Below are positions 1 through 64,000 of a stretch of 64,000 bases of DNA, piece by piece. The notes below the pieces were generated by a model that made no database searches, was not told the origin of the DNA, and saw nothing but the letters and a program-made list of their open reading frames with translations. The DNA comes from Atopobiaceae bacterium. Lineage in GTDB: Bacteria > Actinomycetota > Coriobacteriia > Coriobacteriales > Atopobiaceae. The position numbers and the translations under genes are program-made. Positions within the stretch are counted from its first letter, which is position 1; each line of letters starts with the position of its first letter. The DNA is taken from contig JAKVOB010000001.1 in NCBI GenBank assembly GCA_022483015.1, positions 1,760,902-1,824,901 on the forward strand, written 5' to 3'.

Positions 1-570
1 CTTGCGGACCACGCCCTCCTGCTTGGCACGCTCGAGCTGCACCTCGATGATGTGTCCGATGCGATAGAAGCGGTCCTCGATGGTGTCGAGCATGCTCGAC
101 CGGCCTTGGATGAGCTCGACGGCAATGGCCAGCGTGAGGGGTCCACCCTCGCGCACGCAGTCGGAGAAGGCCACGCAGAGGTCATGCAGCGCCTCGCTCG
201 AGGAGCGCGCACCTGCCACAGCGCCTTCGAGGCTCGAGACGAAGTGGTCGATGGCCTCCGAGAAGATCTCCTGCACAATCTCCTCGCGGTCGGCGAAGTA
301 GTAGTAGAGCGAGCCCTTGCTCATCTTGCAGCGGCGGGCCACCTCGGCCATCTGGAAGTCGACGGCCCCGCGCTCGTCGATGAGCTCACTGGCCGCAGCC
401 AGGATGCGCTCGCGGGTCTCGGCGCTCTTGCGGGTCTTGGAGACCTTGCGGCCGACGACCTTCTCCTTGGCTATCTCGAGGAGCTCGGCCGCATCGGCAG
501 AGACGTCCGCGTTGGCCGCGGGCATACCGAGCTCGGGCCTCTGACCACCCTGTGCTATGTCGCCCATCAT
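1..570 (-). CDS. TetR/AcrR family transcriptional regulator (C-terminus beyond window)
   Basis: The reading frame is open from an ATG pair at 565-570 to the window edge, giving the first 190 residues. An N-terminal tail of about 45 residues precedes a TetR helix-turn-helix whose recognition region reads MAEVARRCKMSKGSLYYYFA, followed by the start of an all-helical ligand domain. TetR proteins are one-component repressors that release DNA on binding a small molecule. It is followed by a second TetR gene on the same strand and then the divergent MMPL exporter, so an efflux or cell-envelope target is plausible but not shown. A 13-bp dyad lies 51 bases upstream of the start. No ligand can be assigned. 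Confidence 0.85.
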   Translation of the reverse strand, partial: MMGDIAQGGQRPELGMPAANADVSADAAELLEIAKEKVVGRKVSKTRKSAETRERILAAASELIDERGAVDFQMAEVARRCKMSKGSLYYYFADREEIVQEIFSEAIDHFVSSLEGAVAGARSSSEALHDLCVAFSDCVREGGPLTLAIAVELIQGRSSMLDTIEDRFYRIGHIIEVQLERAKQEGVVRK

Positions 571-620
571 CGTACCCACGGTCTGGTCACTACCCCTCTT
601 GACAACCATTCGACAAAAAC

Positions 621-633
621 TGACCCGCGGTCA
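621..633. promoter_or_regulatory. Candidate TetR operator, TGACC-N3-GGTCA
   Basis: TGACCCGCGGTCA is a perfect inverted repeat with 5-bp arms and a 3-bp centre. It sits 51 bp upstream of the start of the TetR gene at 570 and 54 bp downstream of the next regulator's stop. Short symmetric sites of this size in front of TetR genes are commonly autoregulatory operators; binding here is inferred. Confidence 0.45.
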
Positions 634-686
634 ACATCCTACTACTTTGGCCGGAACGCAAGCAGGGGAACCGCAGAAGGCAGTGG

Positions 687-1266
687 TCATGCCTCCAACG
701 CCATGGCCGTGGACCTCACGAGGCCGCTCAGATAACGGTTGACGTCATCGATGGTCGCATCGCCGTAGTCACCCGAGAGCCATGAGCGATAGGCCCCGAG
801 CACGCCGCTGGTCAGGTACTCGGTAGCCGACGAGCACGAACCTCTCGTCCATGCTCGAACGCCTCGTGGCGAGCTGCTCGCGGATCTTCTCGCAGAACAT
901 CTCGCGGAGAGAGTTGATGAAGGGCTCCACGCTCGTGGACATGACAAGCTTCTTGAAGAGCTCCTGGTCGCTCCCCAGGTAGCCGCCGATGTGGCTTAGC
1001 ACGGGCATGGGGTCCGCCGGGAAGTCCTCGTTGATGCACTGGTCGATGAGGTCGCTCACGCTCTCCGTGTAGTCCTGCATCGTAGAACGGAGCAGGTCGT
1101 CCATGTTGTTGAAGTGGGCGTAGAAGGTGCCGCGGTTGAGGTCGGCCGCGCGCGTGACGTCCGAGACCGAGATCTGGTCATATGGCTTCTCCACAAGGAG
1201 CTGCAAAAAGGCGTCCTTGAGCAACCGTATCGAGCGCCGCGCGTTCCGGTTGGGTGTGTCGCCCAT
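687..1266 (-). pseudogene. TetR-family regulator interrupted by a single-base insertion
   Basis: The start ATG at 1266 has a strong AGGGAGGA site 4 bases upstream. The first frame encodes a TetR helix-turn-helix (VTRAADLNRGTFYAHFNNMD) and most of the ligand domain, ending in ...RFVLVGY near 824. Beyond that the frame becomes nonsense and stops at 769, while the -1-shifted frame continues with EYLTSGVLGAYRSWLSGDY to a natural end at 687. One extra base at about 821-823 explains this exactly. The joined protein would be about 193 residues, normal for the family. It is either a sequencing error or a real inactivation of the likely regulator of the adjacent divergent MMPL operon. Confidence 0.8.
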
Positions 1267-1286
1267 GAGATCCTCCCTACTTTCGG

Positions 1287-1301
1287 ACATGTTTGCCATG
1301 T
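1287..1301. promoter_or_regulatory. Inverted repeat ACATG-N5-CATGT, possible operator
   Basis: A perfect 5-bp-arm dyad lies 20 bp upstream of the frameshifted TetR start and about 40 bp from the MMPL promoter. The position between divergent genes fits an operator. The arms are short enough for chance. Confidence 0.3.
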
Positions 1302-1339
1302 TCTGTCTGGTTCCACACAGTCGCGCGTCTGTTTGGGGA

Positions 1340-1367
1340 TTGACGTACGCCTGTCACTCACAATAAT
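1340..1367 (+). promoter_or_regulatory. Predicted sigma-70-type promoter for the MMPL operon
   Basis: TTGACG (1340-1345) and AATAAT (1362-1367) are separated by 16 bp, facing the exporter gene. Transcription would begin near 1374. Confidence 0.5.
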
Positions 1368-1442
1368 TGACTCCTGGTAGAAAACGACACCCGTATGAGT
1401 TTCGACAACTGTACATCAATGGGCAAGGGAGCATGCAACGCG

Positions 1443-3614
1443 ATGGAACGTCTTTTCAGAAACGTCCTCAAGCACAGGAAGATCGTCGTCGCCGTCTTCG
1501 TGGCGCTCACATGCATCTGCGCCTTCCTCATCCCGCAGGTAGGGATCGACGCCGACATGAGCGACTACCTGCCGCCCTCGGCAAAGTCCTCGCAGGACCT
1601 CGATGCCATGAAGGAGGTCTACGGCAACGACATCACCAACGGACGTGTCTACGTGACAGGCATCTCGCAGGTCGATGCCGCGGACTTCGTCGACCAACTC
1701 AAGGGTCAGGGCGACGTGATCTCGGTGACCTGGCTGGGCGACGAGGTCGACCTGACGGAGCCGCTCGCCGTGCAGGACCAGGACACCATCGACGAGTGGT
1801 ATGACGGCAAGGGATACCTCTTCCAGCTGGTGCTCTCGGACACCGTGGACCAGACCGAGATCGACAACATCCGCAGCATGGCCAAGGCGATACCCGGTGC
1901 CGAGACCGTGGCCATAGACGGCTCGGCGGCATCGACCGCCTCCTCCATGGCCTCCATCAACACGGACATGGTCAGGATCATGATCATCGCCGTCATCACG
2001 GTCTTCCTTATCGTCATGCTCTCGACCACGAGCTACCTGCACCCAGTGGTGATGCTGCTCACCATCGGCGTCGCCATCTGCCTCAACATGGGCACCAACA
2101 TATTCAGAGGCACCATCTCTTCGATCACCGAGCTCGTGGCGAGCGTGCTGCAGCTGGCCGTGTCGATGGACTACTCAATCGTGCTGCTCACCAACTTCGG
2201 GCAGGCACGCGAGAAGTACGACGACCAGTTCGAGGCCATGGTGCACGCCATGGTGAAATCCTTCCCGGTCATCCTCTCCTCTGCTGCCGTCACGTTCTTC
2301 GGCTTCCTCTCGCTTGCGGCAATGCAGTTCCTCATCGGCCAGGACATGGGCATCGCCCTCGCCAAGGGCATCGTGTGCTCGTTCTTCTCGATCACCCTGC
2401 TCATGCCCTGCATCCTCTATGGAATGAGGAACGTGGTCGAGAGAACCACGCACAAGCCGTTCATCAAGTCGTTCAAGCGGTTCGCGCGGGGTTGCACCAA
2501 GGGAGCGGTGCCCGCCTTCGCCATCGCCTGCCTCATCGCCGTGCCGGCCCTCCTTGCCTCACAGTCCGTGAACTTCAGCTACGGGCAGTCGGCCAACCTC
2601 TCGTCGACAGACCAGGTGACGACCGACAGCGCACTCATCACCGACGCCTTCGGCGAGTCGCAGACATGGGCGATCATGGTGCCAGAGGGGCAATGGGCCA
2701 ACGAGGAGGCCCTCGTGGCCGACCTCAAGGCCCTTCCCACCACGAAATCGGTGCTCTCGTACACCACCGTGGCCGGCACGAGCCTGCCCCACGAGCTTGC
2801 GAGCGAGGACGAGGTCTCCCAGCTCATCAATGGCGGATACAGCCGCATCGTCCTCACGAGCAACATCACCGAGGAGGGATCGGGGTCCTTCGACCTGGTC
2901 GAGCAGGTTCGCAACATGCTCAGCAGCTATTACGGTGACGACTGGCACCTTGCCGGCAACACCGTGAGCTACTACGACATCCGCTCGGTCACCTCGAGCG
3001 ACCAGACCACCGTCAAGATCGTCTCGGTGGCTGCCATCAGCATCGTGCTGCTCATCATGTTCAAGTCGTTCTCGATCCCGCTCACGATGATCCTCGCCAT
3101 CGAGGTCTCCATCTGGATCAACGAGGCGGTGCCCTACTTCATGGGAGACACGGTCAACTTCGTCGCCTTCCTGGTGATCGACGCCGTGCAGCTCGGCGCG
3201 GCCGTGGACTACTCGATCATCTATACCGAGGAGTACCTGCGCAGACGAAAGCTCATGCCAAAGGATCAGGCAGCCATCCAGTCCATCGGGGCCACGGCGC
3301 AGCCCATCATCACCTCGAGCTCCATCCTGATACTTGCGTGCCTGGGCATCTACGTCGCCGTCTCCTCGCCGATGATCCAGCAGGTCGGCCTGCTCATCGC
3401 CCGTGGCGCGCTCATCTCGGTGATCCTCATCTTCCTGGTGATGCCGCTCACCTTCAAGATCTTCGACGGCTTCATCCGGCGCACGAGCCTCCACGTGGAC
3501 TTCTATGACGAGAAGGGTGGAACCGGAAAGGACGGGACCACGTCCGTCCCGACCCTCACGCCGCCCGCCTGCGCCACCTCAGACCAGTCAACAAACTCGA
3601 ACGACGAGGAGTAA
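1443..3614 (+). CDS. MMPL/RND-family membrane transporter
   Basis: This integral membrane exporter has the duplicated MMPL layout: an N-terminal membrane helix (residues about 12-32), a large extracellular domain, five to six helices, then a second extracellular domain and a second helix bundle. The RND-type proton-relay helix is visible as SMDYSIVLLTNF in the first half and AVDYSIIYTEEY in the second. The start at 1443 (MERLFRNVLKHRK) has AAGGGAG 11 bases upstream; an in-frame ATG at 1395 would add 16 residues but lacks a ribosome site. MMPL proteins export lipids, siderophores or drugs using proton motive force; substrate unknown. The stop is followed after 2 bp by the start codon of a secreted heptad-repeat protein, so the two are co-expressed. 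Confidence 0.88.
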   Translation: MERLFRNVLKHRKIVVAVFVALTCICAFLIPQVGIDADMSDYLPPSAKSSQDLDAMKEVYGNDITNGRVYVTGISQVDAADFVDQLKGQGDVISVTWLGDEVDLTEPLAVQDQDTIDEWYDGKGYLFQLVLSDTVDQTEIDNIRSMAKAIPGAETVAIDGSAASTASSMASINTDMVRIMIIAVITVFLIVMLSTTSYLHPVVMLLTIGVAICLNMGTNIFRGTISSITELVASVLQLAVSMDYSIVLLTNFGQAREKYDDQFEAMVHAMVKSFPVILSSAAVTFFGFLSLAAMQFLIGQDMGIALAKGIVCSFFSITLLMPCILYGMRNVVERTTHKPFIKSFKRFARGCTKGAVPAFAIACLIAVPALLASQSVNFSYGQSANLSSTDQVTTDSALITDAFGESQTWAIMVPEGQWANEEALVADLKALPTTKSVLSYTTVAGTSLPHELASEDEVSQLINGGYSRIVLTSNITEEGSGSFDLVEQVRNMLSSYYGDDWHLAGNTVSYYDIRSVTSSDQTTVKIVSVAAISIVLLIMFKSFSIPLTMILAIEVSIWINEAVPYFMGDTVNFVAFLVIDAVQLGAAVDYSIIYTEEYLRRRKLMPKDQAAIQSIGATAQPIITSSSILILACLGIYVAVSSPMIQQVGLLIARGALISVILIFLVMPLTFKIFDGFIRRTSLHVDFYDEKGGTGKDGTTSVPTLTPPACATSDQSTNSNDEE

Positions 3615-3616
3615 CG

Positions 3617-6436
3617 ATGCATACGAACAGGAATCGCAAGCAGGCCAACGAGACAGCCACACCGCAGCCGTCCGTCCTCGGGAGGAAGCTCCTCGCCTGC
3701 GCGGTGAGCTCGATCCTCGTGATCTCGACGCCGCTCGAGGGGGGCGTAGCCTATGCCGAGGACTCGGACACGAGCACGACCGGTGACGCCAGCACGGCCA
3801 GCGGGTCGAACTCGACCACGAGCGCGACCAAGGACGAGATCGTCTACGCCAAGGCCAACGCGAGCGGACAGAATCAAGGCATCTACGTCGTCAACTACTT
3901 CAACACGACCGACGCAGAGGATGTCGCCGACCCCGGCACCTATACCAAGCTGACCAACCTCTCGACCACGCAGGGCCTCACCGAGACGAACGGCTCCGTG
4001 GATCTGACCACCCTGGCCAACGAGCCCTTCTACTACCAGGGCGACCTCGACTCATCGACCACGTTGCCCTGGACCATCCAGCTCACATACACGCTCGATG
4101 GGCAGGTCGTGTCACCCGATGACCTCGCAGGCAAGGACGGCGACCTCGACATCGACCTCAAGATCACGCCGCTCGACGACAGCTCGTCCACGTCCGACTT
4201 CGCCAACAGCTTCATGCTGCAGGCGCAGGGCACCTTCGCCAACGCCAACTTCGACATCACCGACTCGACAGATGCCACGGCGACGGTCGTGGGCGACAAC
4301 ACGCTCCTCACCTACCTCGTGCTCCCCGGCGAGGGTGGCGAGTACCACATCAAGGGCAAGGCGAGTGACTTCACCTACTCCGGCTGGCAGATCAGCGCCA
4401 TGCCCATCACCCTGAACGTGGACCTGAGCACCTACGACACCTCGGAGCTCACCGACCAGGTCTCGACCCTCACGGACGGCGTGGACCAGCTGGCCGACGG
4501 CGGCAACTCGCTCACGAGCGGCCTCGACACGCTGAACTCCGGAGCTGCGAGCGCGGCCTCCGGGTCGAACACGCTGGCCAGCGGGACCAGCAGCCTCGCG
4601 AGCGGAGCAAGCACGCTGGCAAGCGGTGCGAGCACGCTGGCCGCAGCCACGGATACGCTCAGCAGCGGCAGCACGCAGCTGGCCAACGGAGCTAGCACGC
4701 TCTCGTCCGGCGCCAACTCACTTGCCACGGGCACGTCCTCGCTCTCGACGGGCGCGACTCAGCTCGCAAGTGGCACCTCCTCGCTCTCGACAGGTGCCAC
4801 CAGCGTGTCGAATGGGGCAGCGAAGCTCAAGGCTGCCCTCACCGTCGACGGCAAGGGCAGCAGCACGACCACGTTCTATGACGGCATGGACAATCTCACC
4901 GACGGGGCTGACCAGGTCAGCGACGGAGTGGACACTTTGGTGACGGAGCTCACGGCCATCTCGAACGAGATGACGGCCCTCGAGAGGCAGGCAGATAAAG
5001 ACGGCACCCAGCTGAGCACGGACGCCCAGAAGACCAGCAAAGACGCTGAGGATCTCTCCGATGCGATGACGAAGGCATCGTCCGCCATCACCAATGCCGA
5101 GACAGCCTTGTCAGGCGAGAAGTCCGCGCTCGAGACGGCAGGCACCGCGCTCTCCGCGGACGAGTCCTCGCTGACCTCGGCTGGCACCGACCTCACGAGC
5201 ACGGCGAGCGCGGCCTCCACGGCGGGATCAGACCTCTCGACGGCAGGCAAGGACTGCACGGCAGCGGGGACAGCCCTTGAGGGCATCGACACGACCGGCA
5301 TGAGCGCCGCGCAGATTGATGCCGTTCAAAAGGCGGCAGCGGCCGTGAAGACGGCAGGGTCTGCCACCAGCACCGCCGGGACCAGCGTCACGAACGTCGG
5401 CACGAAGGCAGGCACTGCCGGCACGGCAGTACAGGACGCAGGTGCTGATGCCAAGACGGCAGGCGAAGACGTCACCGCGGCGGCAGCCACGCTCCAGACC
5501 ACGAGCGATGCGCTCACGTCACTCAGCAGCCTGAGCAGTGGGCTGAGTACGCTCGGCACCGACCTCTCAAACGTCCAAACCGACCTCGATTCCGACCATA
5601 TCGGCGGTATCCCCTCAAAGTCGAAGTCAATCATCAAGGAGTCCAGCGACCTGCTTAGCAGCATGCAGTCGACTATCGACACCCTCACGGGCAAGACCAC
5701 CCAGGACCAGCTCGCCGCCCTCAAGAAGGGCTCCGCAGAAGTCGCGACCGGATCCGCCAAGTTGAAGGCCGAGCTCGAAGAGAATGGCGAAATCTATGAA
5801 GGTCTGTCCTCCCTAGCCAGCGGCGCCAGCAGCGTAGCCACAGGTGCCTCCTCGGTGAACAGCGGCGCAGCCTCCGTCGCCAGTGGCGCCAAGTCCGTGA
5901 ACACGGGCGCGACCTCGGTCAAGACCGGTGCGGCCTCGCTGGCAAGCGCCTGCTTCACGGCCAGCACCGGCGTGGCTCAGCTCAGCACCGGCGCCTACAC
6001 GCTTTCCTCCGGTGCCTCGACGCTCAGCAGCGGCGCCTCGCAGGTAGACTCCGGTGCCTCGACCCTCTCCGACGGCCTCGACACCCTCGCGTCCGGCACG
6101 AACTCCGCTCTCAGCGGCTCGACCGAGCTCTCTGACGGCCTCGACACCCTGCAGAGCTCCGTCGACGGCCTCGACCAGACCGTCCTCGACAAGGCCCAGG
6201 ACTACATCGACCAGAAGCTCGGCAAGGACTACCAGCTCCACTCCTTCGTCGACGCCTCCAACACCAACGTCAACGAGGTCGAGTTCGTCTACGTGGTCGA
6301 TGGCGTGACCGCTGACGACTCCTCCACGGACGACACCGCCACGACGACCACCGACGACACCACCGACACCTCGAACCAGAGCATCGTCGACCGCTTCCTC
6401 GCCCTCTTCACCGGGGACTCAAGCAAGCAGGACTAG
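3617..6436 (+). CDS. Secreted heptad-repeat (XXXLXXG) protein, partner of the MMPL exporter
   Basis: A 939-residue protein with a basic N-terminus and hydrophobic signal segment ending near AYAED (about residue 45), a globular domain (about 60-280), then two long blocks rich in heptads such as ASGASTL and SSGASQV (about 290-400 and 725-860). These match the X-X-X-Leu-X-X-Gly repeat family often encoded with YhgE/Pip-type and MMPL membrane proteins. Between the blocks is a Ser/Thr/Ala-rich helical stretch. The C-terminus is Asp/Thr-rich with no LPxTG motif or membrane helix, so it is probably secreted or held by the exporter. It begins 2 bp after the MMPL stop, implying translational coupling. 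Exact function is unknown; an extracellular rod linked to transport is likely. Confidence 0.8.
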   Translation: MHTNRNRKQANETATPQPSVLGRKLLACAVSSILVISTPLEGGVAYAEDSDTSTTGDASTASGSNSTTSATKDEIVYAKANASGQNQGIYVVNYFNTTDAEDVADPGTYTKLTNLSTTQGLTETNGSVDLTTLANEPFYYQGDLDSSTTLPWTIQLTYTLDGQVVSPDDLAGKDGDLDIDLKITPLDDSSSTSDFANSFMLQAQGTFANANFDITDSTDATATVVGDNTLLTYLVLPGEGGEYHIKGKASDFTYSGWQISAMPITLNVDLSTYDTSELTDQVSTLTDGVDQLADGGNSLTSGLDTLNSGAASAASGSNTLASGTSSLASGASTLASGASTLAAATDTLSSGSTQLANGASTLSSGANSLATGTSSLSTGATQLASGTSSLSTGATSVSNGAAKLKAALTVDGKGSSTTTFYDGMDNLTDGADQVSDGVDTLVTELTAISNEMTALERQADKDGTQLSTDAQKTSKDAEDLSDAMTKASSAITNAETALSGEKSALETAGTALSADESSLTSAGTDLTSTASAASTAGSDLSTAGKDCTAAGTALEGIDTTGMSAAQIDAVQKAAAAVKTAGSATSTAGTSVTNVGTKAGTAGTAVQDAGADAKTAGEDVTAAAATLQTTSDALTSLSSLSSGLSTLGTDLSNVQTDLDSDHIGGIPSKSKSIIKESSDLLSSMQSTIDTLTGKTTQDQLAALKKGSAEVATGSAKLKAELEENGEIYEGLSSLASGASSVATGASSVNSGAASVASGAKSVNTGATSVKTGAASLASACFTASTGVAQLSTGAYTLSSGASTLSSGASQVDSGASTLSDGLDTLASGTNSALSGSTELSDGLDTLQSSVDGLDQTVLDKAQDYIDQKLGKDYQLHSFVDASNTNVNEVEFVYVVDGVTADDSSTDDTATTTTDDTTDTSNQSIVDRFLALFTGDSSKQD

Positions 6437-6460
6437 TTCTTCTCGCCAGGAAGCGTTCAC

Positions 6461-6497
6461 GGGAGGGCCCCGCACATACGTGATGCGGGGCCCTCCC
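6461..6497 (+). terminator. Strong hairpin after the MMPL operon
   Basis: GGGAGGGCCCCGCA (6461-6474) pairs perfectly with 6484-6497 across a 9-nt loop, 25 bp after the stop codon. No U-tract follows, so it may end transcription with Rho or protect the 3' end. Confidence 0.7.
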
Positions 6498-6545
6498 GCG
6501 CTCTCGAGTACCGACGCAACGCTGTGCCAGCGAGCAACGCACATT

Positions 6546-6688
6546 CGTTCGATTCCGCGCGTGCCAAGGGAAGCTGAAAAGAGCCATCATGCTTCTGACC
6601 TGCAGCGACGTGGCACATCTTCTGATTGGCCCCGCGCGTTCGGTCGATTCCGCGCAGGAACCCGCTGAAACCGGCGCGGAATCGAACG
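6546..6688. repeat. Intergenic repeat element, copy A
   Basis: Contains the 15-mer CGTTCGATTCCGCGC at 6546-6560, a near copy at 6641-6655, and its inverse GCGCGGAATCGAACG at 6674-6688. The last two can pair as a 13-bp stem. The same order and spacing recur at 7959-8103, with scattered matches between the 15-mers. The rest of the 440-bp gap (6437-6876) shows only the terminator and no reading frame I can support. It resembles REP/BIME-type palindromic elements; a T-arm-like string (GTTCGATTCC) is noted but no tRNA folds. Confidence 0.75.
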
Positions 6689-6876
6689 AACGTGTATACG
6701 GAAGCGAGCCGCACCAAGATGCCGCTCGCCGATGGAGCACGCGACGCGCCAGGCAGCACATCCTCGACCACTCGCACGCGTCGCCACAGCTCCCATGCGT
6801 AACGAACCCCAAGAGTCCCCGTGCCATATGCCGACACCACGCCCGTCGCCCCGGATGCACCTGGTAGCCTTGGGCC

Positions 6877-7929
6877 ATGACGATGCTCTTCGGATACCAG
6901 ACCGCCCTCGAACTCTGGCGTCGACCCGAGGTCTATACGCATGCGAGCTTCTCGCAGACGATGACGCTCGAAGTCCCCAGTGAGGGACGCGCGACACCGT
7001 GGACGGTAGAGGGTACGGCCACCACCCTCTGGTCCGACACGCTCATGGACCTTGCCAGGCCGTGGGACCTCGTCTCCTCGACCTACGGCCATCACTTGTC
7101 AAAAGAGGGAATCCACTGGCACGCACGCACCACGGCGCTTCCCCCACACTCTGGGCTCCGCCTTGAGGGAGACGTCTTCCTCGTCTCACCCGAGCTCTGC
7201 CTCCTCCAGATGGCAGAGACGCTGCCGTTCCTGGAACTTATACAGCTCATGGACGAGTTCTGCGGGACTTACCGTCCCGAGGGCGATGGCCTCGAGTGCC
7301 GCCCAGCGCTCACATCGACGGCGCTCGTCTCCAGCTACCTCGACTCCTCGGAAGGTGTGAATGGCGTCAAGGCGGCCCGCCGGGCGCTTCGTCATGCCGT
7401 CGACGGCTCCGCCTCGCCCAAGGAGACGCAGGCCGAGCTGCTCTTCTCGCTGCCGGTGACGAGGGGAGGCAAGGGATTTCCCAAGCCCCAGATGAACCAG
7501 CGATTCGATGTACCGTCCGACCTCCGGCAGGCTGGCGATCCCGGCTACCTCGAGTGCGACCTCTGCTGGGAGTCGAAGGATGCCGAACTAGCGGCAGGTC
7601 AGCCCCACCATGCCGCCGTCGAGTACCAGTCGACCAGATGGCATGTGGGCGCCAAGAAGCTCGCGGCCGACTCGCGGCGGCGGAACCTCCTCGAGAGCAT
7701 GGGAGTCCACGTGATCACGCTCACGGCCGCAGAGCTCTTCTCGGCGAAGGGGTTCGACAGAGTCGCCACGTTGATAGCCAATGAAATCGGAGCCCGGGTA
7801 CGGACTCGCCTAAGCCCTGATGAGGTCACAAGGCGTACGAGCGAGCTCAGGGAGTCCCTGCTAGGAAAGGGCGACATCAGCGCTGACGGGGCACCCGACG
7901 AGAGTGACCTCCCGCCCGACCAGAGGTAA
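6877..7929 (+). CDS. DUF559/Vsr-like putative nuclease-fold protein
   Basis: A 350-residue protein with no signal or membrane helix. The middle (about 100-130) has SPELCLLQMAETLPFLELIQ, like the AbiEi-type domain often fused to DUF559 in actinobacteria. The C-terminal half carries a PD-(D/E)XK-like pattern: ECDLCWESKD, then AVEYQSTRWHVGAKKLAAD, then RRNLLESMGVHVITLT, matching the D...ExQ...H...D..R..L..G..V layout of DUF559/very-short-patch-repair-like endonucleases. Whether it cuts DNA is unknown. It stands alone between two copies of the same intergenic repeat and has no clear ribosome site before the ATG at 6877, so leaderless translation or a start at residue 3 is possible. Confidence 0.65.
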   Translation: MTMLFGYQTALELWRRPEVYTHASFSQTMTLEVPSEGRATPWTVEGTATTLWSDTLMDLARPWDLVSSTYGHHLSKEGIHWHARTTALPPHSGLRLEGDVFLVSPELCLLQMAETLPFLELIQLMDEFCGTYRPEGDGLECRPALTSTALVSSYLDSSEGVNGVKAARRALRHAVDGSASPKETQAELLFSLPVTRGGKGFPKPQMNQRFDVPSDLRQAGDPGYLECDLCWESKDAELAAGQPHHAAVEYQSTRWHVGAKKLAADSRRRNLLESMGVHVITLTAAELFSAKGFDRVATLIANEIGARVRTRLSPDEVTRRTSELRESLLGKGDISADGAPDESDLPPDQR

Positions 7930-7958
7930 GCAGACCGCCAACCGCAGAGGTACACGTT

Positions 7959-8103
7959 CGTTCGATTCCGCGCGTGCCAAGAGGAGGCCAAGAAGAACTA
8001 TCGTACTTCTCACCTGCGGCGATGCTGAGCTTGCTCCATAGTGCCCTTGCACGTTCGTTCGATTCCGCGCAGGAAACCACCGAAACCGGCGCGGAATCGA
8101 ACG
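7959..8103. repeat. Intergenic repeat element, copy B
   Basis: It has the same architecture and orientation as copy A: CGTTCGATTCCGCGC at 7959-7973 and 8056-8070, and the inverse at 8089-8103, which can form a 15-bp stem with the second. It begins 30 bp after the stop at 7929. The rest of the 411-bp gap up to the gltX start (8341) shows only a possible -10 box, TATACT at 8272-8277. Confidence 0.75.
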
Positions 8104-8340
8104 GCCGTGTGCGGCGAAAGCCACGAAAGCGGCTCCGCACAGGGTACCCCTACACTCCAAGACGAGCGGCTCTCCACGAAGCAGCGAGAAGCACATGCCG
8201 CCGCGACCGAATGGCCACATCCGCCCCGTCGTCGCCCGACGCAGGCCCCCGTCGTCCCGCACACGTTGGCTATACTGGTGGGCGCATATGAACCGACGCC
8301 CGACTGGCGCCATGTACCTCCACGACCCAAGGAGAGCCCC

Positions 8341-9828
8341 TTGTCCTCATCAACGCCCGTCCGCGTCCGCTTCGCTCCCTCACCCACCGGCAAGCTCCAT
8401 GTGGGAGGGGCGCGCACCGCAATCTTCAACTGGGCCTTCGCCCGCGCCAACGGCGGCACCTTCATCCTGCGCATCGACGACACGGACCCCACCCGCTCCA
8501 CCGAGGAGAACACCCAGGTCATCCTGCGCGCCATGCGCTGGCTCGGGCTCGACTGGGATGAGGGTCCCGACGTCGGTGGCCCGTGCGCCCCCTACAAGCA
8601 GACCGACCGCATGGACCTCTACCTCGAGGCCGCACGCAAGCTGGCAGCCTCGGGGAACGCCTACCCCTGCTTCTGCACGCCCGAGAGGCTCGCCGCAGAC
8701 AAGAAGGCCGCCGAGGACCGCAAGGACCCCTTCCAGGGCTACCAGCGCACCTGCCGTGACCTCGACCCCGCGGCGGCGCAGGCGCGCATCGACGCCGGCG
8801 AGCCCCACGTCTGGCGCATCAAGGTGCCGCTCGACCGCGGCGACGTCGTGATCCACGACGCGGTCCACGGCGAGGTCACCTTCGATGCCAAGGAACTCGA
8901 CGACTTCGTCATCATCCGCACCGACGGCACCCCCACCTACAACTTCGCCACGGTGGTCGACGACGCCGCCATGGGCATCACCCATGTCATCCGCGGTGAC
9001 GACCACCTCTCCAACACCCCGCGCCAGGTCATGGTCTACGAGGCGTTGGACGCACCTGTCCCCACCTTCGCCCACATCTCGATGATCCTGGGCGCCGACG
9101 GCAAGAAGCTCTCGAAGCGCCACGGCGCCACGAGCGTCGAGGAGTACCGCGATGCCGGATACCTCTCGGACGCCTTCGTGAACTATCTCGCACTTCTCGG
9201 CTGGTCGCTCGACGGCGACACCACCATCGTGACACGTGACACGCTTGCCAAGGAGTTCTCGCTCGAGCACGTCTCAAAGAACCCGGCCACGTTCGACCCC
9301 AAGAAGCTCGACTGGGTGAACTCCCAGTACCTGCTCGCGATGAGTGACGCCGAGTTCTCCCAGGAGGTGCTCGTGCCGGAGCTCATAGCAGCCGACCTCG
9401 AGAAGGACGGCTGCTATGCCGGCCGCGAGCACTGGTTCGACCTGCTCTCGAGCGTCCTCAAGCCTCGCACCACGGTCTCGCCCGACGTGGTCGGGAAGGC
9501 CCGCTTCCTCTATGAGGGCGACCAGGTGACGATGGACGAGAAGTCCGTGGCCAAGAACCTCGCCAAGGAGGGCGTCGCCGACGTCCTCAGAGCCGTGGCC
9601 GAGCGCCTCGTCAACCTCGACGAGAGCTCCTGGGAGGCCGATGCCATCGATGCGGCCCTGGAGCCCATGCCCGAGCAGCTCGAGGTCTCGAAGCGCAAGC
9701 TCTTCCAGGCCGTGCGCGTGGCGGAGTGCGGCAACCAGGTCTCACCGCCGCTCGGGGCATCCATGGAGCTGCTCGGCCGCGACACGGCACTCGCCCGCCT
9801 CACGGCAGCCATCCCGCTCGCAGGCTAG
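8341..9828 (+). CDS. gltX: Glutamyl-tRNA synthetase
   Basis: This enzyme charges tRNA-Glu with glutamate in the cytoplasm. The 495-residue class I synthetase shows the HIGH-type signature PSPTGKLHVGGARTAIFNW near the N-terminus and the KMSKS-type loop KKLSKRHGA near residue 260. A Cys-containing insertion, CFCTPERL...CRD, sits where bacterial GltX has its zinc or zinc-like module. The C-terminal anticodon-binding half is full length. I place the start at TTG 8341: AAGGAGAG ends 4 bases upstream and the catalytic motif follows directly, whereas longer frames read through repeat DNA. A tRNA-Glu gene lies at 16930. The serine dehydratase starts 20 bp after the stop, suggesting co-transcription. 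Confidence 0.95.
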   Translation: MSSSTPVRVRFAPSPTGKLHVGGARTAIFNWAFARANGGTFILRIDDTDPTRSTEENTQVILRAMRWLGLDWDEGPDVGGPCAPYKQTDRMDLYLEAARKLAASGNAYPCFCTPERLAADKKAAEDRKDPFQGYQRTCRDLDPAAAQARIDAGEPHVWRIKVPLDRGDVVIHDAVHGEVTFDAKELDDFVIIRTDGTPTYNFATVVDDAAMGITHVIRGDDHLSNTPRQVMVYEALDAPVPTFAHISMILGADGKKLSKRHGATSVEEYRDAGYLSDAFVNYLALLGWSLDGDTTIVTRDTLAKEFSLEHVSKNPATFDPKKLDWVNSQYLLAMSDAEFSQEVLVPELIAADLEKDGCYAGREHWFDLLSSVLKPRTTVSPDVVGKARFLYEGDQVTMDEKSVAKNLAKEGVADVLRAVAERLVNLDESSWEADAIDAALEPMPEQLEVSKRKLFQAVRVAECGNQVSPPLGASMELLGRDTALARLTAAIPLAG

Positions 9829-9848
9829 CCATCCCGGAAGGAGCCGGC

Positions 9849-11423
9849 ATGAGGACCTCCGCGTTCGAGATACTCGGCCCCGTCATGGTGGGCCCCTCGA
9901 GCTCGCACACGGCCGGCGCCCTGCGCATCGCCCTCGTCGCCCGACAGCTCGCCTGCGCGCCGATACGCTCGGTGCACTTCACGCTGCTCGGGTCGTTCGC
10001 ACGGACCGCACGGGGTCACGGCACGGACAAGGCCCTGGTCGCCGGCATCCTGGGAATGGCCGCCGATGACGTGCGCATCCGCGACTCGTTCGAACGGGCA
10101 CGTGAGGCCGGCCTCTCCTTCTCGTTCGACCTCGACGCCACCACGCAGGTCCCGCACCCCAACACGGCGATCGTCAACCTGGAGCTCTCGAACGGGACCT
10201 CGCTCCAGGTGACCGGCGAGTCGGTCGGGGGCGGGCGCGTGCGCGTGACGGCGATCGACGGTGTGGCCGTCGAGGTCACCGGTGAGCTCGAGACCCTCTT
10301 CGTGCGACATCGGGACCGCCCCGGCATCCTGGCCGCACTCACCGGGACGCTCTCGGGTTCAGGCATCAACATCGCGACCATGCGCACCTACCGCACCGCT
10401 CCTGGGGCCATGGCCTACTCCGTCTTCGAGGTCGACACGCACCTGGAACCGGACCTCGTACGACTGATCGCTCAGACCGACCAGGTGGTAGGGGCCTCCG
10501 TCGTCCGAATCCCTGGGGCGCTCCCCGCGACCTGCCCGTCCCAGGTGGCCCATGACTTCGACACGGCAGCCTCGCTGCTGTCGCTCTGCGAGAATGACCA
10601 CCGATCGATCGGCGACATGATGCATCTTCGCGAGGAGGAGCTCACGGGGGACGCCGAGAAGGTCTCCGGCATGATGGGCCGCGTCCTCTCCGTGATGCGT
10701 GATGCTGTGTCCGCTCCCCTCGCTCGGCCCACCAGGTCGCTCGGAGGGCTTCTCTGCGGCCAGGCGGCCCAGGTGGCAGGAGTCCAAGACGAGCAGGCAT
10801 ATGCCCTCATGGGTGGCACGCTCACCAAGGCCACCGCCTACGCCATGGCCACGCTCGAGCGCTCGGCCTCCATGGGCGTCATCGTGGCGGCCCCCACGGC
10901 AGGCTCGGCCGGCGTCGTGCCCGGCGCCCTCATCGCCTGTGGCGAGACGACACGGGCGACCGATGCCCAAGTCGAGGACGCCCTCTGGTGCGCGGCCGCG
11001 ATAGGCGCACTCGCCTCGTCGCTGGCCACGGTGTCGGGTGCCGAAGGCGGATGCCAGGCCGAGGTCGGCACGGCATCGGCGATGGCCGCTGCAGGCCTCA
11101 CGCAGCTCCTCGGCGGCTCGCCCGAGACCTGCCTCCATGCGGCCTCGATAGCCCTCGGGAACCTGCTCGGCCTGGTCTGCGACCCCGTGGGCGGCCTGGT
11201 CGAGCACCCCTGCCAGGACCGCAACGCCCTCGGCGTTGCCTGCGCGATGAGCTCGGCCCAGCTCGCCCTCGCAGGTGTCACGAGCCCGCTGCCCTTCGAC
11301 GAGGTGCTCCATGCCATGAAGGCAGTCGGGACGTCGCTCTCGCCCGCGCTCCGCGAGACCGCCCTCGGGGGCCTCGCCGCCGAGCCCTCTGCCGCGCGTT
11401 GCTTGGGCTGCGCGGGCAGGTAG
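9849..11423 (+). CDS. sdaA: L-serine ammonia-lyase, iron-sulfur-dependent, single-chain
   Basis: It deaminates L-serine to pyruvate and ammonia using a catalytic [4Fe-4S] cluster. The 524-residue chain fuses what many bacteria make as separate beta and alpha subunits: an N-terminal beta domain (FEILGPVMVGPSSSHTAGA), an ACT domain near 150-215 (RDRPGILAALTGTLSGSGIN), then the alpha domain with AAPTAGSAGVVPGAL. Candidate cluster ligands are the Cys in EGGCQAEVG, in LVCDPVGG, and in the C-terminal CLGC. GGAAGGAG sits 5 bases before the ATG. In anaerobes this enzyme supplies pyruvate for energy and is usually oxygen-sensitive. It closely follows gltX. Confidence 0.93.
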   Translation: MRTSAFEILGPVMVGPSSSHTAGALRIALVARQLACAPIRSVHFTLLGSFARTARGHGTDKALVAGILGMAADDVRIRDSFERAREAGLSFSFDLDATTQVPHPNTAIVNLELSNGTSLQVTGESVGGGRVRVTAIDGVAVEVTGELETLFVRHRDRPGILAALTGTLSGSGINIATMRTYRTAPGAMAYSVFEVDTHLEPDLVRLIAQTDQVVGASVVRIPGALPATCPSQVAHDFDTAASLLSLCENDHRSIGDMMHLREEELTGDAEKVSGMMGRVLSVMRDAVSAPLARPTRSLGGLLCGQAAQVAGVQDEQAYALMGGTLTKATAYAMATLERSASMGVIVAAPTAGSAGVVPGALIACGETTRATDAQVEDALWCAAAIGALASSLATVSGAEGGCQAEVGTASAMAAAGLTQLLGGSPETCLHAASIALGNLLGLVCDPVGGLVEHPCQDRNALGVACAMSSAQLALAGVTSPLPFDEVLHAMKAVGTSLSPALRETALGGLAAEPSAARCLGCAGR

Positions 11424-11457
11424 TCCTCGGCCCACGAGGTTCTTCTCAATATTCCTA

Positions 11458-11486
11458 TTGACTTGCTAGGTTTCTAGGCCCATACT
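11458..11486 (+). promoter_or_regulatory. Predicted promoter for metY
   Basis: TTGACT (11458-11463) and CATACT (11481-11486) are 17 bp apart. Predicted transcription start is near 11493, leaving an untranslated leader of about 250 nt before metY. Confidence 0.6.
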
Positions 11487-11492
11487 CCTTCA

Positions 11493-11741
11493 CCAAGGCA
11501 TCGGGAGCCGATGCCACCAGCGACGAGGAGAGGGCCCATGAGCAGCTTCCATCATGGTGGGGCACACTGGCAGACCAAGCGAATGCCATGCTCCCGGATG
11601 CTGCCTCGCCACCACTCCCCCAAGATTCGATAGGTCGCTCGGGGGCCAGAACGCGTGCAGCACCTGGGAGTAGCGTCCATGCATGGGCGCGTCCCGCACC
11701 ATTCCACTCATCAAAGAACTCACCGTCTTAAGGAGACCATC
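11493..11741 (+). promoter_or_regulatory. Long structured 5' leader of metY, candidate cis-regulatory RNA
   Basis: The 318-bp gap 11424-11741 has no credible gene. The leader opens with a hairpin, GGCATCGG (11497-11504)/CCGATGCC (11508-11515) with a 3-nt loop. Further on, CCCCCAAG and CTCGGGGG can pair around 11617-11646 with one mismatch. metY genes are often controlled by SAM-binding riboswitches, and the string GGGCCCATGAGC only loosely recalls the SAM-I core; I could not match the conserved GGCAACC element. The class of control is therefore open. Confidence 0.4.
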
Positions 11742-13037
11742 ATGGCCCAGGCCACCGCACGCCCTTACCACTTCGAGACCCTCCAGCTGCACGTGGGACA
11801 GGAGAGCCCCGACCCCGCCACCGACTCCCGCGCCGTCCCCATCTACCAGACCACCAGCTATGTCTTCCATGACTGCCAGCATGCGGCCGACCGCTTCGGC
11901 CTCAAGGATGCCGGCAACATCTACGGCCGTCTCACCAACTCCACCGAGGACGTCTTCGAGCGTCGCATCGCCGCCCTCGAGGGAGGCGTCGCCGGTCTGG
12001 CCGTCGCCTCGGGCGCCGCGGCCATCACCTACACCATCCAGGGCCTTGCCGGCGAGGGCGACCACATCGTTGCCCAGAAGACCATCTATGGCGGCACCTA
12101 CAACCTCCTCGCCCATACCCTCCCCCGCCTCGGCATCCAGACGACCTTCGTGGACGCCCATGACCTCGCGCAGCTCGAGGGGGCGATTAGGCCCGAGACC
12201 AAGGCCGTCTACCTTGAGACGCTTGGCAACCCCAACTCTGACATCCCTGACATCGACGCGATTGCCACGATCGCGCACGCCCATGGCCTGCCGCTCGTGG
12301 TGGACAACACCTTCGGCACCCCCTACCTCATCCGACCCATCGAGCACGGGGCCGACATCGTGGTGCACTCGGCCACGAAGTTCATAGGCGGGCACGGCAC
12401 GACGCTCGGCGGCATCGTCGTCGACGGAGGCACGTTCGACTGGTCCAGCTCGGACCGCTTCCCCCAGCTCACCGAGGGCAATCCCAGCTACCACGGCATC
12501 TCGTTCGTGGAGGCGGCAGGCCCGGCGGCCTTCGCCACCTACCTGCGCGCCATCATCCTGCGCGACGAGGGGGCGACCATCTCTCCCTTCAACGCCTTCC
12601 TGCTCCTCCAGGGCACCGAGACCCTGTCACTGCGCATCGAGCGCCACGTCGAGAACGCCCTCAAGGTCGTCGACTACCTCCAAGGCCAGCCCAAGGTCGC
12701 GCATGTGAACCACCCGAGCCTGCCTGACCATCCGGACCATGAGCTCTACGAGCGCTACTTCCCCGACGGCGCCGGCTCGATCTTCACGTTCGAGATCGAG
12801 GGTGGCCAGGAGGCGGCCTTCCGCTTCATCGACCACCTCGAGCTCTTCTCGCTCCTGGCGAACGTGGCCGACGTGAAGAGCCTGGTCATCCATCCGGCGA
12901 CCACGACCCATGCCGAGCTCTCACCCTCTGAGCTCGCCGAGCAGGGCATCACCCCCGGGACCATCCGGCTCTCGATCGGCACCGAGCACATCGACGACAT
13001 CATCGCCGACCTCGACCGGGCGTTCGCGGCCGTCTGA
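11742..13037 (+). CDS. metY: O-acetylhomoserine aminocarboxypropyltransferase (sulfhydrylase)
   Basis: This PLP enzyme makes homocysteine from O-acetylhomoserine and sulfide (or methionine with methanethiol), the direct sulfhydrylation route to methionine. The 431-residue length and Cys/Met-metabolism PLP fold fit MetY. Seen are TLQLHVGQESPDPATDSRAV at the start, the substrate/PLP region YGRLTNSTEDVFERRIAALE, and the PLP-lysine motif HSATKFIGGHGTTLGG. The C-terminus IRLSIGTEHIDDIIADLDRA is typical. The start at 11742 has AAGGAGA 5 bases upstream. It has its own promoter and a long leader, so regulation by sulfur or methionine status is likely. It is convergent with the flippase-like gene. Confidence 0.92.
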   Translation: MAQATARPYHFETLQLHVGQESPDPATDSRAVPIYQTTSYVFHDCQHAADRFGLKDAGNIYGRLTNSTEDVFERRIAALEGGVAGLAVASGAAAITYTIQGLAGEGDHIVAQKTIYGGTYNLLAHTLPRLGIQTTFVDAHDLAQLEGAIRPETKAVYLETLGNPNSDIPDIDAIATIAHAHGLPLVVDNTFGTPYLIRPIEHGADIVVHSATKFIGGHGTTLGGIVVDGGTFDWSSSDRFPQLTEGNPSYHGISFVEAAGPAAFATYLRAIILRDEGATISPFNAFLLLQGTETLSLRIERHVENALKVVDYLQGQPKVAHVNHPSLPDHPDHELYERYFPDGAGSIFTFEIEGGQEAAFRFIDHLELFSLLANVADVKSLVIHPATTTHAELSPSELAEQGITPGTIRLSIGTEHIDDIIADLDRAFAAV

Positions 13038-13068
13038 TCATACGGCGAGAGGAACCTCCACACGACAG

Positions 13069-13096
13069 GCGTCGTCCCTACCTGGGACGGCGCTTG
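13069..13096 (+). terminator. Hairpin downstream of metY
   Basis: GCGTCGTCCC (13069-13078) pairs with GGGACGGCGC (13084-13093) with one G-U pair and a 5-nt loop, followed by TTG. It overlaps the last codons of the convergent gene and could serve both directions. Confidence 0.4.
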
Positions 13097-14373
13097 TCCG
13101 CCCTCTTGGCCTGCCAGCGACGCTGACGGCTGTCCCGCTCGCCCCGCTTGATCTCGTGCTCGTCACGCGTGAAGTGGGCGACGTCGGCTGTGGTGGTCGT
13201 GACCGCCTTGACCACGCCCTTGGCCGAGCTGCCTGCGTTGCGCGCGGTGCGTGTGGCCGACCTGCCGACCGTGCGGACGCCCTGGGTGGCCTCGCGCCTG
13301 CGCCCGCTGTAGCGAACCTTGTTCCAACGCTGGTAGATGCTCTCGTCACGGTTCGACCGGATCGAGAGGAACAGCGCCGAGACGCCCGTGGGCAGGAAGT
13401 ATGACAGCACACGCCACACCAGGAAGCCAGCCGTGGTGAGCCCTCCCATGAGCGGCCCGAAGAAGAGGGCGAATCCTCCTTCGGCGCCTCCCGTGCCGCC
13501 CGGGAGCGGTACCGCACTCGCGATGAGCTGCACCATGGACGTCGCGGCGAGGCACGAGAGGAAGTCAGCCTGGATCCCGAAGGCGTTGAGGACGAACCAC
13601 GGGATGCTGTAGAGGAACGTCAGCTGTCCCAAGGTGATGAGACCGGTGTAGGCGATACGAGGTCCACGCCCGCTCACGCGCGCGAAGGCGTCCGAAACCT
13701 CCTTGACCTCGACGTTCACGAGGTCATAGGCCTTCGAGTAGTCGGCCTTCCTGAACCAGCCCCGCCGTGCCACCCAACCTATGGCCCAGTTGCCGAAGCG
13801 CATGACGAGCTTGGGCCTCATGCAGACGAAGAAGAGGGCCAGGAGCTGCAGCAGGTGGAGAAGGAAGATGAGCAGGCAGAGAAGCACGATGTCGCCGTAG
13901 GTCTCGAGGAAGAACGGGAGCTTGAGCAGGAGCATGAGCGCCGAGAAGGCCACCTCGCCTGCCTGGTAGATGGCGAAGCGCGTGATCTGGGTGACCGTGG
14001 CCTCGCCGACGTCGAGGCCGGCACGCGTGAGGCGGAAGATCTGGGCCGGGACGGACCCCGCCGCCAGCGGCGTGAGGTTACCGAAGAAGACACCGGAGGC
14101 CTCCACGCTCATGAGGTCGCGAATGCCGCACGGCGAGTCGGGGTCGAGCCAGACGGCCACCACATAGGCGCTCACCCCGCAGCAGAACGAGAGCGCGTAC
14201 ATCACGAAGGCCCCGATGACCCAGCCGAGGTCGACGCTGGCAAGGGCATCGACGAACTCGCCCATCTGCCCCGTGACGGCTAGGAACGCCACGTAGCCAG
14301 CTATGACCACGAGGATGAACTTCGCCCCGAACCTTACCTGCCCGCCGTCAGCGTCCTCGGTCGATCCCGCCAT
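13078..14373 (-). CDS. Lysylphosphatidylglycerol synthase TM region/flippase-like protein (YbhN family)
   Basis: A 431-residue polytopic protein with about eight membrane helices. It matches the LPG-synthase transmembrane/UPF0104 family: the conserved NLTPLAAGSVPAQIFRLTRAG loop and the late VPLPGGTGGAEGGFALFFGP loop are both present. MprF proteins use this domain to flip aminoacylated lipid, but the catalytic aminoacyltransferase domain is absent here, so a flippase or envelope role is the most that can be said. The last ~90 residues are a very basic cytoplasmic tail rich in Arg and Lys. The ATG at 14373 has GAGGAGC just upstream. It is divergent from the gshA-type gene. Confidence 0.82.
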   Translation of the reverse strand: MAGSTEDADGGQVRFGAKFILVVIAGYVAFLAVTGQMGEFVDALASVDLGWVIGAFVMYALSFCCGVSAYVVAVWLDPDSPCGIRDLMSVEASGVFFGNLTPLAAGSVPAQIFRLTRAGLDVGEATVTQITRFAIYQAGEVAFSALMLLLKLPFFLETYGDIVLLCLLIFLLHLLQLLALFFVCMRPKLVMRFGNWAIGWVARRGWFRKADYSKAYDLVNVEVKEVSDAFARVSGRGPRIAYTGLITLGQLTFLYSIPWFVLNAFGIQADFLSCLAATSMVQLIASAVPLPGGTGGAEGGFALFFGPLMGGLTTAGFLVWRVLSYFLPTGVSALFLSIRSNRDESIYQRWNKVRYSGRRREATQGVRTVGRSATRTARNAGSSAKGVVKAVTTTTADVAHFTRDEHEIKRGERDSRQRRWQAKRADKRRPR

Positions 14374-14530
14374 GCCGCTCCTCGCTCCTCAGGGCCGCTC
14401 GCCCGCGTACCGTCCCCACGATGATACCCCCACCAGCCCATGTGCCCGCATGCGACGCGGCGCTGTAACCATATAGGTAGCAGTTGTGAACTTGGGGTAT
14501 AAGTGCTCGGACACGAGAGGGGACGATTCG

Positions 14531-15895
14531 ATGGCATCCACGGTCGGAACGACCGAGAGCACCGTGAGCGACACGTTACTGGACGAGGCGACCTTGGCCC
14601 GCAACAGGGAGGCCCTGCTCGACCGCCTTCGCGGCTCCGGAAGGGCGGCCTCACCGAGGAGGTGCCGCATGCTCGGGCTCGAGCTCGAGCGCTTCGTGAT
14701 CGACCGGGCGACAGGCCGCACCGTGGGCTACGAGGGGGAAGGCGAAGCCCCGGGGGTCCGTGACCTACTCGCCGCCTGGGCAGGTGACTTCGCGGTGGGC
14801 GAGGCAGTCGTGATAGACGGGTCGCTCATGGGCTACGCAGGCTCGGTCGACGTAGGACACCAGGCGGTGGGCATCTCGATCTCGCTTGAGCCGGCCGCAC
14901 AGCTGGAGGCCTCCGTCGGGCCCTCGTCGAGCGTCTGCGACCTGCTTGGGGCCATCGAGGCCTTCGATGCGCGGTTCGACCAGATCACCTGCCAGATGGG
15001 CGTCTCGTGGGAGCTCGTGGCCCAGGGTGTGAACCCCACCGTGCTCGGCCCGCTCGACCTGCCGCTCATCCCCAAGCGTCGCTACGAGCTCATGGACGCA
15101 TGGTTCGCGCATTCGGGCGCCTATGGGCGCGACATGATGCGCACGAGCGCCTCCACCCAGGTCTCGGTGGACTTCGCGGACGAGGCTGATGCCCTGCGCA
15201 CCTTCAGGCTTGCGACCGCCTTGGGCCCGGTGGTCTCGTTCCTCTGTGACAACACCACGGCCTGGCGGGGAGCCCGAGGGTCGGACACGCCGCGCATGGT
15301 ACGTTCGCGCATCTGGGCCGACGTCGACGGCGAGCGTTGCGGGACCGTGCCTGGGACCTTCGACAGGGACTTCTCGGTCGAGTCCTATGAGCGATGGCTC
15401 GAGGGCGTCCGCCCCATCCTCATGACCACCACGTCAGGCACGACCGCATCGACCAGAGGAGAGACGGAGCGCGACCTCATGGGACGACGCGACCTGGCTC
15501 CCTCCGAGCTGGCACACCTCATGTCGATGGTCTTCCCCGACGCACGGCTCAAGGGATTCTGCGAGATCCGACCGGCCGACTCCCTGGACCCCAGGCTGGC
15601 TGCCGGGCTCACCGCCTTCGTGAAGGGCCTCTTCTACGACGACCGCTCGCTGTTCTGTGCCGAGCAGACGCTGCGCATGGACGAGATGACCACGGCCCGC
15701 GTAGACCAGGCCTGGGCCCACCTCCAGGAACGGGGTTGGGATGCCTGCGTCTATGGCATCCCCATGGTCACCCTCACGCGTAGGCTTGCCTGCCTGGCCG
15801 AGACGGGCCTCATGGACGAGGCCGAGAGGGACCTCCTGAAGGGCCTCACCGACATATGGGCCAAGCGCATGGTCCCCAGGGACCTGCTGCGCTAG
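14531..15895 (+). CDS. gshA: Glutamate-cysteine ligase family 2 protein (GshA/EgtA type)
   Basis: It joins L-glutamate to L-cysteine using ATP, the first step of glutathione or gamma-glutamylcysteine formation. The 454-residue chain shows GCS2-family motifs: LGLELERFVIDRATGRTVGY, SISLEPAAQLEASVGPSSSV, the MGVSWELVAQGVNP segment and MMRTSASTQVSVDFAD. I place the start at ATG 14531, preceded by GAGAGGGG; a GTG at 14486 would add 15 residues without a ribosome site. No gshB is visible nearby, so gamma-glutamylcysteine itself could be the product. Its stop overlaps by three bases the stop of the convergent cytidylate-kinase-like gene. Confidence 0.88.
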   Translation: MASTVGTTESTVSDTLLDEATLARNREALLDRLRGSGRAASPRRCRMLGLELERFVIDRATGRTVGYEGEGEAPGVRDLLAAWAGDFAVGEAVVIDGSLMGYAGSVDVGHQAVGISISLEPAAQLEASVGPSSSVCDLLGAIEAFDARFDQITCQMGVSWELVAQGVNPTVLGPLDLPLIPKRRYELMDAWFAHSGAYGRDMMRTSASTQVSVDFADEADALRTFRLATALGPVVSFLCDNTTAWRGARGSDTPRMVRSRIWADVDGERCGTVPGTFDRDFSVESYERWLEGVRPILMTTTSGTTASTRGETERDLMGRRDLAPSELAHLMSMVFPDARLKGFCEIRPADSLDPRLAAGLTAFVKGLFYDDRSLFCAEQTLRMDEMTTARVDQAWAHLQERGWDACVYGIPMVTLTRRLACLAETGLMDEAERDLLKGLTDIWAKRMVPRDLLR

Positions 15896-16599
15896 CCCTC
15901 GTGGTGTGACGGGTCCCCGGACGTTGCGGCATCGAGCGCTTCCGCGGCATCGGTCACCTTGAGCCGATAGGCACAGGCGATGAGCTCGCAGCATCCCTCG
16001 CGTCCGAAGGCGGAGCGATCCACCACGAGGTCCTTCCCGTCATGGAAGAGCCACTTGCCGTCCGAGTAGCGCCGATAGAACTCCTCGCGCGACTTCTGCA
16101 TCTCCCTGACGAGCTTCTCGGCCTTCTTGCGGGAGATGTTGCGCTTGTCGCCCACGGTCCTCACCCGGTCGTCGAGCGGGGCCGTCACGAGGACGCTCAG
16201 CAAGTTGGGGTTGTCGCGCAGGATATAGTCCGAGAGCCGGCCTTCGATGATGCAGCTCCGGGTCGATCCGAGGTCCAATATGACCTGCCGAACCGCCTTG
16301 AAGAGGCGGTTCCCCGTCGTCCGCGCGTCCACGCGGTCCGGGAGGAACAGGCTCATCTCGGTGGAGAGACGTTCGTCATAGGCCGCGACCTCGTCCATGA
16401 CCATGCCCTCGCGGTCGGCCACGCGCACGAGCAGCTCGTTGTCATAGAGGGGTATCCCGAGCTCGAGCGAGAGGAGCTTGCCGATCTCGTGGCCCTCGGC
16501 CCCGAAGTCGCGGGTGATGGTGATGACGACGGGCTGGTCTCCCGTGACGACCGTCTGTGATGCGTGCTCACCCTTCTTGCCGTGATGCTTGCCAGCCAT
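15892..16599 (-). CDS. Cytidylate kinase-like family protein (paralog 1)
   Basis: A 235-residue cytoplasmic protein of the cytidylate-kinase-like family. It has ITITRDFGAEGHEIGKLLSL, in which a modified glycine loop stands where kinases have the P-loop, then LGIPLYDNELL, EGRLSDYILRDNPN and VVDRSAFGREGC. Members are related to CMP kinase but their substrate is not established. The ATG at 16599 has GGGGAGG 4 bases upstream; the longer frame to 16638 has no site. A close paralog lies at 23528-24199, sharing long identical segments, so this pair arose by duplication. It runs away from the tRNA genes and ends inside the gshA stop. Confidence 0.82.
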   Translation of the reverse strand: MAGKHHGKKGEHASQTVVTGDQPVVITITRDFGAEGHEIGKLLSLELGIPLYDNELLVRVADREGMVMDEVAAYDERLSTEMSLFLPDRVDARTTGNRLFKAVRQVILDLGSTRSCIIEGRLSDYILRDNPNLLSVLVTAPLDDRVRTVGDKRNISRKKAEKLVREMQKSREEFYRRYSDGKWLFHDGKDLVVDRSAFGREGCCELIACAYRLKVTDAAEALDAATSGDPSHHEG

Positions 16600-16775
16600 G
16601 GTTCCTCCCCTATCCCGACGAATGAGCCTCACATGCATCCTACGCAGGAGCGACCAACCTCATACGGGCATCTCGGTGGACGGTCGCATCGGGTGGCATC
16701 GGGGGCGACGACACGCCGACGGAGGTCCCCCAGTCGCTTCGCCAGGATCTGATTTGAGAATATCGCGCTTGAGAC

Positions 16776-16804
16776 TTGCCAAAGGGAGCGCTCTCGCGTA
16801 AAGT
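16776..16804 (+). promoter_or_regulatory. Predicted promoter for the tRNA-Gln/tRNA-Glu unit
   Basis: TTGCCA (16776-16781) and TAAAGT (16799-16804) are 17 bp apart, about 35 bp before tRNA-Gln. GC-rich sequence follows the -10, as in stable-RNA promoters. Confidence 0.55.
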
Positions 16805-16839
16805 GTTTTCTCGCGCGCACGCGCAGGACTGCAACCCAT

Positions 16840-16913
16840 TGGGATGTCGTCTAATGGCAGGACAGCGGATTCTGGTTCCGTCAATGGGGGTTCGACTCCC
16901 TCCATCCCAGCCA
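16840..16913 (+). tRNA. tRNA-Gln (anticodon CTG)
   Basis: The cloverleaf folds by eye. The acceptor is TGGGATG/CATCCCA, the anticodon stem GCGGA/TCCGT has loop TTCTGGT placing CTG at 34-36, and the T arm carries TTCGACT. The discriminator G at 16910 is followed by an encoded CCA (16911-16913). It reads CAG codons. Confidence 0.95.
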
Positions 16914-16929
16914 AGTCCTGCAGGCATAC

Positions 16930-17006
16930 GGCCCGTTCGTCTAGCGGTTTAGGACGCCGCCCTCTCAAGGCGGAGATCACCAGTTCGAATCTGGTACGGG
17001 CTACCA
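16930..17006 (+). tRNA. tRNA-Glu (anticodon CTC)
   Basis: The acceptor is GGCCCGT/ACGGGCT with a G-U first pair. The anticodon stem CCGCC/GGCGG encloses CTCTCAA, giving CTC. The T loop is TTCGAAT, and A plus encoded CCA ends at 17006. It lies 16 bp after tRNA-Gln and shares its promoter and terminator. Confidence 0.95.
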
Positions 17007-17014
17007 CATGATAC

Positions 17015-17046
17015 GCGGACCTCGGGAGACCGGGGTCCGCTTTTTT
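17015..17046 (+). terminator. Rho-independent terminator of the tRNA unit
   Basis: GCGGACCTCGG and CCGGGGTCCGC form an 11-bp stem (one G-U) around a GAGA tetraloop, followed by TTTTTT. This is a textbook intrinsic terminator, 8 bp after tRNA-Glu. Confidence 0.93.
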
Positions 17047-17179
17047 GTCCCGAATGCAGGCCAGCCCAGATGGTGTCGTATGCCATCCACGGATGAGGGT
17101 CACCCAGCGCACATGCTCCCCCACAAACCGGGTAGAAACCCCATCGTTGTGATGGTGTACCCGACGCGAGGAGGAGCAC

Positions 17180-18295
17180 ATGGACGAGGAGACAAGGCCA
17201 TACGTCAGCTGGGACCTGGTCGGCAGCTTCATGGTCGACGCGTTCAAGGCAGCAGGCATCCCCGAGGACGACGCAAAGATCTGCGCGGACGTCCTCATGG
17301 AGAGCGACCGCCGTGGCATCGAGAGCCACGGTACCAACCGCTTCAAGCCCATCTACATCGACCGCATCAACGCCGGCATCCTGAACCCCGTCACCGACTA
17401 CGAGGTCCTGAAGGAGACGCCGACCACCCTGGTGGCCGATGCCCATGACGGCATGGGCATGGTCGCCTCCCACAAGGCCATGACGAGCGCCATCGAGAAG
17501 GCCAAGGAGTGCGGCCTCGCCATGGCGACCGTCACCAACTCGTCCCACTACGGCATCGCCGGCTACTGGGCCACGATGGCAAGCAAGCAGGGCCTCATCG
17601 GCTTCACGGGCACCAACGCCCGCTCCTCGATCGCCCCCACCTTCGGCGTCGAGAACATGATGGGCACCAACCCGCTCACCTTCGCGATGCCGACCGACGA
17701 GGACTTCCCCTTCTGCATCGACTGCGCCACCTCCATCGTCCAGCGCGGCCGCATCGAGTACTACGCACGCGAGGGCAAGCCGACCCCTGCCGGCACCGTG
17801 GTCTCGGAGGACGGCGAGGCCATGACCGACAGCGCCGAGATCCTGAAGGCCCTGACCGAGGGCCGCGCCGCGCTCGCTCCTGTGGGCGGCATCGGAGACG
17901 AGCTCGCCGGCTACAAGGGCTATGGCTGGGCCGCAGTGGTGGAGATCCTCTCGTCGGCACTCGCCGGCGGCCTCTTCATGAAGGACCTCACCAACAAGAA
18001 CCCCGACGGCTCGTCCCGCCCCTACCACCTGGGCCACTTCTTCATGGCCATCGACCCCGAGGCCTTCATGGGACTCGACACCTTCAGGCACACGGCCGGA
18101 GAGATCTGCCGCGAGCTCCGCGCCTCCAAGAAGGCGCCCGGCCACGACCGCATCTGGACGGCCGGGGAGAAGGAATGGGACGTCTGGCAGGTCCGCAAGG
18201 ACAAGGGTGTGCCCATGGGCGACGGCGTGCAGCAGGACTTCATCGCCGTGCGCGACATGTACGACCTGCCCTACACCTTCCCGTTCGAGGCATAG
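17180..18295 (+). CDS. Ldh2-family NAD(P)-dependent malate/L-lactate dehydrogenase-like oxidoreductase
   Basis: A 371-residue cytoplasmic enzyme of the type-2 malate/lactate dehydrogenase family, which has a fold unlike classical LDH and reduces or oxidises 2-oxo/2-hydroxy acids (malate, ureidoglycolate, sulfolactate and others). Visible signatures are ESDRRGIESHGTNRF, NSSHYGIAGYWATMAS with the catalytic-region His, FGVENMMGTNPLTFAMP and AGYKGYGWAAVVEILSSALA. The substrate cannot be chosen from sequence. The start at 17180 is preceded by GAGGAGCAC. It is monocistronic between two terminators. With the nearby serine dehydratase and acetolactate synthase it hints at 2-oxoacid metabolism, but there is no operon link. 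Confidence 0.85.
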   Translation: MDEETRPYVSWDLVGSFMVDAFKAAGIPEDDAKICADVLMESDRRGIESHGTNRFKPIYIDRINAGILNPVTDYEVLKETPTTLVADAHDGMGMVASHKAMTSAIEKAKECGLAMATVTNSSHYGIAGYWATMASKQGLIGFTGTNARSSIAPTFGVENMMGTNPLTFAMPTDEDFPFCIDCATSIVQRGRIEYYAREGKPTPAGTVVSEDGEAMTDSAEILKALTEGRAALAPVGGIGDELAGYKGYGWAAVVEILSSALAGGLFMKDLTNKNPDGSSRPYHLGHFFMAIDPEAFMGLDTFRHTAGEICRELRASKKAPGHDRIWTAGEKEWDVWQVRKDKGVPMGDGVQQDFIAVRDMYDLPYTFPFEA

Positions 18296-18330
18296 CCACA
18301 AGACCACGCGCATACATCGTCCTTACGTAT

Positions 18331-18371
18331 GAGACGCCGAGAGGAACCGTTCCTCTCGGCGTCTCTTCCTT
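18331..18371 (+). terminator. Intrinsic terminator after the Ldh2-family gene
   Basis: A perfect 16-bp stem, 18331-18346 with 18350-18365, has a 3-nt loop and is followed by TTCCTTT. It lies between convergent genes and probably works both ways. Confidence 0.85.
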
Positions 18372-18408
18372 TCAGTCGGCGTGGGTCGACGTGGGCGTGC
18401 CAGCTCCC

Positions 18409-20088
18409 CTACTCATGATCCGAGTAGAAGGCAGCGAGCCGCTTCGAGAGGGCCATGTTCTCCGCGTAGTCGACCTCGACCACCACGACACTCGGCACCT
18501 CCTGGGAGAAGGCTGCCTCGAGCGTAGGCACAAGTTCGGCTGCCGCGCTCACGCGGTATCCCTTGCAGTGCATGGACTCCGCATAGGCCTTGAAGTCGGG
18601 GTTGGTGAACGCCACGCCGAAGGTGTCACCGAACTGCTCCTCTTCCTTCCACTTGATGAGCCCGTAGTGCTTGTCCTCCCAGATGAGGGTCACGAAGGGA
18701 ACGTGCTCACGCACGGCGCACTCCAGCTCTTGCGAGTTCATCATGAACCCGCCATCCCCCGTGACGGCGAGCACCCGTCGCTCGGGATGTACGAGCTTGG
18801 CGGCGAAGGCCCCAGGCACGGCAAAGCCCATGGAGGCGAACCCGTTAGAGACGAGACAGGTCTTGGGCTCATAGCAGGGGTAGTCACGACCGACCCAGAT
18901 CTTGTTGGCCCCGACGTCCGAGACGAGGATGTCATCCCTGCCCATGACGGAGCGAACGTCCTTGAGGATCCGCGCCGGTTTCATGGGGAAGGCATCGGAG
19001 TCCGCCAGATGGGTGAAGTCGTCGCGGACCCGCCGTGCGACCTCGAGAGCCGCCGTGGGCTCGTCGACGCGACGGGCAGCACGGAGGATCTGGTAGATGC
19101 TGTCCGAGATGTCACCGGTGACCTCGACATCAGGCTCGTAGTACTGATTGACGTCGGCCTGGACGTCGGCGATGTCGATGATGGTGAGGGGTGTCGTTCC
19201 CCACTTCTTAGGCGAGCACTCCACGATGTCGTAGCCGACGCCTATGACCAGGTCCGCATCATCGAAGGCCTGGATCACGTAGTCTCGCTGTGGGATGCCC
19301 ACCGTGCCCATGCTGTAGGGGGACTCGCACGAGATGATGCCCTTGGCCATCATCGTGTTCACCACGGGGATGTGCAGGCGCTCGGCCATGGACGTGATGG
19401 CATCCGAGGCGTTCGCACGGACTGCACCCGCGCCCGCGAGGATGACAGGATAGCGCGCTTCCGAGATGAGCCTGGCCGCCGCAGCCACGCTTGCCGGGTC
19501 GGCGTAGACCGTCTGCGAGGGCTGCTTCAGCAGGGGCGTGGCGTCACACGGCATGTGCGCGATGTTGGTCGGAAGGTCGATGTGCGTCGAGCCGGGTCGG
19601 CCTCCCTCGGCATGCTTGAAGGCGATGCGCACGATCTCTGCCACGGTATCGGGGCGCATCACGATCTTCGAACGCTTGGTGATGGGGGCGAACATCGCCG
19701 TAAGGTCAAGGTACTGATGGCTCGTGAGCTGCATGCGCTCCGTCGAGACTTGCCCCGTGATGGCAACGAGCGGCACCCCGTCGAGGAACGCGTCGGCCAC
19801 ACCCGTCACGAGGTTCGTGGCTCCGGGCCCGAGGGTCGAGAGGCACACACCGGCATGTCCCGTGAGTCGACCGTAGACATCGGCCATGAAGGCCGCGCCC
19901 TGCTCGTGACGGGTCGCGATGAATCGGATGCCCGCGTCGCGGAGCGCGAACATGAGGTCGAGGTTCTCCTCCCCGGGGATGCCGAAGACCACATCCACCC
20001 CCTCCGCCTTCAGCGAGGCGACCATGACCTCGGCCGTCGACCGCCTCCGCACCATGATGTCAGAGCCTGTCGTCGTGACGTCTCCCAT
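18409..20088 (-). CDS. Acetolactate synthase-like thiamine-diphosphate enzyme
   Basis: A 559-residue TPP enzyme. The N-terminal domain has VVFGIPGEENLDLMFAL and RHEQGAAFMADVYGRLTG (TPP glutamate in HEQ), the middle domain resembles the acetolactate synthase central domain, and the C-terminal domain has the Mg/TPP motif GDGGFMMNSQELECAVR. It most resembles acetolactate synthase large subunits, which condense two pyruvates to 2-acetolactate for branched-chain amino acids or acetoin. No regulatory small subunit or ilvC is next to it, which favours a catabolic or stand-alone form. Other 2-oxoacid-TPP enzymes cannot be ruled out. ATG 20088 follows GGGAGGG by 10 bases. It is divergent from the ABC transporter operon. 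Confidence 0.82.
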   Translation of the reverse strand: MGDVTTTGSDIMVRRRSTAEVMVASLKAEGVDVVFGIPGEENLDLMFALRDAGIRFIATRHEQGAAFMADVYGRLTGHAGVCLSTLGPGATNLVTGVADAFLDGVPLVAITGQVSTERMQLTSHQYLDLTAMFAPITKRSKIVMRPDTVAEIVRIAFKHAEGGRPGSTHIDLPTNIAHMPCDATPLLKQPSQTVYADPASVAAAARLISEARYPVILAGAGAVRANASDAITSMAERLHIPVVNTMMAKGIISCESPYSMGTVGIPQRDYVIQAFDDADLVIGVGYDIVECSPKKWGTTPLTIIDIADVQADVNQYYEPDVEVTGDISDSIYQILRAARRVDEPTAALEVARRVRDDFTHLADSDAFPMKPARILKDVRSVMGRDDILVSDVGANKIWVGRDYPCYEPKTCLVSNGFASMGFAVPGAFAAKLVHPERRVLAVTGDGGFMMNSQELECAVREHVPFVTLIWEDKHYGLIKWKEEEQFGDTFGVAFTNPDFKAYAESMHCKGYRVSAAAELVPTLEAAFSQEVPSVVVVEVDYAENMALSKRLAAFYSDHE

Positions 20089-20347
20089 ATGAGCGATGCC
20101 CTCCCTCTCCGCGTGTGCCACCTGAACGGTTATATGACAGGGACGGCAGGAGCACGCCGACAGGAAGCCTCCCTCCACACGAAGCGCCGCAAACCTGCAC
20201 CAGCTCGTTTCGTACACGTGACGGGCTCCGAACCTCTCCGTTTACAGTCGGTTTGGTAACTCTCCTGAAAAGATTCCAACCATACAGTGTGCTCGTCCAC
20301 AGAAGGTGCTGGCCATGCCAGGGCCACAGACGAGCAGAGGGGACACG

Positions 20348-21079
20348 ATGGCGAACATGATCGAGATCGAAGGCCTCAACAAGTACTTCGGGGACGTCCA
20401 CGTCCTGAAGGACATCAACCTCTCGGTCGCGCCCGGAGAGAAGCTCGTCATCATCGGGCCCTCGGGCTCGGGCAAGTCGACCCTCATCCGCTGCGTCGAC
20501 TTCCTCGAGGAGCCCACGACAGGCACGGTCACAATCGATGGCAAGCTGGTGACCCACAAGAACCACCTCGAGATGGCACGCACCTACTCGTCCATGGTCT
20601 TCCAGCAGTTCAACCTCTACCCCAACATGACCGTCCTCGGCAACCTCACCCTGGCGCCCATCAAACTCCAGAGGAAGAGCAGGCAGGAAGCGACCGAGGT
20701 GGCGATGGCGAACCTCAGGCGCGTCGGCCTCGAGCAGAAGGCCGACGAGTACCCACAGAAGCTCTCCGGCGGCCAGCAGCAGCGCGTGGCCATAGCACGA
20801 GCCCTCTGCACCAAGCAGCCCATCATCTTGTTCGACGAGCCCACGAGCGCGCTGGACCCCGAGATGGTCCAGGAGGTCCTCGACGTCATGATCGAGCTCG
20901 CCCAGGAGAACATCACGATGATGTGCGTCACGCACGAGATGGGCTTCGCCCGTCAGGTGGCAGACCGCGTGATCTTCATGGACGACGGGCAGGTCCTTGA
21001 GCAGGGAACGCCGGAGCACTTCTTCGAGAACCCCGAGAACCCACGCTGCCAGGACTTCCTGAGCAAGATCCTCCACTAG
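20348..21079 (+). CDS. Polar amino acid ABC transporter, ATP-binding protein
   Basis: This cytoplasmic ATPase powers amino acid import. Its 243 residues carry Walker [10 protein letters not shown] (about 38-46), the Q-loop in [13 protein letters not shown], the signature LSGGQQQR, Walker [14 protein letters not shown] and the switch His in VTHEMGFA, all diagnostic of the GlnQ/HisP family. The ATG at 20348 follows AGAGGGG by 5 bases. It is the first gene of a run of five same-strand genes: ATPase, binding protein, two permeases and a cytidylate-kinase-like protein. The amino acid transported is unknown. Confidence 0.94.
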
Positions 21080-21150
21080 GCACAGACACGGCATCACCTG
21101 GCCAAGAAGCGGCCAGTCCCATTCTGGGTAACCCGACGAAAGGATGCACT

Positions 21151-22020
21151 ATGCATAGCTCACAGGACCTCTCGCGTCGCCAGTTCCTAGGGCTTGCCGG
21201 CATGGCCTCGGCCATGTTCGGGCTTGGGCTCGTAGGCTGCAGTTCGAGCGGAGACTCTACCACAGCAGCGGCGACCACCTCCACCGACTCGGTCCTGGAC
21301 ACCATCAAAAGTCGCGGCGTCTTGAACGTGGGCGTCAAGAAGGATGTGCCCGGCTATGGCTACCTCGACCCCGCCACCAACACCTACAAGGGCCTCGAGA
21401 TTGACCTCTCCTACGAGGTTGCGGCCAAGGTCTTCGGCGGTACGGCCGACGAGGCCAAGGAGAAGGGCCTCTGCGCCTTCACCGACGTCACTCCCAAGAC
21501 CCGTGGACCTCTCATCGACAATGGGCAGCTCGACATGATCGCCGCCACCTACACCATCACCGACGAGCGCAAGCAGTCCTGGGACTTCTCTGACCCCTAC
21601 CGGGAGGACTCCATCGGCCTCCTCATCAAGAAGGGGTCCATGAGTCAGCTCTCCGACCTTGACGGCAAGATCATCGGCGTCTCGCAGGGATCGACCACCA
21701 AGGACGCCGTGACCAAGATGCTCACCGAACAGAGCATCTCTGCCACGCCGACCTTCCAGGAGTTCGCCGACTACACCTCCATCAAGTCAGCTCTCGACGC
21801 CGGAAACATCGACGTGTTCTCGGTCGACCGCTCCATCCTTGGCGGCTATATCGACGACACCACAGAGCTCCTCTGTCCCGACATCAAGTTCGGCACGCAG
21901 CAGTACGGCATCGCAACCAAGAAGGACTGCGACTTCTCCTCGACCGTGAACGAGGTCGTGGATGACCTCAAGAGCTCCGGCAAGCTCGACGAGATGATCT
22001 CGTCCTGGAACCTCCTGTAA
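21151..22020 (+). CDS. Amino acid ABC transporter substrate-binding lipoprotein
   Basis: A 289-residue extracytoplasmic receptor. The N-terminus combines a twin-arginine motif (SRRQFLGLAG) with a lipobox, LVGC (Cys at about residue 30), followed by a Ser/Thr-rich linker, so it appears to be a Tat-exported lipoprotein. The mature part is a family-3 solute-binding fold, with KSRGVLNVGVKKDVPGYGY at its start, YKGLEIDLSYEVAAK, and the middle motif MIAATYTITDERKQSWDFSD that marks amino-acid receptors. It sits between the ATPase and the permeases. The ligand is probably a polar or charged amino acid. Confidence 0.92.
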   Translation: MHSSQDLSRRQFLGLAGMASAMFGLGLVGCSSSGDSTTAAATTSTDSVLDTIKSRGVLNVGVKKDVPGYGYLDPATNTYKGLEIDLSYEVAAKVFGGTADEAKEKGLCAFTDVTPKTRGPLIDNGQLDMIAATYTITDERKQSWDFSDPYREDSIGLLIKKGSMSQLSDLDGKIIGVSQGSTTKDAVTKMLTEQSISATPTFQEFADYTSIKSALDAGNIDVFSVDRSILGGYIDDTTELLCPDIKFGTQQYGIATKKDCDFSSTVNEVVDDLKSSGKLDEMISSWNLL

Positions 22021-22101
22021 CCCGCTCGGCGCCCACGAGGTCAGGACACCTGGCCTCGTGGGGAGTCCATGCCCATCATGCCCGACAAGAAAGGATGCGC
22101 C

Positions 22102-22842
22102 ATGCTCGACGGACTGCTTGACCCCCTGCGCTGGTCGGTGACCTTGGACAACCTCGATGATTTCTGGGCTGGCTTCGCCTTCACCGTGCAGGTCGTCCTC
22201 GCGGGGCTCGCGCTCTCGCTCCTGCTGGGGATGATGCTTGGCGTCTTCTCGACCACGCGCTCGCGCATCCTGCGGGGCATCAGCCGCGTGTACGTGGAGT
22301 TCTACCAGAACACACCACTTGTGGTGCAGGTGTTCTTCATGTACACCGTGGGACCGCAGGTGCTCCAGGCCCTGACCGCCTCGGCATCGCCCGTCCGCAT
22401 CGCCCCCTTCGTCCTGGGATACCTCGGCGTCGGCCTCTATCACGCGGCCTACGTGTCCGAGGTCATCCGCACGGGCATCGAGTCGGTCCCCAAGGGGCAG
22501 CCGGAGGCCGCCGAGTCACAGGGGTTCTCACGCATACAGGCCTATGCCTATGTGATACTTCCCCAGACCATGAAGGTCATCCTACCTCCGCTCTGCAACC
22601 AGGCGCTGAACCTCGTCAAGAACACCTCCGTGCTGGCACTCATCGCTGGCGGCGATCTGATGTACCGGGCCGACAACTTCGTCTCGACCTACGGATACCT
22701 CCAGGGTTACATCGTCTGCTGTGGCATGTACTTCCTCATCTGCTTCCCGCTGGCGCTTCTCGTACAGTATCTCGAGAAGAAATCGAAGCGGCTCCCTCAG
22801 GCAAAGGCGGCACCCGTTGCCACGACCGCCGAGGAGGCCTGA
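22102..22842 (+). CDS. Amino acid ABC transporter permease (HisM/GlnP family), first subunit
   Basis: A 246-residue membrane subunit with about five helices. The family pattern is clear: TVQVVLAGLALSLLLGMMLG in the first helix, YVEFYQNTPLVVQVFFMY, and the EAA loop EAAESQGFSRIQAYAYVILP that docks to the ATPase. The ATG at 22102 follows AAAGGA; an upstream ATG at 22069 would add 11 hydrophilic residues. The second permease starts 5 bp after the stop, so the two likely form a heterodimer. Confidence 0.92.
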   Translation: MLDGLLDPLRWSVTLDNLDDFWAGFAFTVQVVLAGLALSLLLGMMLGVFSTTRSRILRGISRVYVEFYQNTPLVVQVFFMYTVGPQVLQALTASASPVRIAPFVLGYLGVGLYHAAYVSEVIRTGIESVPKGQPEAAESQGFSRIQAYAYVILPQTMKVILPPLCNQALNLVKNTSVLALIAGGDLMYRADNFVSTYGYLQGYIVCCGMYFLICFPLALLVQYLEKKSKRLPQAKAAPVATTAEEA

Positions 22843-22847
22843 TCAAG

Positions 22848-23495
22848 ATGAATCTCTTCACCAGCGCGAACGTCATGTTCATCCTGACCGGCTTCGGGAG
22901 GACCATCGTCATCTCGTTCTTCGCCGTCATCCTCTCCATCGTCTTCGGGTGCGTTCTGGCCTTGGCCAAGACCTACTGCACGGGTAGGCTCCGTTGGGTC
23001 TCGTGGTTGGTCTCGGCCTATATCGAGCTCTTCCGTTGCACGCCGAACCTCCTGTGGATACTCTTCATCTACTTCACGGTGAAGGGCAATGACATCGTGA
23101 TTTCGGTGCTCGCCTTCACGATCTTCACCTCCGCCGTCATGGCCGAGATCATCCGAGGAGGCTTCAACTCCATCCCCACAAGCCAGTTCGAAGGTGCGCG
23201 CTCGCAGGGCTTCGGCTTCGCGAGCTCAATGCGCCTCATCATCCTGCCGCAGGCCTTCAGTGCCGTCGTCCCAGCCCTCTTCAGCCAGTGCACCACCGTG
23301 GTGAAGGACAGCTCCTTCCTCGCCGGCATCAACGTGGCCGAATGCATGTACAGCGCAAAGGTCGTCATGGCACAGTCGACCACCTTGGCACAGACCCTCT
23401 CCCTCTATGGGCTCGTGCTGGCACTGTACTTCGCTCTGAACTTCGGCATCTCGCTTGCCGTGCGAGCCTACCAGAAGCACCGCGTCGCGGCCTGA
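22848..23495 (+). CDS. Amino acid ABC transporter permease, second subunit
   Basis: A 215-residue HisM/GlnP-type permease with about five helices. Its N-terminal FGRTIVISFFAVILSIVFG, the YIELFRCTPNLLWILFIYF segment and the coupling loop EGARSQGFGFASSMRLIILP match the family. Being shorter than and different from the preceding permease, it suits a heterodimeric pore. It ends 32 bp before the cytidylate-kinase-like gene. Confidence 0.92.
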   Translation: MNLFTSANVMFILTGFGRTIVISFFAVILSIVFGCVLALAKTYCTGRLRWVSWLVSAYIELFRCTPNLLWILFIYFTVKGNDIVISVLAFTIFTSAVMAEIIRGGFNSIPTSQFEGARSQGFGFASSMRLIILPQAFSAVVPALFSQCTTVVKDSSFLAGINVAECMYSAKVVMAQSTTLAQTLSLYGLVLALYFALNFGISLAVRAYQKHRVAA

Positions 23496-23527
23496 CACGA
23501 ACGAGAGCTCAGGAGGAGGACCCCCAT

Positions 23528-24199
23528 ATGCCCGACACCGCCACACACCACCTCAACCTCACCGACCCCGCCCTCGTGGGAGACCAGCCCGTCATCATCA
23601 CCATCACCCGCGACTTCGGGGCCGAGGGCCACGAGATCGGCAAGCTCCTCTCGCTCGAGCTGGGTATCCCTCTGTATGACAACGAGCTGGTAGTACGCGC
23701 CGCTCGACGCGTCGGAATGACGGAAGGCCAGGTGGCAGCCTACGACGAGCAGTCCTCGGGGGAGATGGCGGCATTCCTTCCCGACCGCTATGACCCTCAC
23801 ACCACCTCTGACGAGCTCTTTGGCGCCATGAGGCAGATAATCCTTGATCTCGGTTCCACGCAGGCCTGCATCATCGAGGGTCGTCTCTCAGACTACATCC
23901 TGCGCGACAACCCCAACCTGCTGAACGTCCTCGTGACGGCGCCCTTCGACGAGCGCGTACGCATCGTGCGTGCCAAGCGGCATCTCTCGAAGAAGAAGGG
24001 CGCAAAGCTCGTTCGCCATATGCAGAGGTCGCGCGAGGAGTTCTACAAACGCTACTCTGCAGGGGCCTGGCACTATCACGATGGCAAACACCTCGTGGTG
24101 GACCGCTCGGCCTTCGGGCGCGAAGGCTGCGTCGCCATCATAGCCTGCGCCTTCCGGCAGAAAGTGGCATGTGCCAAGAGGCCTGGTACCACCTCCTAG
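23528..24199 (+). CDS. Cytidylate kinase-like family protein (paralog 2)
   Basis: A 223-residue paralog of the protein at 15892-16599. Both share TITRDFGAEGHEIGKLLSLE, LGIPLYDNEL, IIEGRLSDYILRDNPNLL and VVDRSAFGREGC almost unchanged; the N- and C-termini differ. The substrate is not established for the family. The start at 23528 follows GGAGGAGG. It is the last gene of the amino acid transporter run, 32 bp after the permease, so it is probably co-transcribed; whether its role relates to the transported amino acid is unknown. Confidence 0.82.
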   Translation: MPDTATHHLNLTDPALVGDQPVIITITRDFGAEGHEIGKLLSLELGIPLYDNELVVRAARRVGMTEGQVAAYDEQSSGEMAAFLPDRYDPHTTSDELFGAMRQIILDLGSTQACIIEGRLSDYILRDNPNLLNVLVTAPFDERVRIVRAKRHLSKKKGAKLVRHMQRSREEFYKRYSAGAWHYHDGKHLVVDRSAFGREGCVAIIACAFRQKVACAKRPGTTS

Positions 24200-24255
24200 G
24201 CCATGGCACGCCCCCCACACGCCGTCCCCCGACGGTCCCGTTGTGCCCGGCATCG

Positions 24256-24261
24256 TATAAT
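24256..24261 (+). promoter_or_regulatory. Consensus -10 box upstream of pyrE
   Basis: TATAAT at 24256-24261 lies 39 bp before the GTG start. No convincing -35 hexamer is found at the right distance. Confidence 0.35.
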
Positions 24262-24299
24262 CGAGCGCGATGTGCAGCTTCCGGCCCTAAGGAGACCCC

Positions 24300-24977
24300 G
24301 TGGAAGACTACAAGCAGGAGTTCATCGAGTTCATGGTCCAGAGCCACGTGCTCAAGTTCGGCGAGTTCACGCTCAAGAGCGGGCGCAGGTCCCCCTTCTT
24401 CATGAACGCCGGAGCCTACGTGACCGGAGACGAGCTCCACCGGCTTGGCCTCGCCTACGCCCGTGCAATCCACGACACCTTCGGGCTCGACTTCGACGTC
24501 GTCTTCGGCCCCGCCTACAAGGGCATCCCCCTCTCGGTCGTGACCTGCATGGGCTTGAACGAGCTCTACGGCAAGGAGGCGCGCTACTGCTCCAACCGCA
24601 AGGAGGCCAAGGACCACGGCGACAAGGGCATCCTGCTGGGAAGCCCGCTTGCCGACGGCGACCGCGTGGTCATGGTGGAGGACGTCACCACGAGCGGCAA
24701 GTCGATCGAGGAGACCTACCCCATCATCCAGGCCCAAGGCGACGTCACGGTCTGCGGCCTCATGGTCTCGCTCAACCGCCAGGAGCGCGGCCTCCACGGC
24801 GATGCCTGCGCCCTCGACGAGATCAACGAGCGCTACGGCTTCCCCACCGCGGCCATCGTGACCATGGACGAGGTACGTGCACGTCTCACCAACAGGGAGT
24901 GCGCCGGCGAGGTCGTCATCGACGACGCCCTGGACGCAGCCCTCGACGCCTACTACGAGCAGTACGGGGCCCGGTAA
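24300..24977 (+). CDS. pyrE: Orotate phosphoribosyltransferase
   Basis: It transfers phosphoribose from PRPP to orotate, making orotidine 5'-phosphate in pyrimidine synthesis. The 225-residue type I PRTase shows FTLKSGRRSPFFMNAGAY near the N-terminus, the PAYKGIPLSV loop, and the PRPP-binding motif VVMVEDVTTSGKSIEE. The start is GTG at 24300 with AAGGAGA 5 bases upstream. No other pyr genes adjoin it. A palindromic terminator follows, facing the convergent surface protein gene. Confidence 0.95.
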   Translation: MEDYKQEFIEFMVQSHVLKFGEFTLKSGRRSPFFMNAGAYVTGDELHRLGLAYARAIHDTFGLDFDVVFGPAYKGIPLSVVTCMGLNELYGKEARYCSNRKEAKDHGDKGILLGSPLADGDRVVMVEDVTTSGKSIEETYPIIQAQGDVTVCGLMVSLNRQERGLHGDACALDEINERYGFPTAAIVTMDEVRARLTNRECAGEVVIDDALDAALDAYYEQYGAR

Positions 24978-25037
24978 CCACGGCACACGCGCGGCGTGTC
25001 GGCGCGCTAGGGCGCAGGCATTCGACAAGCCATTTCC

Positions 25038-25078
25038 AAGATGCCCCACCCGCGTATCGACGTGGGCAGGGGCATCTT
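25038..25078. terminator. Bidirectional hairpin between pyrE and the surface protein gene
   Basis: AAGATGCCCC (25038-25047) pairs with GGGGCATCTT (25069-25078), and the interior CCCGCG/CGTGGG extends the stem to about 16 bp with a small internal loop. It lies immediately after both convergent stops. Confidence 0.75.
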
Positions 25079-25079
25079 C

Positions 25080-28000
25080 CTAGTGCGACCTCGTAGTACG
25101 GCGGAGGAGCCCCCAAGCGACGATGCATGACAGCCCGGCCATGACGACCAGGGCAATCGTCGTCATCGGAGTCGTGGCATCTGACGTCGCCACGACGGCA
25201 TCACGAGAGGCGCTTCCGCTGGATCCGCCGACGACCTCCGTGGCCGGGACGGATGCCTCGGACGACTCAGGAGCCCCTACCGTCGTGGACGACGTCGGTA
25301 GCGTCGGCGTCACAGACGTCTCGGGTGACCCTGCCGTCATGGGAGACTCAGAGGTCGTGGGCGTGGTGGGCGTGGTGGGCGTGGTGGGCGTGGTGGGCGT
25401 GGTGGGCGTGGTGGGCGTCGTAGGCGTCGTAGGCGTCATAGGCGTGGTCGGCGTGGTCGGCGTGGTCGGCGTGGTCGGCGTGGTAGGCGTGGTGGGCGTG
25501 GTCGGCGTCGTAGGCGTGGTGGGCGTGGTGGGCGTGGTCGGCGTCGTAGGCGTGGTGGGCGTCGTAGGTGTCGTGGGTGTGGTGGGAGACTGCGCGTACA
25601 CATCAGTGACGACGGCCGGCGTGATGGTGGCCAGGAGCGAGCCGTCCTGGGAGGTCACCTTGATGGTGACCGTCTTCTCGACGCTGTCGCACGTCCATGG
25701 CCCGGCAGACTCGGTCGTCTGGTGCACGATGTAGTAGAAGGTGCCCGTATGGGTGAAGGTGAGCGACCCGAAGCCGATGACCCCTGTGCCCGACGCGGAG
25801 GACGTGAACCGTGCCGAGTCCCCTGTGGTCAAGGGTGCGTCATCGACCGGCTCGATCGTGAAGTCGAAGGTCTTGGGCTCGAATCCCGAACCACTCACCT
25901 GCTGCCTCAGCAGTGCGGCATCCTCGGTTCCCGTGTCGAGCGTGAGGGGCGCGAGCTCCTTGGCCTTCACCGTGACGACCTCGAACACATCGAGCAGGTC
26001 CGGGTCGGTGGCCGTGACGTGGTCCGGAAGTACGAGCCGCCCCTGGAGCAGGATGATCTGCCCATCGGTACTCGTGGGGTCATATTCCGAGGAGTCGAGG
26101 TCCCAGACGACGTCTGCCTTGGTGGGTCCCGAGGGATCACAGGTAATATCCACCGTCGTCGGCAGGGAGAGACTCCCGAGGTCGACGCCGTTCTCCTGGT
26201 CGGTGATGTCATCGGGATCCGTGACATTCGTGAGGTCGTAGGACATGGCTTCGACCTCGAAGGCACAGGTCACATCCAACGGGACGTCGTGTGCGTTTCC
26301 CACGCCATCAGGCAGCGTGATGACCCCATGTGCGGTTCCCGTCTGCTCGTCTGCAGCAGACGGGTCATAGCCCTCCACGCTCTCCCATGTGACCTCTGCG
26401 ACGGTCGTGCCCGCGGTCGTCTCGATGGCCACGAGCGAGGGCAGCTGCGCCATGACATCATCCGCACTCGTGCCACTGGCGATGCCACTCACCGCATCGG
26501 GATTCGTGACGCTCACGAGGTCGGGGTCAGCCGTCCTTGGGAAGACATAGGTGAGCTTGAGGTTCCCATCTGTATCTTGGGTGACCGAACCCGAGGAGAG
26601 GGTCGTCCCGTTCAGCGTCAGCTTTGCATCGTTGGCAAGCACGAACTTGGAGCCATACTGCTCAAGCCCGGTCTCGCTCAGTCCGACCGTCGCGGTATAG
26701 GTCGAGTCATAGTCGGTCGACTGGTCTGCCGGCGACCAGGAAAGCGACAGACTCCTCGGGTCGATCTGATGGTCGCCCGACACCTTGGCCGTGCAGCTCG
26801 TGACTGCCGTGGCCAGGCCCTGGCCAGGCACGGGTGCGTCGACGGTCAGGTCGATCTCGCTCACGACCGGGATGAAGTCAGCCGTGAGCTCGACGTCCGT
26901 GTCTGGCATCGTGAGCTCGATCGTGGAATCGGAGGCGTTCCCATCGGTGACGTATGTTCCGTCCGCCTTCCACTTGACGAAGGATTCGTCAACGAACGAG
27001 GGGGCGGTGAGACTCACCGCAGCGCCAGCGGCATAGGTGAACGTATGCGTCTCGGTAGCATCCGGCGTGAGCATGTCCTGGCACGTGACCGTGATGACAT
27101 GGGTGGTCGGAGGCGTCACGGGGTCGGTGACGTCGAAGGTCTTCGTGATGGTCAGGCTTCCATCCGAATTGGGGACGACCGTGGCGGCGCCCTTGGTATC
27201 CTTGTTGATGGTGACTCTCACGCCCGCCGGGTCGAAGACGAGGAAGGGTGGCAGATCCTTCGAGAAGTGCTCGGATGGGTCGGGGAAGAACGTCAAGCTT
27301 GCCGTATAGGGGGTGCTTGTGCCGTCACTGGCCCCCTTCGTCCACGTGACCGGCACGGCGTCCCCATCCGTATACTGGAAGAGGCCCTCTTCCATCGGGG
27401 CCACGGACCAGTTGGCGCTCATGTAACCGTCCGAGCCGGACAGGGCCCACTCCGCCGTCGAAGGCAGCTCCACCTTGTCGTCGACGACCTTGGGGGCCTC
27501 GATCGCCACCTCCGCCAAGGCGACGTCCCTCACGTACTGAGCTTTGAGAGTGACGTCGTAGTCAGGCATGCTGAAGGTCGCAAAGGCCTGGGATGCCTGG
27601 GCACCAAGAAGCTCCTCGGTCACGTCGACCCAGGAGCCATCGACCCACCGCTGCGCCTTCCAGCCAACGCAGAGCGCACCAACGAGCGTCTTGGGATCGA
27701 GCGTCACCGTCTCAGCCTCACGTACCCGCGTATCGATGATCTGCGTATACCTGAAGTCGAGCTCCCTGGCGACCACGCACGTCAGCGTCCTCTTGCCAAG
27801 CGTATAGGTGAACGACGCCGTCGGGCTCCTCTTGCCATAGGCCATGGCATAGGTCTCGACCGTATAGGTCGTGTCCCGTGAGCCATACATCGGAAGAGGG
27901 ATCGGGTCGCGATAGAGCTTCCACTCGCTCGTGACGTCATGGCCCGCGGCCTGCATGCGGACCCGGTAGTAGATGGAGCCACCGACGTTGGTAGAACCCA

Positions 28001-31000
28001 GCGCCAGCGGATCGTCGCCCGTGATGGGACCCTCAGCCAGGCTGGCGGTGGGGGCGGTGACCGTGACGCCCGACGTGTCGACCGTGACCGCCGTAGTGTC
28101 ATCGGCATAGAAGTCGTCGTAGCTCCTCAGCCACGAGAGGTTCACCTCATAGTTGTGACCCTGCGTGATGGTGGTCGAGTTATAGAGCAGCGAGCCCAGG
28201 TATACCTGGCCGCGACCCGTGCCGAGGGCGTCTCCGCACTCGTAGTCCTCTGAGACGAACGTGAGGAGCCAGTCGGCGATGACCGGCCAGTCCCTCTTGA
28301 GGCACGTCAGCTCGTAGTCCGTGAGGTAGTCGGAAACCGAGGGGATGTACGACCCGTTCTTCCTGCTGCTCTCGTCCGTCGGCTGTATGAAGATGGCCCA
28401 GAGGTCGTTGATCCACTTCTCCTTCTCGCCCACCGATAACTTCTGCCATTTCCCGACGACGTCGAAGTAGAGCTTCGTCTCTTCGACGTTGACCATGGCA
28501 CAGCTCATGGCGGTCCCGATGCCAGAGACCTGCGAGGGGGACAGCGAGAAGTACAGCGCCGCCAGGTGGCTGACCGCGGTCTGCAGGGTCTCGTCGCTCC
28601 CACACAGGGTGCACTTCCTGGTCGCATAGGTGTTCCGATACGACGTCGCATCCCCGCCGAAGCTCCAGGCCTGCAGCCTCTCCATGAGGCTTTCCTCATA
28701 GTCCTCGGTCAGGCCGGTCTTGCCGCTGATCGCGGTGACCATGTCCCAGACGTGGAAGGTAGACCCGAGGTAGTTGATCGTCGCATAGTTGAAGTAGTCA
28801 TCGAACTGGAAGCCGTGGTCGACGGCCGTGAGCTGTGCGAGCATCTTTGGGCGTTGCGTCAGGTACGCGGACCCACCGACATAGCTGACCTTCGCCGCCG
28901 TGTTGTCAAAGGTGTTGCCTGCGTATGTGCCGGTGGCTGACCCCGCCGCATCACCTGGGACGTAGTGGTCCACGCCATAGCGCTTGAAGCCCATCTGGCT
29001 CATGGCCACCAGCGGTACGATGTCGCTCTTGTTGATGAGGTTATGAATGCAGCTGTAATCGTAGCCGGGGACCTCGGCAGAGGAGACGCCGCCCTGTGGG
29101 TCCTCGAAGCAGTAGCCATAGACCTGGTTGCCCGTATAGACCTCATCCGCATCGTCATAGATGTGGATGCCATCGACCAGACGCTTCGAGGTGAGGTTGG
29201 CCGTCGCGCCCGCCCTGGAATAGCCGACCACCCAGAACTTCACCTTCCCGCTCCTGGCTCGCTCGAGAAGCGCCGGGTCACCCTTGATATAGGCCTCCAC
29301 CTGGTCTGTGACCTGGTCTGCCGCACTCGCGAAGCCCGCCTCCTCGCCCGACGTCCCGACGGTCACGTTGCTGGCCCACTCGCTCTCGTAGTTGGCACCA
29401 CGGATGGCGATGGGCACCAAGGTGTAGTCTCCGCCATTGACCGAGATCTGCTTCTGGGAGATGGCCACGCCGATGGTGTCGGTCGTAGGCTTGGTGGTGT
29501 AGGTGTCACTGATGTAGGTCTTGGCATCATCGCACCCGATATCGGCGAGCAGCTGCCTCACATGGGTGAACCTGTTGGAATAGTCACCCGTGTCGTTTCC
29601 GGCGTTCGTGCCGAACGCACTCATGGCGAGGTCCATGGACATGGTGGCAAGATGGACGTCATAGGTCTTGGCATCAGCGGCAAAGAGGCCATCGGAGTAA
29701 TAGAACACCGAGCTCAGATCAGTGACGCTGTCGGAGTTTGACGGGAACGAGAACGTACCCTTGACAAGGGGTGATCCGTTGTAGTCCTTGCCCGTCTGGG
29801 AGATGGCCGGGCTCACCGTGATGGTGCCAGGCTCACCCGAAGCCGGGCCCTTCTTCCAGAGGAGCTCCCTGCTGCCTCCGGCGGCGGCATCCACCCAGTC
29901 GACGTACCAACCATCCACATCCGAGAAGAACGCCCTCGTATAGTGCGTGCCTTCCTTGCTGAGGACGCCCCCGTCCCCGAGGGTGGAATAGATTCCGATG
30001 TGTGAGGTGACATCAGGCACGGAGCTGATGTAGGCCCGCTGTGCGTTGGCACCCAGATGGAGGTCGTTGGCATGCTTGTCACCCGCCGCGGTGTTCCCGC
30101 TCACCTCCATCTTGCCCGAGATCGAGATGTTGTCCACGGACGAGACATACACACCACCCCCGTAGTCATCGGAGGCATGGTTGCCTGTGATCGTGCAGCC
30201 GCTGAGGGTGTTGCCCGTCCCGTTGTCATAGATGCCACCGCCTTGCGAGGCGGAGTTGCCCGTGATGCCACAGGCATCCACCGTCGCACCGCCGCCGGCA
30301 TCGATGAAGATTCCACCGCCGTAGGCACCCGAGGTGTTCCGAGCGATGGTCGTTCCGGTCACACAGGTCTGCTTATGGTTGACATAGATGCCGCCGCCGT
30401 CGGACGTGGAGGAGTTGTCACAGACGGAACCGCCCTTGAGGACGATGCTGGAAGCATCGGAATAGACCCCGCCCCCGCAGCCAGCCGCATGGTTGTGGTC
30501 GATCGAGGAGGTATCGTCCATGGAGACCTCTGCACCTGACTTGTTGAGGTAGAGGCCGCCACCATCCAGGTCGGCATAGTTATAGGAGATGTGGCTGGAG
30601 ACGAGCTTCAACCTCCCGGAGGCCCCATCGACCTCGATACCACCTCCGTACCCGCCCGAGGGCCAGTAGTCATCGCTCATGTTCCCGCAGACGGTGACGC
30701 CATTGAGCTCGACGCTCGCAGCCTTCCCCATCTGGATGCCGCCTGCCCCGTTAGAGCGGTAGCCACCCGCTATGAGACCACCGGAGATGGTCACGGGATT
30801 CGAGGCGATGCCTGGGTGCCAGACGCCGTTGCCCATGAGGTATCCCGCATGGGGAGACGTCGCATCGCCGCCATTGACCTTGAGCGTGGCACCATCACCC
30901 ACGGATATGACGCCACCGGACCTCGAACTCGCCGAGGAGCTCATGCCGGCCAGACCTCGGTCGATCATATGCCCATCGAGCTCGATGGTGACCTCGGAAC

Positions 31001-31223
31001 CGCCAGGGACCTCAAGGCAGCCAGCGGTGTCCCAGTCAGCCAGGAGCTCGACCGTGCCACCTGAGGATACGGCAGCCCACGCATCCTTGTAGCTCGAGTA
31101 GGTGGTGCCGCCCACACGCGCGACATCGATTGCCTTGGCCTCACATGGGCACGCCAGCACCAAGGCAAGCCCCAGGACGAACATGGCCAGTGCAGGGACA
31201 TGGGCAAACGGGACTCGTCGCAT
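25080..31223 (-). CDS. Giant surface protein: beta-helix, lipase-like domain, Ig/pilin-like repeats, TTP stalk
   Basis: The 2,047 residues read in order as follows. A signal peptide (1-30) precedes a right-handed beta-helix (about 35-420) with recurring GGGIY/GGGVY turns. A lipase-like alpha/beta-hydrolase region (about 500-1000) has nucleophile elbow GYSRAG with Ser669, a following NKSDIVPLV segment suited to the acidic residue, and candidate His in VDHY or VDHG. Beta-rich domains (about 1080-1800) include repeated DPDDI/NPDAV-type Ig-like units and a streptococcal-pilin-like domain near 1800-1870 (GSLTFTHTGTFYYIV). About 25 TTP repeats, a Ser/Thr linker, a membrane helix and a basic tail end it. 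No LPxTG is visible; VVATSDATTP stands where one would be. It is probably an adhesin or enzyme on the cell surface. Confidence 0.82.
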   Translation of the reverse strand: MRRVPFAHVPALAMFVLGLALVLACPCEAKAIDVARVGGTTYSSYKDAWAAVSSGGTVELLADWDTAGCLEVPGGSEVTIELDGHMIDRGLAGMSSSASSRSGGVISVGDGATLKVNGGDATSPHAGYLMGNGVWHPGIASNPVTISGGLIAGGYRSNGAGGIQMGKAASVELNGVTVCGNMSDDYWPSGGYGGGIEVDGASGRLKLVSSHISYNYADLDGGGLYLNKSGAEVSMDDTSSIDHNHAAGCGGGVYSDASSIVLKGGSVCDNSSTSDGGGIYVNHKQTCVTGTTIARNTSGAYGGGIFIDAGGGATVDACGITGNSASQGGGIYDNGTGNTLSGCTITGNHASDDYGGGVYVSSVDNISISGKMEVSGNTAAGDKHANDLHLGANAQRAYISSVPDVTSHIGIYSTLGDGGVLSKEGTHYTRAFFSDVDGWYVDWVDAAAGGSRELLWKKGPASGEPGTITVSPAISQTGKDYNGSPLVKGTFSFPSNSDSVTDLSSVFYYSDGLFAADAKTYDVHLATMSMDLAMSAFGTNAGNDTGDYSNRFTHVRQLLADIGCDDAKTYISDTYTTKPTTDTIGVAISQKQISVNGGDYTLVPIAIRGANYESEWASNVTVGTSGEEAGFASAADQVTDQVEAYIKGDPALLERARSGKVKFWVVGYSRAGATANLTSKRLVDGIHIYDDADEVYTGNQVYGYCFEDPQGGVSSAEVPGYDYSCIHNLINKSDIVPLVAMSQMGFKRYGVDHYVPGDAAGSATGTYAGNTFDNTAAKVSYVGGSAYLTQRPKMLAQLTAVDHGFQFDDYFNYATINYLGSTFHVWDMVTAISGKTGLTEDYEESLMERLQAWSFGGDATSYRNTYATRKCTLCGSDETLQTAVSHLAALYFSLSPSQVSGIGTAMSCAMVNVEETKLYFDVVGKWQKLSVGEKEKWINDLWAIFIQPTDESSRKNGSYIPSVSDYLTDYELTCLKRDWPVIADWLLTFVSEDYECGDALGTGRGQVYLGSLLYNSTTITQGHNYEVNLSWLRSYDDFYADDTTAVTVDTSGVTVTAPTASLAEGPITGDDPLALGSTNVGGSIYYRVRMQAAGHDVTSEWKLYRDPIPLPMYGSRDTTYTVETYAMAYGKRSPTASFTYTLGKRTLTCVVARELDFRYTQIIDTRVREAETVTLDPKTLVGALCVGWKAQRWVDGSWVDVTEELLGAQASQAFATFSMPDYDVTLKAQYVRDVALAEVAIEAPKVVDDKVELPSTAEWALSGSDGYMSANWSVAPMEEGLFQYTDGDAVPVTWTKGASDGTSTPYTASLTFFPDPSEHFSKDLPPFLVFDPAGVRVTINKDTKGAATVVPNSDGSLTITKTFDVTDPVTPPTTHVITVTCQDMLTPDATETHTFTYAAGAAVSLTAPSFVDESFVKWKADGTYVTDGNASDSTIELTMPDTDVELTADFIPVVSEIDLTVDAPVPGQGLATAVTSCTAKVSGDHQIDPRSLSLSWSPADQSTDYDSTYTATVGLSETGLEQYGSKFVLANDAKLTLNGTTLSSGSVTQDTDGNLKLTYVFPRTADPDLVSVTNPDAVSGIASGTSADDVMAQLPSLVAIETTAGTTVAEVTWESVEGYDPSAADEQTGTAHGVITLPDGVGNAHDVPLDVTCAFEVEAMSYDLTNVTDPDDITDQENGVDLGSLSLPTTVDITCDPSGPTKADVVWDLDSSEYDPTSTDGQIILLQGRLVLPDHVTATDPDLLDVFEVVTVKAKELAPLTLDTGTEDAALLRQQVSGSGFEPKTFDFTIEPVDDAPLTTGDSARFTSSASGTGVIGFGSLTFTHTGTFYYIVHQTTESAGPWTCDSVEKTVTIKVTSQDGSLLATITPAVVTDVYAQSPTTPTTPTTPTTPTTPTTPTTPTTPTTPTTPTTPTTPTTPTTPTTPTTPMTPTTPTTPTTPTTPTTPTTPTTPTTPTTSESPMTAGSPETSVTPTLPTSSTTVGAPESSEASVPATEVVGGSSGSASRDAVVATSDATTPMTTIALVVMAGLSCIVAWGLLRRTTRSH
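25354..25586. repeat. 9-bp tandem repeat encoding (TTP)n
   Basis: About 25 copies of GGCGTGGTG and one-base variants (GGCGTCGTA, GGCGTGGTC) encode Thr-Thr-Pro on the minus strand, near residues 1880-1956 of the surface protein. One unit is changed to Met-Thr-Pro. Such arrays can change length by slippage, giving stalks of variable reach. Confidence 0.92.
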
Positions 31224-31434
31224 GGCAAGCTCCAGACCTCTGGGTCCGACGTGGCCACGGAACGATCAACGTCGCGAAGCGGTCGGAACGTCTCCTTCAG
31301 GCTCTTTGAATGATACTTTACTCTTCTTGAATGCCAACATTGACGTGTGTTTTCGCCACCAATCGACCCTATCCCCCAAACCACAAGGGAGAGCTGGCAT
31401 AGGAATATCGCCCTGCTATGAGTAACGCGAGGTC

Positions 31435-31450
31435 AGACGTTCAAACGTCT
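31435..31450. promoter_or_regulatory. 16-bp dyad AGACGTT-N2-AACGTCT upstream of the surface protein gene
   Basis: A perfect 7-bp-arm inverted repeat lies in the 305-bp gap (31224-31528) between cca and the surface protein start, about 210 bp upstream of that start. It looks like a regulator-binding site rather than a hairpin. I saw no other gene or RNA in this gap. Confidence 0.45.
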
Positions 31451-31528
31451 TGGGACGTAGGATTCCAAAGAGCATATCAGTACCGACGGCTGCTCACCGT
31501 ATGCCGCATGGGGCAGGGAAGATGGACG

Positions 31529-32942
31529 TCACCGCGAGACGTCGGCTCCGTCGTCCTTCTCGCAGAGGAAGGCCAGGAGCGCCTCGCGCTCGTTCTCGAC
31601 CTTGCCCTCGATGACGGCATCCAGCAGGTCATGCAGGGACTCCCCCACCTTGGGGCCAGGGACGATGTCGAGCGCTGCCATGACGTCGGAACCGTCGATG
31701 GCCAGGTCGCCCACGCGATAGCAGGCACCCTCGGCAAGCGTCTCGTCGAGCCTCTGCGCCACGGCCTCGAGCTCGAAGGCATACCCGCGGTACGGCGCCG
31801 CCTTCGCCAGGGCGTCCGCGCGCTTGATGATGATGAGCTCGTGTGCCAGCTGCGGGGCTTGTCCGGGCACACGGCGTTCGAGGTCGGCGAGCATCTTGAG
31901 GCAGGACGTGCGCGTGGCCCTCATGGGTCGGTCGTGCAGGCGCACGAGCGCCACCGCAGGACGCGTGACCTCGAGGGGAATCGCGAGGTCACGCATGATG
32001 GCGTCAGGCCATGCGGGCCCCCTTGGCAGGGTGGCCGAAGAAGTGGCCCTGGCCGTTCGACCCCACCGAGAAGCACCTCGGCTTGCCGATGTCATGGAGC
32101 ATGGCAGCCCAGCGCAGCCGCTTCGAGGCCGCACCGCAGGTGAGCGCCTCGGTCGCGTCCATCACGTGAGCCGTATGCACGAGGACGTCGTAGCAGTGGT
32201 AGGGGCTCCGTTGGTCGAAGCCCGCCAGGGCCCCCAGCGCCGGGATGGCAGCCGCCATGACGTCCGTCTCACGCGTGAGGGCCCATCCCCCACGACCCGA
32301 GGAGAGGAGCCCGTCGAGCTCCGCGCCCACCCGCTCACGCGCCACATGCGCGAGCTCGGGAGCGGCAATCTCGAGCGCCGCCTGGGTGGCAGGCTCGACG
32401 TCGAACTCGAGGCGGCAGGCGAAGCGCACCGCTCGCAGCACCCTCAGGGCATCCTCGGCCAGCCGCTCGCCCGGGTCGCCCACCGCGCGCACGAGCCGAC
32501 GCTCGATGTCCTCCCGCCCGCCGAAGGGGTCGAGAAGGCCTCGCTCGGGGTGGAAGGCCATCGCGTTGATCGTGAGGTCACGACGGGCCAGGTCCTCGCG
32601 CACGTCGCTCACGAAGGTGACCGAGTCGGGGTGGCGCAGGTCAGAGTAGGACCCCTCCACACGATAGGTCGTGACCTCGACGGGACGACCCCCCACGACG
32701 GCAGTCACGGTCCCATGGGCCGTGCCCGTCTCGTGGACCTCGATGCCTGCGCCCTCGAGCACCGACTCCGTGTCCTGCCAATGGGCCGAGGTGCACACGT
32801 CCACGTCATGCGATGGCCTGCCCATGAGGGCGTCGCGCACCCAGCCCCCCACGACCCAGGCCTCGAAACCCGCGGACTCCAGGGCACCGAGCACGACCAG
32901 GCCGTAGTCGGGCACGACGAGCTCTGTTGCGACCTGCGCCAT
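31529..32942 (-). pseudogene. cca: CCA-adding tRNA nucleotidyltransferase with HD domain, interrupted by a one-base insertion
   Basis: This enzyme adds or repairs the 3' CCA of tRNAs. The N-terminal half shows the nucleotidyltransferase signature GGWVRDALMG with the catalytic DVDV, then RRDLTINAMAF and DALRVLRAVRFACRL. An HD-type motif, MLHDIGKPRCF, follows. The frame then hits TGA at 32004-32006 after HPAKGARMA. Removing one base at 32006 restores ...ADAIMRDLAIPLEVTRP and a normal C-terminus ending at 31529, total about 470 residues. CCA addition is generally important for tRNA repair, and both local tRNAs encode CCA, so partial loss may be tolerable; a sequencing error is at least as likely. 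Start 32942 follows AGGGG by 5 bases; ATG 32975 is an alternative. Confidence 0.85.
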
Positions 32943-33081
32943 GGGACCCCTCGCGACGTGACCTATATGATTCATCAACCTCCCGAAGTATACCGCGGGC
33001 GTGCTATCGTCTCCTACGGATAAGGACGAGGGGCCGCCCTGCGGCCATGACCCGGGACGGACGTCCCACGAGGAGCATCAC

Positions 33082-34440
33082 ATGAACGAGAACCACGCAA
33101 TCACACCCGACGACCTTGCGGCGGCACGCGCCGACTTCGCCGACGACCGTGCCAACGCCATCGCCAGGAATGCCGTGACGGCCCAGGGGCTGCGCGCCGT
33201 GAGCCGCGTGCCCGAGGCCGTGGGTGCCAACGCGCTCGGCTTCGACGTCGAGGTGCATCAGGGCGACCGCTGCGACCAGGAGCGCTCGGGCCGCTGTTGG
33301 ATGTTCGCGAGCCTGAACACCATGCGCTTCCGCGTCATCGACCGTCTCGGCCTCAAGACCTTCGAGCTCTCGCAGGCCTACCCCCTCTTCTGGGACAAGC
33401 TCGAGAAGTCCAACTGGTTCCTCGGCAACGCCATCGACACCGTGGACGAGCCGCTCGACGGACGTCTCGTCTCGTACCTGCTCGAGAGCCCCGTCGGAGA
33501 TGGCGGCCAGTGGGACATGTTCCGTGCGCTCGTCAAGAAGTACGGCGTGGTGCCCAAGGAGGCCATGCCCGAGTCGGCCTGCTCGAGGAACACCGCCGAC
33601 CTCGACCGTTACCTCACCCGCTACCTGCGCGGATGCGCGCGCAGGCTCCGCGAGGCACACGAGGCGGACGGGGATGACGCGGACCTGGAAGGCATGCGCC
33701 AGGAGATGATGGGTGACGTCTACCACCTGCTCGCGACCTGCCTGGGCGAGCCGCCCGAGTCCTTCTCGGTCCGCATTCGCGACAAGGACGGCAAGCTCGC
33801 CCTCACCGGCACCTACACGCCTCAGCGCTTCTTCGACGAGGTCGTCGACATGGACGTCGACGACTATGTGAGCCTCATCTCGGCCCCCACGTCGGACAAG
33901 CCCTTCGGCCACACCTACACCGTGGACCGCCTGGGCAACGTCGTCGAGGCTGGCGGCGTACGTTATCTCAACCTCGAGGTCGCGAAGCTCAAGCGCGCGG
34001 CCATCGCCCAGCTCCAGAGCGGTCTGCCCGTCTGGTTCGGCTGCGACGTCTCGCAGAGCTACCTCAAGGACGAGGGCATCATGGACACGGCGGCACTCGA
34101 CGTGGACGGGCTCATGGGCTTCCCCGTGGAGGGCTGCCTCACCCGCGCGGAGCGCCTCGACTACGGCGAGTCAGCGATGACGCACGCCATGGTGCTCGAG
34201 GGCGTGGACCTCGACGAGGCAGGCGAGCCGACCCTCTGGAAGGTCGAGAACAGCTGGGGCAAGGACCACGGTCGCAACGGGTTCGACACGCTCTCGGATG
34301 CCTGGTTCGACGAGTACGTCTACCAGGTCGTGGTGGACCGCAGGTTCCTCACTGACGACGAGCGCCGCACCTACGATACCGAGGAGCCTCGCGTCCTCGC
34401 GCCCTGGGACCCCATGGGCTCGCTCGCCGGGCTCCGTTAG
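33082..34440 (+). CDS. pepC: Aminopeptidase C, C1B peptidase (bleomycin hydrolase family), copy 1
   Basis: A 452-residue papain-fold aminopeptidase that trims N-terminal residues from peptides in the cytoplasm. The catalytic Cys72 lies in RSGRCWMFASLN, the His in AMTHAMVLEGVD and the Asn in KVENSWGKDHGRNG, in family order. PACSRN-like and MGDVYHLLATCLGEPPE segments match PepC. The ATG at 33082 follows GAGGAGC. A second, diverged copy begins 10 bp after its stop, so the two form a bicistronic tandem duplication. Confidence 0.93.
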   Translation: MNENHAITPDDLAAARADFADDRANAIARNAVTAQGLRAVSRVPEAVGANALGFDVEVHQGDRCDQERSGRCWMFASLNTMRFRVIDRLGLKTFELSQAYPLFWDKLEKSNWFLGNAIDTVDEPLDGRLVSYLLESPVGDGGQWDMFRALVKKYGVVPKEAMPESACSRNTADLDRYLTRYLRGCARRLREAHEADGDDADLEGMRQEMMGDVYHLLATCLGEPPESFSVRIRDKDGKLALTGTYTPQRFFDEVVDMDVDDYVSLISAPTSDKPFGHTYTVDRLGNVVEAGGVRYLNLEVAKLKRAAIAQLQSGLPVWFGCDVSQSYLKDEGIMDTAALDVDGLMGFPVEGCLTRAERLDYGESAMTHAMVLEGVDLDEAGEPTLWKVENSWGKDHGRNGFDTLSDAWFDEYVYQVVVDRRFLTDDERRTYDTEEPRVLAPWDPMGSLAGLR

Positions 34441-34450
34441 GAGGCGGGCC

Positions 34451-35908
34451 ATGGATACCTCGACCGACCGGCAGGGCGCCCTCGGCACCGCCTGGGCGCA
34501 CCAGCTCGACGCGTCGTTTGCCGACGAGCGTGCCAACCGAGTCGCCCGCAATGCCGTGACCTCCATGGACGTCGCCGCGGCGGCGCGCGACCCACGTGTC
34601 CTGCGCTCGTATCACGACACCTACGGGGTCTCGCTCAAGACCGCCTCGACCGTCACCAACCAGCGCCAGTCGGGCCGGTGCTGGATGTTCGCGACGCTCA
34701 ACGTGGCCCGCGCAGCCGCCATGAGGAGGCTCGACGTCGAGGACCTCGAGTTCTCGCAGGCCTACGGCATGTTCTATGACAAGCTCGAGAAGGCCAACTC
34801 GTTCCTGGCGAACGTGATCGACACGGCGGGCCTTCCCGCCGACGACCGCACGGTGTCGCTCATCATGGACGAGCCTGCCCCCGATGGCGGCCTCTTCCGC
34901 TTCGCGGCCAACCTCATCGCCAAGTGGGGCTTGGTCCCCAAGGACGTCATGCCCGAGACCGCCTGCTCCAGGAACTCCCGCGAGATGAACCTCCAGCTGG
35001 ACCGTCTGCTCAGGCGCGACGCCGCAGACCTGCGCAGCAAGGCCGCAGACGGTGCCAGCACAGACGAGCTCGACGCCGCGCGCCGGTCGATGATGGGCGA
35101 CGTGCACCGGATGCTCTGCATCTGCCTGGGGGAGCCGCCCGTGACGTTTGACCTCGAATGTGCGGTCGGCCCCCATGCCGACGTGCCCGAGGGGCTCGTC
35201 ACGGACATACTGCCCGCGCCGGACGCCGACGACAAGGACGCGAAGCCTCGCCACGTGCTTCGCGATGCCGGGATCACGCCCCGACAGTACCGCGAGCGCT
35301 ACGTGGGCTTCGACCCGGACGACTACGTGGTCCTCGTCTCGGTGCCCGGCCAGGACCGTCCCTTCGGCCACGCCTTCGGCATCCGCTATGAGGACACGGT
35401 CGTGGGAGGTGCGCCGCTCCGCATGCTCAACCAACCCATGGACGTCCTCGAGGGAGCGGCCGTGGCCTCGCTCGAGGCAGGAGTTCCCTGTTACATGGCC
35501 TGCGATGTTGGCAAGAACCTGGGACGTTCCCTCGAGGACTACCCGGGGACGCTCGCCTTGGACGGCATGGACCTCGAGGGCCTCTTCGGGGTGCCCCTCG
35601 ACATGGAGAAGGCCACGATGTACGACCTCCACGAGAGCTGCATGACCCACGCCATGACCTTCCAGGGCGTCGAGCTTGCCTCCGACGGGAGGCCCCATGC
35701 CTGGCGCGTCGAGAACAGCTGGGGCAAGGACTCCTGCAAGGACGGCTACCTCGTGATGGCCGCCGACTGGTACCGCCTCTATGGCGGAGGTGTCGTCGTG
35801 GAGCGCAGGTTCGTCCCCGATGACGTCCTCGAGGCCTGGGACAAGGCACCACTCGAGCTCCAGGACCCCTGGAGCGTGCTGGCGCTCGCCATGGGACTGC
35901 GCTCGTAA
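34451..35908 (+). CDS. pepC: Aminopeptidase C, C1B peptidase, copy 2
   Basis: A 485-residue paralog of the preceding gene with Cys77 in QSGRCWMFATLN, His in CMTHAMTFQGVE and Asn in RVENSWGKDSCKDGY. It is longer mainly in the middle (about 225-280). Both keep all catalytic residues, so both should be active. Two copies in tandem suggest different peptide preferences or hexamer subunits. GGAGG sits before the ATG at 34451. It ends 3 bp from the stop of the convergent membrane protein gene. Confidence 0.93.
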   Translation: MDTSTDRQGALGTAWAHQLDASFADERANRVARNAVTSMDVAAAARDPRVLRSYHDTYGVSLKTASTVTNQRQSGRCWMFATLNVARAAAMRRLDVEDLEFSQAYGMFYDKLEKANSFLANVIDTAGLPADDRTVSLIMDEPAPDGGLFRFAANLIAKWGLVPKDVMPETACSRNSREMNLQLDRLLRRDAADLRSKAADGASTDELDAARRSMMGDVHRMLCICLGEPPVTFDLECAVGPHADVPEGLVTDILPAPDADDKDAKPRHVLRDAGITPRQYRERYVGFDPDDYVVLVSVPGQDRPFGHAFGIRYEDTVVGGAPLRMLNQPMDVLEGAAVASLEAGVPCYMACDVGKNLGRSLEDYPGTLALDGMDLEGLFGVPLDMEKATMYDLHESCMTHAMTFQGVELASDGRPHAWRVENSWGKDSCKDGYLVMAADWYRLYGGGVVVERRFVPDDVLEAWDKAPLELQDPWSVLALAMGLRS

Positions 35909-35911
35909 CCC

Positions 35912-38044
35912 TTACACGAACCAGGACCGCACGGTGAAGTAGAAGTACTGCTGATTCCAATAGAGGTTCTGCGAGAGGCTGGGATCGAACTGGACCAGGA
36001 GGTTCAGGGCCACCCCCACCAGGGCCGCAGCGGCCACGGCGGTCCTCAGCGCGACCAAGAGCCCCCCAGGGAGCCCTGGTCGCGCCTCTGCCTCAGCCAG
36101 GAGCGCCCATGCCACGAGCACGGAGGCCAGCAGGAGGAGCCAGGCGAAGTCGGACTCGTAGCGCTGGATGATGCCACCCATCTCGGTGTCGAGCGCCACG
36201 AAGGCAAGCCCCAGCACCACCATGAGGGCCACGAGGCCATGGCAGCCCGCCGCCTTGAGGCGCCCGCGTATGCCACGACAGGCCACCAGTGCCCAGAGCA
36301 GTGGGTTCAACCAGAGAAGACCACCATAGGTCGTCTCCGTCGGGACGTATCCCACATAGTCGGCGAGGTTCGACGCGGGGTGCACGTACGGGAACACCCC
36401 ATCCATGGAGATGGGTTGGAAGAGGTAGCTGAAGAAGCCGAAGGGAAGCCGTGCCAGGTCCGTACCCCTCGTGGTGAGGTCATTGTTGGTGAGGTTGTAG
36501 GTGGAGCCGAAGTCGAGCGGTGACGAGAAGCGCGCCGCGTTGTACCACAGCACCGGAACCGCGAGCACGACGAAGGGCAGGAGCACGCACGCGGTGTTGG
36601 CGACCGCAAGCCCGGTCGCGGCGAAGAAGCTCCGGTCATGGGCGATCTCGTCCCAGAAGATGGGAAGTGCCAGCAGGCAGGCCAGGACGAACGTGTAACG
36701 GCACCCCAGGTTCGCAGCCATCAGGACCGAACCGGTCACGAGCCACCCCCGGCTGGGCCCGGTCGGGCGCGGGGTCCGCTTGGCCCTGAGCCAAGCCGCG
36801 AGGGCGAACATCGTGAGGTCGAGCGAGGCAAGGATGGGGACCGAGTAGGTGGTCGTGGTGAACGCGAGGAAGAGCAGGCCGCTGCCCCCTGCCAACGCAA
36901 GGAATCCCGCCACGAGGGCGGCCGCCGACAGTTCCTTGAAGTAGGTGCGCGCCAGGCCCAGGAGCAGGCGCATGAGCGCGACGCAGAACACGAGGGCAAG
37001 CGCCAACACGGCATATCGGGTCGGCAGGTCGGATCCGGTCAGGACCTTGAAGGGCACGAAGAGGGCCAAGGCCGGGAGCGGCCCGAAGTATGAGTAGACA
37101 TGCCCGTCATACCAGGCATAGTCCGGAATCAGGTCCTCGCCCGTCTGGGACGCGAGGTCGGAGCGCGTCTCCTGGTCGAACGGATTGGCCATGGACGAGA
37201 GGAACTCTGGTTCGGAGACATCGGCATCGAGGTCGAGCCGGCCGTCCAGGAACGCACGGGCAAGGTAGTCGTATTGGTTGTCGTCGAAGGTCCAGGCCGG
37301 GTTACCGGCGCTTCTCGAGTAGAGGTCAAGCGAGAGGGGCAGGGGGCGCGCGAGGGCGCAGACGAGGACCATGGCGCCTCCGACGCACAGGGCCTCGACC
37401 ACATGGCGAAGACGCCGTTCCTCGAGGACGCGTGCGCTCCAGAGGGACGAGTGGGGTCGCAGGCACCAGCAGAGGGCGGCGATGCCCAGCATGGCCGCGA
37501 TGCGCGCCCATGAGATGTCGAGCGGGTAGGTCACATTGACCCGCATCTGCCCCATGTCGAGGCAGATTCCCCTGTCCTGGTCATCGGACAGGTCGAACGT
37601 GACCTGGGTGGCCCCAGCGTAGGGACTCATGGTCACATACTTCGAATTCTCCACCCCCGGGAAGACCTCTATGGGGGCATCGGTGAGGTCGCCCGACCCG
37701 TCATCCACCGAGACGTCCATGATGAGGGGGGCCGTGGAGGTTCCCTCGACATAGTCCATATCGAGATAGACGTTCTGGACGTCAGCCGTGAACCCAGAGA
37801 GCGTGATGGTGGCCGTACCGATGTTGGTGACCTCGTAGGAGCCGTCCTCCTGCTGCTGGAGACCGGGACCGTAGGTCACCTGAACGTCATCGACCTCATC
37901 GAGCCCGAGCGTGGTCCAGTGACGGAGGTTGAAGACGCCCACCTCGAGCACGAGCACGCAGAGGAGCGCGACGGCGAGGAAGCGGCCGAACCCCTGGGGA
38001 CCCTTCCCATGTGCCGTACCGTCGTGCAGGAACCTGAGCCCCAT
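35912..38044 (-). CDS. Large GT-C-like polytopic membrane protein of unknown function
   Basis: A 710-residue protein with one N-terminal helix (about 20-38), an extracellular beta-rich domain (about 45-180), then some 11-12 membrane helices. After the first pair is a conserved-looking loop, DDNQYDYLARAFLDGRLDLD, with NPFDQETRSD further on; such acidic first loops occur in GT-C glycosyltransferases that use lipid-linked sugars. Catalytic identity is therefore a suggestion only. The start at 38044 follows AAGGGGG; ATG 38059 is an alternative. It is divergent from the HAD gene, with 106 bp between. Confidence 0.6.
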   Translation of the reverse strand: MGLRFLHDGTAHGKGPQGFGRFLAVALLCVLVLEVGVFNLRHWTTLGLDEVDDVQVTYGPGLQQQEDGSYEVTNIGTATITLSGFTADVQNVYLDMDYVEGTSTAPLIMDVSVDDGSGDLTDAPIEVFPGVENSKYVTMSPYAGATQVTFDLSDDQDRGICLDMGQMRVNVTYPLDISWARIAAMLGIAALCWCLRPHSSLWSARVLEERRLRHVVEALCVGGAMVLVCALARPLPLSLDLYSRSAGNPAWTFDDNQYDYLARAFLDGRLDLDADVSEPEFLSSMANPFDQETRSDLASQTGEDLIPDYAWYDGHVYSYFGPLPALALFVPFKVLTGSDLPTRYAVLALALVFCVALMRLLLGLARTYFKELSAAALVAGFLALAGGSGLLFLAFTTTTYSVPILASLDLTMFALAAWLRAKRTPRPTGPSRGWLVTGSVLMAANLGCRYTFVLACLLALPIFWDEIAHDRSFFAATGLAVANTACVLLPFVVLAVPVLWYNAARFSSPLDFGSTYNLTNNDLTTRGTDLARLPFGFFSYLFQPISMDGVFPYVHPASNLADYVGYVPTETTYGGLLWLNPLLWALVACRGIRGRLKAAGCHGLVALMVVLGLAFVALDTEMGGIIQRYESDFAWLLLLASVLVAWALLAEAEARPGLPGGLLVALRTAVAAAALVGVALNLLVQFDPSLSQNLYWNQQYFYFTVRSWFV

Positions 38045-38150
38045 GCCGCCCCCTTGCATCACCCTCGTGGTAACGGCGCCCCCGCCGCATCAGATGGAAC
38101 CCATTGTAGGCGTTGGGGTAGACTCGGGACAAAGCAACCAGGAGGTTCAT

Positions 38151-38780
38151 ATGGCACCGTCTCCCACCAGCATCGCAAACGTGGTCTTCGACATGGGCAA
38201 CGTCCTGCTCAGATGGGAGCCTGCGTACTTCTCGCACCTCTTCGCGGACTCGGACGCCGATGCGGAGCTCATCCGCACGTCCCTGTTCGAGTCACCGGAG
38301 TGGCCCCTGCTCGATGCCGGCGCCATCTCGGAGGACACCATGGGACGAATCGCAGAGCTTCGCCTCCCCGAGGCCGACCGAGCGAGGCTCCGCCCCGTCC
38401 TCCATAGGACCTTCGAGGAATGGGACCTCCATCAGCGCCAGATTCCCCAGACCAACGACCTGGTGCGGCGCCTGCATGACGAGGGCATGGGAACCTACCT
38501 GCTCACCAACGCAGGCACGCGCTTCGCGCGTCAGCGCGGCAACATCCCGAGCGCAGACGTCATGGACGGCATCCTGGTCTCGGCGCACGAGCATCTCATG
38601 AAGCCGGACCCGGCCATCTACCAGCTCCTGTGCACGCGCTTTGGGCTCCGTCCCGAGACCTGCCTCTTCGTCGATGACAACCCCATGAACGTCGATGGTG
38701 CCGAGCGCGCAGGCATGGCCGGCTTCGTCTTCACAGGAGACGTCGAGGCGCTCGAGAGGACCGTGCGGCAGCAGGCCTAG
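38151..38780 (+). CDS. HAD-superfamily hydrolase (IA subfamily, YihX-like phosphatase)
   Basis: A 209-residue HAD phosphatase. Motif I is VVFDMGNVLLRW (nucleophile Asp, with DxG in place of DxD), motif II is TYLLTNAG, the motif III Lys is in LMKPDPAIYQ and motif IV is CLFVDDNPMNVDGA. The FDxGNV form is typical of YihX-like sugar-phosphate phosphatases such as alpha-glucose-1-phosphatase. The substrate is not certain. AGGAGG precedes the ATG at 38151. The upstream gene is divergent and the downstream YigZ gene convergent, so it is transcribed alone. Confidence 0.85.
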   Translation: MAPSPTSIANVVFDMGNVLLRWEPAYFSHLFADSDADAELIRTSLFESPEWPLLDAGAISEDTMGRIAELRLPEADRARLRPVLHRTFEEWDLHQRQIPQTNDLVRRLHDEGMGTYLLTNAGTRFARQRGNIPSADVMDGILVSAHEHLMKPDPAIYQLLCTRFGLRPETCLFVDDNPMNVDGAERAGMAGFVFTGDVEALERTVRQQA

Positions 38781-38816
38781 GAACCGACGGCGGCAGGTCC
38801 CCCAGCCCATCCACAC

Positions 38817-39452
38817 CTACAGCTCGGCGAAGGCGGGCTCGTGCACCACGCACACGTCCTCGCCCGCCATGAGCTCTCGCACACCGTCCAGGAACGCCCG
38901 CTCCTCGCCGGCATGGAACGCGACGGTGAGTTGCACGTCCTCGGCAAAGACCGAGTCGCCCACCTTTCCGCGGGCATCCGTCGCAAGGCGCAGCACGCGG
39001 TCGTAGGCCGCATAGGGAATGCAGCAGGTCACGCGTGTGACCAGGCACATCTCGACGAGCGTGCCCTCCTCGTGCGCATGGTCCAGCGCGGCCTGGGTCG
39101 CAGCCGCATACGCACGCACGAGACCGCCAGGGCCCAGGAGGGTTCCCCCGAAGTAACGGGTCACCACGCAGCACACGTCAGCGAGGCCTGCCCCACGCAG
39201 CACCTCGAGGACCGGCAGCCCGGCCGTCCGCTGCGGCTCACCGTCGTCAGAGCACCGCTCCCGCCCGTCAGCCAGGACCCACGCCGGCACGTTATGCCGG
39301 GCGTCGTGGTGGCGGCCGCGCACCTCGTCCACGAACGCCTCCGCTTCCTCTTCGGAGGAGGCATGGCCGAGGCATGCGATGAAGCGGCTGCGACGGTCCT
39401 GGACCTCGCCTGAGGCCGTGGCACCCACGCGCATCGTCTGGTATGAGTCCAC
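38817..39452 (-). CDS. YigZ/IMPACT family protein
   Basis: A 211-residue protein with the UPF0029/IMPACT N-terminal domain: VQDRRSRFIACLGHASSEEE, the DDGEPQRTAGLPVLEVL motif and the signature VVTRYFGGTLLGPGGLVRAY. A ferredoxin-like C-terminal domain follows. Family members interact with the translation or stress machinery, but the bacterial function is not settled. I prefer GTG 39452 because the family usually begins with a short Tyr-containing lead (DSYQTMRVG); ATG 39434 is possible. The start lies 2 bp after the stop of the PTS EIIA gene, so translation may be coupled. Confidence 0.85.
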   Translation of the reverse strand: MDSYQTMRVGATASGEVQDRRSRFIACLGHASSEEEAEAFVDEVRGRHHDARHNVPAWVLADGRERCSDDGEPQRTAGLPVLEVLRGAGLADVCCVVTRYFGGTLLGPGGLVRAYAAATQAALDHAHEEGTLVEMCLVTRVTCCIPYAAYDRVLRLATDARGKVGDSVFAEDVQLTVAFHAGEERAFLDGVRELMAGEDVCVVHEPAFAEL

Positions 39453-39453
39453 G

Positions 39454-39972
39454 TTAGCTACGCGAGACCCTGATGATGCGGTCGCCCGCGCGCACGGTGC
39501 CCTCGGCGCAGGGCTCCACCGAGGCAAGCTCGGCCGTGTTCGATATCACGCAGATCACGACGTCGTCATGACCCGCGGCCTTGATCTTGTCGCGATCGAA
39601 GGTGACGAGCGCCACACCCGCCACCACATGGTCGTCCTTCTCGACCAGGCGCTTGAAGCCGTCGCCCTGCATGTCGACCGTGTCCACGCCGATGTGGATG
39701 AGCACCTCGACGCCCTCGTCGCTGGTGAGGCCGATGGCATGGTTGGTGGCCGTGGTCGCCGTGATGGTACCGGACACCGGCGCGTAGCAGATGTCCCCAT
39801 CAGGCTTGATGCCCAGGCCCTGCCCCAGGATGCCGCCCGAGAAGACCGGGTCGGACACCTCGGCGAGCGGGACCACCTGACCACCCACCGGGGCAGCGGC
39901 CTCCCCGCCGGCCACGTGCACGGTGATCGGGTCAGGCTCGGGTGCCTTCTTGAACTTGTCGAACAGGCCCAT
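39454..39972 (-). CDS. PTS glucose-family EIIA protein, copy 1
   Basis: A 172-residue soluble phosphocarrier that passes phosphate from HPr to an EIIB domain. The active-site histidine region VEVLIHIGVDTVDMQG and the partner motif NHAIGL are present, as is the FSGGILGQGLGIKP loop of the Crr/EIIA-Glc family. Neighbours are a 6-phospho-beta-glucosidase upstream and yigZ downstream on the same strand. No EIIB or EIIC is attached, so it probably serves EIIBC transporters that lack EIIA, such as the one at 61355. Confidence 0.92.
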   Translation of the reverse strand: MGLFDKFKKAPEPDPITVHVAGGEAAAPVGGQVVPLAEVSDPVFSGGILGQGLGIKPDGDICYAPVSGTITATTATNHAIGLTSDEGVEVLIHIGVDTVDMQGDGFKRLVEKDDHVVAGVALVTFDRDKIKAAGHDDVVICVISNTAELASVEPCAEGTVRAGDRIIRVSRS

Positions 39973-40001
39973 GGCAGGGCTCCTCTCGTCGGTGGCATCG
40001 C

Positions 40002-40034
40002 GATGCCCTGCCCGACGGTACCAGGCAGGGCATC
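40002..40034 (-). terminator. Hairpin between the 6-phospho-beta-glucosidase and EIIA genes
   Basis: GATGCCCTGCC (40002-40012) pairs with GGCAGGGCATC (40024-40034), an 11-bp stem with an 11-nt loop. No U-run follows on the minus strand, so partial termination or mRNA processing is possible. Confidence 0.5.
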
Positions 40035-40099
40035 GGAGGTACAGGGGACACGATAGCCCACTGTCGTTTCTGCCAGGTCAACAAAGGCAGAAGGCGAGG

Positions 40100-41572
<1,473 letters not shown>

Positions 41573-41673
41573 TCATGACCATCGGATATCTGGGATACTA
41601 CCCAAGTAGGGACAAGAATGGATGAGGCATCCATAAGCGGCAGGATGGATGCAGGATATCGGGAGGAACCCAC

Positions 41674-42087
41674 ATGGCCACCACATCACAGTCGAAGACG
41701 TTCCACACACTCGGGATACTCGGCATCATCTTTGGCATCATCATGGCCGCCATAGCTCTGCTGGTCATCGTCACCGAGATAGGCATCGACCTTGGGGACA
41801 CCGACCTCGAGAAGGGCACCGTCCTCATCAAGATGACCACGATGGGCGTGAACGGCGTGCTCTTGGTCCCGCTGGGAATCCTCGCCGTCCGCAGGATGAC
41901 CAGGACCTGCAGGACCTTCTCGATCATCCTCATGGTGGTCGCGGGCATAGGGGTCGTCATCGCGATCCTCGCGGTCCTCGCCAGCATGGGCAACTTCAGC
42001 TCCGTGCTCACGGCCGTGGTGGACCTGGTCATCCCCTATCTCTTCTTCGACCAGTGCAACAAGGTCCTCGCCGAGAAGGACGAGTAG
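41674..42087 (+). CDS. Small four-helix membrane protein, unknown function
   Basis: A 137-residue protein with four predicted membrane helices (about 12-35, 52-70, 80-103 and 107-125) and short charged termini. I recognise no family motif. It lies on the opposite strand to its neighbours, between the 6-phospho-beta-glucosidase and the second EIIA gene, and is closed by a strong hairpin. GGGAGG sits about 8 bases before the ATG at 41674. Confidence 0.7.
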   Translation: MATTSQSKTFHTLGILGIIFGIIMAAIALLVIVTEIGIDLGDTDLEKGTVLIKMTTMGVNGVLLVPLGILAVRRMTRTCRTFSIILMVVAGIGVVIAILAVLASMGNFSSVLTAVVDLVIPYLFFDQCNKVLAEKDE

Positions 42088-42112
42088 GCCACGGGAGGTT
42101 CGCAGAGCCAAG

Positions 42113-42149
42113 ACGGCGCCCACGGCAGCGGACCTGCCGTGGGCGCCGT
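42113..42149. terminator. Hairpin between the small membrane protein and EIIA copy 2
   Basis: A perfect 16-bp GC-rich stem (42113-42128 with 42134-42149) has a 5-nt loop and lies between convergent stops. It is likely bidirectional and has no long U-tract. Confidence 0.75.
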
Positions 42150-42192
42150 TGTCTCGAGAAGGGGGCGACGATGGCCCGCTCTCGGTCACGAG

Positions 42193-42711
42193 CTACTTGC
42201 GAGTGACCTTTATTGCCACCTCGCCTGCCTTGACGGGACCCGCCGCACGGGGGTCCACCGAGGCGAACTCAGGCGTGTTCGAGATGACACAGATCACGAT
42301 GTCATCATGGCCGGCCGCCTTGATCTTCTCGCGGTCGAAGGTGATGAGGGGCGTGCCGGCATCCACATGCTCATCGGTCTCGACCATGCGCCTGAAACCG
42401 TCGCCCTTCATATCGACCGTGTCGACGCCGATGTGGATGAGGACCTCGATGCCATCGTCAGTGGTGAGGCCGATGGCATGGTTCGTGCCCGTGGTGGCAG
42501 TGATGGTACCGCTCACCGGTGCGTAGCAGACGCCGTCCTCAGGCCAGATGCCGAGGCCCTGACCGAGGATGCCTCCCGAGAACACGGGATCGGGTACCTC
42601 CGCGAGCCCGACGGCACGACCGCTCGCTGGAGCAGCCGCCTCGTCAGCAGCGATGTGGACCACGACGGGATCGGGCGTCGATTCCTTCTTGAACCTATCG
42701 AATAGACCCAT
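42193..42711 (-). CDS. PTS glucose-family EIIA protein, copy 2
   Basis: A 172-residue paralog of the EIIA at 39454, the same length and about three-quarters identical by eye. It keeps NHAIGL and IEVLIHIGVDTVDMKG, so it should be phosphorylated at the same His. The two copies stand 2.2 kb apart on the same strand. GAGGAG lies 8 bases before the ATG at 42711. It is downstream of the DUF1097 gene with a 90-bp gap. Confidence 0.92.
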   Translation of the reverse strand: MGLFDRFKKESTPDPVVVHIAADEAAAPASGRAVGLAEVPDPVFSGGILGQGLGIWPEDGVCYAPVSGTITATTGTNHAIGLTTDDGIEVLIHIGVDTVDMKGDGFRRMVETDEHVDAGTPLITFDREKIKAAGHDDIVICVISNTPEFASVDPRAAGPVKAGEVAIKVTRK

Positions 42712-42801
42712 GATCAATACTCCTCACATAGAAGTGACGTGCTGCTGGCAGGTTCTACCCACGTACGGCCACGTTGTGGTCGATGAAGCCATCCGATTGC
42801 C

Positions 42802-43341
42802 CTACTTGCCGCAGGGGCTCGAGACCTCGGAGGAGAGTTCCTCCCTTTGCCTGGCCCTGCCTCGGAGGATCCTCTTGCAGAGCGCGTCGAGACCCCATCC
42901 GACATACCAGACCCCGACGAGCATGGCGACCCCGATCTGGAGCGGAAGCGTCCCGAGGTTCGCGAACCCGATGGAACCCATGATGGCAAGGCCGATCGCC
43001 CAGCCGCACAGCGTGCTCGGCAGATTGACCCATCGCCCAAGTGACGTCACGACGACCACCGTCACGAACCCGAGCACGGCCAAGGTCAGGAACGTCGAGA
43101 GGTCCGAGGGAAGGGGCAGGACGCCCATAAGCCAGATCGCAAGGACCGACACGGCATCCCCGAGCACGAACCCCAGGGACATCCTGGGAGCATCCTGCGC
43201 CTTGTTGCCATTGGCCACATAGACACCGGCGCAGATGAGCGCCACGGCCCCGGTCGTGATTCCCACGTGCCCTGCGAACACCGCCCAGGCGGGAGGGAGG
43301 ATGGCAATTCCAAGTGCGGTTATGAGTGTTTCCTTCTTCAC
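42802..43341 (-). CDS. DUF1097 membrane protein
   Basis: A 179-residue protein with five predicted helices. The N-terminus MKKETLITALGIAILPPAWA and the small-residue-rich first helices match the DUF1097 family, whose role is unknown. It closes the reductase operon, 73 bp after the flavoprotein gene, where a small GC hairpin (around 43374-43391) intervenes. A role as channel, transporter or membrane anchor for the soluble reductases is speculation. The C-terminal tail is charged and cytoplasmic. Confidence 0.72.
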   Translation of the reverse strand: MKKETLITALGIAILPPAWAVFAGHVGITTGAVALICAGVYVANGNKAQDAPRMSLGFVLGDAVSVLAIWLMGVLPLPSDLSTFLTLAVLGFVTVVVVTSLGRWVNLPSTLCGWAIGLAIMGSIGFANLGTLPLQIGVAMLVGVWYVGWGLDALCKRILRGRARQREELSSEVSSPCGK

Positions 43342-43414
43342 GTACGACCTCTCTCTCGGTTCCCTTATCGGTCATCCCCCACAAGCGGGGGACGGTCCCA
43401 TGTCGATTCCGCCA

Positions 43415-44866
43415 TCAGGCGCCAGCGACCTCGACCGCCCTCTCTCCGGCCATGCGTCCGGAGTTGATGGCGAAGCCCATGGTGTTCCCAGGCAGCGTGA
43501 AGTTATAGGAGTCCCCATAGATCGTGTTGGCGTCGGAGCCGGCGCTCAGCAGGCCTGGAATGGGTTCCTGGGCCTCGTCGAGCACCTCGCAGTACTTGTT
43601 GATGCGCACGCCGCCGACGGTCCCATAGGCACCGAGGTAGAACTTCCCTGCGAGGTACTTGCCCTTGCCTGTGATGGGATGCAGGAACTTCTGAGGCTTA
43701 TGGAAACGCTCGTCCACCCCGAAGTCGCAGTAGTCGTTGTACTCGTCGATGGTGTCCTGCAGCTTGTCGGCATCGATGCCGAGCTTATCTGCAAGCTCGG
43801 AGATGGTATCAGCCTCGAAGTAGGCGGAGTAGCCCTGCTCCACAGCCTGCTTGGCCTGGTCGTCGAAGGAGAGGAACGCGTCTGCCGGATGGACGATATC
43901 GAAGATGTCAGGGCCATTCTTCTTATAGCTCCGGAGGATCCTCTCGTCCATGATCGCGTAGGCATAATGACCTGGTTGCATGCCGATGGCATTGCCCGTG
44001 AAGGTGGTGTTGCCCATGTCGCCCTCATTCATGAAGCGCTCCCCCTTCTGGTTGATGAGGAGGTTGGGCTGGCGGAGCACCGCATCGAGCACAAACCAGT
44101 TGAGGTTGTCGGGAAGCTGGTAGATGACCTCGATGTTGGGATTGAACTTGACGGCACCTGCCTTCCACATCATGTTGAGGCCATCGCCCTCGATGCCTGG
44201 CACCATGAACGGGAAGTAGTCCTCGGCAAGGTTGAGACCGAACTCGTCCTTGATCATCTGCTTGTTGTTGCCAAAGCCGCCTGTGGCTACGATGACCGAC
44301 TTCGCACGGGCCTCGATCTCGTCCCCTGCGGCGTTGGTCGCATGAACCCCGACGACCGCACCGTCCTCCACGACGAGTTCGGAGACGGGGGTCTCGAGGT
44401 TGATCTGGACACCCAGTTCCTCAGCCCTCTTCGTCATGGCCTTGATCATGGGGCCGGCGACGCGCGGACCGATGACGCCGTTCTCTGGCTTCACGATGTG
44501 CCAGGTGGCCTCAGAGTCACGGAAGTAGCGGAAGGCACCGGCAAACTCCACGCCCATGTCCTCCAACCAGGAGATGGTGTCGGCCGACTTGTTGAAGTAG
44601 GTCTGGACCAGGTCCTCGTCCACGCGGTAGTGGGTATAGCGCATGTGGAGGTCGAGAGCCTCCTCGACAGTGATGTCGTTGAACGCCTTCTTCTGCACGT
44701 CAGTATCGATGCCCAGGGGACCCATGCCCATGTTGGCAGTGCCTCCCGTACCGTTCTCCTTCTCGAACACGAGGGCCTTGAGGCCGCCTTCCCCTGCCGC
44801 GATTGCCGCAGCAAGGCCAGCCGGACCAGCCGCCACGATGATGACGTCCGCGCTCATTTGCTTCAT
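43415..44866 (-). CDS. FAD-dependent fumarate reductase/urocanate reductase-like flavoprotein
   Basis: A 483-residue FAD_binding_2 protein. The dinucleotide motif reads VIIVAAGPAGLAAAIAAGEG, followed by FEKENGTGGTANM, then the second FAD segment VIVATGGFGNNKQMI, and near the C-terminus LSAGSDANTIYGDSYNFTLP. This is the flavoprotein layout of soluble fumarate reductases and related enzymes that hydrogenate C=C bonds next to a carboxylate or ketone. There is no signal peptide, heme or FMN-binding domain, so it must receive electrons from partner proteins in the cytoplasm. ATG 44866 follows AAGGAG. The upstream NuoF-like and NuoG/GltD genes are the obvious donors. Confidence 0.85.
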   Translation of the reverse strand: MKQMSADVIIVAAGPAGLAAAIAAGEGGLKALVFEKENGTGGTANMGMGPLGIDTDVQKKAFNDITVEEALDLHMRYTHYRVDEDLVQTYFNKSADTISWLEDMGVEFAGAFRYFRDSEATWHIVKPENGVIGPRVAGPMIKAMTKRAEELGVQINLETPVSELVVEDGAVVGVHATNAAGDEIEARAKSVIVATGGFGNNKQMIKDEFGLNLAEDYFPFMVPGIEGDGLNMMWKAGAVKFNPNIEVIYQLPDNLNWFVLDAVLRQPNLLINQKGERFMNEGDMGNTTFTGNAIGMQPGHYAYAIMDERILRSYKKNGPDIFDIVHPADAFLSFDDQAKQAVEQGYSAYFEADTISELADKLGIDADKLQDTIDEYNDYCDFGVDERFHKPQKFLHPITGKGKYLAGKFYLGAYGTVGGVRINKYCEVLDEAQEPIPGLLSAGSDANTIYGDSYNFTLPGNTMGFAINSGRMAGERAVEVAGA

Positions 44867-44941
44867 GTCATGCTCCTTCTCTTGTGTCACGCGATCTGAT
44901 GGACAACTACGGGGCGCGTCGAGCGCGTCAGTGCCATCGCC

Positions 44942-46130
44942 CTACCGCCTTCTGAACCTTCCCACCCTCGTAAGCCGTTCGGGCAGTGGTGGCGTCCGCC
45001 CCTCCACACGCTTGATGGCTCCCTCGGGACACGCTTCCAGGCATGCCCCACACGAGTCACAGCCGAACTCATCGATCATCGAGATGAACCCATCACGACC
45101 ATCGATGCATCCCTGGGGACAGGCATCGATGCAGTCACCACAGCCTTCGCAGAGCGAGGGGTCAACGTAGTATTTGAGGAAGGCCTTGCAAGCACCCGAC
45201 GGGCACGTCTTCTTGCGAAGGTGGGCCTCGACCTCGTCGGCAAACATGTCGAGCGCGCTCTGGGCGGGATGGCACGCGACCTGCCCGAGCGAGCAGAGCG
45301 TCGAGTGCGGCATCGCCTCGCAGAGCTCGCGGGCGACATCAAGGTCGGAGGCCTTGCCCCGCGCAAGCGTGACCGCCTTGAAGGTGGTCTCGAGCTGATA
45401 GAGGCCCTCGCGGCAGAACGTGCACGTTCCACAGCTCTTCTCGCGGAGAACTCCCACCTGCTCGCATACGGCCTGCACGACGCAGTCATCCTCGCCATAG
45501 GCACGGATGGTGCCGTCGCCGAGGGCCAGCGTCGCGGGAAGGGGCTCATCGAGGATCGTGGCCGGGTAGAGCGTGTGGTTGACACACAGGAAGCGAGCGT
45601 CAGCGGCAGGGACCACGTCTCGCAGCGACGTGCCGAAGGGGACGCAGGCCAGACCATCTGCCGTGACGACGACCGCCTGGGGACCTGACCCCACGAGCGC
45701 GTCAGCCATGGCGGCGAGGGTCACGAGGTGGACCTTCACGTCTCTCTCATGAGCGTGTGCGCTCACCATGTTGTTGACCTCGACCGTGACCTCGAACCCC
45801 GCCTTGCCGACAGCCTCGACGATGGGTGAGGAGACCTCCTGGCCTGCATCGGAGGGAAGGACGAGCAGGACCGAACCGGCCCCGCAGACCTTGCAGACAG
45901 CGATGATGCCAGCGGCCACACCATGGGGATTGAGGACTCGCGACCTCGGCGAGCCCTCCAGAGCAATCGGCATTATCGAGCGCAGCGACCACGACGTCCG
46001 CTTGGAACAGGTCGTCGGTGACCGGATGCGCGCTCGAACCTGCACAGAAGACACCGGATACACGCTCACGCACGTCTGATGCCGACATCTCGCTTACGAC
46101 CGCTGGTGCCTTGACATTGTCCTCAAGCAT
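44942..46130 (-). pseudogene. NuoF-like iron-sulfur protein with two C-terminal [4Fe-4S] sites, frameshifted
   Basis: The start ATG at 46130 overlaps the preceding stop. The first frame runs to ...VVVAALDNAD near 45967; one extra base at about 45964-45966 then shifts the frame, and the rest (LEGSPRSRVLNPHGVAAG onward) is intact to 44942. The joined protein of about 395 residues shows a reduced NuoF core, a SLBB-like stretch, the NADH-dehydrogenase Fe-S domain CGTCTFCREGLYQLE...C, and two ferredoxin motifs CEGCGDCIDACPQGC and CDSCGACLEACPEG. The glycine-rich GRGGAGFP FMN/NADH loop of NuoF is missing, as is the domain that carries it. It probably links electrons within the operon. The frameshift may be real or a sequencing error. 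Confidence 0.78.
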
Positions 46131-48268
46131 CACTCGCTCGCCTCCCCTGCGGAAACGCTCGTTTGCGGATAGTCGTTCCAGAGACGTGGGGGGTCTATCT
46201 GGAAGCGCAGCTCGCACTGGAGGCAACGACCCGCCTCGCATGCAGCGGTGGCCGGATCGAACACCTTCGACACAGCATCGAAGGAACGCACCCGCTCCCC
46301 TGCCGGAACCATCTGTTCGCTCTTTCTCTCCTGCGTAGCAAACCCCTCGATGCGACCGATACAGGGATTGGGCTCCTCGGCGTCCACGAGCGCCTCTGAG
46401 ATGTCGCCATCCCCTCCCAAGAAACGGTCGATCTGCGTCGCCGCCTCACGACCCGATGCGAGCGCGTCAATGACGAAGCTGATCCCTCGCACGGCATCGC
46501 CAGCCGCGAACAGGTTGTCGAAGCCCTTGACCTTGAGGGAGCTGGATTGGTCGGTAAGGGCGATGGTGTTCGAGCGGCCGTGCTCGATCCCGGCAGCCTC
46601 ATCGAAGTCCTCGCCTCGCTGCCCGACAGCGAACACCACCATGTCGACATCGAAGGTCCGCTCGGAGTCCTCCACCTCATCAAGCTCGAGACCCTGGGGG
46701 CCAAACGAGAAGCCGTTGATTCCCACGGTCCGGATGCCCGAGACATGACCATCCGTCGTAAGGACCTCGATGAAGCTCTTGGATGGGTGCACCTCGACAC
46801 CCTCCTCCTTTGCTTCCTCGATCTCATCGGGGGTGGCCTTCATCTGCTCGGCGCTCTCGAGGCAGGAGAGCACGACCGTCTCCGCTCCCATGCGCAGGAG
46901 GGTGCGCGCCGTGTCGAAGCCCACCGACCCACCTCCGATGACGAAGGCGTGCCTTCCGGTCGGGAGGGGATCGCCCTTGTTGACGCTCTCCATGTACTCG
47001 ATGGCAGTGCAGGTACCCGTGGCGTCGTTCCCAGGCATGCGCAGGCGCGTCCCCAGCGAGACCCCCGTGGAGACGAGCGCCGCATCATAGCGGGAGGCCA
47101 GCTCGGCCGGATTCGTGATCGGGCTGTCACAGTGGAGCTCCACGCCCGTCTCGAGGATGTCCGCGACCTCGGACTGGACGACGTCCTTGGGAAGCCTGAA
47201 CGCAGGAATCCCGTACTGCATATAGCCGCCAGCCTTGGGCTGGGCCTCGAAGACGTCGACGTGATGGCCCTTCTCGGCCAGGTAATAGGCTGCCGTCATA
47301 CCAGCAGGCCCCGCCCCTACGATGGCGACGCGCTTGTCGGTGGGAGGATCGTTACGCCGACGTCCCTTCCAGGCGGCCTCGTCGTCGGCCGAGGCCACAT
47401 AGCGCTTGACCTTACAGATCGATATCGGCTCGTTCACCCTGCCACGCCGGCAGTCACCCTCGCACCGGTGGTTGCAGACATGCCCGAGCACCCCTGGAAA
47501 CGTGAGCTTCTCGCGGATGACCGCATCGGCCTGTGCGGGCTTGCCCTCTGCCACGAGATGCACATAGCGAGGGATGTCGGTATGAGCGGGACAGGCATGC
47601 TGGCACGGGATGAGGGTGTCTCGCTTCTCCACCGCGTTATAGGTCTCTATGTCGCGGATGGACCCCGTGGGACAGACCTCGGCACAAGCACCGCAGAAAC
47701 GGCAGTCGGCATCGCAGAGCAGCTTGTCATGGAGCGTCCCCACGTAGACTTCCATGTCCTCGCGCTTGTTGTACTCGAGGACGCCTACTCCGCGGAGGTC
47801 CGCGCAAGCCCTCACGCATCGACCGCAGAGGACGCAGCGGCTCATGTCATGCAGGAAGAGGTTCTGCTCCTTGACGGGGATGTTCTTCTGGCGCTCATGC
47901 ATGCGCGTCGCTGAGACGCCCATGAGCTGGATGAGCGTCTGGAACTCACAGCTCCCATACTTGGGACAGACGGAGCAGTCGGCGGGATGGGCCGCGAGGA
48001 GGAGCTCCATGGCAAGGCGGCGGAGGTGGTTGACACGGTCGGTCGAGGTGCTGACCACCATGCCGTCCTTCGCCTCGAGCCTGCATGAGGGGACGGGGCC
48101 ATCCCCTCCCTCATATTCCACGATACAGAGCCGGCACGAGCCTAGGTCGGGAAGGTCACGATGATGGCAGAGGTGCGGGATGTAGATTCCGTTCTGAAGG
48201 GCAGCCTCGAGCACGCTGGTCCCTTCGCGCACATCGACCTTCGTGCCGTCGATGGATATGGAGGCCAT
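46130..48268 (-). CDS. NuoG-like iron-sulfur/GltD-like NAD(P)H oxidoreductase fusion
   Basis: A 712-residue cytoplasmic fusion. Residues about 1-215 resemble NuoG/HydA N-termini: a [2Fe-2S] domain (HLCHHRDLPDLGSCRLC), the His-Cys site HPADCSVCPKYGSC and two [4Fe-4S] sites CVLCGRCVRAC and CRFCGACAEVCPTG. From about 225 it is a GltD/NfnB-type domain: Fer4_20-like CQHACPAHTDIPRYVHLV, the FAD motif VAIVGAGPAGMTAAYYLAEK and the NAD(P) motif FVIGGGSVGFDTARTLLRMG. The extra C-terminal cysteines are CEAGRCLQC. Such fusions pass electrons between NAD(P)H and ferredoxin-like carriers. AAAGGAGAG precedes the ATG at 48268. Its stop overlaps the NuoF-like start, so the two are translationally coupled. Confidence 0.88.
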   Translation of the reverse strand: MASISIDGTKVDVREGTSVLEAALQNGIYIPHLCHHRDLPDLGSCRLCIVEYEGGDGPVPSCRLEAKDGMVVSTSTDRVNHLRRLAMELLLAAHPADCSVCPKYGSCEFQTLIQLMGVSATRMHERQKNIPVKEQNLFLHDMSRCVLCGRCVRACADLRGVGVLEYNKREDMEVYVGTLHDKLLCDADCRFCGACAEVCPTGSIRDIETYNAVEKRDTLIPCQHACPAHTDIPRYVHLVAEGKPAQADAVIREKLTFPGVLGHVCNHRCEGDCRRGRVNEPISICKVKRYVASADDEAAWKGRRRNDPPTDKRVAIVGAGPAGMTAAYYLAEKGHHVDVFEAQPKAGGYMQYGIPAFRLPKDVVQSEVADILETGVELHCDSPITNPAELASRYDAALVSTGVSLGTRLRMPGNDATGTCTAIEYMESVNKGDPLPTGRHAFVIGGGSVGFDTARTLLRMGAETVVLSCLESAEQMKATPDEIEEAKEEGVEVHPSKSFIEVLTTDGHVSGIRTVGINGFSFGPQGLELDEVEDSERTFDVDMVVFAVGQRGEDFDEAAGIEHGRSNTIALTDQSSSLKVKGFDNLFAAGDAVRGISFVIDALASGREAATQIDRFLGGDGDISEALVDAEEPNPCIGRIEGFATQERKSEQMVPAGERVRSFDAVSKVFDPATAACEAGRCLQCELRFQIDPPRLWNDYPQTSVSAGEASE

Positions 48269-48300
48269 GGTCTCTCCTTTCGGGTTACGTCGAGCTTCCA

Positions 48301-50334
48301 TCAGATGATTGCCATGGCAGCCTGATAGCCGCCATGGACCGCATCGGCCACCATGCCCGCCCTCGAGGAGTTGCCGACGTTCCACGTCTTGGCACCGCAG
48401 CGCTCGGCGGCAGCGACAAGGGTCGCGGCCTCCTTCGAGTTGGGCTCCATGCCGAAGGAGTAGAGGCAGGTATCCGCTTTGACGGTCACGCGCTCGCCAT
48501 CGCGGTCGCAGAGGATGCCACCGGAGACGAACCCAATCGGCGTCGTCGAGAGGTCTTGGACGATGCCTCTCTTGTCCATCTCGTCGAGAAGCGCGTTGCG
48601 GTAGTAGCCGAAGGTCTCGCGAGCGATCCGGGGCTTACGGACCACCATCGTGACCTCATGGCCGTGGCGCGCGAGATGGAGGCCGACCTCGCACGCGGTG
48701 AGCCCACCGCCCGCGATCGCGACCGTATGACCGATCTCGTCCATGTGGTAATAGACATCGGAGGCGTTGAGCACGCCATCTATCCCGGGCATGTCAGGTA
48801 TCCTGTTGTGCGCGCCGACCGCGACTATCACGGCATCTGGGGCCATGCCCTTGATGAGGTCCTCGTCGGCCACGGTGTCGAGCATGACCTTTGCGCCGCT
48901 CCTGCCAAGGTCGGCGACGATGACTTCCATGGCCGCGTGGAGGTCGACCTTGTCCTCGTCATGCTCGGTGAACAGGAGCTCTCCCCCGAGCCTGGGACCG
49001 GCCTCAACGAGCGTCACGTCATGGCCGCGCTCACAAGCCGTGATGGCAGCCTGCATGCCACCGACGCCCCCACCGATCACGAGGACCTTCCGACGTCCCT
49101 CGGGAACGGGGAGGCGGTCGGGATAGAACCCGAAGCCGGTCTTGGGATTGATCGAGCAGCTCCCCATGGCCGCAGGGCTATAGACCTCGCCGGCAGCCTC
49201 GGGACCGATCTGGTCCCAGAGCGGGATGTCGGTGGGATGCTCGCAGAAGCCGGGATAGCAGTGGAAGCATCTCACGCACCGGCGAATCTCGTCCTCATGC
49301 CCCTCGAGCGTCTTGTTGGGGAGGTCGGGGTCGGCGAAGCACTGGCGTGCGAACTCGACGAAGTCGGCCTTGCCCTCGGCGATGACCTTCTCGGCAAGCT
49401 CGGGGCCGTTGAACCCACCGATGGTGGCCACGTAGGACTTGCTCACGGCAGCCTTGACCTTCGCGGCATACTCCACGTTGAGGCCATGGGGCTTGAAGAG
49501 GTCGGAGAAGGTCTTGGTCTGGTTCCCGAGCCATTTGAGGCCGTTGGACACCTGGATGATGTCGACCATGCCGTCGATCTGCTTGCAGAAGCCCACCGTG
49601 TCATCGATGGTCATACCTCCAGGCACGCCGTCCTCCGCCGAGAAGCGCAGCTCGATGACACCGTCGTCTCCGATGCCTGCACGGCAGGCCTCGATGACCA
49701 TCTTGGGGAACCGACTCCGGTTCTCGATGGAACCGCCGAACTCGTCACTGCGATGGTTGGTCCAGGGTGACACATACTGTTGGAGGAGGAAGCCATGGCC
49801 GCCGTGGAGCAGGACGCCGTCGAATCCGCACTCCTTCGCGAAGCGCGATGCCGTATAGAAGTCCTTGCAGACCTTCTCCATCATCTGACGGTCCATGGCA
49901 TAGACCTTCTGGCCATCCTCGCGCACGACATCACAGGGCCCCCAGGGAGCAGGGGATTCCTCCGCGCGCGAGCCCTCGTGCGAGAACTCGAAGTACGCCA
50001 AGGCACCACCAGCCTTGATGCGGTCCGCATACTCCTTGCAGACGTCGAAGTCGCTGCCATAGAAATGGGTCATGTCGATGGCTCGCTCCTGGAAGAGCGT
50101 ACGCCCCTCGTCGAAGTTGAGCGGCATCTCACCCGTCGACACGCAAGCGAAGCCACCCTTGGCACGGCCCTCCACCATGCGATAGATGTTCTCCTTGATC
50201 TCGGGGATGAAGTAGCTCGCGTGCACGAACATCGTCGGTGCAGCGATCAGGCGGTTCTTGTAGACCTTTCCCCTGATGGTGATTGGGCTGAAGAGGTTGG
50301 GATACCTGATCTCGCCTGGCTTCTTCTCGGTCAA
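48301..50334 (-). CDS. Old-Yellow-Enzyme-type enoate reductase (FMN, [4Fe-4S], FAD)
   Basis: A 677-residue enzyme of the 2-enoate/2,4-dienoyl-CoA reductase family (like cinnamate reductase FldZ or BaiCD). The N-terminal FMN barrel has YPNLFSPITIRGKVYKNRL, HGGHGFLLQQYVSPWTNHRS and DEFGGSIENRSRFP; the linker has CVRCFHCYPGFC for a [4Fe-4S] cluster; the C-terminal half binds FAD/NAD via VLVIGGGVGGMQAAITACER. These enzymes hydrogenate activated C=C bonds. The start is TTG 50334, 6 bases after AAAGGA, and overlaps the TGA of the upstream TetR gene, so regulator and enzyme are coupled. The physiological substrate is unknown; aromatic acrylates or polyphenol aglycones are candidates from context. 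Confidence 0.88.
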   Translation of the reverse strand: MTEKKPGEIRYPNLFSPITIRGKVYKNRLIAAPTMFVHASYFIPEIKENIYRMVEGRAKGGFACVSTGEMPLNFDEGRTLFQERAIDMTHFYGSDFDVCKEYADRIKAGGALAYFEFSHEGSRAEESPAPWGPCDVVREDGQKVYAMDRQMMEKVCKDFYTASRFAKECGFDGVLLHGGHGFLLQQYVSPWTNHRSDEFGGSIENRSRFPKMVIEACRAGIGDDGVIELRFSAEDGVPGGMTIDDTVGFCKQIDGMVDIIQVSNGLKWLGNQTKTFSDLFKPHGLNVEYAAKVKAAVSKSYVATIGGFNGPELAEKVIAEGKADFVEFARQCFADPDLPNKTLEGHEDEIRRCVRCFHCYPGFCEHPTDIPLWDQIGPEAAGEVYSPAAMGSCSINPKTGFGFYPDRLPVPEGRRKVLVIGGGVGGMQAAITACERGHDVTLVEAGPRLGGELLFTEHDEDKVDLHAAMEVIVADLGRSGAKVMLDTVADEDLIKGMAPDAVIVAVGAHNRIPDMPGIDGVLNASDVYYHMDEIGHTVAIAGGGLTACEVGLHLARHGHEVTMVVRKPRIARETFGYYRNALLDEMDKRGIVQDLSTTPIGFVSGGILCDRDGERVTVKADTCLYSFGMEPNSKEAATLVAAAERCGAKTWNVGNSSRAGMVADAVHGGYQAAMAII

Positions 50335-51080
50335 AGCGATTCCTTTCGTGTGAACGGCTCGACATGGTCTTTTCTGATGGACGCTGTGCACGTTCGACTG
50401 GCGGGGTGGGTCGCGCGGGGTGCCCTCGCACGGGCCCTCCCCTCCCTTGCCTTCCCGACGCACGGGGAGCGATGGCCGGCCGGAGCGGCCGCCTCGCCTA
50501 GGAAGAAGGGCGCGTAGTAGAGACGGTTGAGAGCAGCCGCCACCACGCGGGGCTCTATGTCCGGCCTCTCGGCGAGCCAGAACTGGATGAGGCTGTGGTG
50601 GCCGGCGAGCATGAAGGCCAGGTAGAGGTCCCGCTCGTCGCCAGGCCCGAGCACCTCGCCCAGGCGGTCGGAGAAGTAGTCGCGCATGAAGGCCGTCGCC
50701 TTGTGCCGGAACGTGGGGTCCCCATGGGGCCCGTTCAGGGCGATGACCTGCTCCCTGTGGGACATGAGCACGTCCATGCGCGCGACCATGGAGGCCGTGG
50801 GCTCGAGCTCTGACTCCGAGAAGCGCGCCTTCAGGGCGACGTCGTTGATGGCGCGCATGTTGTCGAGGAGGTCGTCCTCGAAGGTCTTCACCACGTCGTC
50901 GACGTTGTCGAAGTGCCGGTAGAACGTGGAGCGCGACACCTTGGCCTGACGAAGCACATCGGCCACCCTGATCCTCGGGATGTCGTCCGTCCGCATGAGC
51001 TCGAACACGGCATCGGTGACCCGGGCGTCGACGGGGTCGCCTGGCTCGAAGTCGCCCATCCTCCTACCACCGTCCGCCAT
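50331..51080 (-). CDS. TetR-family regulator, copy A, with unusual C-terminal extension
   Basis: A 249-residue TetR protein. It has the helix-turn-helix VADVLRQAKVSRSTFYRHFD and a helical ligand domain up to ALNRLYYAPFF. Up to there it is almost identical to copy B at 63152-63784. After that it carries about 55 residues rich in Arg, Ala and Pro that do not look like a folded domain and have no counterpart in copy B. Its TGA overlaps the TTG start of the reductase, making it the first gene of the reductase operon and probably its regulator. ATG 51080 follows GGGGGA by 6 bases; the upstream DNA differs from that of copy B. Confidence 0.88.
   Translation of the reverse strand: MADGGRRMGDFEPGDPVDARVTDAVFELMRTDDIPRIRVADVLRQAKVSRSTFYRHFDNVDDVVKTFEDDLLDNMRAINDVALKARFSESELEPTASMVARMDVLMSHREQVIALNGPHGDPTFRHKATAFMRDYFSDRLGEVLGPGDERDLYLAFMLAGHHSLIQFWLAERPDIEPRVVAAALNRLYYAPFFLGEAAAPAGHRSPCVGKAREGRARARAPRATHPASRTCTASIRKDHVEPFTRKESL
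50500..51080. repeat. 581-bp direct repeat, copy A (TetR coding region)
   Basis: It aligns without gaps to 63204-63784 (offset 12,704). I count about seven differences, roughly 99% identity. Similarity stops at the start codon on one side and a few codons before the copy-B stop on the other. Confidence 0.93.
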
Positions 51081-51179
51081 AGGAATCCCCCAAGCATGTA
51101 GAGGTTTATACCTAAGAACAGCCCAACACGCAGGGAACCGGGCACCAGGCGCCGCCGAAGCCCCTCCTGGCCCTGGCAG

Positions 51180-51833
51180 CTATTCGTTGAACGTTCTCAC
51201 GCTGAACGTCCCGTCCTCGTATCCCAGCGAGGTGACGCCTGCGTTGTTGATCTCCTGGAAGACGTTGATCGTCGGATCGATGGTGTGGACGATATGGCGA
51301 ATCGTGTTCCCATGGGTGACGATGAGCAGGTTTGCCTGATCGGGAAGGGACTCGTCGTTCACCACGCTCGTGAGGCCGCCCTCGACACGGTCCCAGAACT
51401 CCTGGTAGCTCTCCGCGTCGCCCGTGGGGTCCGTGTGCTTGAAGGCATCCGTCATCTCCTCGAGCGTCAGGCTCTTGAACAGCTCCGACGCCGGGATACC
51501 CACGGTCTTGGCAACCGCCTCGTAGGCGACGTCGTTCACGGTCCCCTCGAAGCTCCCGAAGAAGGTCTCCCGGAACTCCTTGCGAGGCAGGACCTGCATG
51601 CCCTCCCCGTAGTCGTTCCCGGCGAGGATGATCTCGGCCGTGCGGATGGTCCTGCCGAGGTCGCTGGCATAGACCTTGTCGAACCTGACGCCAGACAGAC
51701 GCTGAGCCGCCTCACGGGCGACGGCCTCGCCATCCTCGGTGAGGGGTGCGTCGCACCATCCCTGCATCTTCTGATACTTGTTCAGGATCGTCTTCCCGTG
51801 CCTCATCAGATAGATCGTCACGCTGGTACCCAT
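51180..51833 (-). CDS. Histidine phosphatase family protein
   Basis: A 217-residue phosphoglycerate-mutase-like phosphatase. The catalytic RHG is in IYLMRHGKTILN (His about 12), ASDLGRTIRTAE gives the second Arg, and LLIVTHGNTIRHI supplies the second His. The Glu acid is in KEFRETFFGSFEG. The substrate is unknown; many members remove phosphate from sugar phosphates or nucleotides. GGAGGTG precedes the ATG. It lies between the glycoside operon (after a hairpin) and the TetR copy A gene, same strand, and may be transcribed with either. Confidence 0.88.
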   Translation of the reverse strand: MGTSVTIYLMRHGKTILNKYQKMQGWCDAPLTEDGEAVAREAAQRLSGVRFDKVYASDLGRTIRTAEIILAGNDYGEGMQVLPRKEFRETFFGSFEGTVNDVAYEAVAKTVGIPASELFKSLTLEEMTDAFKHTDPTGDAESYQEFWDRVEGGLTSVVNDESLPDQANLLIVTHGNTIRHIVHTIDPTINVFQEINNAGVTSLGYEDGTFSVRTFNE

Positions 51834-51893
51834 GGCACCTCCGTTTGCTCCGGTTTGCCCTTGATGGTATCGGACTCAGGCGACACGGCCTTG

Positions 51894-51928
51894 CACCTGC
51901 GGGGCTACCAGGAGGCGCCCCGCAGGTG
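51894..51928 (-). terminator. Hairpin at the end of the glycoside-cleavage operon
   Basis: CACCTGCGGGGC (51894-51905) pairs perfectly with GCCCCGCAGGTG (51917-51928), a 12-bp stem with an 11-nt loop, 49 bp after the stop at 51977. It lacks a U-run, so it is probably a partial or Rho-aided terminator. Confidence 0.6.
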
Positions 51929-51976
51929 ACGGACTTGGCCCTGCCGCTCTCACGACGACGTACGTAGGACCTTGTC

Positions 51977-52954
51977 CTACTTGTTCAGGTACTTCCGCAT
52001 CATGGCGAGGTGACGACGGACCTGCTCGACCGTATCCGGGGCGGTGTGGTTCTCGCACTCGGAGACGATGTAGCCCTCGTAGTCAGAGTCTGCGACGACC
52101 GGCAGGATCTGCTCATAGGGAATCGAGGCCTCGTGGAGGTCCTCATACATGTAATGGAACTTGCCGTGCATGTGGAAGCAGTAGGGCATGATCTCCTTGA
52201 GGCCCTCGAGCTCCTTGTTGCAGTCCTTGCGGAACTGCACGAAGCCATACATCCCCTGGAGTGCGGAGAGGCAGGCGGCATTCGCACCCTCCTTGACGAG
52301 GCGATCGTTCGCCTCCTCGAGGGAAACGCCGTCGAGGCGCATCTGCTTGGCCTCCTCGAGCTGCTCCACGGGGGTACCCGCTGCGAGCGCCTCGTCCCAT
52401 GCCGGCTTGTTGGGCTTGGTCGCGAAGAGACCGAAGTCGGGCACGAACCCGATGTAGTGGGAGCCTGACTTCTCGATCGCCTCACGATAGGCAAGGATGG
52501 CGGGCGTGTAGGGGGTCTCGGGGTTATGGATCTCGATGCCCACCTTGACGTTGTACTCCTCCGCATAGGGAGCGAGCCTGGCGAGGGCGTCGGCACTCAG
52601 GAGGTACTGCTCGCGCATGACCTTGCAGCCCATCTTGTTGGCCTGGATGACGTCGTTGATGGCCATGGCGAGCATCTCGTCCTCGGTGAGGTTCCTGTCG
52701 CCACGAAGCCCACGGTCCATGTTCGCCGAGTAGCACACAGGCTCGATGTCGTAGTGACGGCACATGGCGGTGATCTCACCGAGGAACTTGTCGCTCACGT
52801 AGGGATAGGACGGAATCATCTGGGTGGCGACGATCTCGAAGCCCTCGGCGCCAGCCTCCTTGGCATGACGGATGCAGTCCTCGAGGTCGAACTCGCCCGT
52901 GCACCACTGCCTCGTGTAGCAAAAGAGGGTTATTCCAAGCTTGATGTTACTCAT
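51977..52954 (-). CDS. Sugar-phosphate isomerase/epimerase-fold protein, DgpC/CarC-like deglycosidase alpha subunit
   Basis: A 325-residue TIM-barrel protein of the AP-endonuclease-2/xylose-isomerase-like superfamily. Likely metal ligands appear in the usual order: Glu in VGIEIHNPE, Asp in GFVPDFGLF, His in CFHMHGKFHY and Glu in YIVSECENH. The next gene upstream encodes a DUF6379 protein and overlaps it by 8 bp. This pair matches the alpha/beta subunits of C-glycoside deglycosidases, which cleave 3-keto-C-glycosides made by a Gfo/Idh/MocA oxidase (here 53460). Related pairs may act on O-glycosides, so bond type is open. The start at 52954 lies within the preceding gene's last codons. Confidence 0.8.
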   Translation of the reverse strand: MSNIKLGITLFCYTRQWCTGEFDLEDCIRHAKEAGAEGFEIVATQMIPSYPYVSDKFLGEITAMCRHYDIEPVCYSANMDRGLRGDRNLTEDEMLAMAINDVIQANKMGCKVMREQYLLSADALARLAPYAEEYNVKVGIEIHNPETPYTPAILAYREAIEKSGSHYIGFVPDFGLFATKPNKPAWDEALAAGTPVEQLEEAKQMRLDGVSLEEANDRLVKEGANAACLSALQGMYGFVQFRKDCNKELEGLKEIMPYCFHMHGKFHYMYEDLHEASIPYEQILPVVADSDYEGYIVSECENHTAPDTVEQVRRHLAMMRKYLNK

Positions 52955-53396
52955 TTGTCACCGTCTCCTCATGCTCCATGACGAGCGTCTTCTTGTCGCA
53001 GCCATCGACGGGCATATAGTCCGTGTCACTGATGGGCATGTACGGGGAATGGAACATCAGCTTGAGGTCGAACTCATGCTCGCCATCACTGATGCTGCCG
53101 GGCTGGATGACCTTGATGGTCGCAGGGTCCGTGACGCACCAGAACTCGCTCACGAGGTCATGGAGCTGGCTGATGCCGAACTCCTTGCCGTTGAGGCAGA
53201 ACATGATCCTCTCGTTGTCGACCACCTTGCCGTCGACCTTGAGCTCGAACTCGTCGATGACGGAGAGGAAGTGACCACGGTAATAGCTCAGGCGGATGTC
53301 GAACTGGTACCCCGCCTTCTTGCCGTCCAGGTAGAAGTGCCTCAGGGTGCCATCACGGAGGACATCCGTGAAGTTGATCCTCATTGCATATGCCAT
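52947..53396 (-). CDS. DUF6379 protein, C-glycoside deglycosidase beta subunit-like (DgpB/CarB)
   Basis: A 149-residue beta-sandwich-type protein. Segments such as GYQFDIRLSYYRGHFLSVID, ELKVDGKVV, FGISQLHDL and IKVIQPGSISDGEHEFDLKL fit the DUF6379/C-glycoside deglycosidase beta-subunit family, in which the small subunit completes the active site of the barrel subunit. The overlap with the alpha-subunit gene and shared strand support a complex. ATG 53396 follows AAAGGGG by 6 bases; MRINF at 53384 is an alternative. A strong hairpin separates it from the upstream oxidoreductase gene. Confidence 0.82.
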   Translation of the reverse strand: MAYAMRINFTDVLRDGTLRHFYLDGKKAGYQFDIRLSYYRGHFLSVIDEFELKVDGKVVDNERIMFCLNGKEFGISQLHDLVSEFWCVTDPATIKVIQPGSISDGEHEFDLKLMFHSPYMPISDTDYMPVDGCDKKTLVMEHEETVTNE

Positions 53397-53419
53397 ACGT
53401 TGCCCCTTTCTTGGGTAAG

Positions 53420-53453
53420 CTGGCCTAGGCCCGGTTCTCCGGACCTAGGCCAG
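53420..53453 (-). promoter_or_regulatory. Intra-operon hairpin before the beta subunit gene
   Basis: CTGGCCTAGG pairs with CCTAGGCCAG (10 bp), extended inside by CCGG/CCGG around an AGAA loop on the minus strand. It lies in the 63-bp gap between the DgpA-like and DgpB-like genes. No U-tract follows, suggesting mRNA processing, stability control or attenuation. Confidence 0.6.
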
Positions 53454-53459
53454 GTGCCA

Positions 53460-54563
53460 TTAGAACTTGATCTCCTTGTTCTCGCGCGCAGACTGGTAGA
53501 TCGCATCCAGGATCTGCGTGACCGCGAGGGCCTCCTCCGGCTTGACCAGAGGCTCGGTGTCATTGGCAACGGCCTCGAGCCACTGGCGACAGTCGATGCA
53601 TCCCTCGTCACCACTGCCGCCACCAAAGTAGGCGACGCCACCGACCGGGGAGAGCTTCTCCTCCATGAGCTGGCCGTTGCGACCACGGTTATAGATGAGC
53701 TCGTTCTTGTCGTAGCTCATGCCCGAATGGATCTCCGCACCCGCAGCCGTGCCGCAGAGCGTCGTCGAGGCCTCGCGGGACTCGAGGATGTTGAGCGCCC
53801 AGCTGGCCTCCAGGCCGATCGTGGCACCGTTCTTCATCTTGATGAAGCCCATGGCGGAGTCCTCGACCTCGTAGGTCTTGGGATCCCAGGGCCCGAAGAG
53901 GTTGCCCTCGGTCGCCTGCTGGAGGCCGCCGAGCTTGTAGAACACGGAACCCGTCACGGAGTCGATGTCATAGTTGCCCATGCACCAGAGGGTGATGTCG
54001 AGCGCGTGGGTACCGATGTCGATGAGGGGGCCACCGCCCTGCTGGGCCTTGTCCATGAAGACGCCCCAGGTAGGAACTCCCCTACGACGCACGGCATGGG
54101 CCTTGGCATAGTAGATGTCACCGAGGTCGCCCGCCACGCAGGAGGCGTGGAGGTTCTGCACCTCCGGACGGAAGCGGTTCTGGTACCCGATGGTGAACTG
54201 CTTGCCTGACTTCTTCCAGGCGTCCACCATCTTCTGCGCCTCGACGGGGCTGTTGGACATCGGCTTCTCGCAGTACACGTCCTTGGCCGCCTCGAAGGCA
54301 GCGATCGTGATCTCGCTGTGGGCCACGTTGGGGGTGCAGACGTGTACCACGTCGATCGAGGGGTCGCTCAGCAGCTCGTGATAGTCCGTGTAGACCTTCG
54401 CGCCGGCGGTGCCGAAGTCCTCTGCCGCCTTCTTGGCACGCTCCTCCACGATGTCGCAGAACGCGACCACCTCGCAGAGGTCCTCGTTCTTCTGGAGGGC
54501 GGGAAGATGCTTCGAGTTGGCGATTCCACCACAACCGATGATTCCGACCTTGATCTTAGCCAT
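53460..54563 (-). CDS. Gfo/Idh/MocA oxidoreductase, DgpA/CarA-like glycoside 3-oxidase candidate
   Basis: A 367-residue NAD(P)-dependent enzyme. The Rossmann motif is KVGIIGCGGIANSKHLPAL, the active-site Lys is in DVYCEKPMSNSP, and the C-terminal domain has GGGPLIDIGTHALDITLW, whose Asp and His belong to the catalytic set. The length and immediate position before the DUF6379 and barrel genes match DgpA, which oxidises the sugar C3 hydroxyl of C-glucosides. Regiospecificity is inferred from context. GAAAGGAGC precedes the ATG at 54563. It is the third gene of the operon that begins at 56637. Confidence 0.85.
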   Translation of the reverse strand: MAKIKVGIIGCGGIANSKHLPALQKNEDLCEVVAFCDIVEERAKKAAEDFGTAGAKVYTDYHELLSDPSIDVVHVCTPNVAHSEITIAAFEAAKDVYCEKPMSNSPVEAQKMVDAWKKSGKQFTIGYQNRFRPEVQNLHASCVAGDLGDIYYAKAHAVRRRGVPTWGVFMDKAQQGGGPLIDIGTHALDITLWCMGNYDIDSVTGSVFYKLGGLQQATEGNLFGPWDPKTYEVEDSAMGFIKMKNGATIGLEASWALNILESREASTTLCGTAAGAEIHSGMSYDKNELIYNRGRNGQLMEEKLSPVGGVAYFGGGSGDEGCIDCRQWLEAVANDTEPLVKPEEALAVTQILDAIYQSARENKEIKF

Positions 54564-54640
54564 TCTTTGACGCTCCTTTCACCTGTCTCGTTGACGTGTC
54601 CGAGGAGGCCATCACCTTGACGACCTCCGAGCAACCTGAC

Positions 54641-55684
54641 CTAGAAGAGGATCGCCTTGCCCGTAGCGGCAGACTCACGCGCCGCCTCCATGACAGAGAG
54701 CACCCTTCTGACCTCGGGTATCTTGATAAGGGACTCTTCCTTGCCGTTGAGCACCCCGTTGACGTTGCGATAGAAGTCGAGCCAGTCCGTCTCCACGAAG
54801 GGGAGTGGCTCGGTGACGATTCCTCCGGGAGGGACCGGGGCGAACTGACGCGTGGGACCGGCCTCGGTCTCGGTGATCTGGGGAGGGAGCTTCTCGAGGA
54901 GCTTCCCCGTGCGGTAGATCGAGCCGTCGCAGGCGAAGTTGTCGATGACCATGGTCCCCTTGTCACCGCCCACGAGCCACCTCGGCTGATACTTGAGGAT
55001 GTAGGTCGACAGCTCGATATGGGCCGTGACGCCGTTGTCCATCTTGAGCAGGATCTTGAAGTAGTCATCCACCTCCTCATGCAGGACGTTCTTGATGTCT
55101 GCATAGAGCGAGGTGATCTTGGCGTCGGGCATCATGAACAGGATCTGGTCGATGAGGTGGACACCCCAGTCGTAGATCATGCCGCCACCGTACTTCTTAT
55201 AGAGGTGCCACTCGTGCATGTAGCCGTTGCCAGAGTGGAGCTTGGACTCGATGGTGAAGATGTTGCCGAGGAGATGCTCGTCATAGGCCTTCTTGACGAT
55301 CAGCATGTCCTTGTCCCAGCGACGGTTCTGGTGCGAGGTGAAGAAGACGCCGGCCTTCTCGCAGGCCGCGCTCATCTCGTCGAGCTCCGCGACGCTCATG
55401 GCGGCGGGCTTCTCGGTGATGACGTTCTTGCCAGCAGCGGCGGCCTTCAGGCACATGGGGCAGTGCAGGTAGTTGGGAACGGTCAGGATGACGGTGTTGA
55501 CCTCGGGATCGGCAAGGAGCTCGTCGGCCGTCTCGTACACCTTGATGCCTGCCTCGGTGGCCTCGTGGCGACGCTCCTCGTTGATGTCGCACGCCGCCGT
55601 GATGATGACACCGGCGCGGGGCGCGTTCTCGGCGTGCCACTTTCCCATGCCGCCGTATCCGATGATGCCTAGTTTGATATCCAT
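54641..55684 (-). CDS. Gfo/Idh/MocA family oxidoreductase, second paralog
   Basis: A 347-residue NAD(P)-dependent oxidoreductase with LGIIGYGGMGKWHAENAPRA, the Lys motif KNVITEKPAAMS and GGGMIYDWGVHLIDQILFMM (Asp/His pair shifted to DWGVHLID). It is only distantly similar to the next gene, so the two probably catalyse different steps, for instance oxidation of the glycoside and re-reduction of the released 3-keto sugar. That division is inference. It lies 77 bp before the DgpA-like gene and 38 bp after the isomerase-like gene. Confidence 0.85.
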   Translation of the reverse strand: MDIKLGIIGYGGMGKWHAENAPRAGVIITAACDINEERRHEATEAGIKVYETADELLADPEVNTVILTVPNYLHCPMCLKAAAAGKNVITEKPAAMSVAELDEMSAACEKAGVFFTSHQNRRWDKDMLIVKKAYDEHLLGNIFTIESKLHSGNGYMHEWHLYKKYGGGMIYDWGVHLIDQILFMMPDAKITSLYADIKNVLHEEVDDYFKILLKMDNGVTAHIELSTYILKYQPRWLVGGDKGTMVIDNFACDGSIYRTGKLLEKLPPQITETEAGPTRQFAPVPPGGIVTEPLPFVETDWLDFYRNVNGVLNGKEESLIKIPEVRRVLSVMEAARESAATGKAILF

Positions 55685-55722
55685 GCTCCGACCCTTCTCC
55701 TATTAGCCGATAACGTGGTGTC

Positions 55723-56637
55723 CTAGCGGACGAAGTTCCTGAGGTAGGCAGTGCTCTGCACGACTGCACGCTTGGCGCTCTCGAGGCTGCCCTCGAAGGC
55801 CTTGTCCTCGACCTCGATGCAGGTGTAGCCGTCGTAGCGGATGTCCGTGAGGGCCGAGACGAACTTGCCCCAGTCGACGTCGCCAAGGCCGGGGATCTTC
55901 GGCGACATGAACTCGAGCGGCGTGGCCATGATGCCGACGTCCTCGAGCGCGGCCTGGGAGACCTTGATGTCCTTGAAGTGGACCTGGAAGATCTTGTCCT
56001 TGAACTCGTACAGGGGCTTGATGTAGTCGATCTGCTGCCACACGAAGTGGGAGGGGTCGTAGTTGATGCCGAGGTTGTCATAGGGAAGGGCCTCGAACAC
56101 ACGACGCCAGTTGGCAGGGGACGTCATGAGGTTCTGGCCACCGGGCCACTCGTCCTCCGTGAAGAGCATCGGGCAGTTCTCGATGGCGACACGGACGCCC
56201 TTGCTCTTGGCATAGTCGAGGATGGGAGGCCATACCTCCTTGACGACCTCGAGGTTCTCCGAGACGGTCTCATCCGGGATGCGCCCGATGAACGTCGTGA
56301 TCATGTTGACGTCGAGAAGCGCGGCCGCATCGATCAGCTTGTAGAGATGAGCGATGTATGATGCACGCTTCTCGAGGTCAGGGTCAAGGGTGTTGGGATA
56401 GTACGCGAGCGCAGAGATCTCGACGCCCCTCGCCTTGCAGTAGGCCGTGATCTCCCGTGCCCGGTCCCTCGTGAGGTTCCCGACGTCGATGTGGCTGACG
56501 CCGGCGTAGCGACGCGCGGCACCTCCCTGCGGCCAGCACGCGACCTCGAGGCACTCGAGACCCGTCTCGGAGGCGAAGTCGACGACCTCCTTGAAGTCCA
56601 TCCCGTCGCAGATCGATGTGATCAATCCCAGCTTCAT
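55723..56637 (-). CDS. Sugar-phosphate isomerase/epimerase-fold protein
   Basis: A 304-residue xylose-isomerase-like TIM barrel. Metal-type residues appear in VRVAIENCPMLF (Glu), NLGINYDPSHFVW (Asp, His), IFQVHFKDIKV (His) and YTCIEVEDKAFEG (Glu). Many members next to Gfo/Idh/MocA genes isomerise or lyse keto-sugars. It differs from the DgpC-like barrel and has no beta subunit beside it. ATG 56637 follows GGAGG by 5 bases. It is the first gene of the glycoside operon, behind a region with operator-like dyads. Confidence 0.85.
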   Translation of the reverse strand: MKLGLITSICDGMDFKEVVDFASETGLECLEVACWPQGGAARRYAGVSHIDVGNLTRDRAREITAYCKARGVEISALAYYPNTLDPDLEKRASYIAHLYKLIDAAALLDVNMITTFIGRIPDETVSENLEVVKEVWPPILDYAKSKGVRVAIENCPMLFTEDEWPGGQNLMTSPANWRRVFEALPYDNLGINYDPSHFVWQQIDYIKPLYEFKDKIFQVHFKDIKVSQAALEDVGIMATPLEFMSPKIPGLGDVDWGKFVSALTDIRYDGYTCIEVEDKAFEGSLESAKRAVVQSTAYLRNFVR

Positions 56638-56730
56638 GTCGTCCTCCAAATCGCAGCCGTCCTTGCTTTGCGATTTAGAGATTACCGGGCACCGCCCTGC
56701 CGCACATCACGGCCCACGACGACTTTGATA

Positions 56731-56777
56731 GCTAATAATGACTGGATTAGCAGGGGCAGAAAGGGATTGTCATTATT
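56731..56777. promoter_or_regulatory. Operator-like inverted repeats at the glycoside operon promoter
   Basis: Two dyads share sequence: GCTAAT-N9-ATTAGC at 56731-56751, and AATAATGAC (56734-56742) with GTCATTATT (56769-56777). They sit in an AT-rich patch about 95-140 bp upstream of the first operon gene, between it and the AraC-type regulator gene, and are good candidates for that regulator's sites. Confidence 0.6.
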
Positions 56778-56865
56778 CGTCTGACGTTTTTTGATCTCCT
56801 TGCGCCAACGCCCCGGAACGGCCAGAGACACCTTCCCGAGCACGGGGAGGATCCCGGCAGAGCGG

Positions 56866-59298
56866 TCAGTCGTCAGGCAGCAGGCTCACGAAGGCGATCT
56901 CGTTCGCCGCAAGCTCCACGTCGAGGACGAGCTCGCCTTGGGTGGCCTCGATGCTTCTGACCGTCAGCCTTGGCTCGCAACGATTGCTCAGGCTTTGGAT
57001 GTCCTCACGCGAGATGGCAGTGCCATACTCCATGCCCTGCCACATGTCGAGGATCGAACCGTCCTGCTGGCTGATGCCATAGACCTTGGCCTTGTAGGAT
57101 GTGCTCCGCATGCCTTGGAGACGAATCGTGACATGACAGGGCGTCTCCTCAGAGAAGTAGCGCCCCAGGGAACCTCGGTCCAGCTCGTCCTCCTCGACGG
57201 AGAAGTAGTTGTAGCCGAGTGACATGCAGTTCTGGCACACGATGCCAAAACGGTCCTTCCCGTCGGTAGTGGCCAGCCAGTGCTCCCCCCTGCCGACGTA
57301 CCGGGAGAGGAGTCTGTGGAGGAAGACGAAGGCGTAGGCGGCGGGCTTCAGTATCCCGTCCTTCGTGAGGAGCCCACATCCGCCGAAGAGGATGTCGGAG
57401 GCATCGTAGGACTCCGAGATGAGGTCGGTGGCCGAGAAGTGGGCGACCGCATCGGCCATGCCATAGGTATCGATGTAGTTCTTGATAATGTACGCGCCAT
57501 CGAAGCAGGTGTCGTTGAGCACGTTCCTGTCCGAGATCGTGATGTTCCATTCCGTGACATAGATCGGGACATCCTCGAGGCCCAAGGCCTCGAGGCTACG
57601 TCTCATGTTGGCAAGCCCGAGGCGGAGGAAGTCGAGGCTCGTGTCCCTCCTCGTCAGCCAACGGCCATCGACGAGGACGGCGTCATAACCGTAGCTGTAG
57701 ACGGAGATGAAGTCGGGGAAGACCCCACCCGAACCCCTCTCCTCCGAGAACTCCCGGAGGAACGTCAGCGCCACCGTCGAGCTCGGGTCAGCAGCAGACG
57801 AGGATGTGTGCAGGCCGCACCCGCCCAGCATGACACCGGGGACATGCTTCTTGATGATTCGGTACGTCGAGGAGAAGAGCTTGCGATAGGCACTACGACA
57901 GGCGGGGTCATCGAAGCTGTTGTCATCGAACCAGAGCTCGAACTTCCACTGCTCGACCTCGTCAGGCTGATAGCGATGGCAGAGGTGGCGCATGAAGGCA
58001 TCGATGACCTGCTCCCAGGTCTCGAGGTCCTGGGAGATTCCCGAGTCATCGAAGACGAGTGGGTCGTCGATGCCCCTCAAGATCCGTCGGGGCTTCGACG
58101 AGAGGTCTATGAAGGGCTTGGCCCCGATCTTGAGCAGGAAGTCGAGGACGTTGTCGAGGCGCGAGAAGTTGAAGGATTCTCCCGGGCGGCCGAGGTCAAG
58201 CAGCATCTCACGTGAGAATGGCGTCCAGAGGCGCACGTACTTGAATCCGACCTTCTCCTTGAGCACCGCGACATGACGCTGCACCTCGGAACTCAGGAGG
58301 TCCTCTGCGGAGCCCACATTGATGACCTCGCTCCAGGGCGTCCGGAGCGGTTCCGTCGTCGTGACGTCCACGGCGGCCTCCTCGAGGGACGCTCCTGCGG
58401 AGGCGACGTCACCAGGGACGTCGTGGTAGGCATATCGTTCGAGACGGCTTTCCATGCGGCTCTCGTCCGCAGCGACGTCCCTCTCCCTCTTGCTCGAGGC
58501 CTTTCTCTGCATCTCGGACGGGGTCTCGTGGTACTCCTCCTTGAAGGACTTGTTGAAGGAGGTCGTACTCGAGAAGCCGTTGTCATGGGCGACCCTCGTG
58601 ATGGGCTCTGAGGTGCTGAGGAGGTCGTCGACCGCATGGAGGAGCCGCACCTTGGTCAGATATGAGTTGAAGGTCATGCCATAGTGCCGCTTGAACACGC
58701 GCGAGAGATACCCTACCGAGAGGCCCAAAGTCCCAGCTGCCTCCTTGAGGCTGATGGGTTGGTCGAAGTTCGACATGATGTAGCCGTCGATCGCCTTGAT
58801 GCGATCGTCGCGCTTGCCGGTCGAGGCGTCATGGTCGAGGTCCTTGGAGCGGAAGAGGTAGTTCGCGCAGAGGTAGTCGGCGATGTGGTAGCAGAGCGAG
58901 AGGGACATGAGGCTCTCGGCATGGCAATGCCCACTGAGGTATTGGGCCAGAAGGGACTTGAGCAGGGACCGAAGCCCCTCATATGACGGGTCGTCCACCT
59001 CGGTGGAATCACAGATGAAGAGGAGGTCATAGTCATTGAAGACGTCGCGTACGATCTCATAGCCAATGGTCAGCCTCACGTAGAGCGCATCATCGGCCGC
59101 GACCAGCTCGTGGGGCTTGTTGACGTTGACGAGGAAGACATCCTGCGGGCACAGCTTGGTCTCCTGCCCATTGACGGTGACCTCGACGGTGCCCTCAAGG
59201 ACATACATGAGCTCGAGGGCCCGGTGGAAGTGAAGCGCCTCCCTGCCATCGCCGAGGACCTCCAGGACGAACCCGTCCTTACCCAAACTGAGAGACAT
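56866..59298 (-). CDS. AraC-type regulator fused to a GH39-like domain
   Basis: An 810-residue protein. Residues about 1-100 form a cupin-like sensor (ALHFHRALELMYVLEG), about 170-270 are the AraC double helix-turn-helix (ISLKEAAGTLGLSVGYLSRV and FSSTTSFNKSFKEEY), and about 320-780 resemble GH39 beta-xylosidases. The GH39 nucleophile Glu is kept in IYVTEWNITI (about 583), but the acid/base motif usually read WNEP is WFDDN here (about 456-460), so catalysis is doubtful and a sugar-sensing role more likely. ATG 59298 follows CAGGAGGTG. It lies directly upstream of the glycoside operon on the same strand and presumably controls it. Confidence 0.85.
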   Translation of the reverse strand: MSLSLGKDGFVLEVLGDGREALHFHRALELMYVLEGTVEVTVNGQETKLCPQDVFLVNVNKPHELVAADDALYVRLTIGYEIVRDVFNDYDLLFICDSTEVDDPSYEGLRSLLKSLLAQYLSGHCHAESLMSLSLCYHIADYLCANYLFRSKDLDHDASTGKRDDRIKAIDGYIMSNFDQPISLKEAAGTLGLSVGYLSRVFKRHYGMTFNSYLTKVRLLHAVDDLLSTSEPITRVAHDNGFSSTTSFNKSFKEEYHETPSEMQRKASSKRERDVAADESRMESRLERYAYHDVPGDVASAGASLEEAAVDVTTTEPLRTPWSEVINVGSAEDLLSSEVQRHVAVLKEKVGFKYVRLWTPFSREMLLDLGRPGESFNFSRLDNVLDFLLKIGAKPFIDLSSKPRRILRGIDDPLVFDDSGISQDLETWEQVIDAFMRHLCHRYQPDEVEQWKFELWFDDNSFDDPACRSAYRKLFSSTYRIIKKHVPGVMLGGCGLHTSSSAADPSSTVALTFLREFSEERGSGGVFPDFISVYSYGYDAVLVDGRWLTRRDTSLDFLRLGLANMRRSLEALGLEDVPIYVTEWNITISDRNVLNDTCFDGAYIIKNYIDTYGMADAVAHFSATDLISESYDASDILFGGCGLLTKDGILKPAAYAFVFLHRLLSRYVGRGEHWLATTDGKDRFGIVCQNCMSLGYNYFSVEEDELDRGSLGRYFSEETPCHVTIRLQGMRSTSYKAKVYGISQQDGSILDMWQGMEYGTAISREDIQSLSNRCEPRLTVRSIEATQGELVLDVELAANEIAFVSLLPDD

Positions 59299-59402
59299 GC
59301 CCACCTCCTGATGCCCTTCTCGGCCGGCCGCACAAGACCAGCGACCGGACGACCATGTTGCTCATCATGATACCCGTCTCGTTCCCCGCTCCTGCAAACG
59401 GA

Positions 59403-59428
59403 AGCGGGGCCGGATCCCCGGCCCCGCT
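59403..59428 (-). terminator. Terminator hairpin after the esterase gene
   Basis: AGCGGGGCCGG (59403-59413) pairs with CCGGCCCCGCT (59418-59428) around a 4-nt loop. On the minus strand it is followed by TCCGTTTG, so it should separate the esterase from the AraC gene. Confidence 0.75.
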
Positions 59429-59500
59429 CGAGTAGCACCTAGTTCAGGATGACCCATCTGACGCGACGGAAGCGTTTTGCCAGCAGGTGCCCTGGCAACC

Positions 59501-61234
59501 TCAGCCTGCAGTTACATTCTGGGAATGGGCGTTCATAATCTCGTAGAGACGGTCATCGTGGCCCGTCCGTGTTTCGGACTTGGTATCAAACACCATGGTC
59601 ACATGGTTGTCGGATGTGTACGGGTCCCACGCCAACCCATCAATTGACGGATTCCCAGTAGTAGCGAATGCGGCGAGAGCCGATGACTCCGTGGCAGCAA
59701 TTGTCCGAGCATTGTCCTCGTCGCCCCTGATTAAATACTGGGCAGCATCAACCGAATTGAACATGTAGGGCACGTCACTTGTGTGCCCCATCGTGATACC
59801 GCCAAAAGCCGGCATACGATACGCATTCACATAGTTATAGACGGACAAGCCCGCCTTGTTCATGAGCGTAATGAAACCAGAGTCTGGCTTGACGGCCTGA
59901 TAGCGTGAAACTATGGTGCCACATCCCGATATCCACAATGATTCAGCTAGCTGGTGGTCCGGATACGCCTTCTGATACTCGGTGACGAACTCATCCGCAT
60001 CGTCACCATAGAGTTCGTTCAGTGCAGACCTTGCATCATCATCGGATACGTCAGGAAGGTATGAGTTCGGGACCGTTTGGGGTGAGGAGCGGCAATAGGC
60101 AGACATGTTACCGTTGAACTCGGAGAACGTATTGCCGATGAGCCAGATACGTTGGGCGGCATACTGATTGACAGCACCGGTTTTGACATCGACGAGGGGA
60201 GATTCGAAGGTCCCGGTACCATAATGGGTCTCCCATGAGCAACCCGCCGCAGTCGCTGCAGACAGAAGCTGCTCATACGGCATCTCCACAAGCGAGTCTG
60301 CCACCTTATCGGACGAAAGATGCAGATAGTCAACAAGGAGTTGCGTGTTTGCCAGGGCATCGTCCTTGGGCGCGGCCGAGTAGTAGCCACTCATCATGAC
60401 GACCTTGTCAAACAAGCCGGTCGTATCTGACATGCTAGCCAGCGTTGTAACCTTACAGCCTCCACCCGATTGTCCGACAAGCGTCACATTCTGTGGATCC
60501 CCTCCAAATTGGGCGATGTTGTCTTGCACCCACTGGAGGGCCACCACTGCATCTCGCATCCCCGCTATGCCAGAGTTTTCGTATTGTGTTCCGTATGCCG
60601 ACATATCAAGGAACCCGAGCACATTCAAGCGCGTGTTCACCGACACGAAAACGACGTCCCGCGCATGAACGAGATATTGTCCTTCATAGAAGGAGAGCTC
60701 GGTCGAAGCCCCATTGGTCAACTCCCCGCCATGGAAGAAGACGATGACAGGCTTTGCAGCCGTCAAATCATCAGACCAGACGTTGAGATACTGGCACTGC
60801 TCATTGCCGACCATATCGGCAGTCCCGTTTGACGGCGAGAAGAACTCGTAGGAATTGACACTAGCCGTCGAGCTAAGAGTACGATCCTGCGGAGCAACCT
60901 CACCATAGACGAGAGCATTGTGCCAGGCATTATCATAGGACGTAACGGGAACAGGATCTTGGAACCGCTCGGCCGTAGCATAGGGAATGCCACGAAATGT
61001 GTACACACCTTCGTCACGAAAACCAAGGAGCGTGCCAGCACCAAGCTTCACGGTCTGGGTTGTAATCGACTCATTCGCAGAATCGGACGTCGTATCCGCA
61101 TCAGTTGACGACTGAGCTGACGAGGAGGAAGCGGTGTTACAGCCAGTAAGCGACAGCAAACCAGCCACACCAGCAAAGCCCGCAAGGGCGCCAACCGTAT
61201 GGACACACTCGCGCCGAGTTATCGTTCTTGTCAT
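59501..61234 (-). CDS. Carboxylesterase type B family Tat lipoprotein
   Basis: A 577-residue alpha/beta-hydrolase with an export signal: twin arginine (TITRRECVHTVG) and lipobox LTGC (Cys about 32), then a Ser/Thr-rich linker, so it should sit on the outer face of the membrane. The fold is that of carboxylesterases: FRGIPYATAERF, PVIVFFHGGELTNG (oxyanion) and the nucleophile elbow LVGQSGGGCKV instead of the common GESAG; GHTSDVPYMF supplies a candidate His. It is visibly more A/T-rich than its neighbours, suggesting transfer. Between the PTS and glycoside operons it may remove acyl groups from glycosides before uptake. Start ATG 61234 follows GGGAGGC. Confidence 0.85.
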   Translation of the reverse strand: MTRTITRRECVHTVGALAGFAGVAGLLSLTGCNTASSSSAQSSTDADTTSDSANESITTQTVKLGAGTLLGFRDEGVYTFRGIPYATAERFQDPVPVTSYDNAWHNALVYGEVAPQDRTLSSTASVNSYEFFSPSNGTADMVGNEQCQYLNVWSDDLTAAKPVIVFFHGGELTNGASTELSFYEGQYLVHARDVVFVSVNTRLNVLGFLDMSAYGTQYENSGIAGMRDAVVALQWVQDNIAQFGGDPQNVTLVGQSGGGCKVTTLASMSDTTGLFDKVVMMSGYYSAAPKDDALANTQLLVDYLHLSSDKVADSLVEMPYEQLLSAATAAGCSWETHYGTGTFESPLVDVKTGAVNQYAAQRIWLIGNTFSEFNGNMSAYCRSSPQTVPNSYLPDVSDDDARSALNELYGDDADEFVTEYQKAYPDHQLAESLWISGCGTIVSRYQAVKPDSGFITLMNKAGLSVYNYVNAYRMPAFGGITMGHTSDVPYMFNSVDAAQYLIRGDEDNARTIAATESSALAAFATTGNPSIDGLAWDPYTSDNHVTMVFDTKSETRTGHDDRLYEIMNAHSQNVTAG

Positions 61235-61305
61235 ACTCAAAGCCTCCCATACGCATAGATTCGTTCCGCCATTCGTGCATTATCCCGAAAGCCATAGAGC
61301 ACAGT

Positions 61306-61348
61306 AAAAGGAGGGCAAATGAGCATTCGTTGCCCATCTGCCCTCCTT
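61306..61348 (-). terminator. Terminator after the PTS EIIBC gene
   Basis: AAGGAGGGCA and TGCCCTCCTT (61308-61317/61339-61348) form a 10-bp stem, with an inner TGGGC/GCTCA pairing. On the minus strand the stem runs into TTTTACT. It is 6 bp after the EIIBC stop. Confidence 0.75.
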
Positions 61349-61354
61349 ACGACG

Positions 61355-62767
61355 CTACATCTTCAAGGCGTCCTCGGACTCCTTGGACCAGCCGAAGAAC
61401 CAGGTCGCAGCGAAGGCTATCGCGAATGCGACGACCATCCCGAGCAGCCCGCCATAGAAGCTCATGTCGACCCCCTCAGGCCCAAGCAGCGAGCCGATTC
61501 CGATGAGCCCGGCGCCGAAGGAGTACCCCTTCGCTCCGAAGAGGGCGGCGACCAGACCACCGGCAGCACCACCGATGAGACCGAACACATAGGGCTTCCT
61601 CGCAGGGATGTTGATACCGAACATGGCAGGCTCCGTGATTCCGAAGCATCCCGATATTGCAGATGCGACACCGACCTGCCTGATCTTCTCGTTCTTGCTC
61701 CTCGCGCAGTAAGCGAGCACAGAGCCGACCTGAGCCAGGACCGACGCGAAGAAGACGACGGCAATCAGGGCCGAGTAGCCGTTCGTCGCAAGGTCAGAGG
61801 TGAACAGCGGGATGAAGGCCTTGCTGATACCGAACAGGACGAGGATCTGCCAGATTCCGCCTGCGACGGCGCCCGTGACGACCGGGCTGAAGTCATAGAG
61901 CATCGTGATGCCAGTGGTGACCAGGTTCATGAGCCACGTCGTGACGGGCCCGATGACGAGAAGGGCGATAGGCACCGTGATCAGGAACACGATAAGAGGA
62001 ACGAAGATCATCTTGATGGCATCGGGGATGATCTTACGTGCGACCTTCTCGATCTTGCAGGCAAGATAGCTCGAGAGGATGGCCGGGAAGACCGACTTCG
62101 AGTAGTTCATGAGCACAAGCGGGATTCCTAGGAACGAGTAGGTGTCCCCAGAGCTCGCAGCCGTGGTGATGTTCGGGTGAATCAGAACGAATGCGATGAT
62201 CATCGAGTAGAAGGGCCTACCACCGAACTTCTTCGCAGTCGCATAGGCGAGGAACACGGGGAAGTAGTAGAAGACGGAGTCAGCGATCGTGGACAGCACC
62301 AGATAGGTGCCGCTCGTCGTGCTCATGAGGTTGAACGTCGTCAGAAGGGACAGGAAGCCCTGCAGGGTGCCGCAAGCAGCAAGCAGGCTGATGCTCGGGA
62401 GGAAGATCGCCGACGCGAGGTCGGTCACCTTGTCCATGAACTTCATCTTCTGCTTGGGAGTCCCGTCTGCGCTCTCCTCGGCCTCGACGTCGCCGTCGGC
62501 GCTGATGTTGAAGATCTTGACGAGCGTGTCGTAATACGTCGTCACGTTGTTGCCGATCACGACCTGAATCTGGCCGCCGGCCTCCATGACGCCCATGACG
62601 CCATCTGCCGCGGTCAGCTTGTCCTTGTCGACCACACCCTCATCCTTGAGGATGAACCTGAGCCGCGTGAAGCAATGACCGACGCTCTTGACGTTCTCTG
62701 GCCCACCGACCAGGGACACGATATTCCTGACATTGTCTTCCGTGCTCGCCGTGTCCTTATCTGCCAT
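61355..62767 (-). CDS. PTS beta-glucoside-family EIIBC transporter
   Basis: A 470-residue sugar permease that phosphorylates substrate on entry. The EIIB domain (1-90) has the phosphorylated Cys in SVGHCFTRLRFILKD and GVMEAGGQIQVVIG. The EIIC domain (about 105-465) has about ten helices and GITEPAMFGINIP, the glucose/beta-glucoside signature. BglF-type proteins usually end in an EIIA domain; this one lacks it, so it must borrow one, probably from 39454 or 42193. The start at 62767 has AGAGGAAG 12 bases upstream. Position beside the esterase and glycoside operon suggests a plant beta-glucoside substrate. Confidence 0.9.
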   Translation of the reverse strand: MADKDTASTEDNVRNIVSLVGGPENVKSVGHCFTRLRFILKDEGVVDKDKLTAADGVMGVMEAGGQIQVVIGNNVTTYYDTLVKIFNISADGDVEAEESADGTPKQKMKFMDKVTDLASAIFLPSISLLAACGTLQGFLSLLTTFNLMSTTSGTYLVLSTIADSVFYYFPVFLAYATAKKFGGRPFYSMIIAFVLIHPNITTAASSGDTYSFLGIPLVLMNYSKSVFPAILSSYLACKIEKVARKIIPDAIKMIFVPLIVFLITVPIALLVIGPVTTWLMNLVTTGITMLYDFSPVVTGAVAGGIWQILVLFGISKAFIPLFTSDLATNGYSALIAVVFFASVLAQVGSVLAYCARSKNEKIRQVGVASAISGCFGITEPAMFGINIPARKPYVFGLIGGAAGGLVAALFGAKGYSFGAGLIGIGSLLGPEGVDMSFYGGLLGMVVAFAIAFAATWFFGWSKESEDALKM

Positions 62768-62999
62768 GCTCGATGCACTTCCTCTCTTGTTCGCGCTCTT
62801 GAAGTGTCTTCGTCGCCGAGTAGACTCCCGCGCCGACAAGTCCAGCGCCAGCGGAGGCATACGGCACAAGCCGAGGACAGGAAGCGCCACGGACTTGGAC
62901 CCCATGTATGAACTCGTGACTTGCTGCAATGGTTCGAAGCTTCGCCAATAATGCTAGGCGCGTGGCACAATGGCCCCCGTAGACGAACTACCAGCTGCT

Positions 63000-63016
63000 G
63001 TCTCATGGCATGAGAC
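63000..63016. promoter_or_regulatory. 17-bp dyad GTCTCAT-N3-ATGAGAC upstream of EIIBC
   Basis: A perfect 7-bp-arm inverted repeat lies in the 384-bp gap 62768-63151 between the TetR copy B stop and the EIIBC start. A 10-bp palindrome, CGAAGCTTCG, lies nearby at 62934-62943. These may be operators for the PTS gene. I saw no further gene or RNA in the gap. Confidence 0.45.
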
Positions 63017-63151
63017 TCTTACGATGCATCTGTTCCTCGTCGCTGTTAGACGCATCGCCGAGAAGGACGCTCGCGCAGCGAGAAGGAGGAACCTGAACAT
63101 CACCAGGAACCGCTCGCCCGCCAGGACGAGCCGCTCACGGAAAGAGACAGC

Positions 63152-63784
63152 TCAATCACAATGGTCGGGGCGGGCCGAAAGGGCAGCGCCGTCATCGGTC
63201 GTCAGGAAGAAGGGCGCGTAGTAGAGGCGGTTGAGCGTCGCCGCCACCACGCGGGGCTCTATGTCCGGCCTCTCGGCGAGCCAGAACTGGATGAGGCTGT
63301 GGTGGCCGGCGAGCATGAAGGCCAGGTAGAGGTCCCGCTCGTCGCCAGGCCCGAGCACCTCGCCCAGGCGGTCGGAGAAGTAGTCGCGCATGAAGGCCGT
63401 CGCCTTGTGCCGGAACGTGGGGTCCCCATGGGGCCCGTTCAGGGCGATGACCTGCTCCCTGCGGGACATGAGCACGTCCATGCGCGCGACCATGGAGGCC
63501 GTGGGCTCGAGCTCTGACTCCGAGAAGCGCGCCTTCAGGGCGACGTCGTTGATGGCGCGCATGTTGTCGAGGAGGTCGTCCTCGAAGGTCTTCACCACGT
63601 CGTCGACGTTGTCGAAGTGCCGGTAGAACGTGGAGCGCGACACCTTGGCCTGACGAAGCACGTCGGCCACCCTGATCCTCGGGATGTCGTCCGTCCGCAT
63701 GAGCTCGAACACGGCATCGGTGATCCGGGCGTCGACGGGGTCGCCTGGCTCGAAGTCGCCCATCCTCCTACCACCGTCCGCCAT
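63152..63784 (-). CDS. TetR-family regulator, copy B
   Basis: A 210-residue TetR protein, nearly identical to copy A through residue 193. Only three amino acid changes are visible before the tails diverge: Val/Ile near 21, His/Arg near 107 and Ala/Thr near 183. The C-terminus is a short LTTDDGAALSARPDHCD, a normal length for the family. Start ATG 63784 follows a perfect GGGAGG 4 bases upstream. It precedes the PTS EIIBC gene by 384 bp on the same strand. With the same DNA-binding domain as copy A, both proteins should recognise the same operators. Confidence 0.9.
   Translation of the reverse strand: MADGGRRMGDFEPGDPVDARITDAVFELMRTDDIPRIRVADVLRQAKVSRSTFYRHFDNVDDVVKTFEDDLLDNMRAINDVALKARFSESELEPTASMVARMDVLMSRREQVIALNGPHGDPTFRHKATAFMRDYFSDRLGEVLGPGDERDLYLAFMLAGHHSLIQFWLAERPDIEPRVVAATLNRLYYAPFFLTTDDGAALSARPDHCD
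63204..63784. repeat. 581-bp direct repeat, copy B (TetR coding region)
   Basis: The partner of 50500-51080. The two direct copies enclose 12.1 kb holding the histidine phosphatase, glycoside operon, AraC-GH39, esterase and EIIBC genes. Confidence 0.93.
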
Positions 63785-63863
63785 ACGACCTCCCTCGACC
63801 TAGCCATCTCGTCATCTAGAGGGATGCTACCCGCAAACGGCGCAATCAGAAGAGGGGGATGTC

Positions 63864-64000
63864 CTATTCCTCCCCCGTCAGCGCATACATCCTGGCGATG
63901 GTCCCGAACCCGGTCCGGACCCGTTCATAGAGTTCCTCAGGGCCCTCTACCTTGCCGCCATCGACCCATGTCTGCCAGAAGGAGCACATCGACGCGCTGA
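63864..64000 (-). CDS. C-terminal end of an unidentified protein (partial)
   Basis: The minus-strand frame is open from the window edge to TAG at 63864-63866, encoding 44 residues including MCSFWQTWVDGGKVEG and RTGFGTIARMYALTGEE. The composition is protein-like and codon use matches the neighbours. The helical end would suit a regulator or enzyme, but no family can be named. It ends 80 bp upstream of TetR copy B. Confidence 0.5.
   Translation of the reverse strand, partial: SASMCSFWQTWVDGGKVEGPEELYERVRTGFGTIARMYALTGEE

Follow-up and report, generated by a model that had tools for sequence, protein, structure and literature searches.

Nuclease gene and flanking elements in the window

The window is a stretch of 64,000 nucleotides (positions 1760902-1824901) from the genome of an Atopobiaceae bacterium that is assembled as a single contig of 2,276,002 bases (2.28 Mb). 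It contains a gene for a putative nuclease with one repeat element on each side, E1 upstream and E2 downstream. The coordinates of the gene, its predicted domains, and the elements are shown in Table 1. Paired repeats around a nuclease gene had been noticed in an earlier sequence-only reading and are confirmed here. The elements are somewhat longer than the 144 bp or so given in that reading once the 21-nt boxes, which the bounds in Table 1 take in, are counted. Two direct copies and one inverted copy of a 15-mer are found in each element as had been claimed, with exact matches at 6546 (+), 6674 (-), 7959 (+), 8056 (+), and 8089 (-) and one mismatch in the second direct copy of E1 (6641). The claimed spacing and orientation also hold. 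The start-to-start distances are 95 and 33 in E1 and 97 and 33 in E2, and both elements lie in the same orientation, one on each flank of the open reading frame. E1 and E2 are 79% identical over 158 alignment columns, and each retains all boxes and the core.

The neighbours of the nuclease gene encode a 939-aa protein without Pfam match and Glu-tRNA synthetase. The 939-aa protein (3617-6436) has long SGASTLASGAS-type repeats, and its gene adjoins an MMPL transporter gene (1395-3614). Right behind this upstream gene (6460-6498) is a perfect inverted repeat, 15 bp long with a 9-nt loop, that is probably its terminator. Two duplicated pairs, up to 300 nt at 81%, are also present in the window (33136-35731 and 39482-42520), and by eye the former resembles tandem cysteine peptidase genes.

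Table 1. Positions of the nuclease gene, its predicted domains, and the flanking elements in the window.
Feature	Position	Strand	Basis or remark
Nuclease gene, 350 aa	6877..7929	+	ORF, family searches, structure model
Predicted AbiEi-like domain, residues 1-172	6877..7392	+	6y8q Z 7.6; 1zel Z 5.1
Predicted Vsr/EDxHD-type nuclease domain, residues 178-306	7408..7794	+	Conservation, profile, structure match
Element E1, upstream copy	6540..6694	+	Direct boxes A and B with the core between them; inverted box C
E1 box A (CACATTCGTTCGATTCCGCGC)	6540..6560	+	Repeat-family detection
E1 core ACCTGCAGC	6598..6606	+	Window sequence and core motif
E1 box B	6635..6655	+	Differs from E2 box by two mismatches
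E1 box C, inverted	6674..6694	-	Repeat search
Element E2, downstream copy	7953..8109	+	Plan as in E1
E2 box A	7953..7973	+	Repeat search
E2 core ACCTGCGGC	8012..8020	+	Window sequence and core motif
E2 box B	8050..8070	+	Repeat search
E2 box C, inverted	8089..8109	-	Repeat search

Element family and gene copies in the same genome

The 13-mer TTCGATTCCGCGC has 11 copies genome-wide compared to none for the reversed pattern. Two of these copies (659573 and 1111137) are isolated singles. The other nine are located inside E1, E2, and two solo elements (441010-441168 and 1909131-1909304), and a fifth, diverged element is found at 1063675-1063820. The box plan of E1 and E2 is thus found five times, twice flanking the gene and three times solo, and the 13-mer count indicates a dispersed five-member family far above chance with two members beside the gene. 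The genome-wide search that had been proposed for the 15-mer recovers a dispersed family, and not a repeat scattered without link to the gene family, which had been named in advance as a refuting outcome.

The search of this genome with the window protein gave six matches. Besides the protein itself, these are one paralogue at 57% identity, two more at 36-40%, and a locus whose gene is divided between two open reading frames. Three of the four other loci have flanking direct repeats that are unrelated to the window elements: 119 nt and 100% identical (L051), about 101 nt at 85% (L052), and, around the broken gene of L054, about 195 nt at 95%. No repeat between the flanks was found at L053. The two-ORF copy, which retains its 95% identical flanking repeats (L054, 626158-626843), is a decaying member of the family. 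Since most paralogues in this genome have different elements, the question was widened from the single locus to the gene family.

Predicted fold of the nuclease

The fold predicted for the protein is an AbiEi-like domain followed by a Vsr/EDxHD homing-endonuclease fold. Twelve residues (P105, E106, Q111, S180, P181, E183, G197, G198, N207, D228, E249, and Y250) are invariant in 60 family members, and H256 and D265 are conserved in at least 90% of them. These include E, D, H, and D-type residues of the kind expected in an active site, from which we infer the EDxHD motif residue by residue. Pfam identified MTES_1575 in 28 of the 60 members and DUF559 in 14. For the window protein itself, Pfam gave no significant match, so that the earlier description of the gene as DUF559-like holds for the family and not for this protein. 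Only MTES_1575, DUF559, and DUF2726 were found in the 60 members at E <= 0.01, with no Y1/HUH transposase among them.

The best PDB match of the family profile is 3r3p (E 2.7e-4). The predicted model (pLDDT 86.5) also has 3r3p (I-Bth0305I) as its best structural match, with Z 10.0 and rmsd 2.7 over 96 aligned residues. Among nucleases, Vsr (Z 7.4) and TnsA (Z 6.2) follow, and some chains of large complexes rank in between. Foldseek returned nothing at E <= 0.001 against PDB or viral models, and the structural assignment is based on the profile match and the second structural alignment.

Residues 1-172 alone match AbiEi (6y8q) with Z 7.6 and rmsd 3.7 over 118 aligned residues, the best of 74 chains, and Rv2827c (1zel) with Z 5.1. 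As the model is a prediction and Z is below 8, these comparisons are no more than suggestive of an AbiEi-type identity for the N-terminal domain. The matched part of 6y8q is confined to residues 67-192. The N-terminal winged helix of 6y8q presumably lies outside this range, and it therefore seems to be missing here. The most divergent stretch between close pairs of family proteins is approximately residues 28-87, which is a weak signal for specificity.

Gene family and its flanking elements

The gene family is multicopy and is found chiefly in Coriobacteriia. It is present in 45 of the 60 genomes searched, often with many copies in each. Similarity of at least 40 bits between the upstream and downstream flanks was found for 34 of 66 gene copies compared to 3 of 161 mock positions (65 loci), where two of the three control matches are duplicated window genes. 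In the replicate set, flank repeats were found in 14 of 57 copies compared to 4 of 89 controls, which is weaker than in the first set. The replicate set comprised 80 named loci, from which seven duplicates and the loci with short flanks were dropped; its taxa are Coriobacteriia or below, except for a few bins (Actinomycetes, Propionibacteriaceae, and no class).

Inverted-repeat elements were defined by 14-mer arms with at most one mismatch that are 40-170 nt apart, and they were searched around 123 non-redundant gene copies with full flanks. They are found on 110 of 246 sides compared to 13 of 406 ends of neighbour genes. The second control, gene ends within the window, gave 1 of 80. The elements are present upstream in 61 copies and downstream in 49. 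At least one element is found at 82 of the 123 copies, with elements on both sides in 28. The remaining 41 have none in either flank by this test. Relatives with the gene and without the elements, which had been named in advance as evidence against a link, thus exist for part of the family.

The duplicated cassette in G022 (L101 and L317, with shared elements and proteins 91% identical) was considered as a transposition event and rejected, since 92% homology extends through about 5.3 kb of flank. L101 and L317 (contigs C14 and C12) represent a single region, more than 5 kb long, in two versions that are 92% identical, perhaps from a strain mixture.

Architecture of the elements

The motif search of 114 element interiors identified the core AAAAcCgCWGGTcg in which C-W-G is almost invariant. 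The log-likelihood of this motif is 165.3 compared to 54.4-70.5 for eight dinucleotide shuffles. Good core matches are present in only 61 of the 114 interiors, some of which are from the same gene as both the upstream and downstream copies were included. The core lies within 6 nt of the midpoint of the inverted boxes in 45 of these 61 matches (10.3 expected) and at most 1 nt from it in 26, over element lengths of 80-198 bp. The common plan, as read from these sequences, is one of gene-specific inverted boxes around a conserved core at the midpoint. The window elements deviate from it as their core is centred on the direct pair A and B and not on the inverted pair A and C. In both E1 (centre 6601) and E2 (centre 8015), the distance of the CTG centre is 3.5 nt to the A-B midpoint and 16 nt to the A-C midpoint.

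Some loci exhibit box arrays with a period of about 31 bp. The table of these arrays is descriptive; its controlled counterpart is the inverted-repeat test of the 123 copies. The arrays of L137 and L140 are mirror-symmetric about a single centre. L126 has direct box copies only, 13 on one side and 6 on the other. The orientation of the core relative to the gene is near random, with 21 minus and 20 plus upstream and 20 minus and 13 plus downstream, and on this ground a reading of the core as a promoter or 5'-leader was rejected.

Covariation between the arms was assessed for 22 aligned element copies with 500 shuffles. The arm pairs that had changed on both sides number 8 compared to 7.5 in the shuffles, a value reached by 250 of 500. 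The pair types were reached by 228 of 500. The paired cells, the cells changed on both sides, and the covariation score were each reached by 15-20 of 500 shuffles; the score was reached by 15, a level not unusual among related sequences that lack structure. The arms thus vary independently in the 22 copies, and this variation fits two independent, putative binding sites better than a stem, although it is still compatible with folding.

Private families, solo copies, and turnover

Fifteen elements from 11 genomes were searched as one joined query against 12 genomes. The search gave 227 matches. Among the matches listed, each element falls in the genome that holds its gene, and this private pattern holds even for G036 and G004, which belong to the same genus. 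The genome without an element in the query (G025) gave no match. Element sequences are unlike even between genes that are 55% identical. At the syntenic loci L052 and L092 of sister species, the proteins are 50% identical and the flanking genes about 80-84%, and the arms are different.

More than 20 sites of the L089 family are present in Paraeggerthella hongkongensis strain RC2/2 A (G053), and 20 of them were retrieved. The solo copies are 165-172 bp between the inner marks with inverted arms of about 50 nt, and the central core is found in either orientation, with SCWGS at most 7 nt from the midpoint in 16 of 20. Their spacers form subfamilies, a sequence pattern that suggests copying. The outer ends of these solos (L251-L270) are AAAACCGC...GCGGTTTT, and the elements could act as two-way transcription terminators for the adjacent genes.

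The flanks of 13 of the 20 solo sites were queried in the other Paraeggerthella strain (G060). Both flanks are present for two sites (L259 and L268) and the element is missing from both; one flank or a fragment is present for three (L251, L257, and L260), and nothing was found for the other eight. The empty site of L259 has 15 bp in place of 264 bp and also differs in about 40 bp of flank. L258 and L242 have common flanks with the element in both. The gene at L090 and L241 is 89% identical across the Paraeggerthella strains; its downstream spacer is not alignable, and a box and the core are retained. No obvious target-site duplication was seen at the 20 solo copies or at the empty site of L259. 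An open reading frame that is RAYT-like by eye (YHVTARG, NHIHLL) with its own inverted repeats adjoining is located at L273 (859-1500, G060), at the site of the G053 solo L260, which places a REP system and a nuclease system in one neighbourhood.

The sister genome G001 was considered as an empty site of the whole unit for the window locus and rejected because the interval is rearranged and the junction is not clean. The two neighbours of the window gene are about 5 kb apart there, and all five family genes are elsewhere. The dnaX site was likewise rejected without a clean junction. Paraeggerthella gene loci gave no clean empty site at the gene level because the draft contigs break at the elements.

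Comparison with known systems

Among the closest known systems are REPtrons, which combine REP/REPIN repeats with a RAYT (TnpA-REP) gene. As here, the gene is flanked by its own repeats, cognate copies are dispersed in the genome, and repeat identity varies between genes, even syntenic ones such as L052 and L092. Orthologous RAYTs with different REPs are described in PMC3686654. However, the REPtron enzyme is of the HUH/Y1 type, whereas the proteins here have no HUH/Y1 domain and have a predicted Vsr-like nuclease fold. REPs are short GTAG-tagged hairpins, whereas the elements here measure 80-200 bp, their boxes lie far apart with a CWG core at the centre, and their arm covariation does not favour a hairpin. 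The system would thus work like a REPtron and yet is not one since the HUH enzyme is absent.

The EDxHD homing endonuclease I-Bth0305I, together with Vsr, is the best profile and structural match to the family. According to PMC3943268, I-Bth0305I forms a dimer on a target that is exceptionally long, at nearly 60 bp, and this recalls a long two-sided site. Unlike homing genes, no intron or intein was seen at the locus, the gene does not interrupt its target, both gene-adjacent target copies are complete, the targets are multicopy, and the N-terminal domain is AbiEi-like. The latter domain, as predicted, resembles AbiEi antitoxins of type IV toxin-antitoxin systems, which together with the AbiEi-DUF559 proteins of Actinomycetota form another close known system, but no AbiEii toxin partner was found by Pfam among the neighbours of the window gene.

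Pairing of genes and repeats may be wider than Coriobacteriia, with other element shapes. The DUF559 survey of the phylum covered 30 loci, of which one has no open reading frame and one (L310) is a family member. Among the other 28, flanking repeats scored 40 bits or more at five loci, and an inverted-repeat element is present at three. L298, a DUF559 locus outside Coriobacteriia, has a 54-bp near-perfect-palindrome repeat on both sides (699-752 and 1731-1784). Inverted tandem arrays are present at L303 (550-785 and 1751-1989), another such locus.

Proposed explanation and alternatives

A private family of 80-200-bp elements, with gene-specific boxes around a common core, often borders the nuclease gene and dots its genome. 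The explanation that we prefer, with a probability of roughly 0.55, is a REPtron-like selfish system that is built on a restriction-fold nuclease in place of an HUH transposase. The protomers would bind the boxes as double-stranded DNA, and the S-C-W-G-G core would be nicked or cut by the two nuclease domains as they come together at the midpoint. The break would be repaired from another copy, by which the elements would spread, sometimes as the whole element-gene-element unit. If the two flanking elements recombined, the gene would be lost and a solo element would remain. Several observations count against this explanation. E1 and E2 are both complete, so that the gene leaves its target intact, unlike a classical homing gene. 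Inverted-repeat elements were found at neither side of 41 of the 123 copies, the replicate set is weaker, no clean target-site duplication was found, the core of the window elements is off the general plan, and good core matches are limited to 61 of 114 interiors. Three readings had been offered from the sequence alone. The best fit is the REP-like family that spreads in connection with the gene product: the private element families are found, and the spread is what we infer from them. The small mobile cassette is possible; the search for a clean insertion of gene and elements as one unit found none.

The main rival, which we consider unlikely, is a domesticated regulator or chromosome organiser. 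The AbiEi-like protein would bind the boxes, repress its own gene, and also act at the dispersed sites, be it as an operator, an insulator, or a bidirectional terminator, with the nuclease fold only aiding binding. AbiEi relatives are autoregulating DNA-binding antitoxins, and the frequent placement of an element directly upstream of the gene, the phasing of the arrays (consistent with cooperative binding), and the terminator-like ends of the G053 elements are in line with such a role. However, the nuclease residues are invariant or nearly so across the 60 proteins, downstream elements are almost as common as upstream ones, and the core orientation is near random. The solo subfamilies are also located at differing places, and some sites are empty in the sister strain.

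MITEs such as Correia elements are short, non-coding, and dispersed, with terminal inverted repeats and insertion polymorphism, and the elements here share all of these features. That MITE-like or composite-transposon elements are moved by an unrelated transposase with the nuclease gene as a passenger is nevertheless improbable. Each tested gene has its own family, confined to its genome among the matches listed, and a passenger would not track the element sequence. No obvious target-site duplication was seen, no transposase family was found in the 60 family proteins, and the tie is to a private nuclease gene.

We give equally little weight to a self-marking defence nuclease, for which the elements would be protected or decoy sites and the enzyme would cut invading DNA. 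The restriction-like fold and the arms-race-like difference of elements between genes 55% identical agree with defence, but PADLOC gave no match, Pfam found no partner methyltransferase adjoining the window gene, and the sites are enriched and not avoided in the genome of the gene. The weakest reading, and an improbable one, is the pair of structured RNAs (or single-stranded hairpins) as the functional form, for which the arms are long and 91.9% of arm cells are able to pair, but which is not supported given the independent arm changes, the near-random core orientation, the direct-only array of L126, and an Rfam search with nothing at gathering score and two subthreshold matches.

Implications of the proposed selfish DNA in Actinomycetota

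The proposed selfish nuclease system leads to a broader proposal that we hold only tentatively. Actinomycetota chromosomes may carry selfish DNA of a distinct class in which a nuclease of the Vsr/EDxHD fold manufactures its own targets. Such a nuclease would recognise a private, dyad-symmetric site in double-stranded DNA through boxes that are tens of bp from the centre and cut a CWG core, and repair would seed up to dozens of sites. Specificity would switch fast, which would leave neighbouring paralogues and syntenic genes with unrelated sites, and the system would be a separately evolved, restriction-fold counterpart of RAYT/REP. The pairing departs from REPtrons and from homing genes, its two nearest kinds, in a feature that defines each, although its strategy resembles that of REP/RAYT. 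No DUF559, MTES_1575, or Vsr-like nuclease paired with private repeats was found in searches of open-licence papers.

If this proposal is true, dedicated repeat families of a single gene are not peculiar to HUH transposases, and another enzyme class, unrelated to them, has come to this strategy as well. Many unexplained intergenic repeats in Coriobacteriia would be accounted for, and some of the large DUF559/MTES_1575 pool would gain a function. The proposal would also provide a natural series of nucleases with long and diverse recognition sites, where the target can be read from the flanks of the gene itself, and such nucleases would be useful for the study of how DNA specificity changes.

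Follow-up and report, generated by a model that had tools for sequence, protein, structure and literature searches.

AraC-type regulators and GH39 glycosidases have met before, and an enzyme-derived domain within a regulator is already known in kind. AryK of Staphylococcus aureus is an AraC/XylS-family regulator whose regulatory role is supported by genetics (PMC3922988), and some GH39 xylosidases bear an N-terminal AraC-like domain (PMC8543862). Clusters of dgp/dfg genes have been described for strain PUE, E. cellulosolvens, and Catenibacillus; in the papers we searched, we found no regulator of these clusters described, AraC-type or other. For Catenibacillus, Goris and Braune reported unusually many GH39 genes (21 and 28), and C. 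scindens was negative for both β-glucosidase and xylosidase activity (PMC11170127).

How does the locus studied here compare with these systems? The window—the whole 64-kb stretch of an Atopobiaceae genome that we analyzed—encodes an AraC-family regulator with a C-terminal pseudo-GH39 domain, followed downstream on the same strand by five genes, three of which match C-glycoside deglycosylation proteins (Table 1). The regulator starts with an ATG at 59298, ahead of which lies AGGAGGTGGGC, with an AGGAGG Shine-Dalgarno sequence. Pfam recognizes a cupin at the N terminus (Cupin_2, 1.1e-10, residues 16 to 74; AraC_binding, 1.2e-8), then helix-turn-helix motifs (residues 176 to 265; HTH_18, 3.8e-23; HTH_AraC, 3e-16 in two stretches), and finally Glyco_hydro_39 (PF01229) over residues 314 to 784, with 133 bits against a cutoff of 26. 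Judged by these profiles, the protein has the two-motif DNA-binding domain that characterizes the AraC/XylS family. AryK (NF047455) is its best NCBIfam match, at 181 bits against a cutoff of 850 bits and thus below the level of an equivalog. The two proteins share the N-terminal cupin/HTH region, a length class, and a homologous GH39-like C-terminal region that has lost catalytic residues; they differ in that AryK is without the nucleophile Glu as well, its GH39-like region being more degraded, and has no known C-glycoside link.

Table 1. Features of the regulator gene and the operon beside it (coordinates are positions in the window)
Feature	Position	Strand	Basis or remark
AraC-family regulator with C-terminal pseudo-GH39 domain	56866..59298	-	810-aa ORF plus stop
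N-terminal cupin, residues 16-86	59041..59253	-	HxH(x)3E(x)6G motif and conserved H63
AraC-type double helix-turn-helix, residues ~176-268	58495..58773	-	Pfam
GH39-like domain, residues 306-808	56875..58383	-	PF01229 1.7e-38 and fold match
Altered acid/base motif, W456-F-D-D-N460	57919..57933	-	WNEPN in enzymes
Retained nucleophile motif, T582-E-W-N585	57544..57555	-	Alignment
Inverted repeat AATAATGAC-N26-GTCATTATT, candidate operator	56734..56777		~100-140 bp upstream of operon
Sugar isomerase/epimerase-like TIM barrel (AP_endonuc_2), first gene of putative target operon	55723..56637	-	PF01261 1.7e-37
Gfo/Idh/MocA oxidoreductase	54641..55684	-	Profile match; 77-84% identical in relatives' clusters
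DgpA-like C-glycoside 3-oxidase (Gfo/Idh/MocA)	53460..54563	-	7xr9 DgpA 2.1e-196
C-glycoside deglycosidase beta subunit	52947..53396	-	PF19906 2e-33; 7bvr_B DgpB 3.8e-53
C-glycoside deglycosidase alpha subunit (second TIM barrel)	51977..52954	-	7bvr_A 2.8e-134

Is the C-terminal domain still a complete GH39 fold? An AlphaFold2 model of the regulator has a mean pLDDT of 89.3, with most of the GH39 part above 90, and Foldseek and VIA-align match its residues 305 to 810 to solved GH39 beta-xylosidases (VIA Z of 38.8 and rmsd of 2.5 over 453 residues against GsXynB1, 1w91/2bs9). Profile and modeled fold thus both place the domain in GH39. Compared with the beta-xylosidases (GsXynB1, 2bs9; Caulobacter, 4ekj; T. 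saccharolyticum, 1px8), the window protein has the complete fold, with Z values near 38, and the TEW motif; it differs in its AraC fusion and in the replacement of the acid/base Glu, the Asn partner of this Glu, and three further active-site residues. In phmmer alignments with 4m29, 4ekj, and 6uqj, FEVWNEPN of the enzymes corresponds to FELWFDDN, and the nucleophile region YFTEWS/FTEWS corresponds to YVTEWN. Because the alignment is ungapped at the acid/base motif, the changes can be read directly: position 457 is Phe instead of Asn, position 458 is Asp instead of Glu, and the nucleophile E583 is kept. Three more positions, each invariant among the enzymes, are altered (H358 to W, H534 to Y, and E628 to S), with column assignments depending on alignments at 25 to 45% identity, ungapped in the motif region. 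Hence, of the features of an active glycosidase, the nucleophile Glu of TEW is present, the Asn-Glu acid/base pair of WNEP is absent, and the three other columns hold different residues. From these columns we infer the geometry of the pocket.

The initial annotation had assigned the gene at these coordinates a GH39-like domain with a WFDDN motif, and this is correct, as the Pfam domains, the GH39 fold from AlphaFold2 and VIA, and the ungapped WFDD/TEWN alignment agree on it; the structural comparison with GH39 xylosidases that it proposed recovers the complete fold. Its description of an altered acid/base motif can be refined: WNEP is indeed changed, in that Glu has become Asp and the Asn before it is gone, and the three other residues are replaced as well. 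It had also named a Glu acid/base located elsewhere as grounds for rejecting the idea. None replaces the lost one in the window protein, and some relatives have an acidic residue in this column or the next. Several relatives in the window's clade have WxxE, and a relocated catalytic Glu was considered on this basis; we did not count it as catalytic, because the window protein has WFDDN and the column is variable.

Is the altered site peculiar to this gene? Scanning ~85,000 species genomes with Coriobacterial GH39 domains yielded 77 loci, mostly in Lachnospiraceae and other Clostridia, and separate PF01229 surveys covered 150 Lachnospiraceae and 200 Bacilli genomes, with full neighborhoods fetched. 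Counted as distinct sequences, ~130 AraC-fused GH39 domains have lost the Asn-Glu pair ("site-lost") and 16 have kept it ("site-intact"). The full catalytic set is present in 20/20 stand-alone GH39 sequences, a count that omits four further solo entries without the pair, which derive from fused-family frames that are broken or truncated. Loss of the pair is accompanied by two or three other active-site changes (His to Trp, His to Tyr or another residue, Glu to Ser or another residue): among 130 site-lost fusions, the H358 column is Trp in 90, the H534 column is Tyr in 60, and the E628 column is Ser in 59. The nucleophile Glu is retained in 109 of the 130, and new near-invariant residues have appeared at N327 (107/130) and N595 (115/130), while the acid/base column itself varies freely (D, E, N, P, A, T, R, or S). 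The window's own three-member clade keeps Asp458, as FDD, FDA, and FDA. Fusions that keep Asn-Glu also keep H534 (16/16), H358 (15/16), and mostly E628 (12/16), which indicates that loss or retention mostly affects the active site as a whole. Thus, by sequence, the altered site is a trait of the fused family and not an accident of a single gene.

The site-intact fusions come from Paenibacillus and a few Lachnospiraceae. They resemble the window protein in domain order and, at 830 to 880 amino acids, in length; they differ in retaining WNEP, TEW, and both His residues. Eight loci from the Bacilli survey and that of Paenibacillus cellulositrophicus encode fusions with the complete catalytic set, possibly real enzyme-regulators. 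When the motif columns are excluded from tree building, the stand-alone enzymes group together, the site-intact Lachnospiraceae fusions in the tree branch nearby, and two changes suffice to account for the motif state; the tree gives no root or direction of change. At the other extreme, five Coriobacterial AraC-GH39 relatives have lost the nucleophile Glu too (SGW/GGW) and adjoin a PTS EIIBC gene.

What lies next to these regulators? In the window, the neighbors match DgpA and both CGD subunits of the described dgp/dfg clusters, and on these sequence matches the adjoining operon is a dgp-type C-glycoside deglycosylation cluster. Regulator relatives repeatedly adjoin homologous genes: the isomerase has 74 to 78% identical homologues in three relatives' clusters, and in one of these (L031) the isomerase is 74%, the oxidoreductases 77% and 81%, CGDB 60%, and the alpha subunit 69% identical to those of the window. 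The L031 regulator, at 40% identity, diverges much faster than its adjoining enzymes (60 to 81%).

To quantify the linkage, loci were picked by their regulator and not by their neighbors, and 6 kb or more of flank was required on one side. PF19906-type (CGDB) genes lay within 8.5 kb of 47/104 site-lost fusions, 1/6 site-intact fusions, and 0/9 stand-alone enzymes. With four more site-intact and three more site-lost neighborhoods, the counts become 50/107 versus 1/10 within fusions (P = 0.04) and, with stand-alone enzymes added, 50/107 versus 1/19 (P = 6e-4), where these P values, like those that follow, overstate independence because the sequences are related. Among 150 Lachnospiraceae genomes, sampled irrespective of whether they held a fused GH39 or PF19906, a fused GH39 was found in 10 of 13 genomes with PF19906 and in 7 of 137 others (P = 4e-9), versus P = 0.09 for co-occurrence of stand-alone GH39 with PF19906. 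Of 36 PF19906 genes, 18 had a fusion no more than 10 kb away, where 2.2 would be expected. One Bacilli genome has both types, the site-lost copy inside a CGD cluster and the site-intact copy elsewhere. Likewise, among annotated records, the copies of Niallia and of an Enterococcus raffinosus plasmid are site-lost and adjoin DUF6379/Gfo clusters, while the site-intact copy of P. cellulositrophicus sits beside two GH3 genes. The linkage is partial: about half of the site-lost fusions lack a CGD gene within 8.5 kb, and next to the relative of highest identity (C. scindens L035, 43%) is an MFS_2 transporter gene rather than a CGD gene. Because half of the site-lost regulators have other neighbors, C-glycosides cannot be assumed as the ligand of the whole family. 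In the papers searched, we found neither a link of AraC-GH39 proteins to C-glycoside genes nor any account of a large AraC/pseudo-GH39 family that has both site-intact and site-lost branches and is linked to C-glycoside catabolism.

Where might the regulator bind? Sequence-specific DNA binding is predicted, the one pointer to a site being the candidate inverted repeat upstream of the operon. The initial annotation had suggested an operator at 56731 to 56777; the palindrome there is real, although relatives show no clear conservation of it. Outside this repeat, the window contains no copy of the 9-mer, and the half-site, a pattern chosen after the data were seen, occurs in the intergenic regions of 5/15 relatives (window included) versus 2.0 in shuffles. 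With 12/300 shuffles reaching that count and the pattern being post hoc, we do not claim operator conservation. Promoter and terminator scans gave results near chance. A conserved AGGTCAAAA...TTTTGACCT inverted repeat lies 3' of the regulator gene in seven relatives; these repeats look like terminators of the regulator genes, but they resemble one another in sequence more closely than terminator function would require. Elsewhere in the locus, two TetR-like genes (50331 to 51080 and 63152 to 63784, both on the minus strand) are near-identical, with 300 bp at 98% identity, and lie 12.7 kb apart, flanking the regulator, the PTS/esterase genes, and the dgp genes, which suggests a segmental duplication or insertion boundary. 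Next to the dgp genes, positions 40100 to 50463 (minus strand) hold a polyphenol-type set that includes a GH1 6-phospho-beta-glucosidase-like protein, a vinyl-phenol-reductase-like flavoprotein, NuoG/GltD-like and NADH_4Fe-4S proteins, and a BaiCD/OYE-like reductase.

What could such a protein do? We lean toward reading it as a converted GH39, predicted to act as a nonhydrolyzing glycoside sensor that switches the C-glycoside operon, and consider this somewhat more probable than an even chance. Ordinary hydrolysis cannot cleave C-glycosides, so a glycosidase fold that does not hydrolyze would make a sensible sensor for them. The GH39 domain would be a glycosidase turned into a nonhydrolyzing ligand-binding domain, in which the remodeled former active site, its nucleophile Glu still present, would probably bind an aryl C-glycoside or a closely related intermediate of the pathway. 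Ligand binding would be relayed via the linker helix to the AraC-type helix-turn-helix motifs, and these would then turn on the adjacent deglycosidase operon (from 56637 to at least 51977). Since more than 100 relatives show the same loss, often with the same neighbors, the regulator probably senses a plant compound instead of digesting it. A converted enzyme that senses its glycoside and switches the neighboring operon had been proposed from the initial annotation; the joint residue loss, the contrast with site-intact fusions, and the gene linkage agree with that proposal, and the substrate class is likely C-glycosides (dgp/dfg) and not the xylosides it had in mind.

Alternatively, the effector could bind in the cupin, the usual arrangement among AraC-type sugar regulators, with the GH39 domain serving as a scaffold or dimerization module that has no further need of an active site. 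The cupin plus helix-turn-helix arrangement is the canonical AraC layout, and H25, E29, G36, N58, and H63 of the cupin, which include its HxH(x)3E(x)6G motif, are invariant or nearly so among 79 relatives. For a mere scaffold, however, retention of the nucleophile Glu in most site-lost fusions would be unexpected, as would the new pocket consensus of W358, N327, and N595, and we regard this alternative as unlikely. We give still less credence to a general glycoside-catabolism regulator whose ligand would be, for example, a beta-glucoside entering via the upstream PTS, the C-glycoside neighborhood being incidental. The PTS EIIBC and carboxylesterase genes upstream of the regulator on the same strand, the EIIBC genes beside Coriobacterial relatives, and the half of site-lost fusions without a CGD neighbor would fit such a role; against it, CGDB lies within 8.5 kb in 10/15 relatives of the window clade, and co-occurrence at the genome level is strong.

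A bifunctional enzyme-regulator, predicted to hydrolyze glycosides slowly with Asp458 as acid/base in addition to regulating, seems very improbable. Conservation of Asp458 in the window's clade and the existence of site-intact fusions speak for it, but Asn457, His358, His534, and Glu628 are lost as well, the acid/base column varies freely, and C. scindens, with ~22 fusions, is negative for xylosidase and β-glucosidase (PMC11170127).

The nonhydrolyzing-sensor reading also bears on the Catenibacillus counts. C. scindens has 24 PF01229 hits, of which 22 lie in open frames of 629 to 984 amino acids (most ~800); these 22 match the fused-family profile through the helix-turn-helix region, and most are without the catalytic pair. 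The C. scindens "GH39" genes are better read as putative regulators, and this may explain the GH39 count in the face of absent activity. We give about even odds that the family arose when an AraC-fused glycosidase was disabled and that it then branched out into sensors for C-glycosides and further glycosides of plants, with each copy in control of a dgp-type or transport operon of its own. Because each copy would be a sensor controlling its own operon, the "GH39" genes counted in gut C-glycoside degraders would represent sensors and not enzymes. If true, annotation pipelines that count the fused genes as xylosidases would overestimate hydrolytic capacity, and bacterial degradation of C-glycosides such as puerarin, mangiferin, and isoorientin would gain candidate regulators and sensor domains. 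The family would also be a case of a glycosidase that became a sensor, in which forms with and without the catalytic site occur together.
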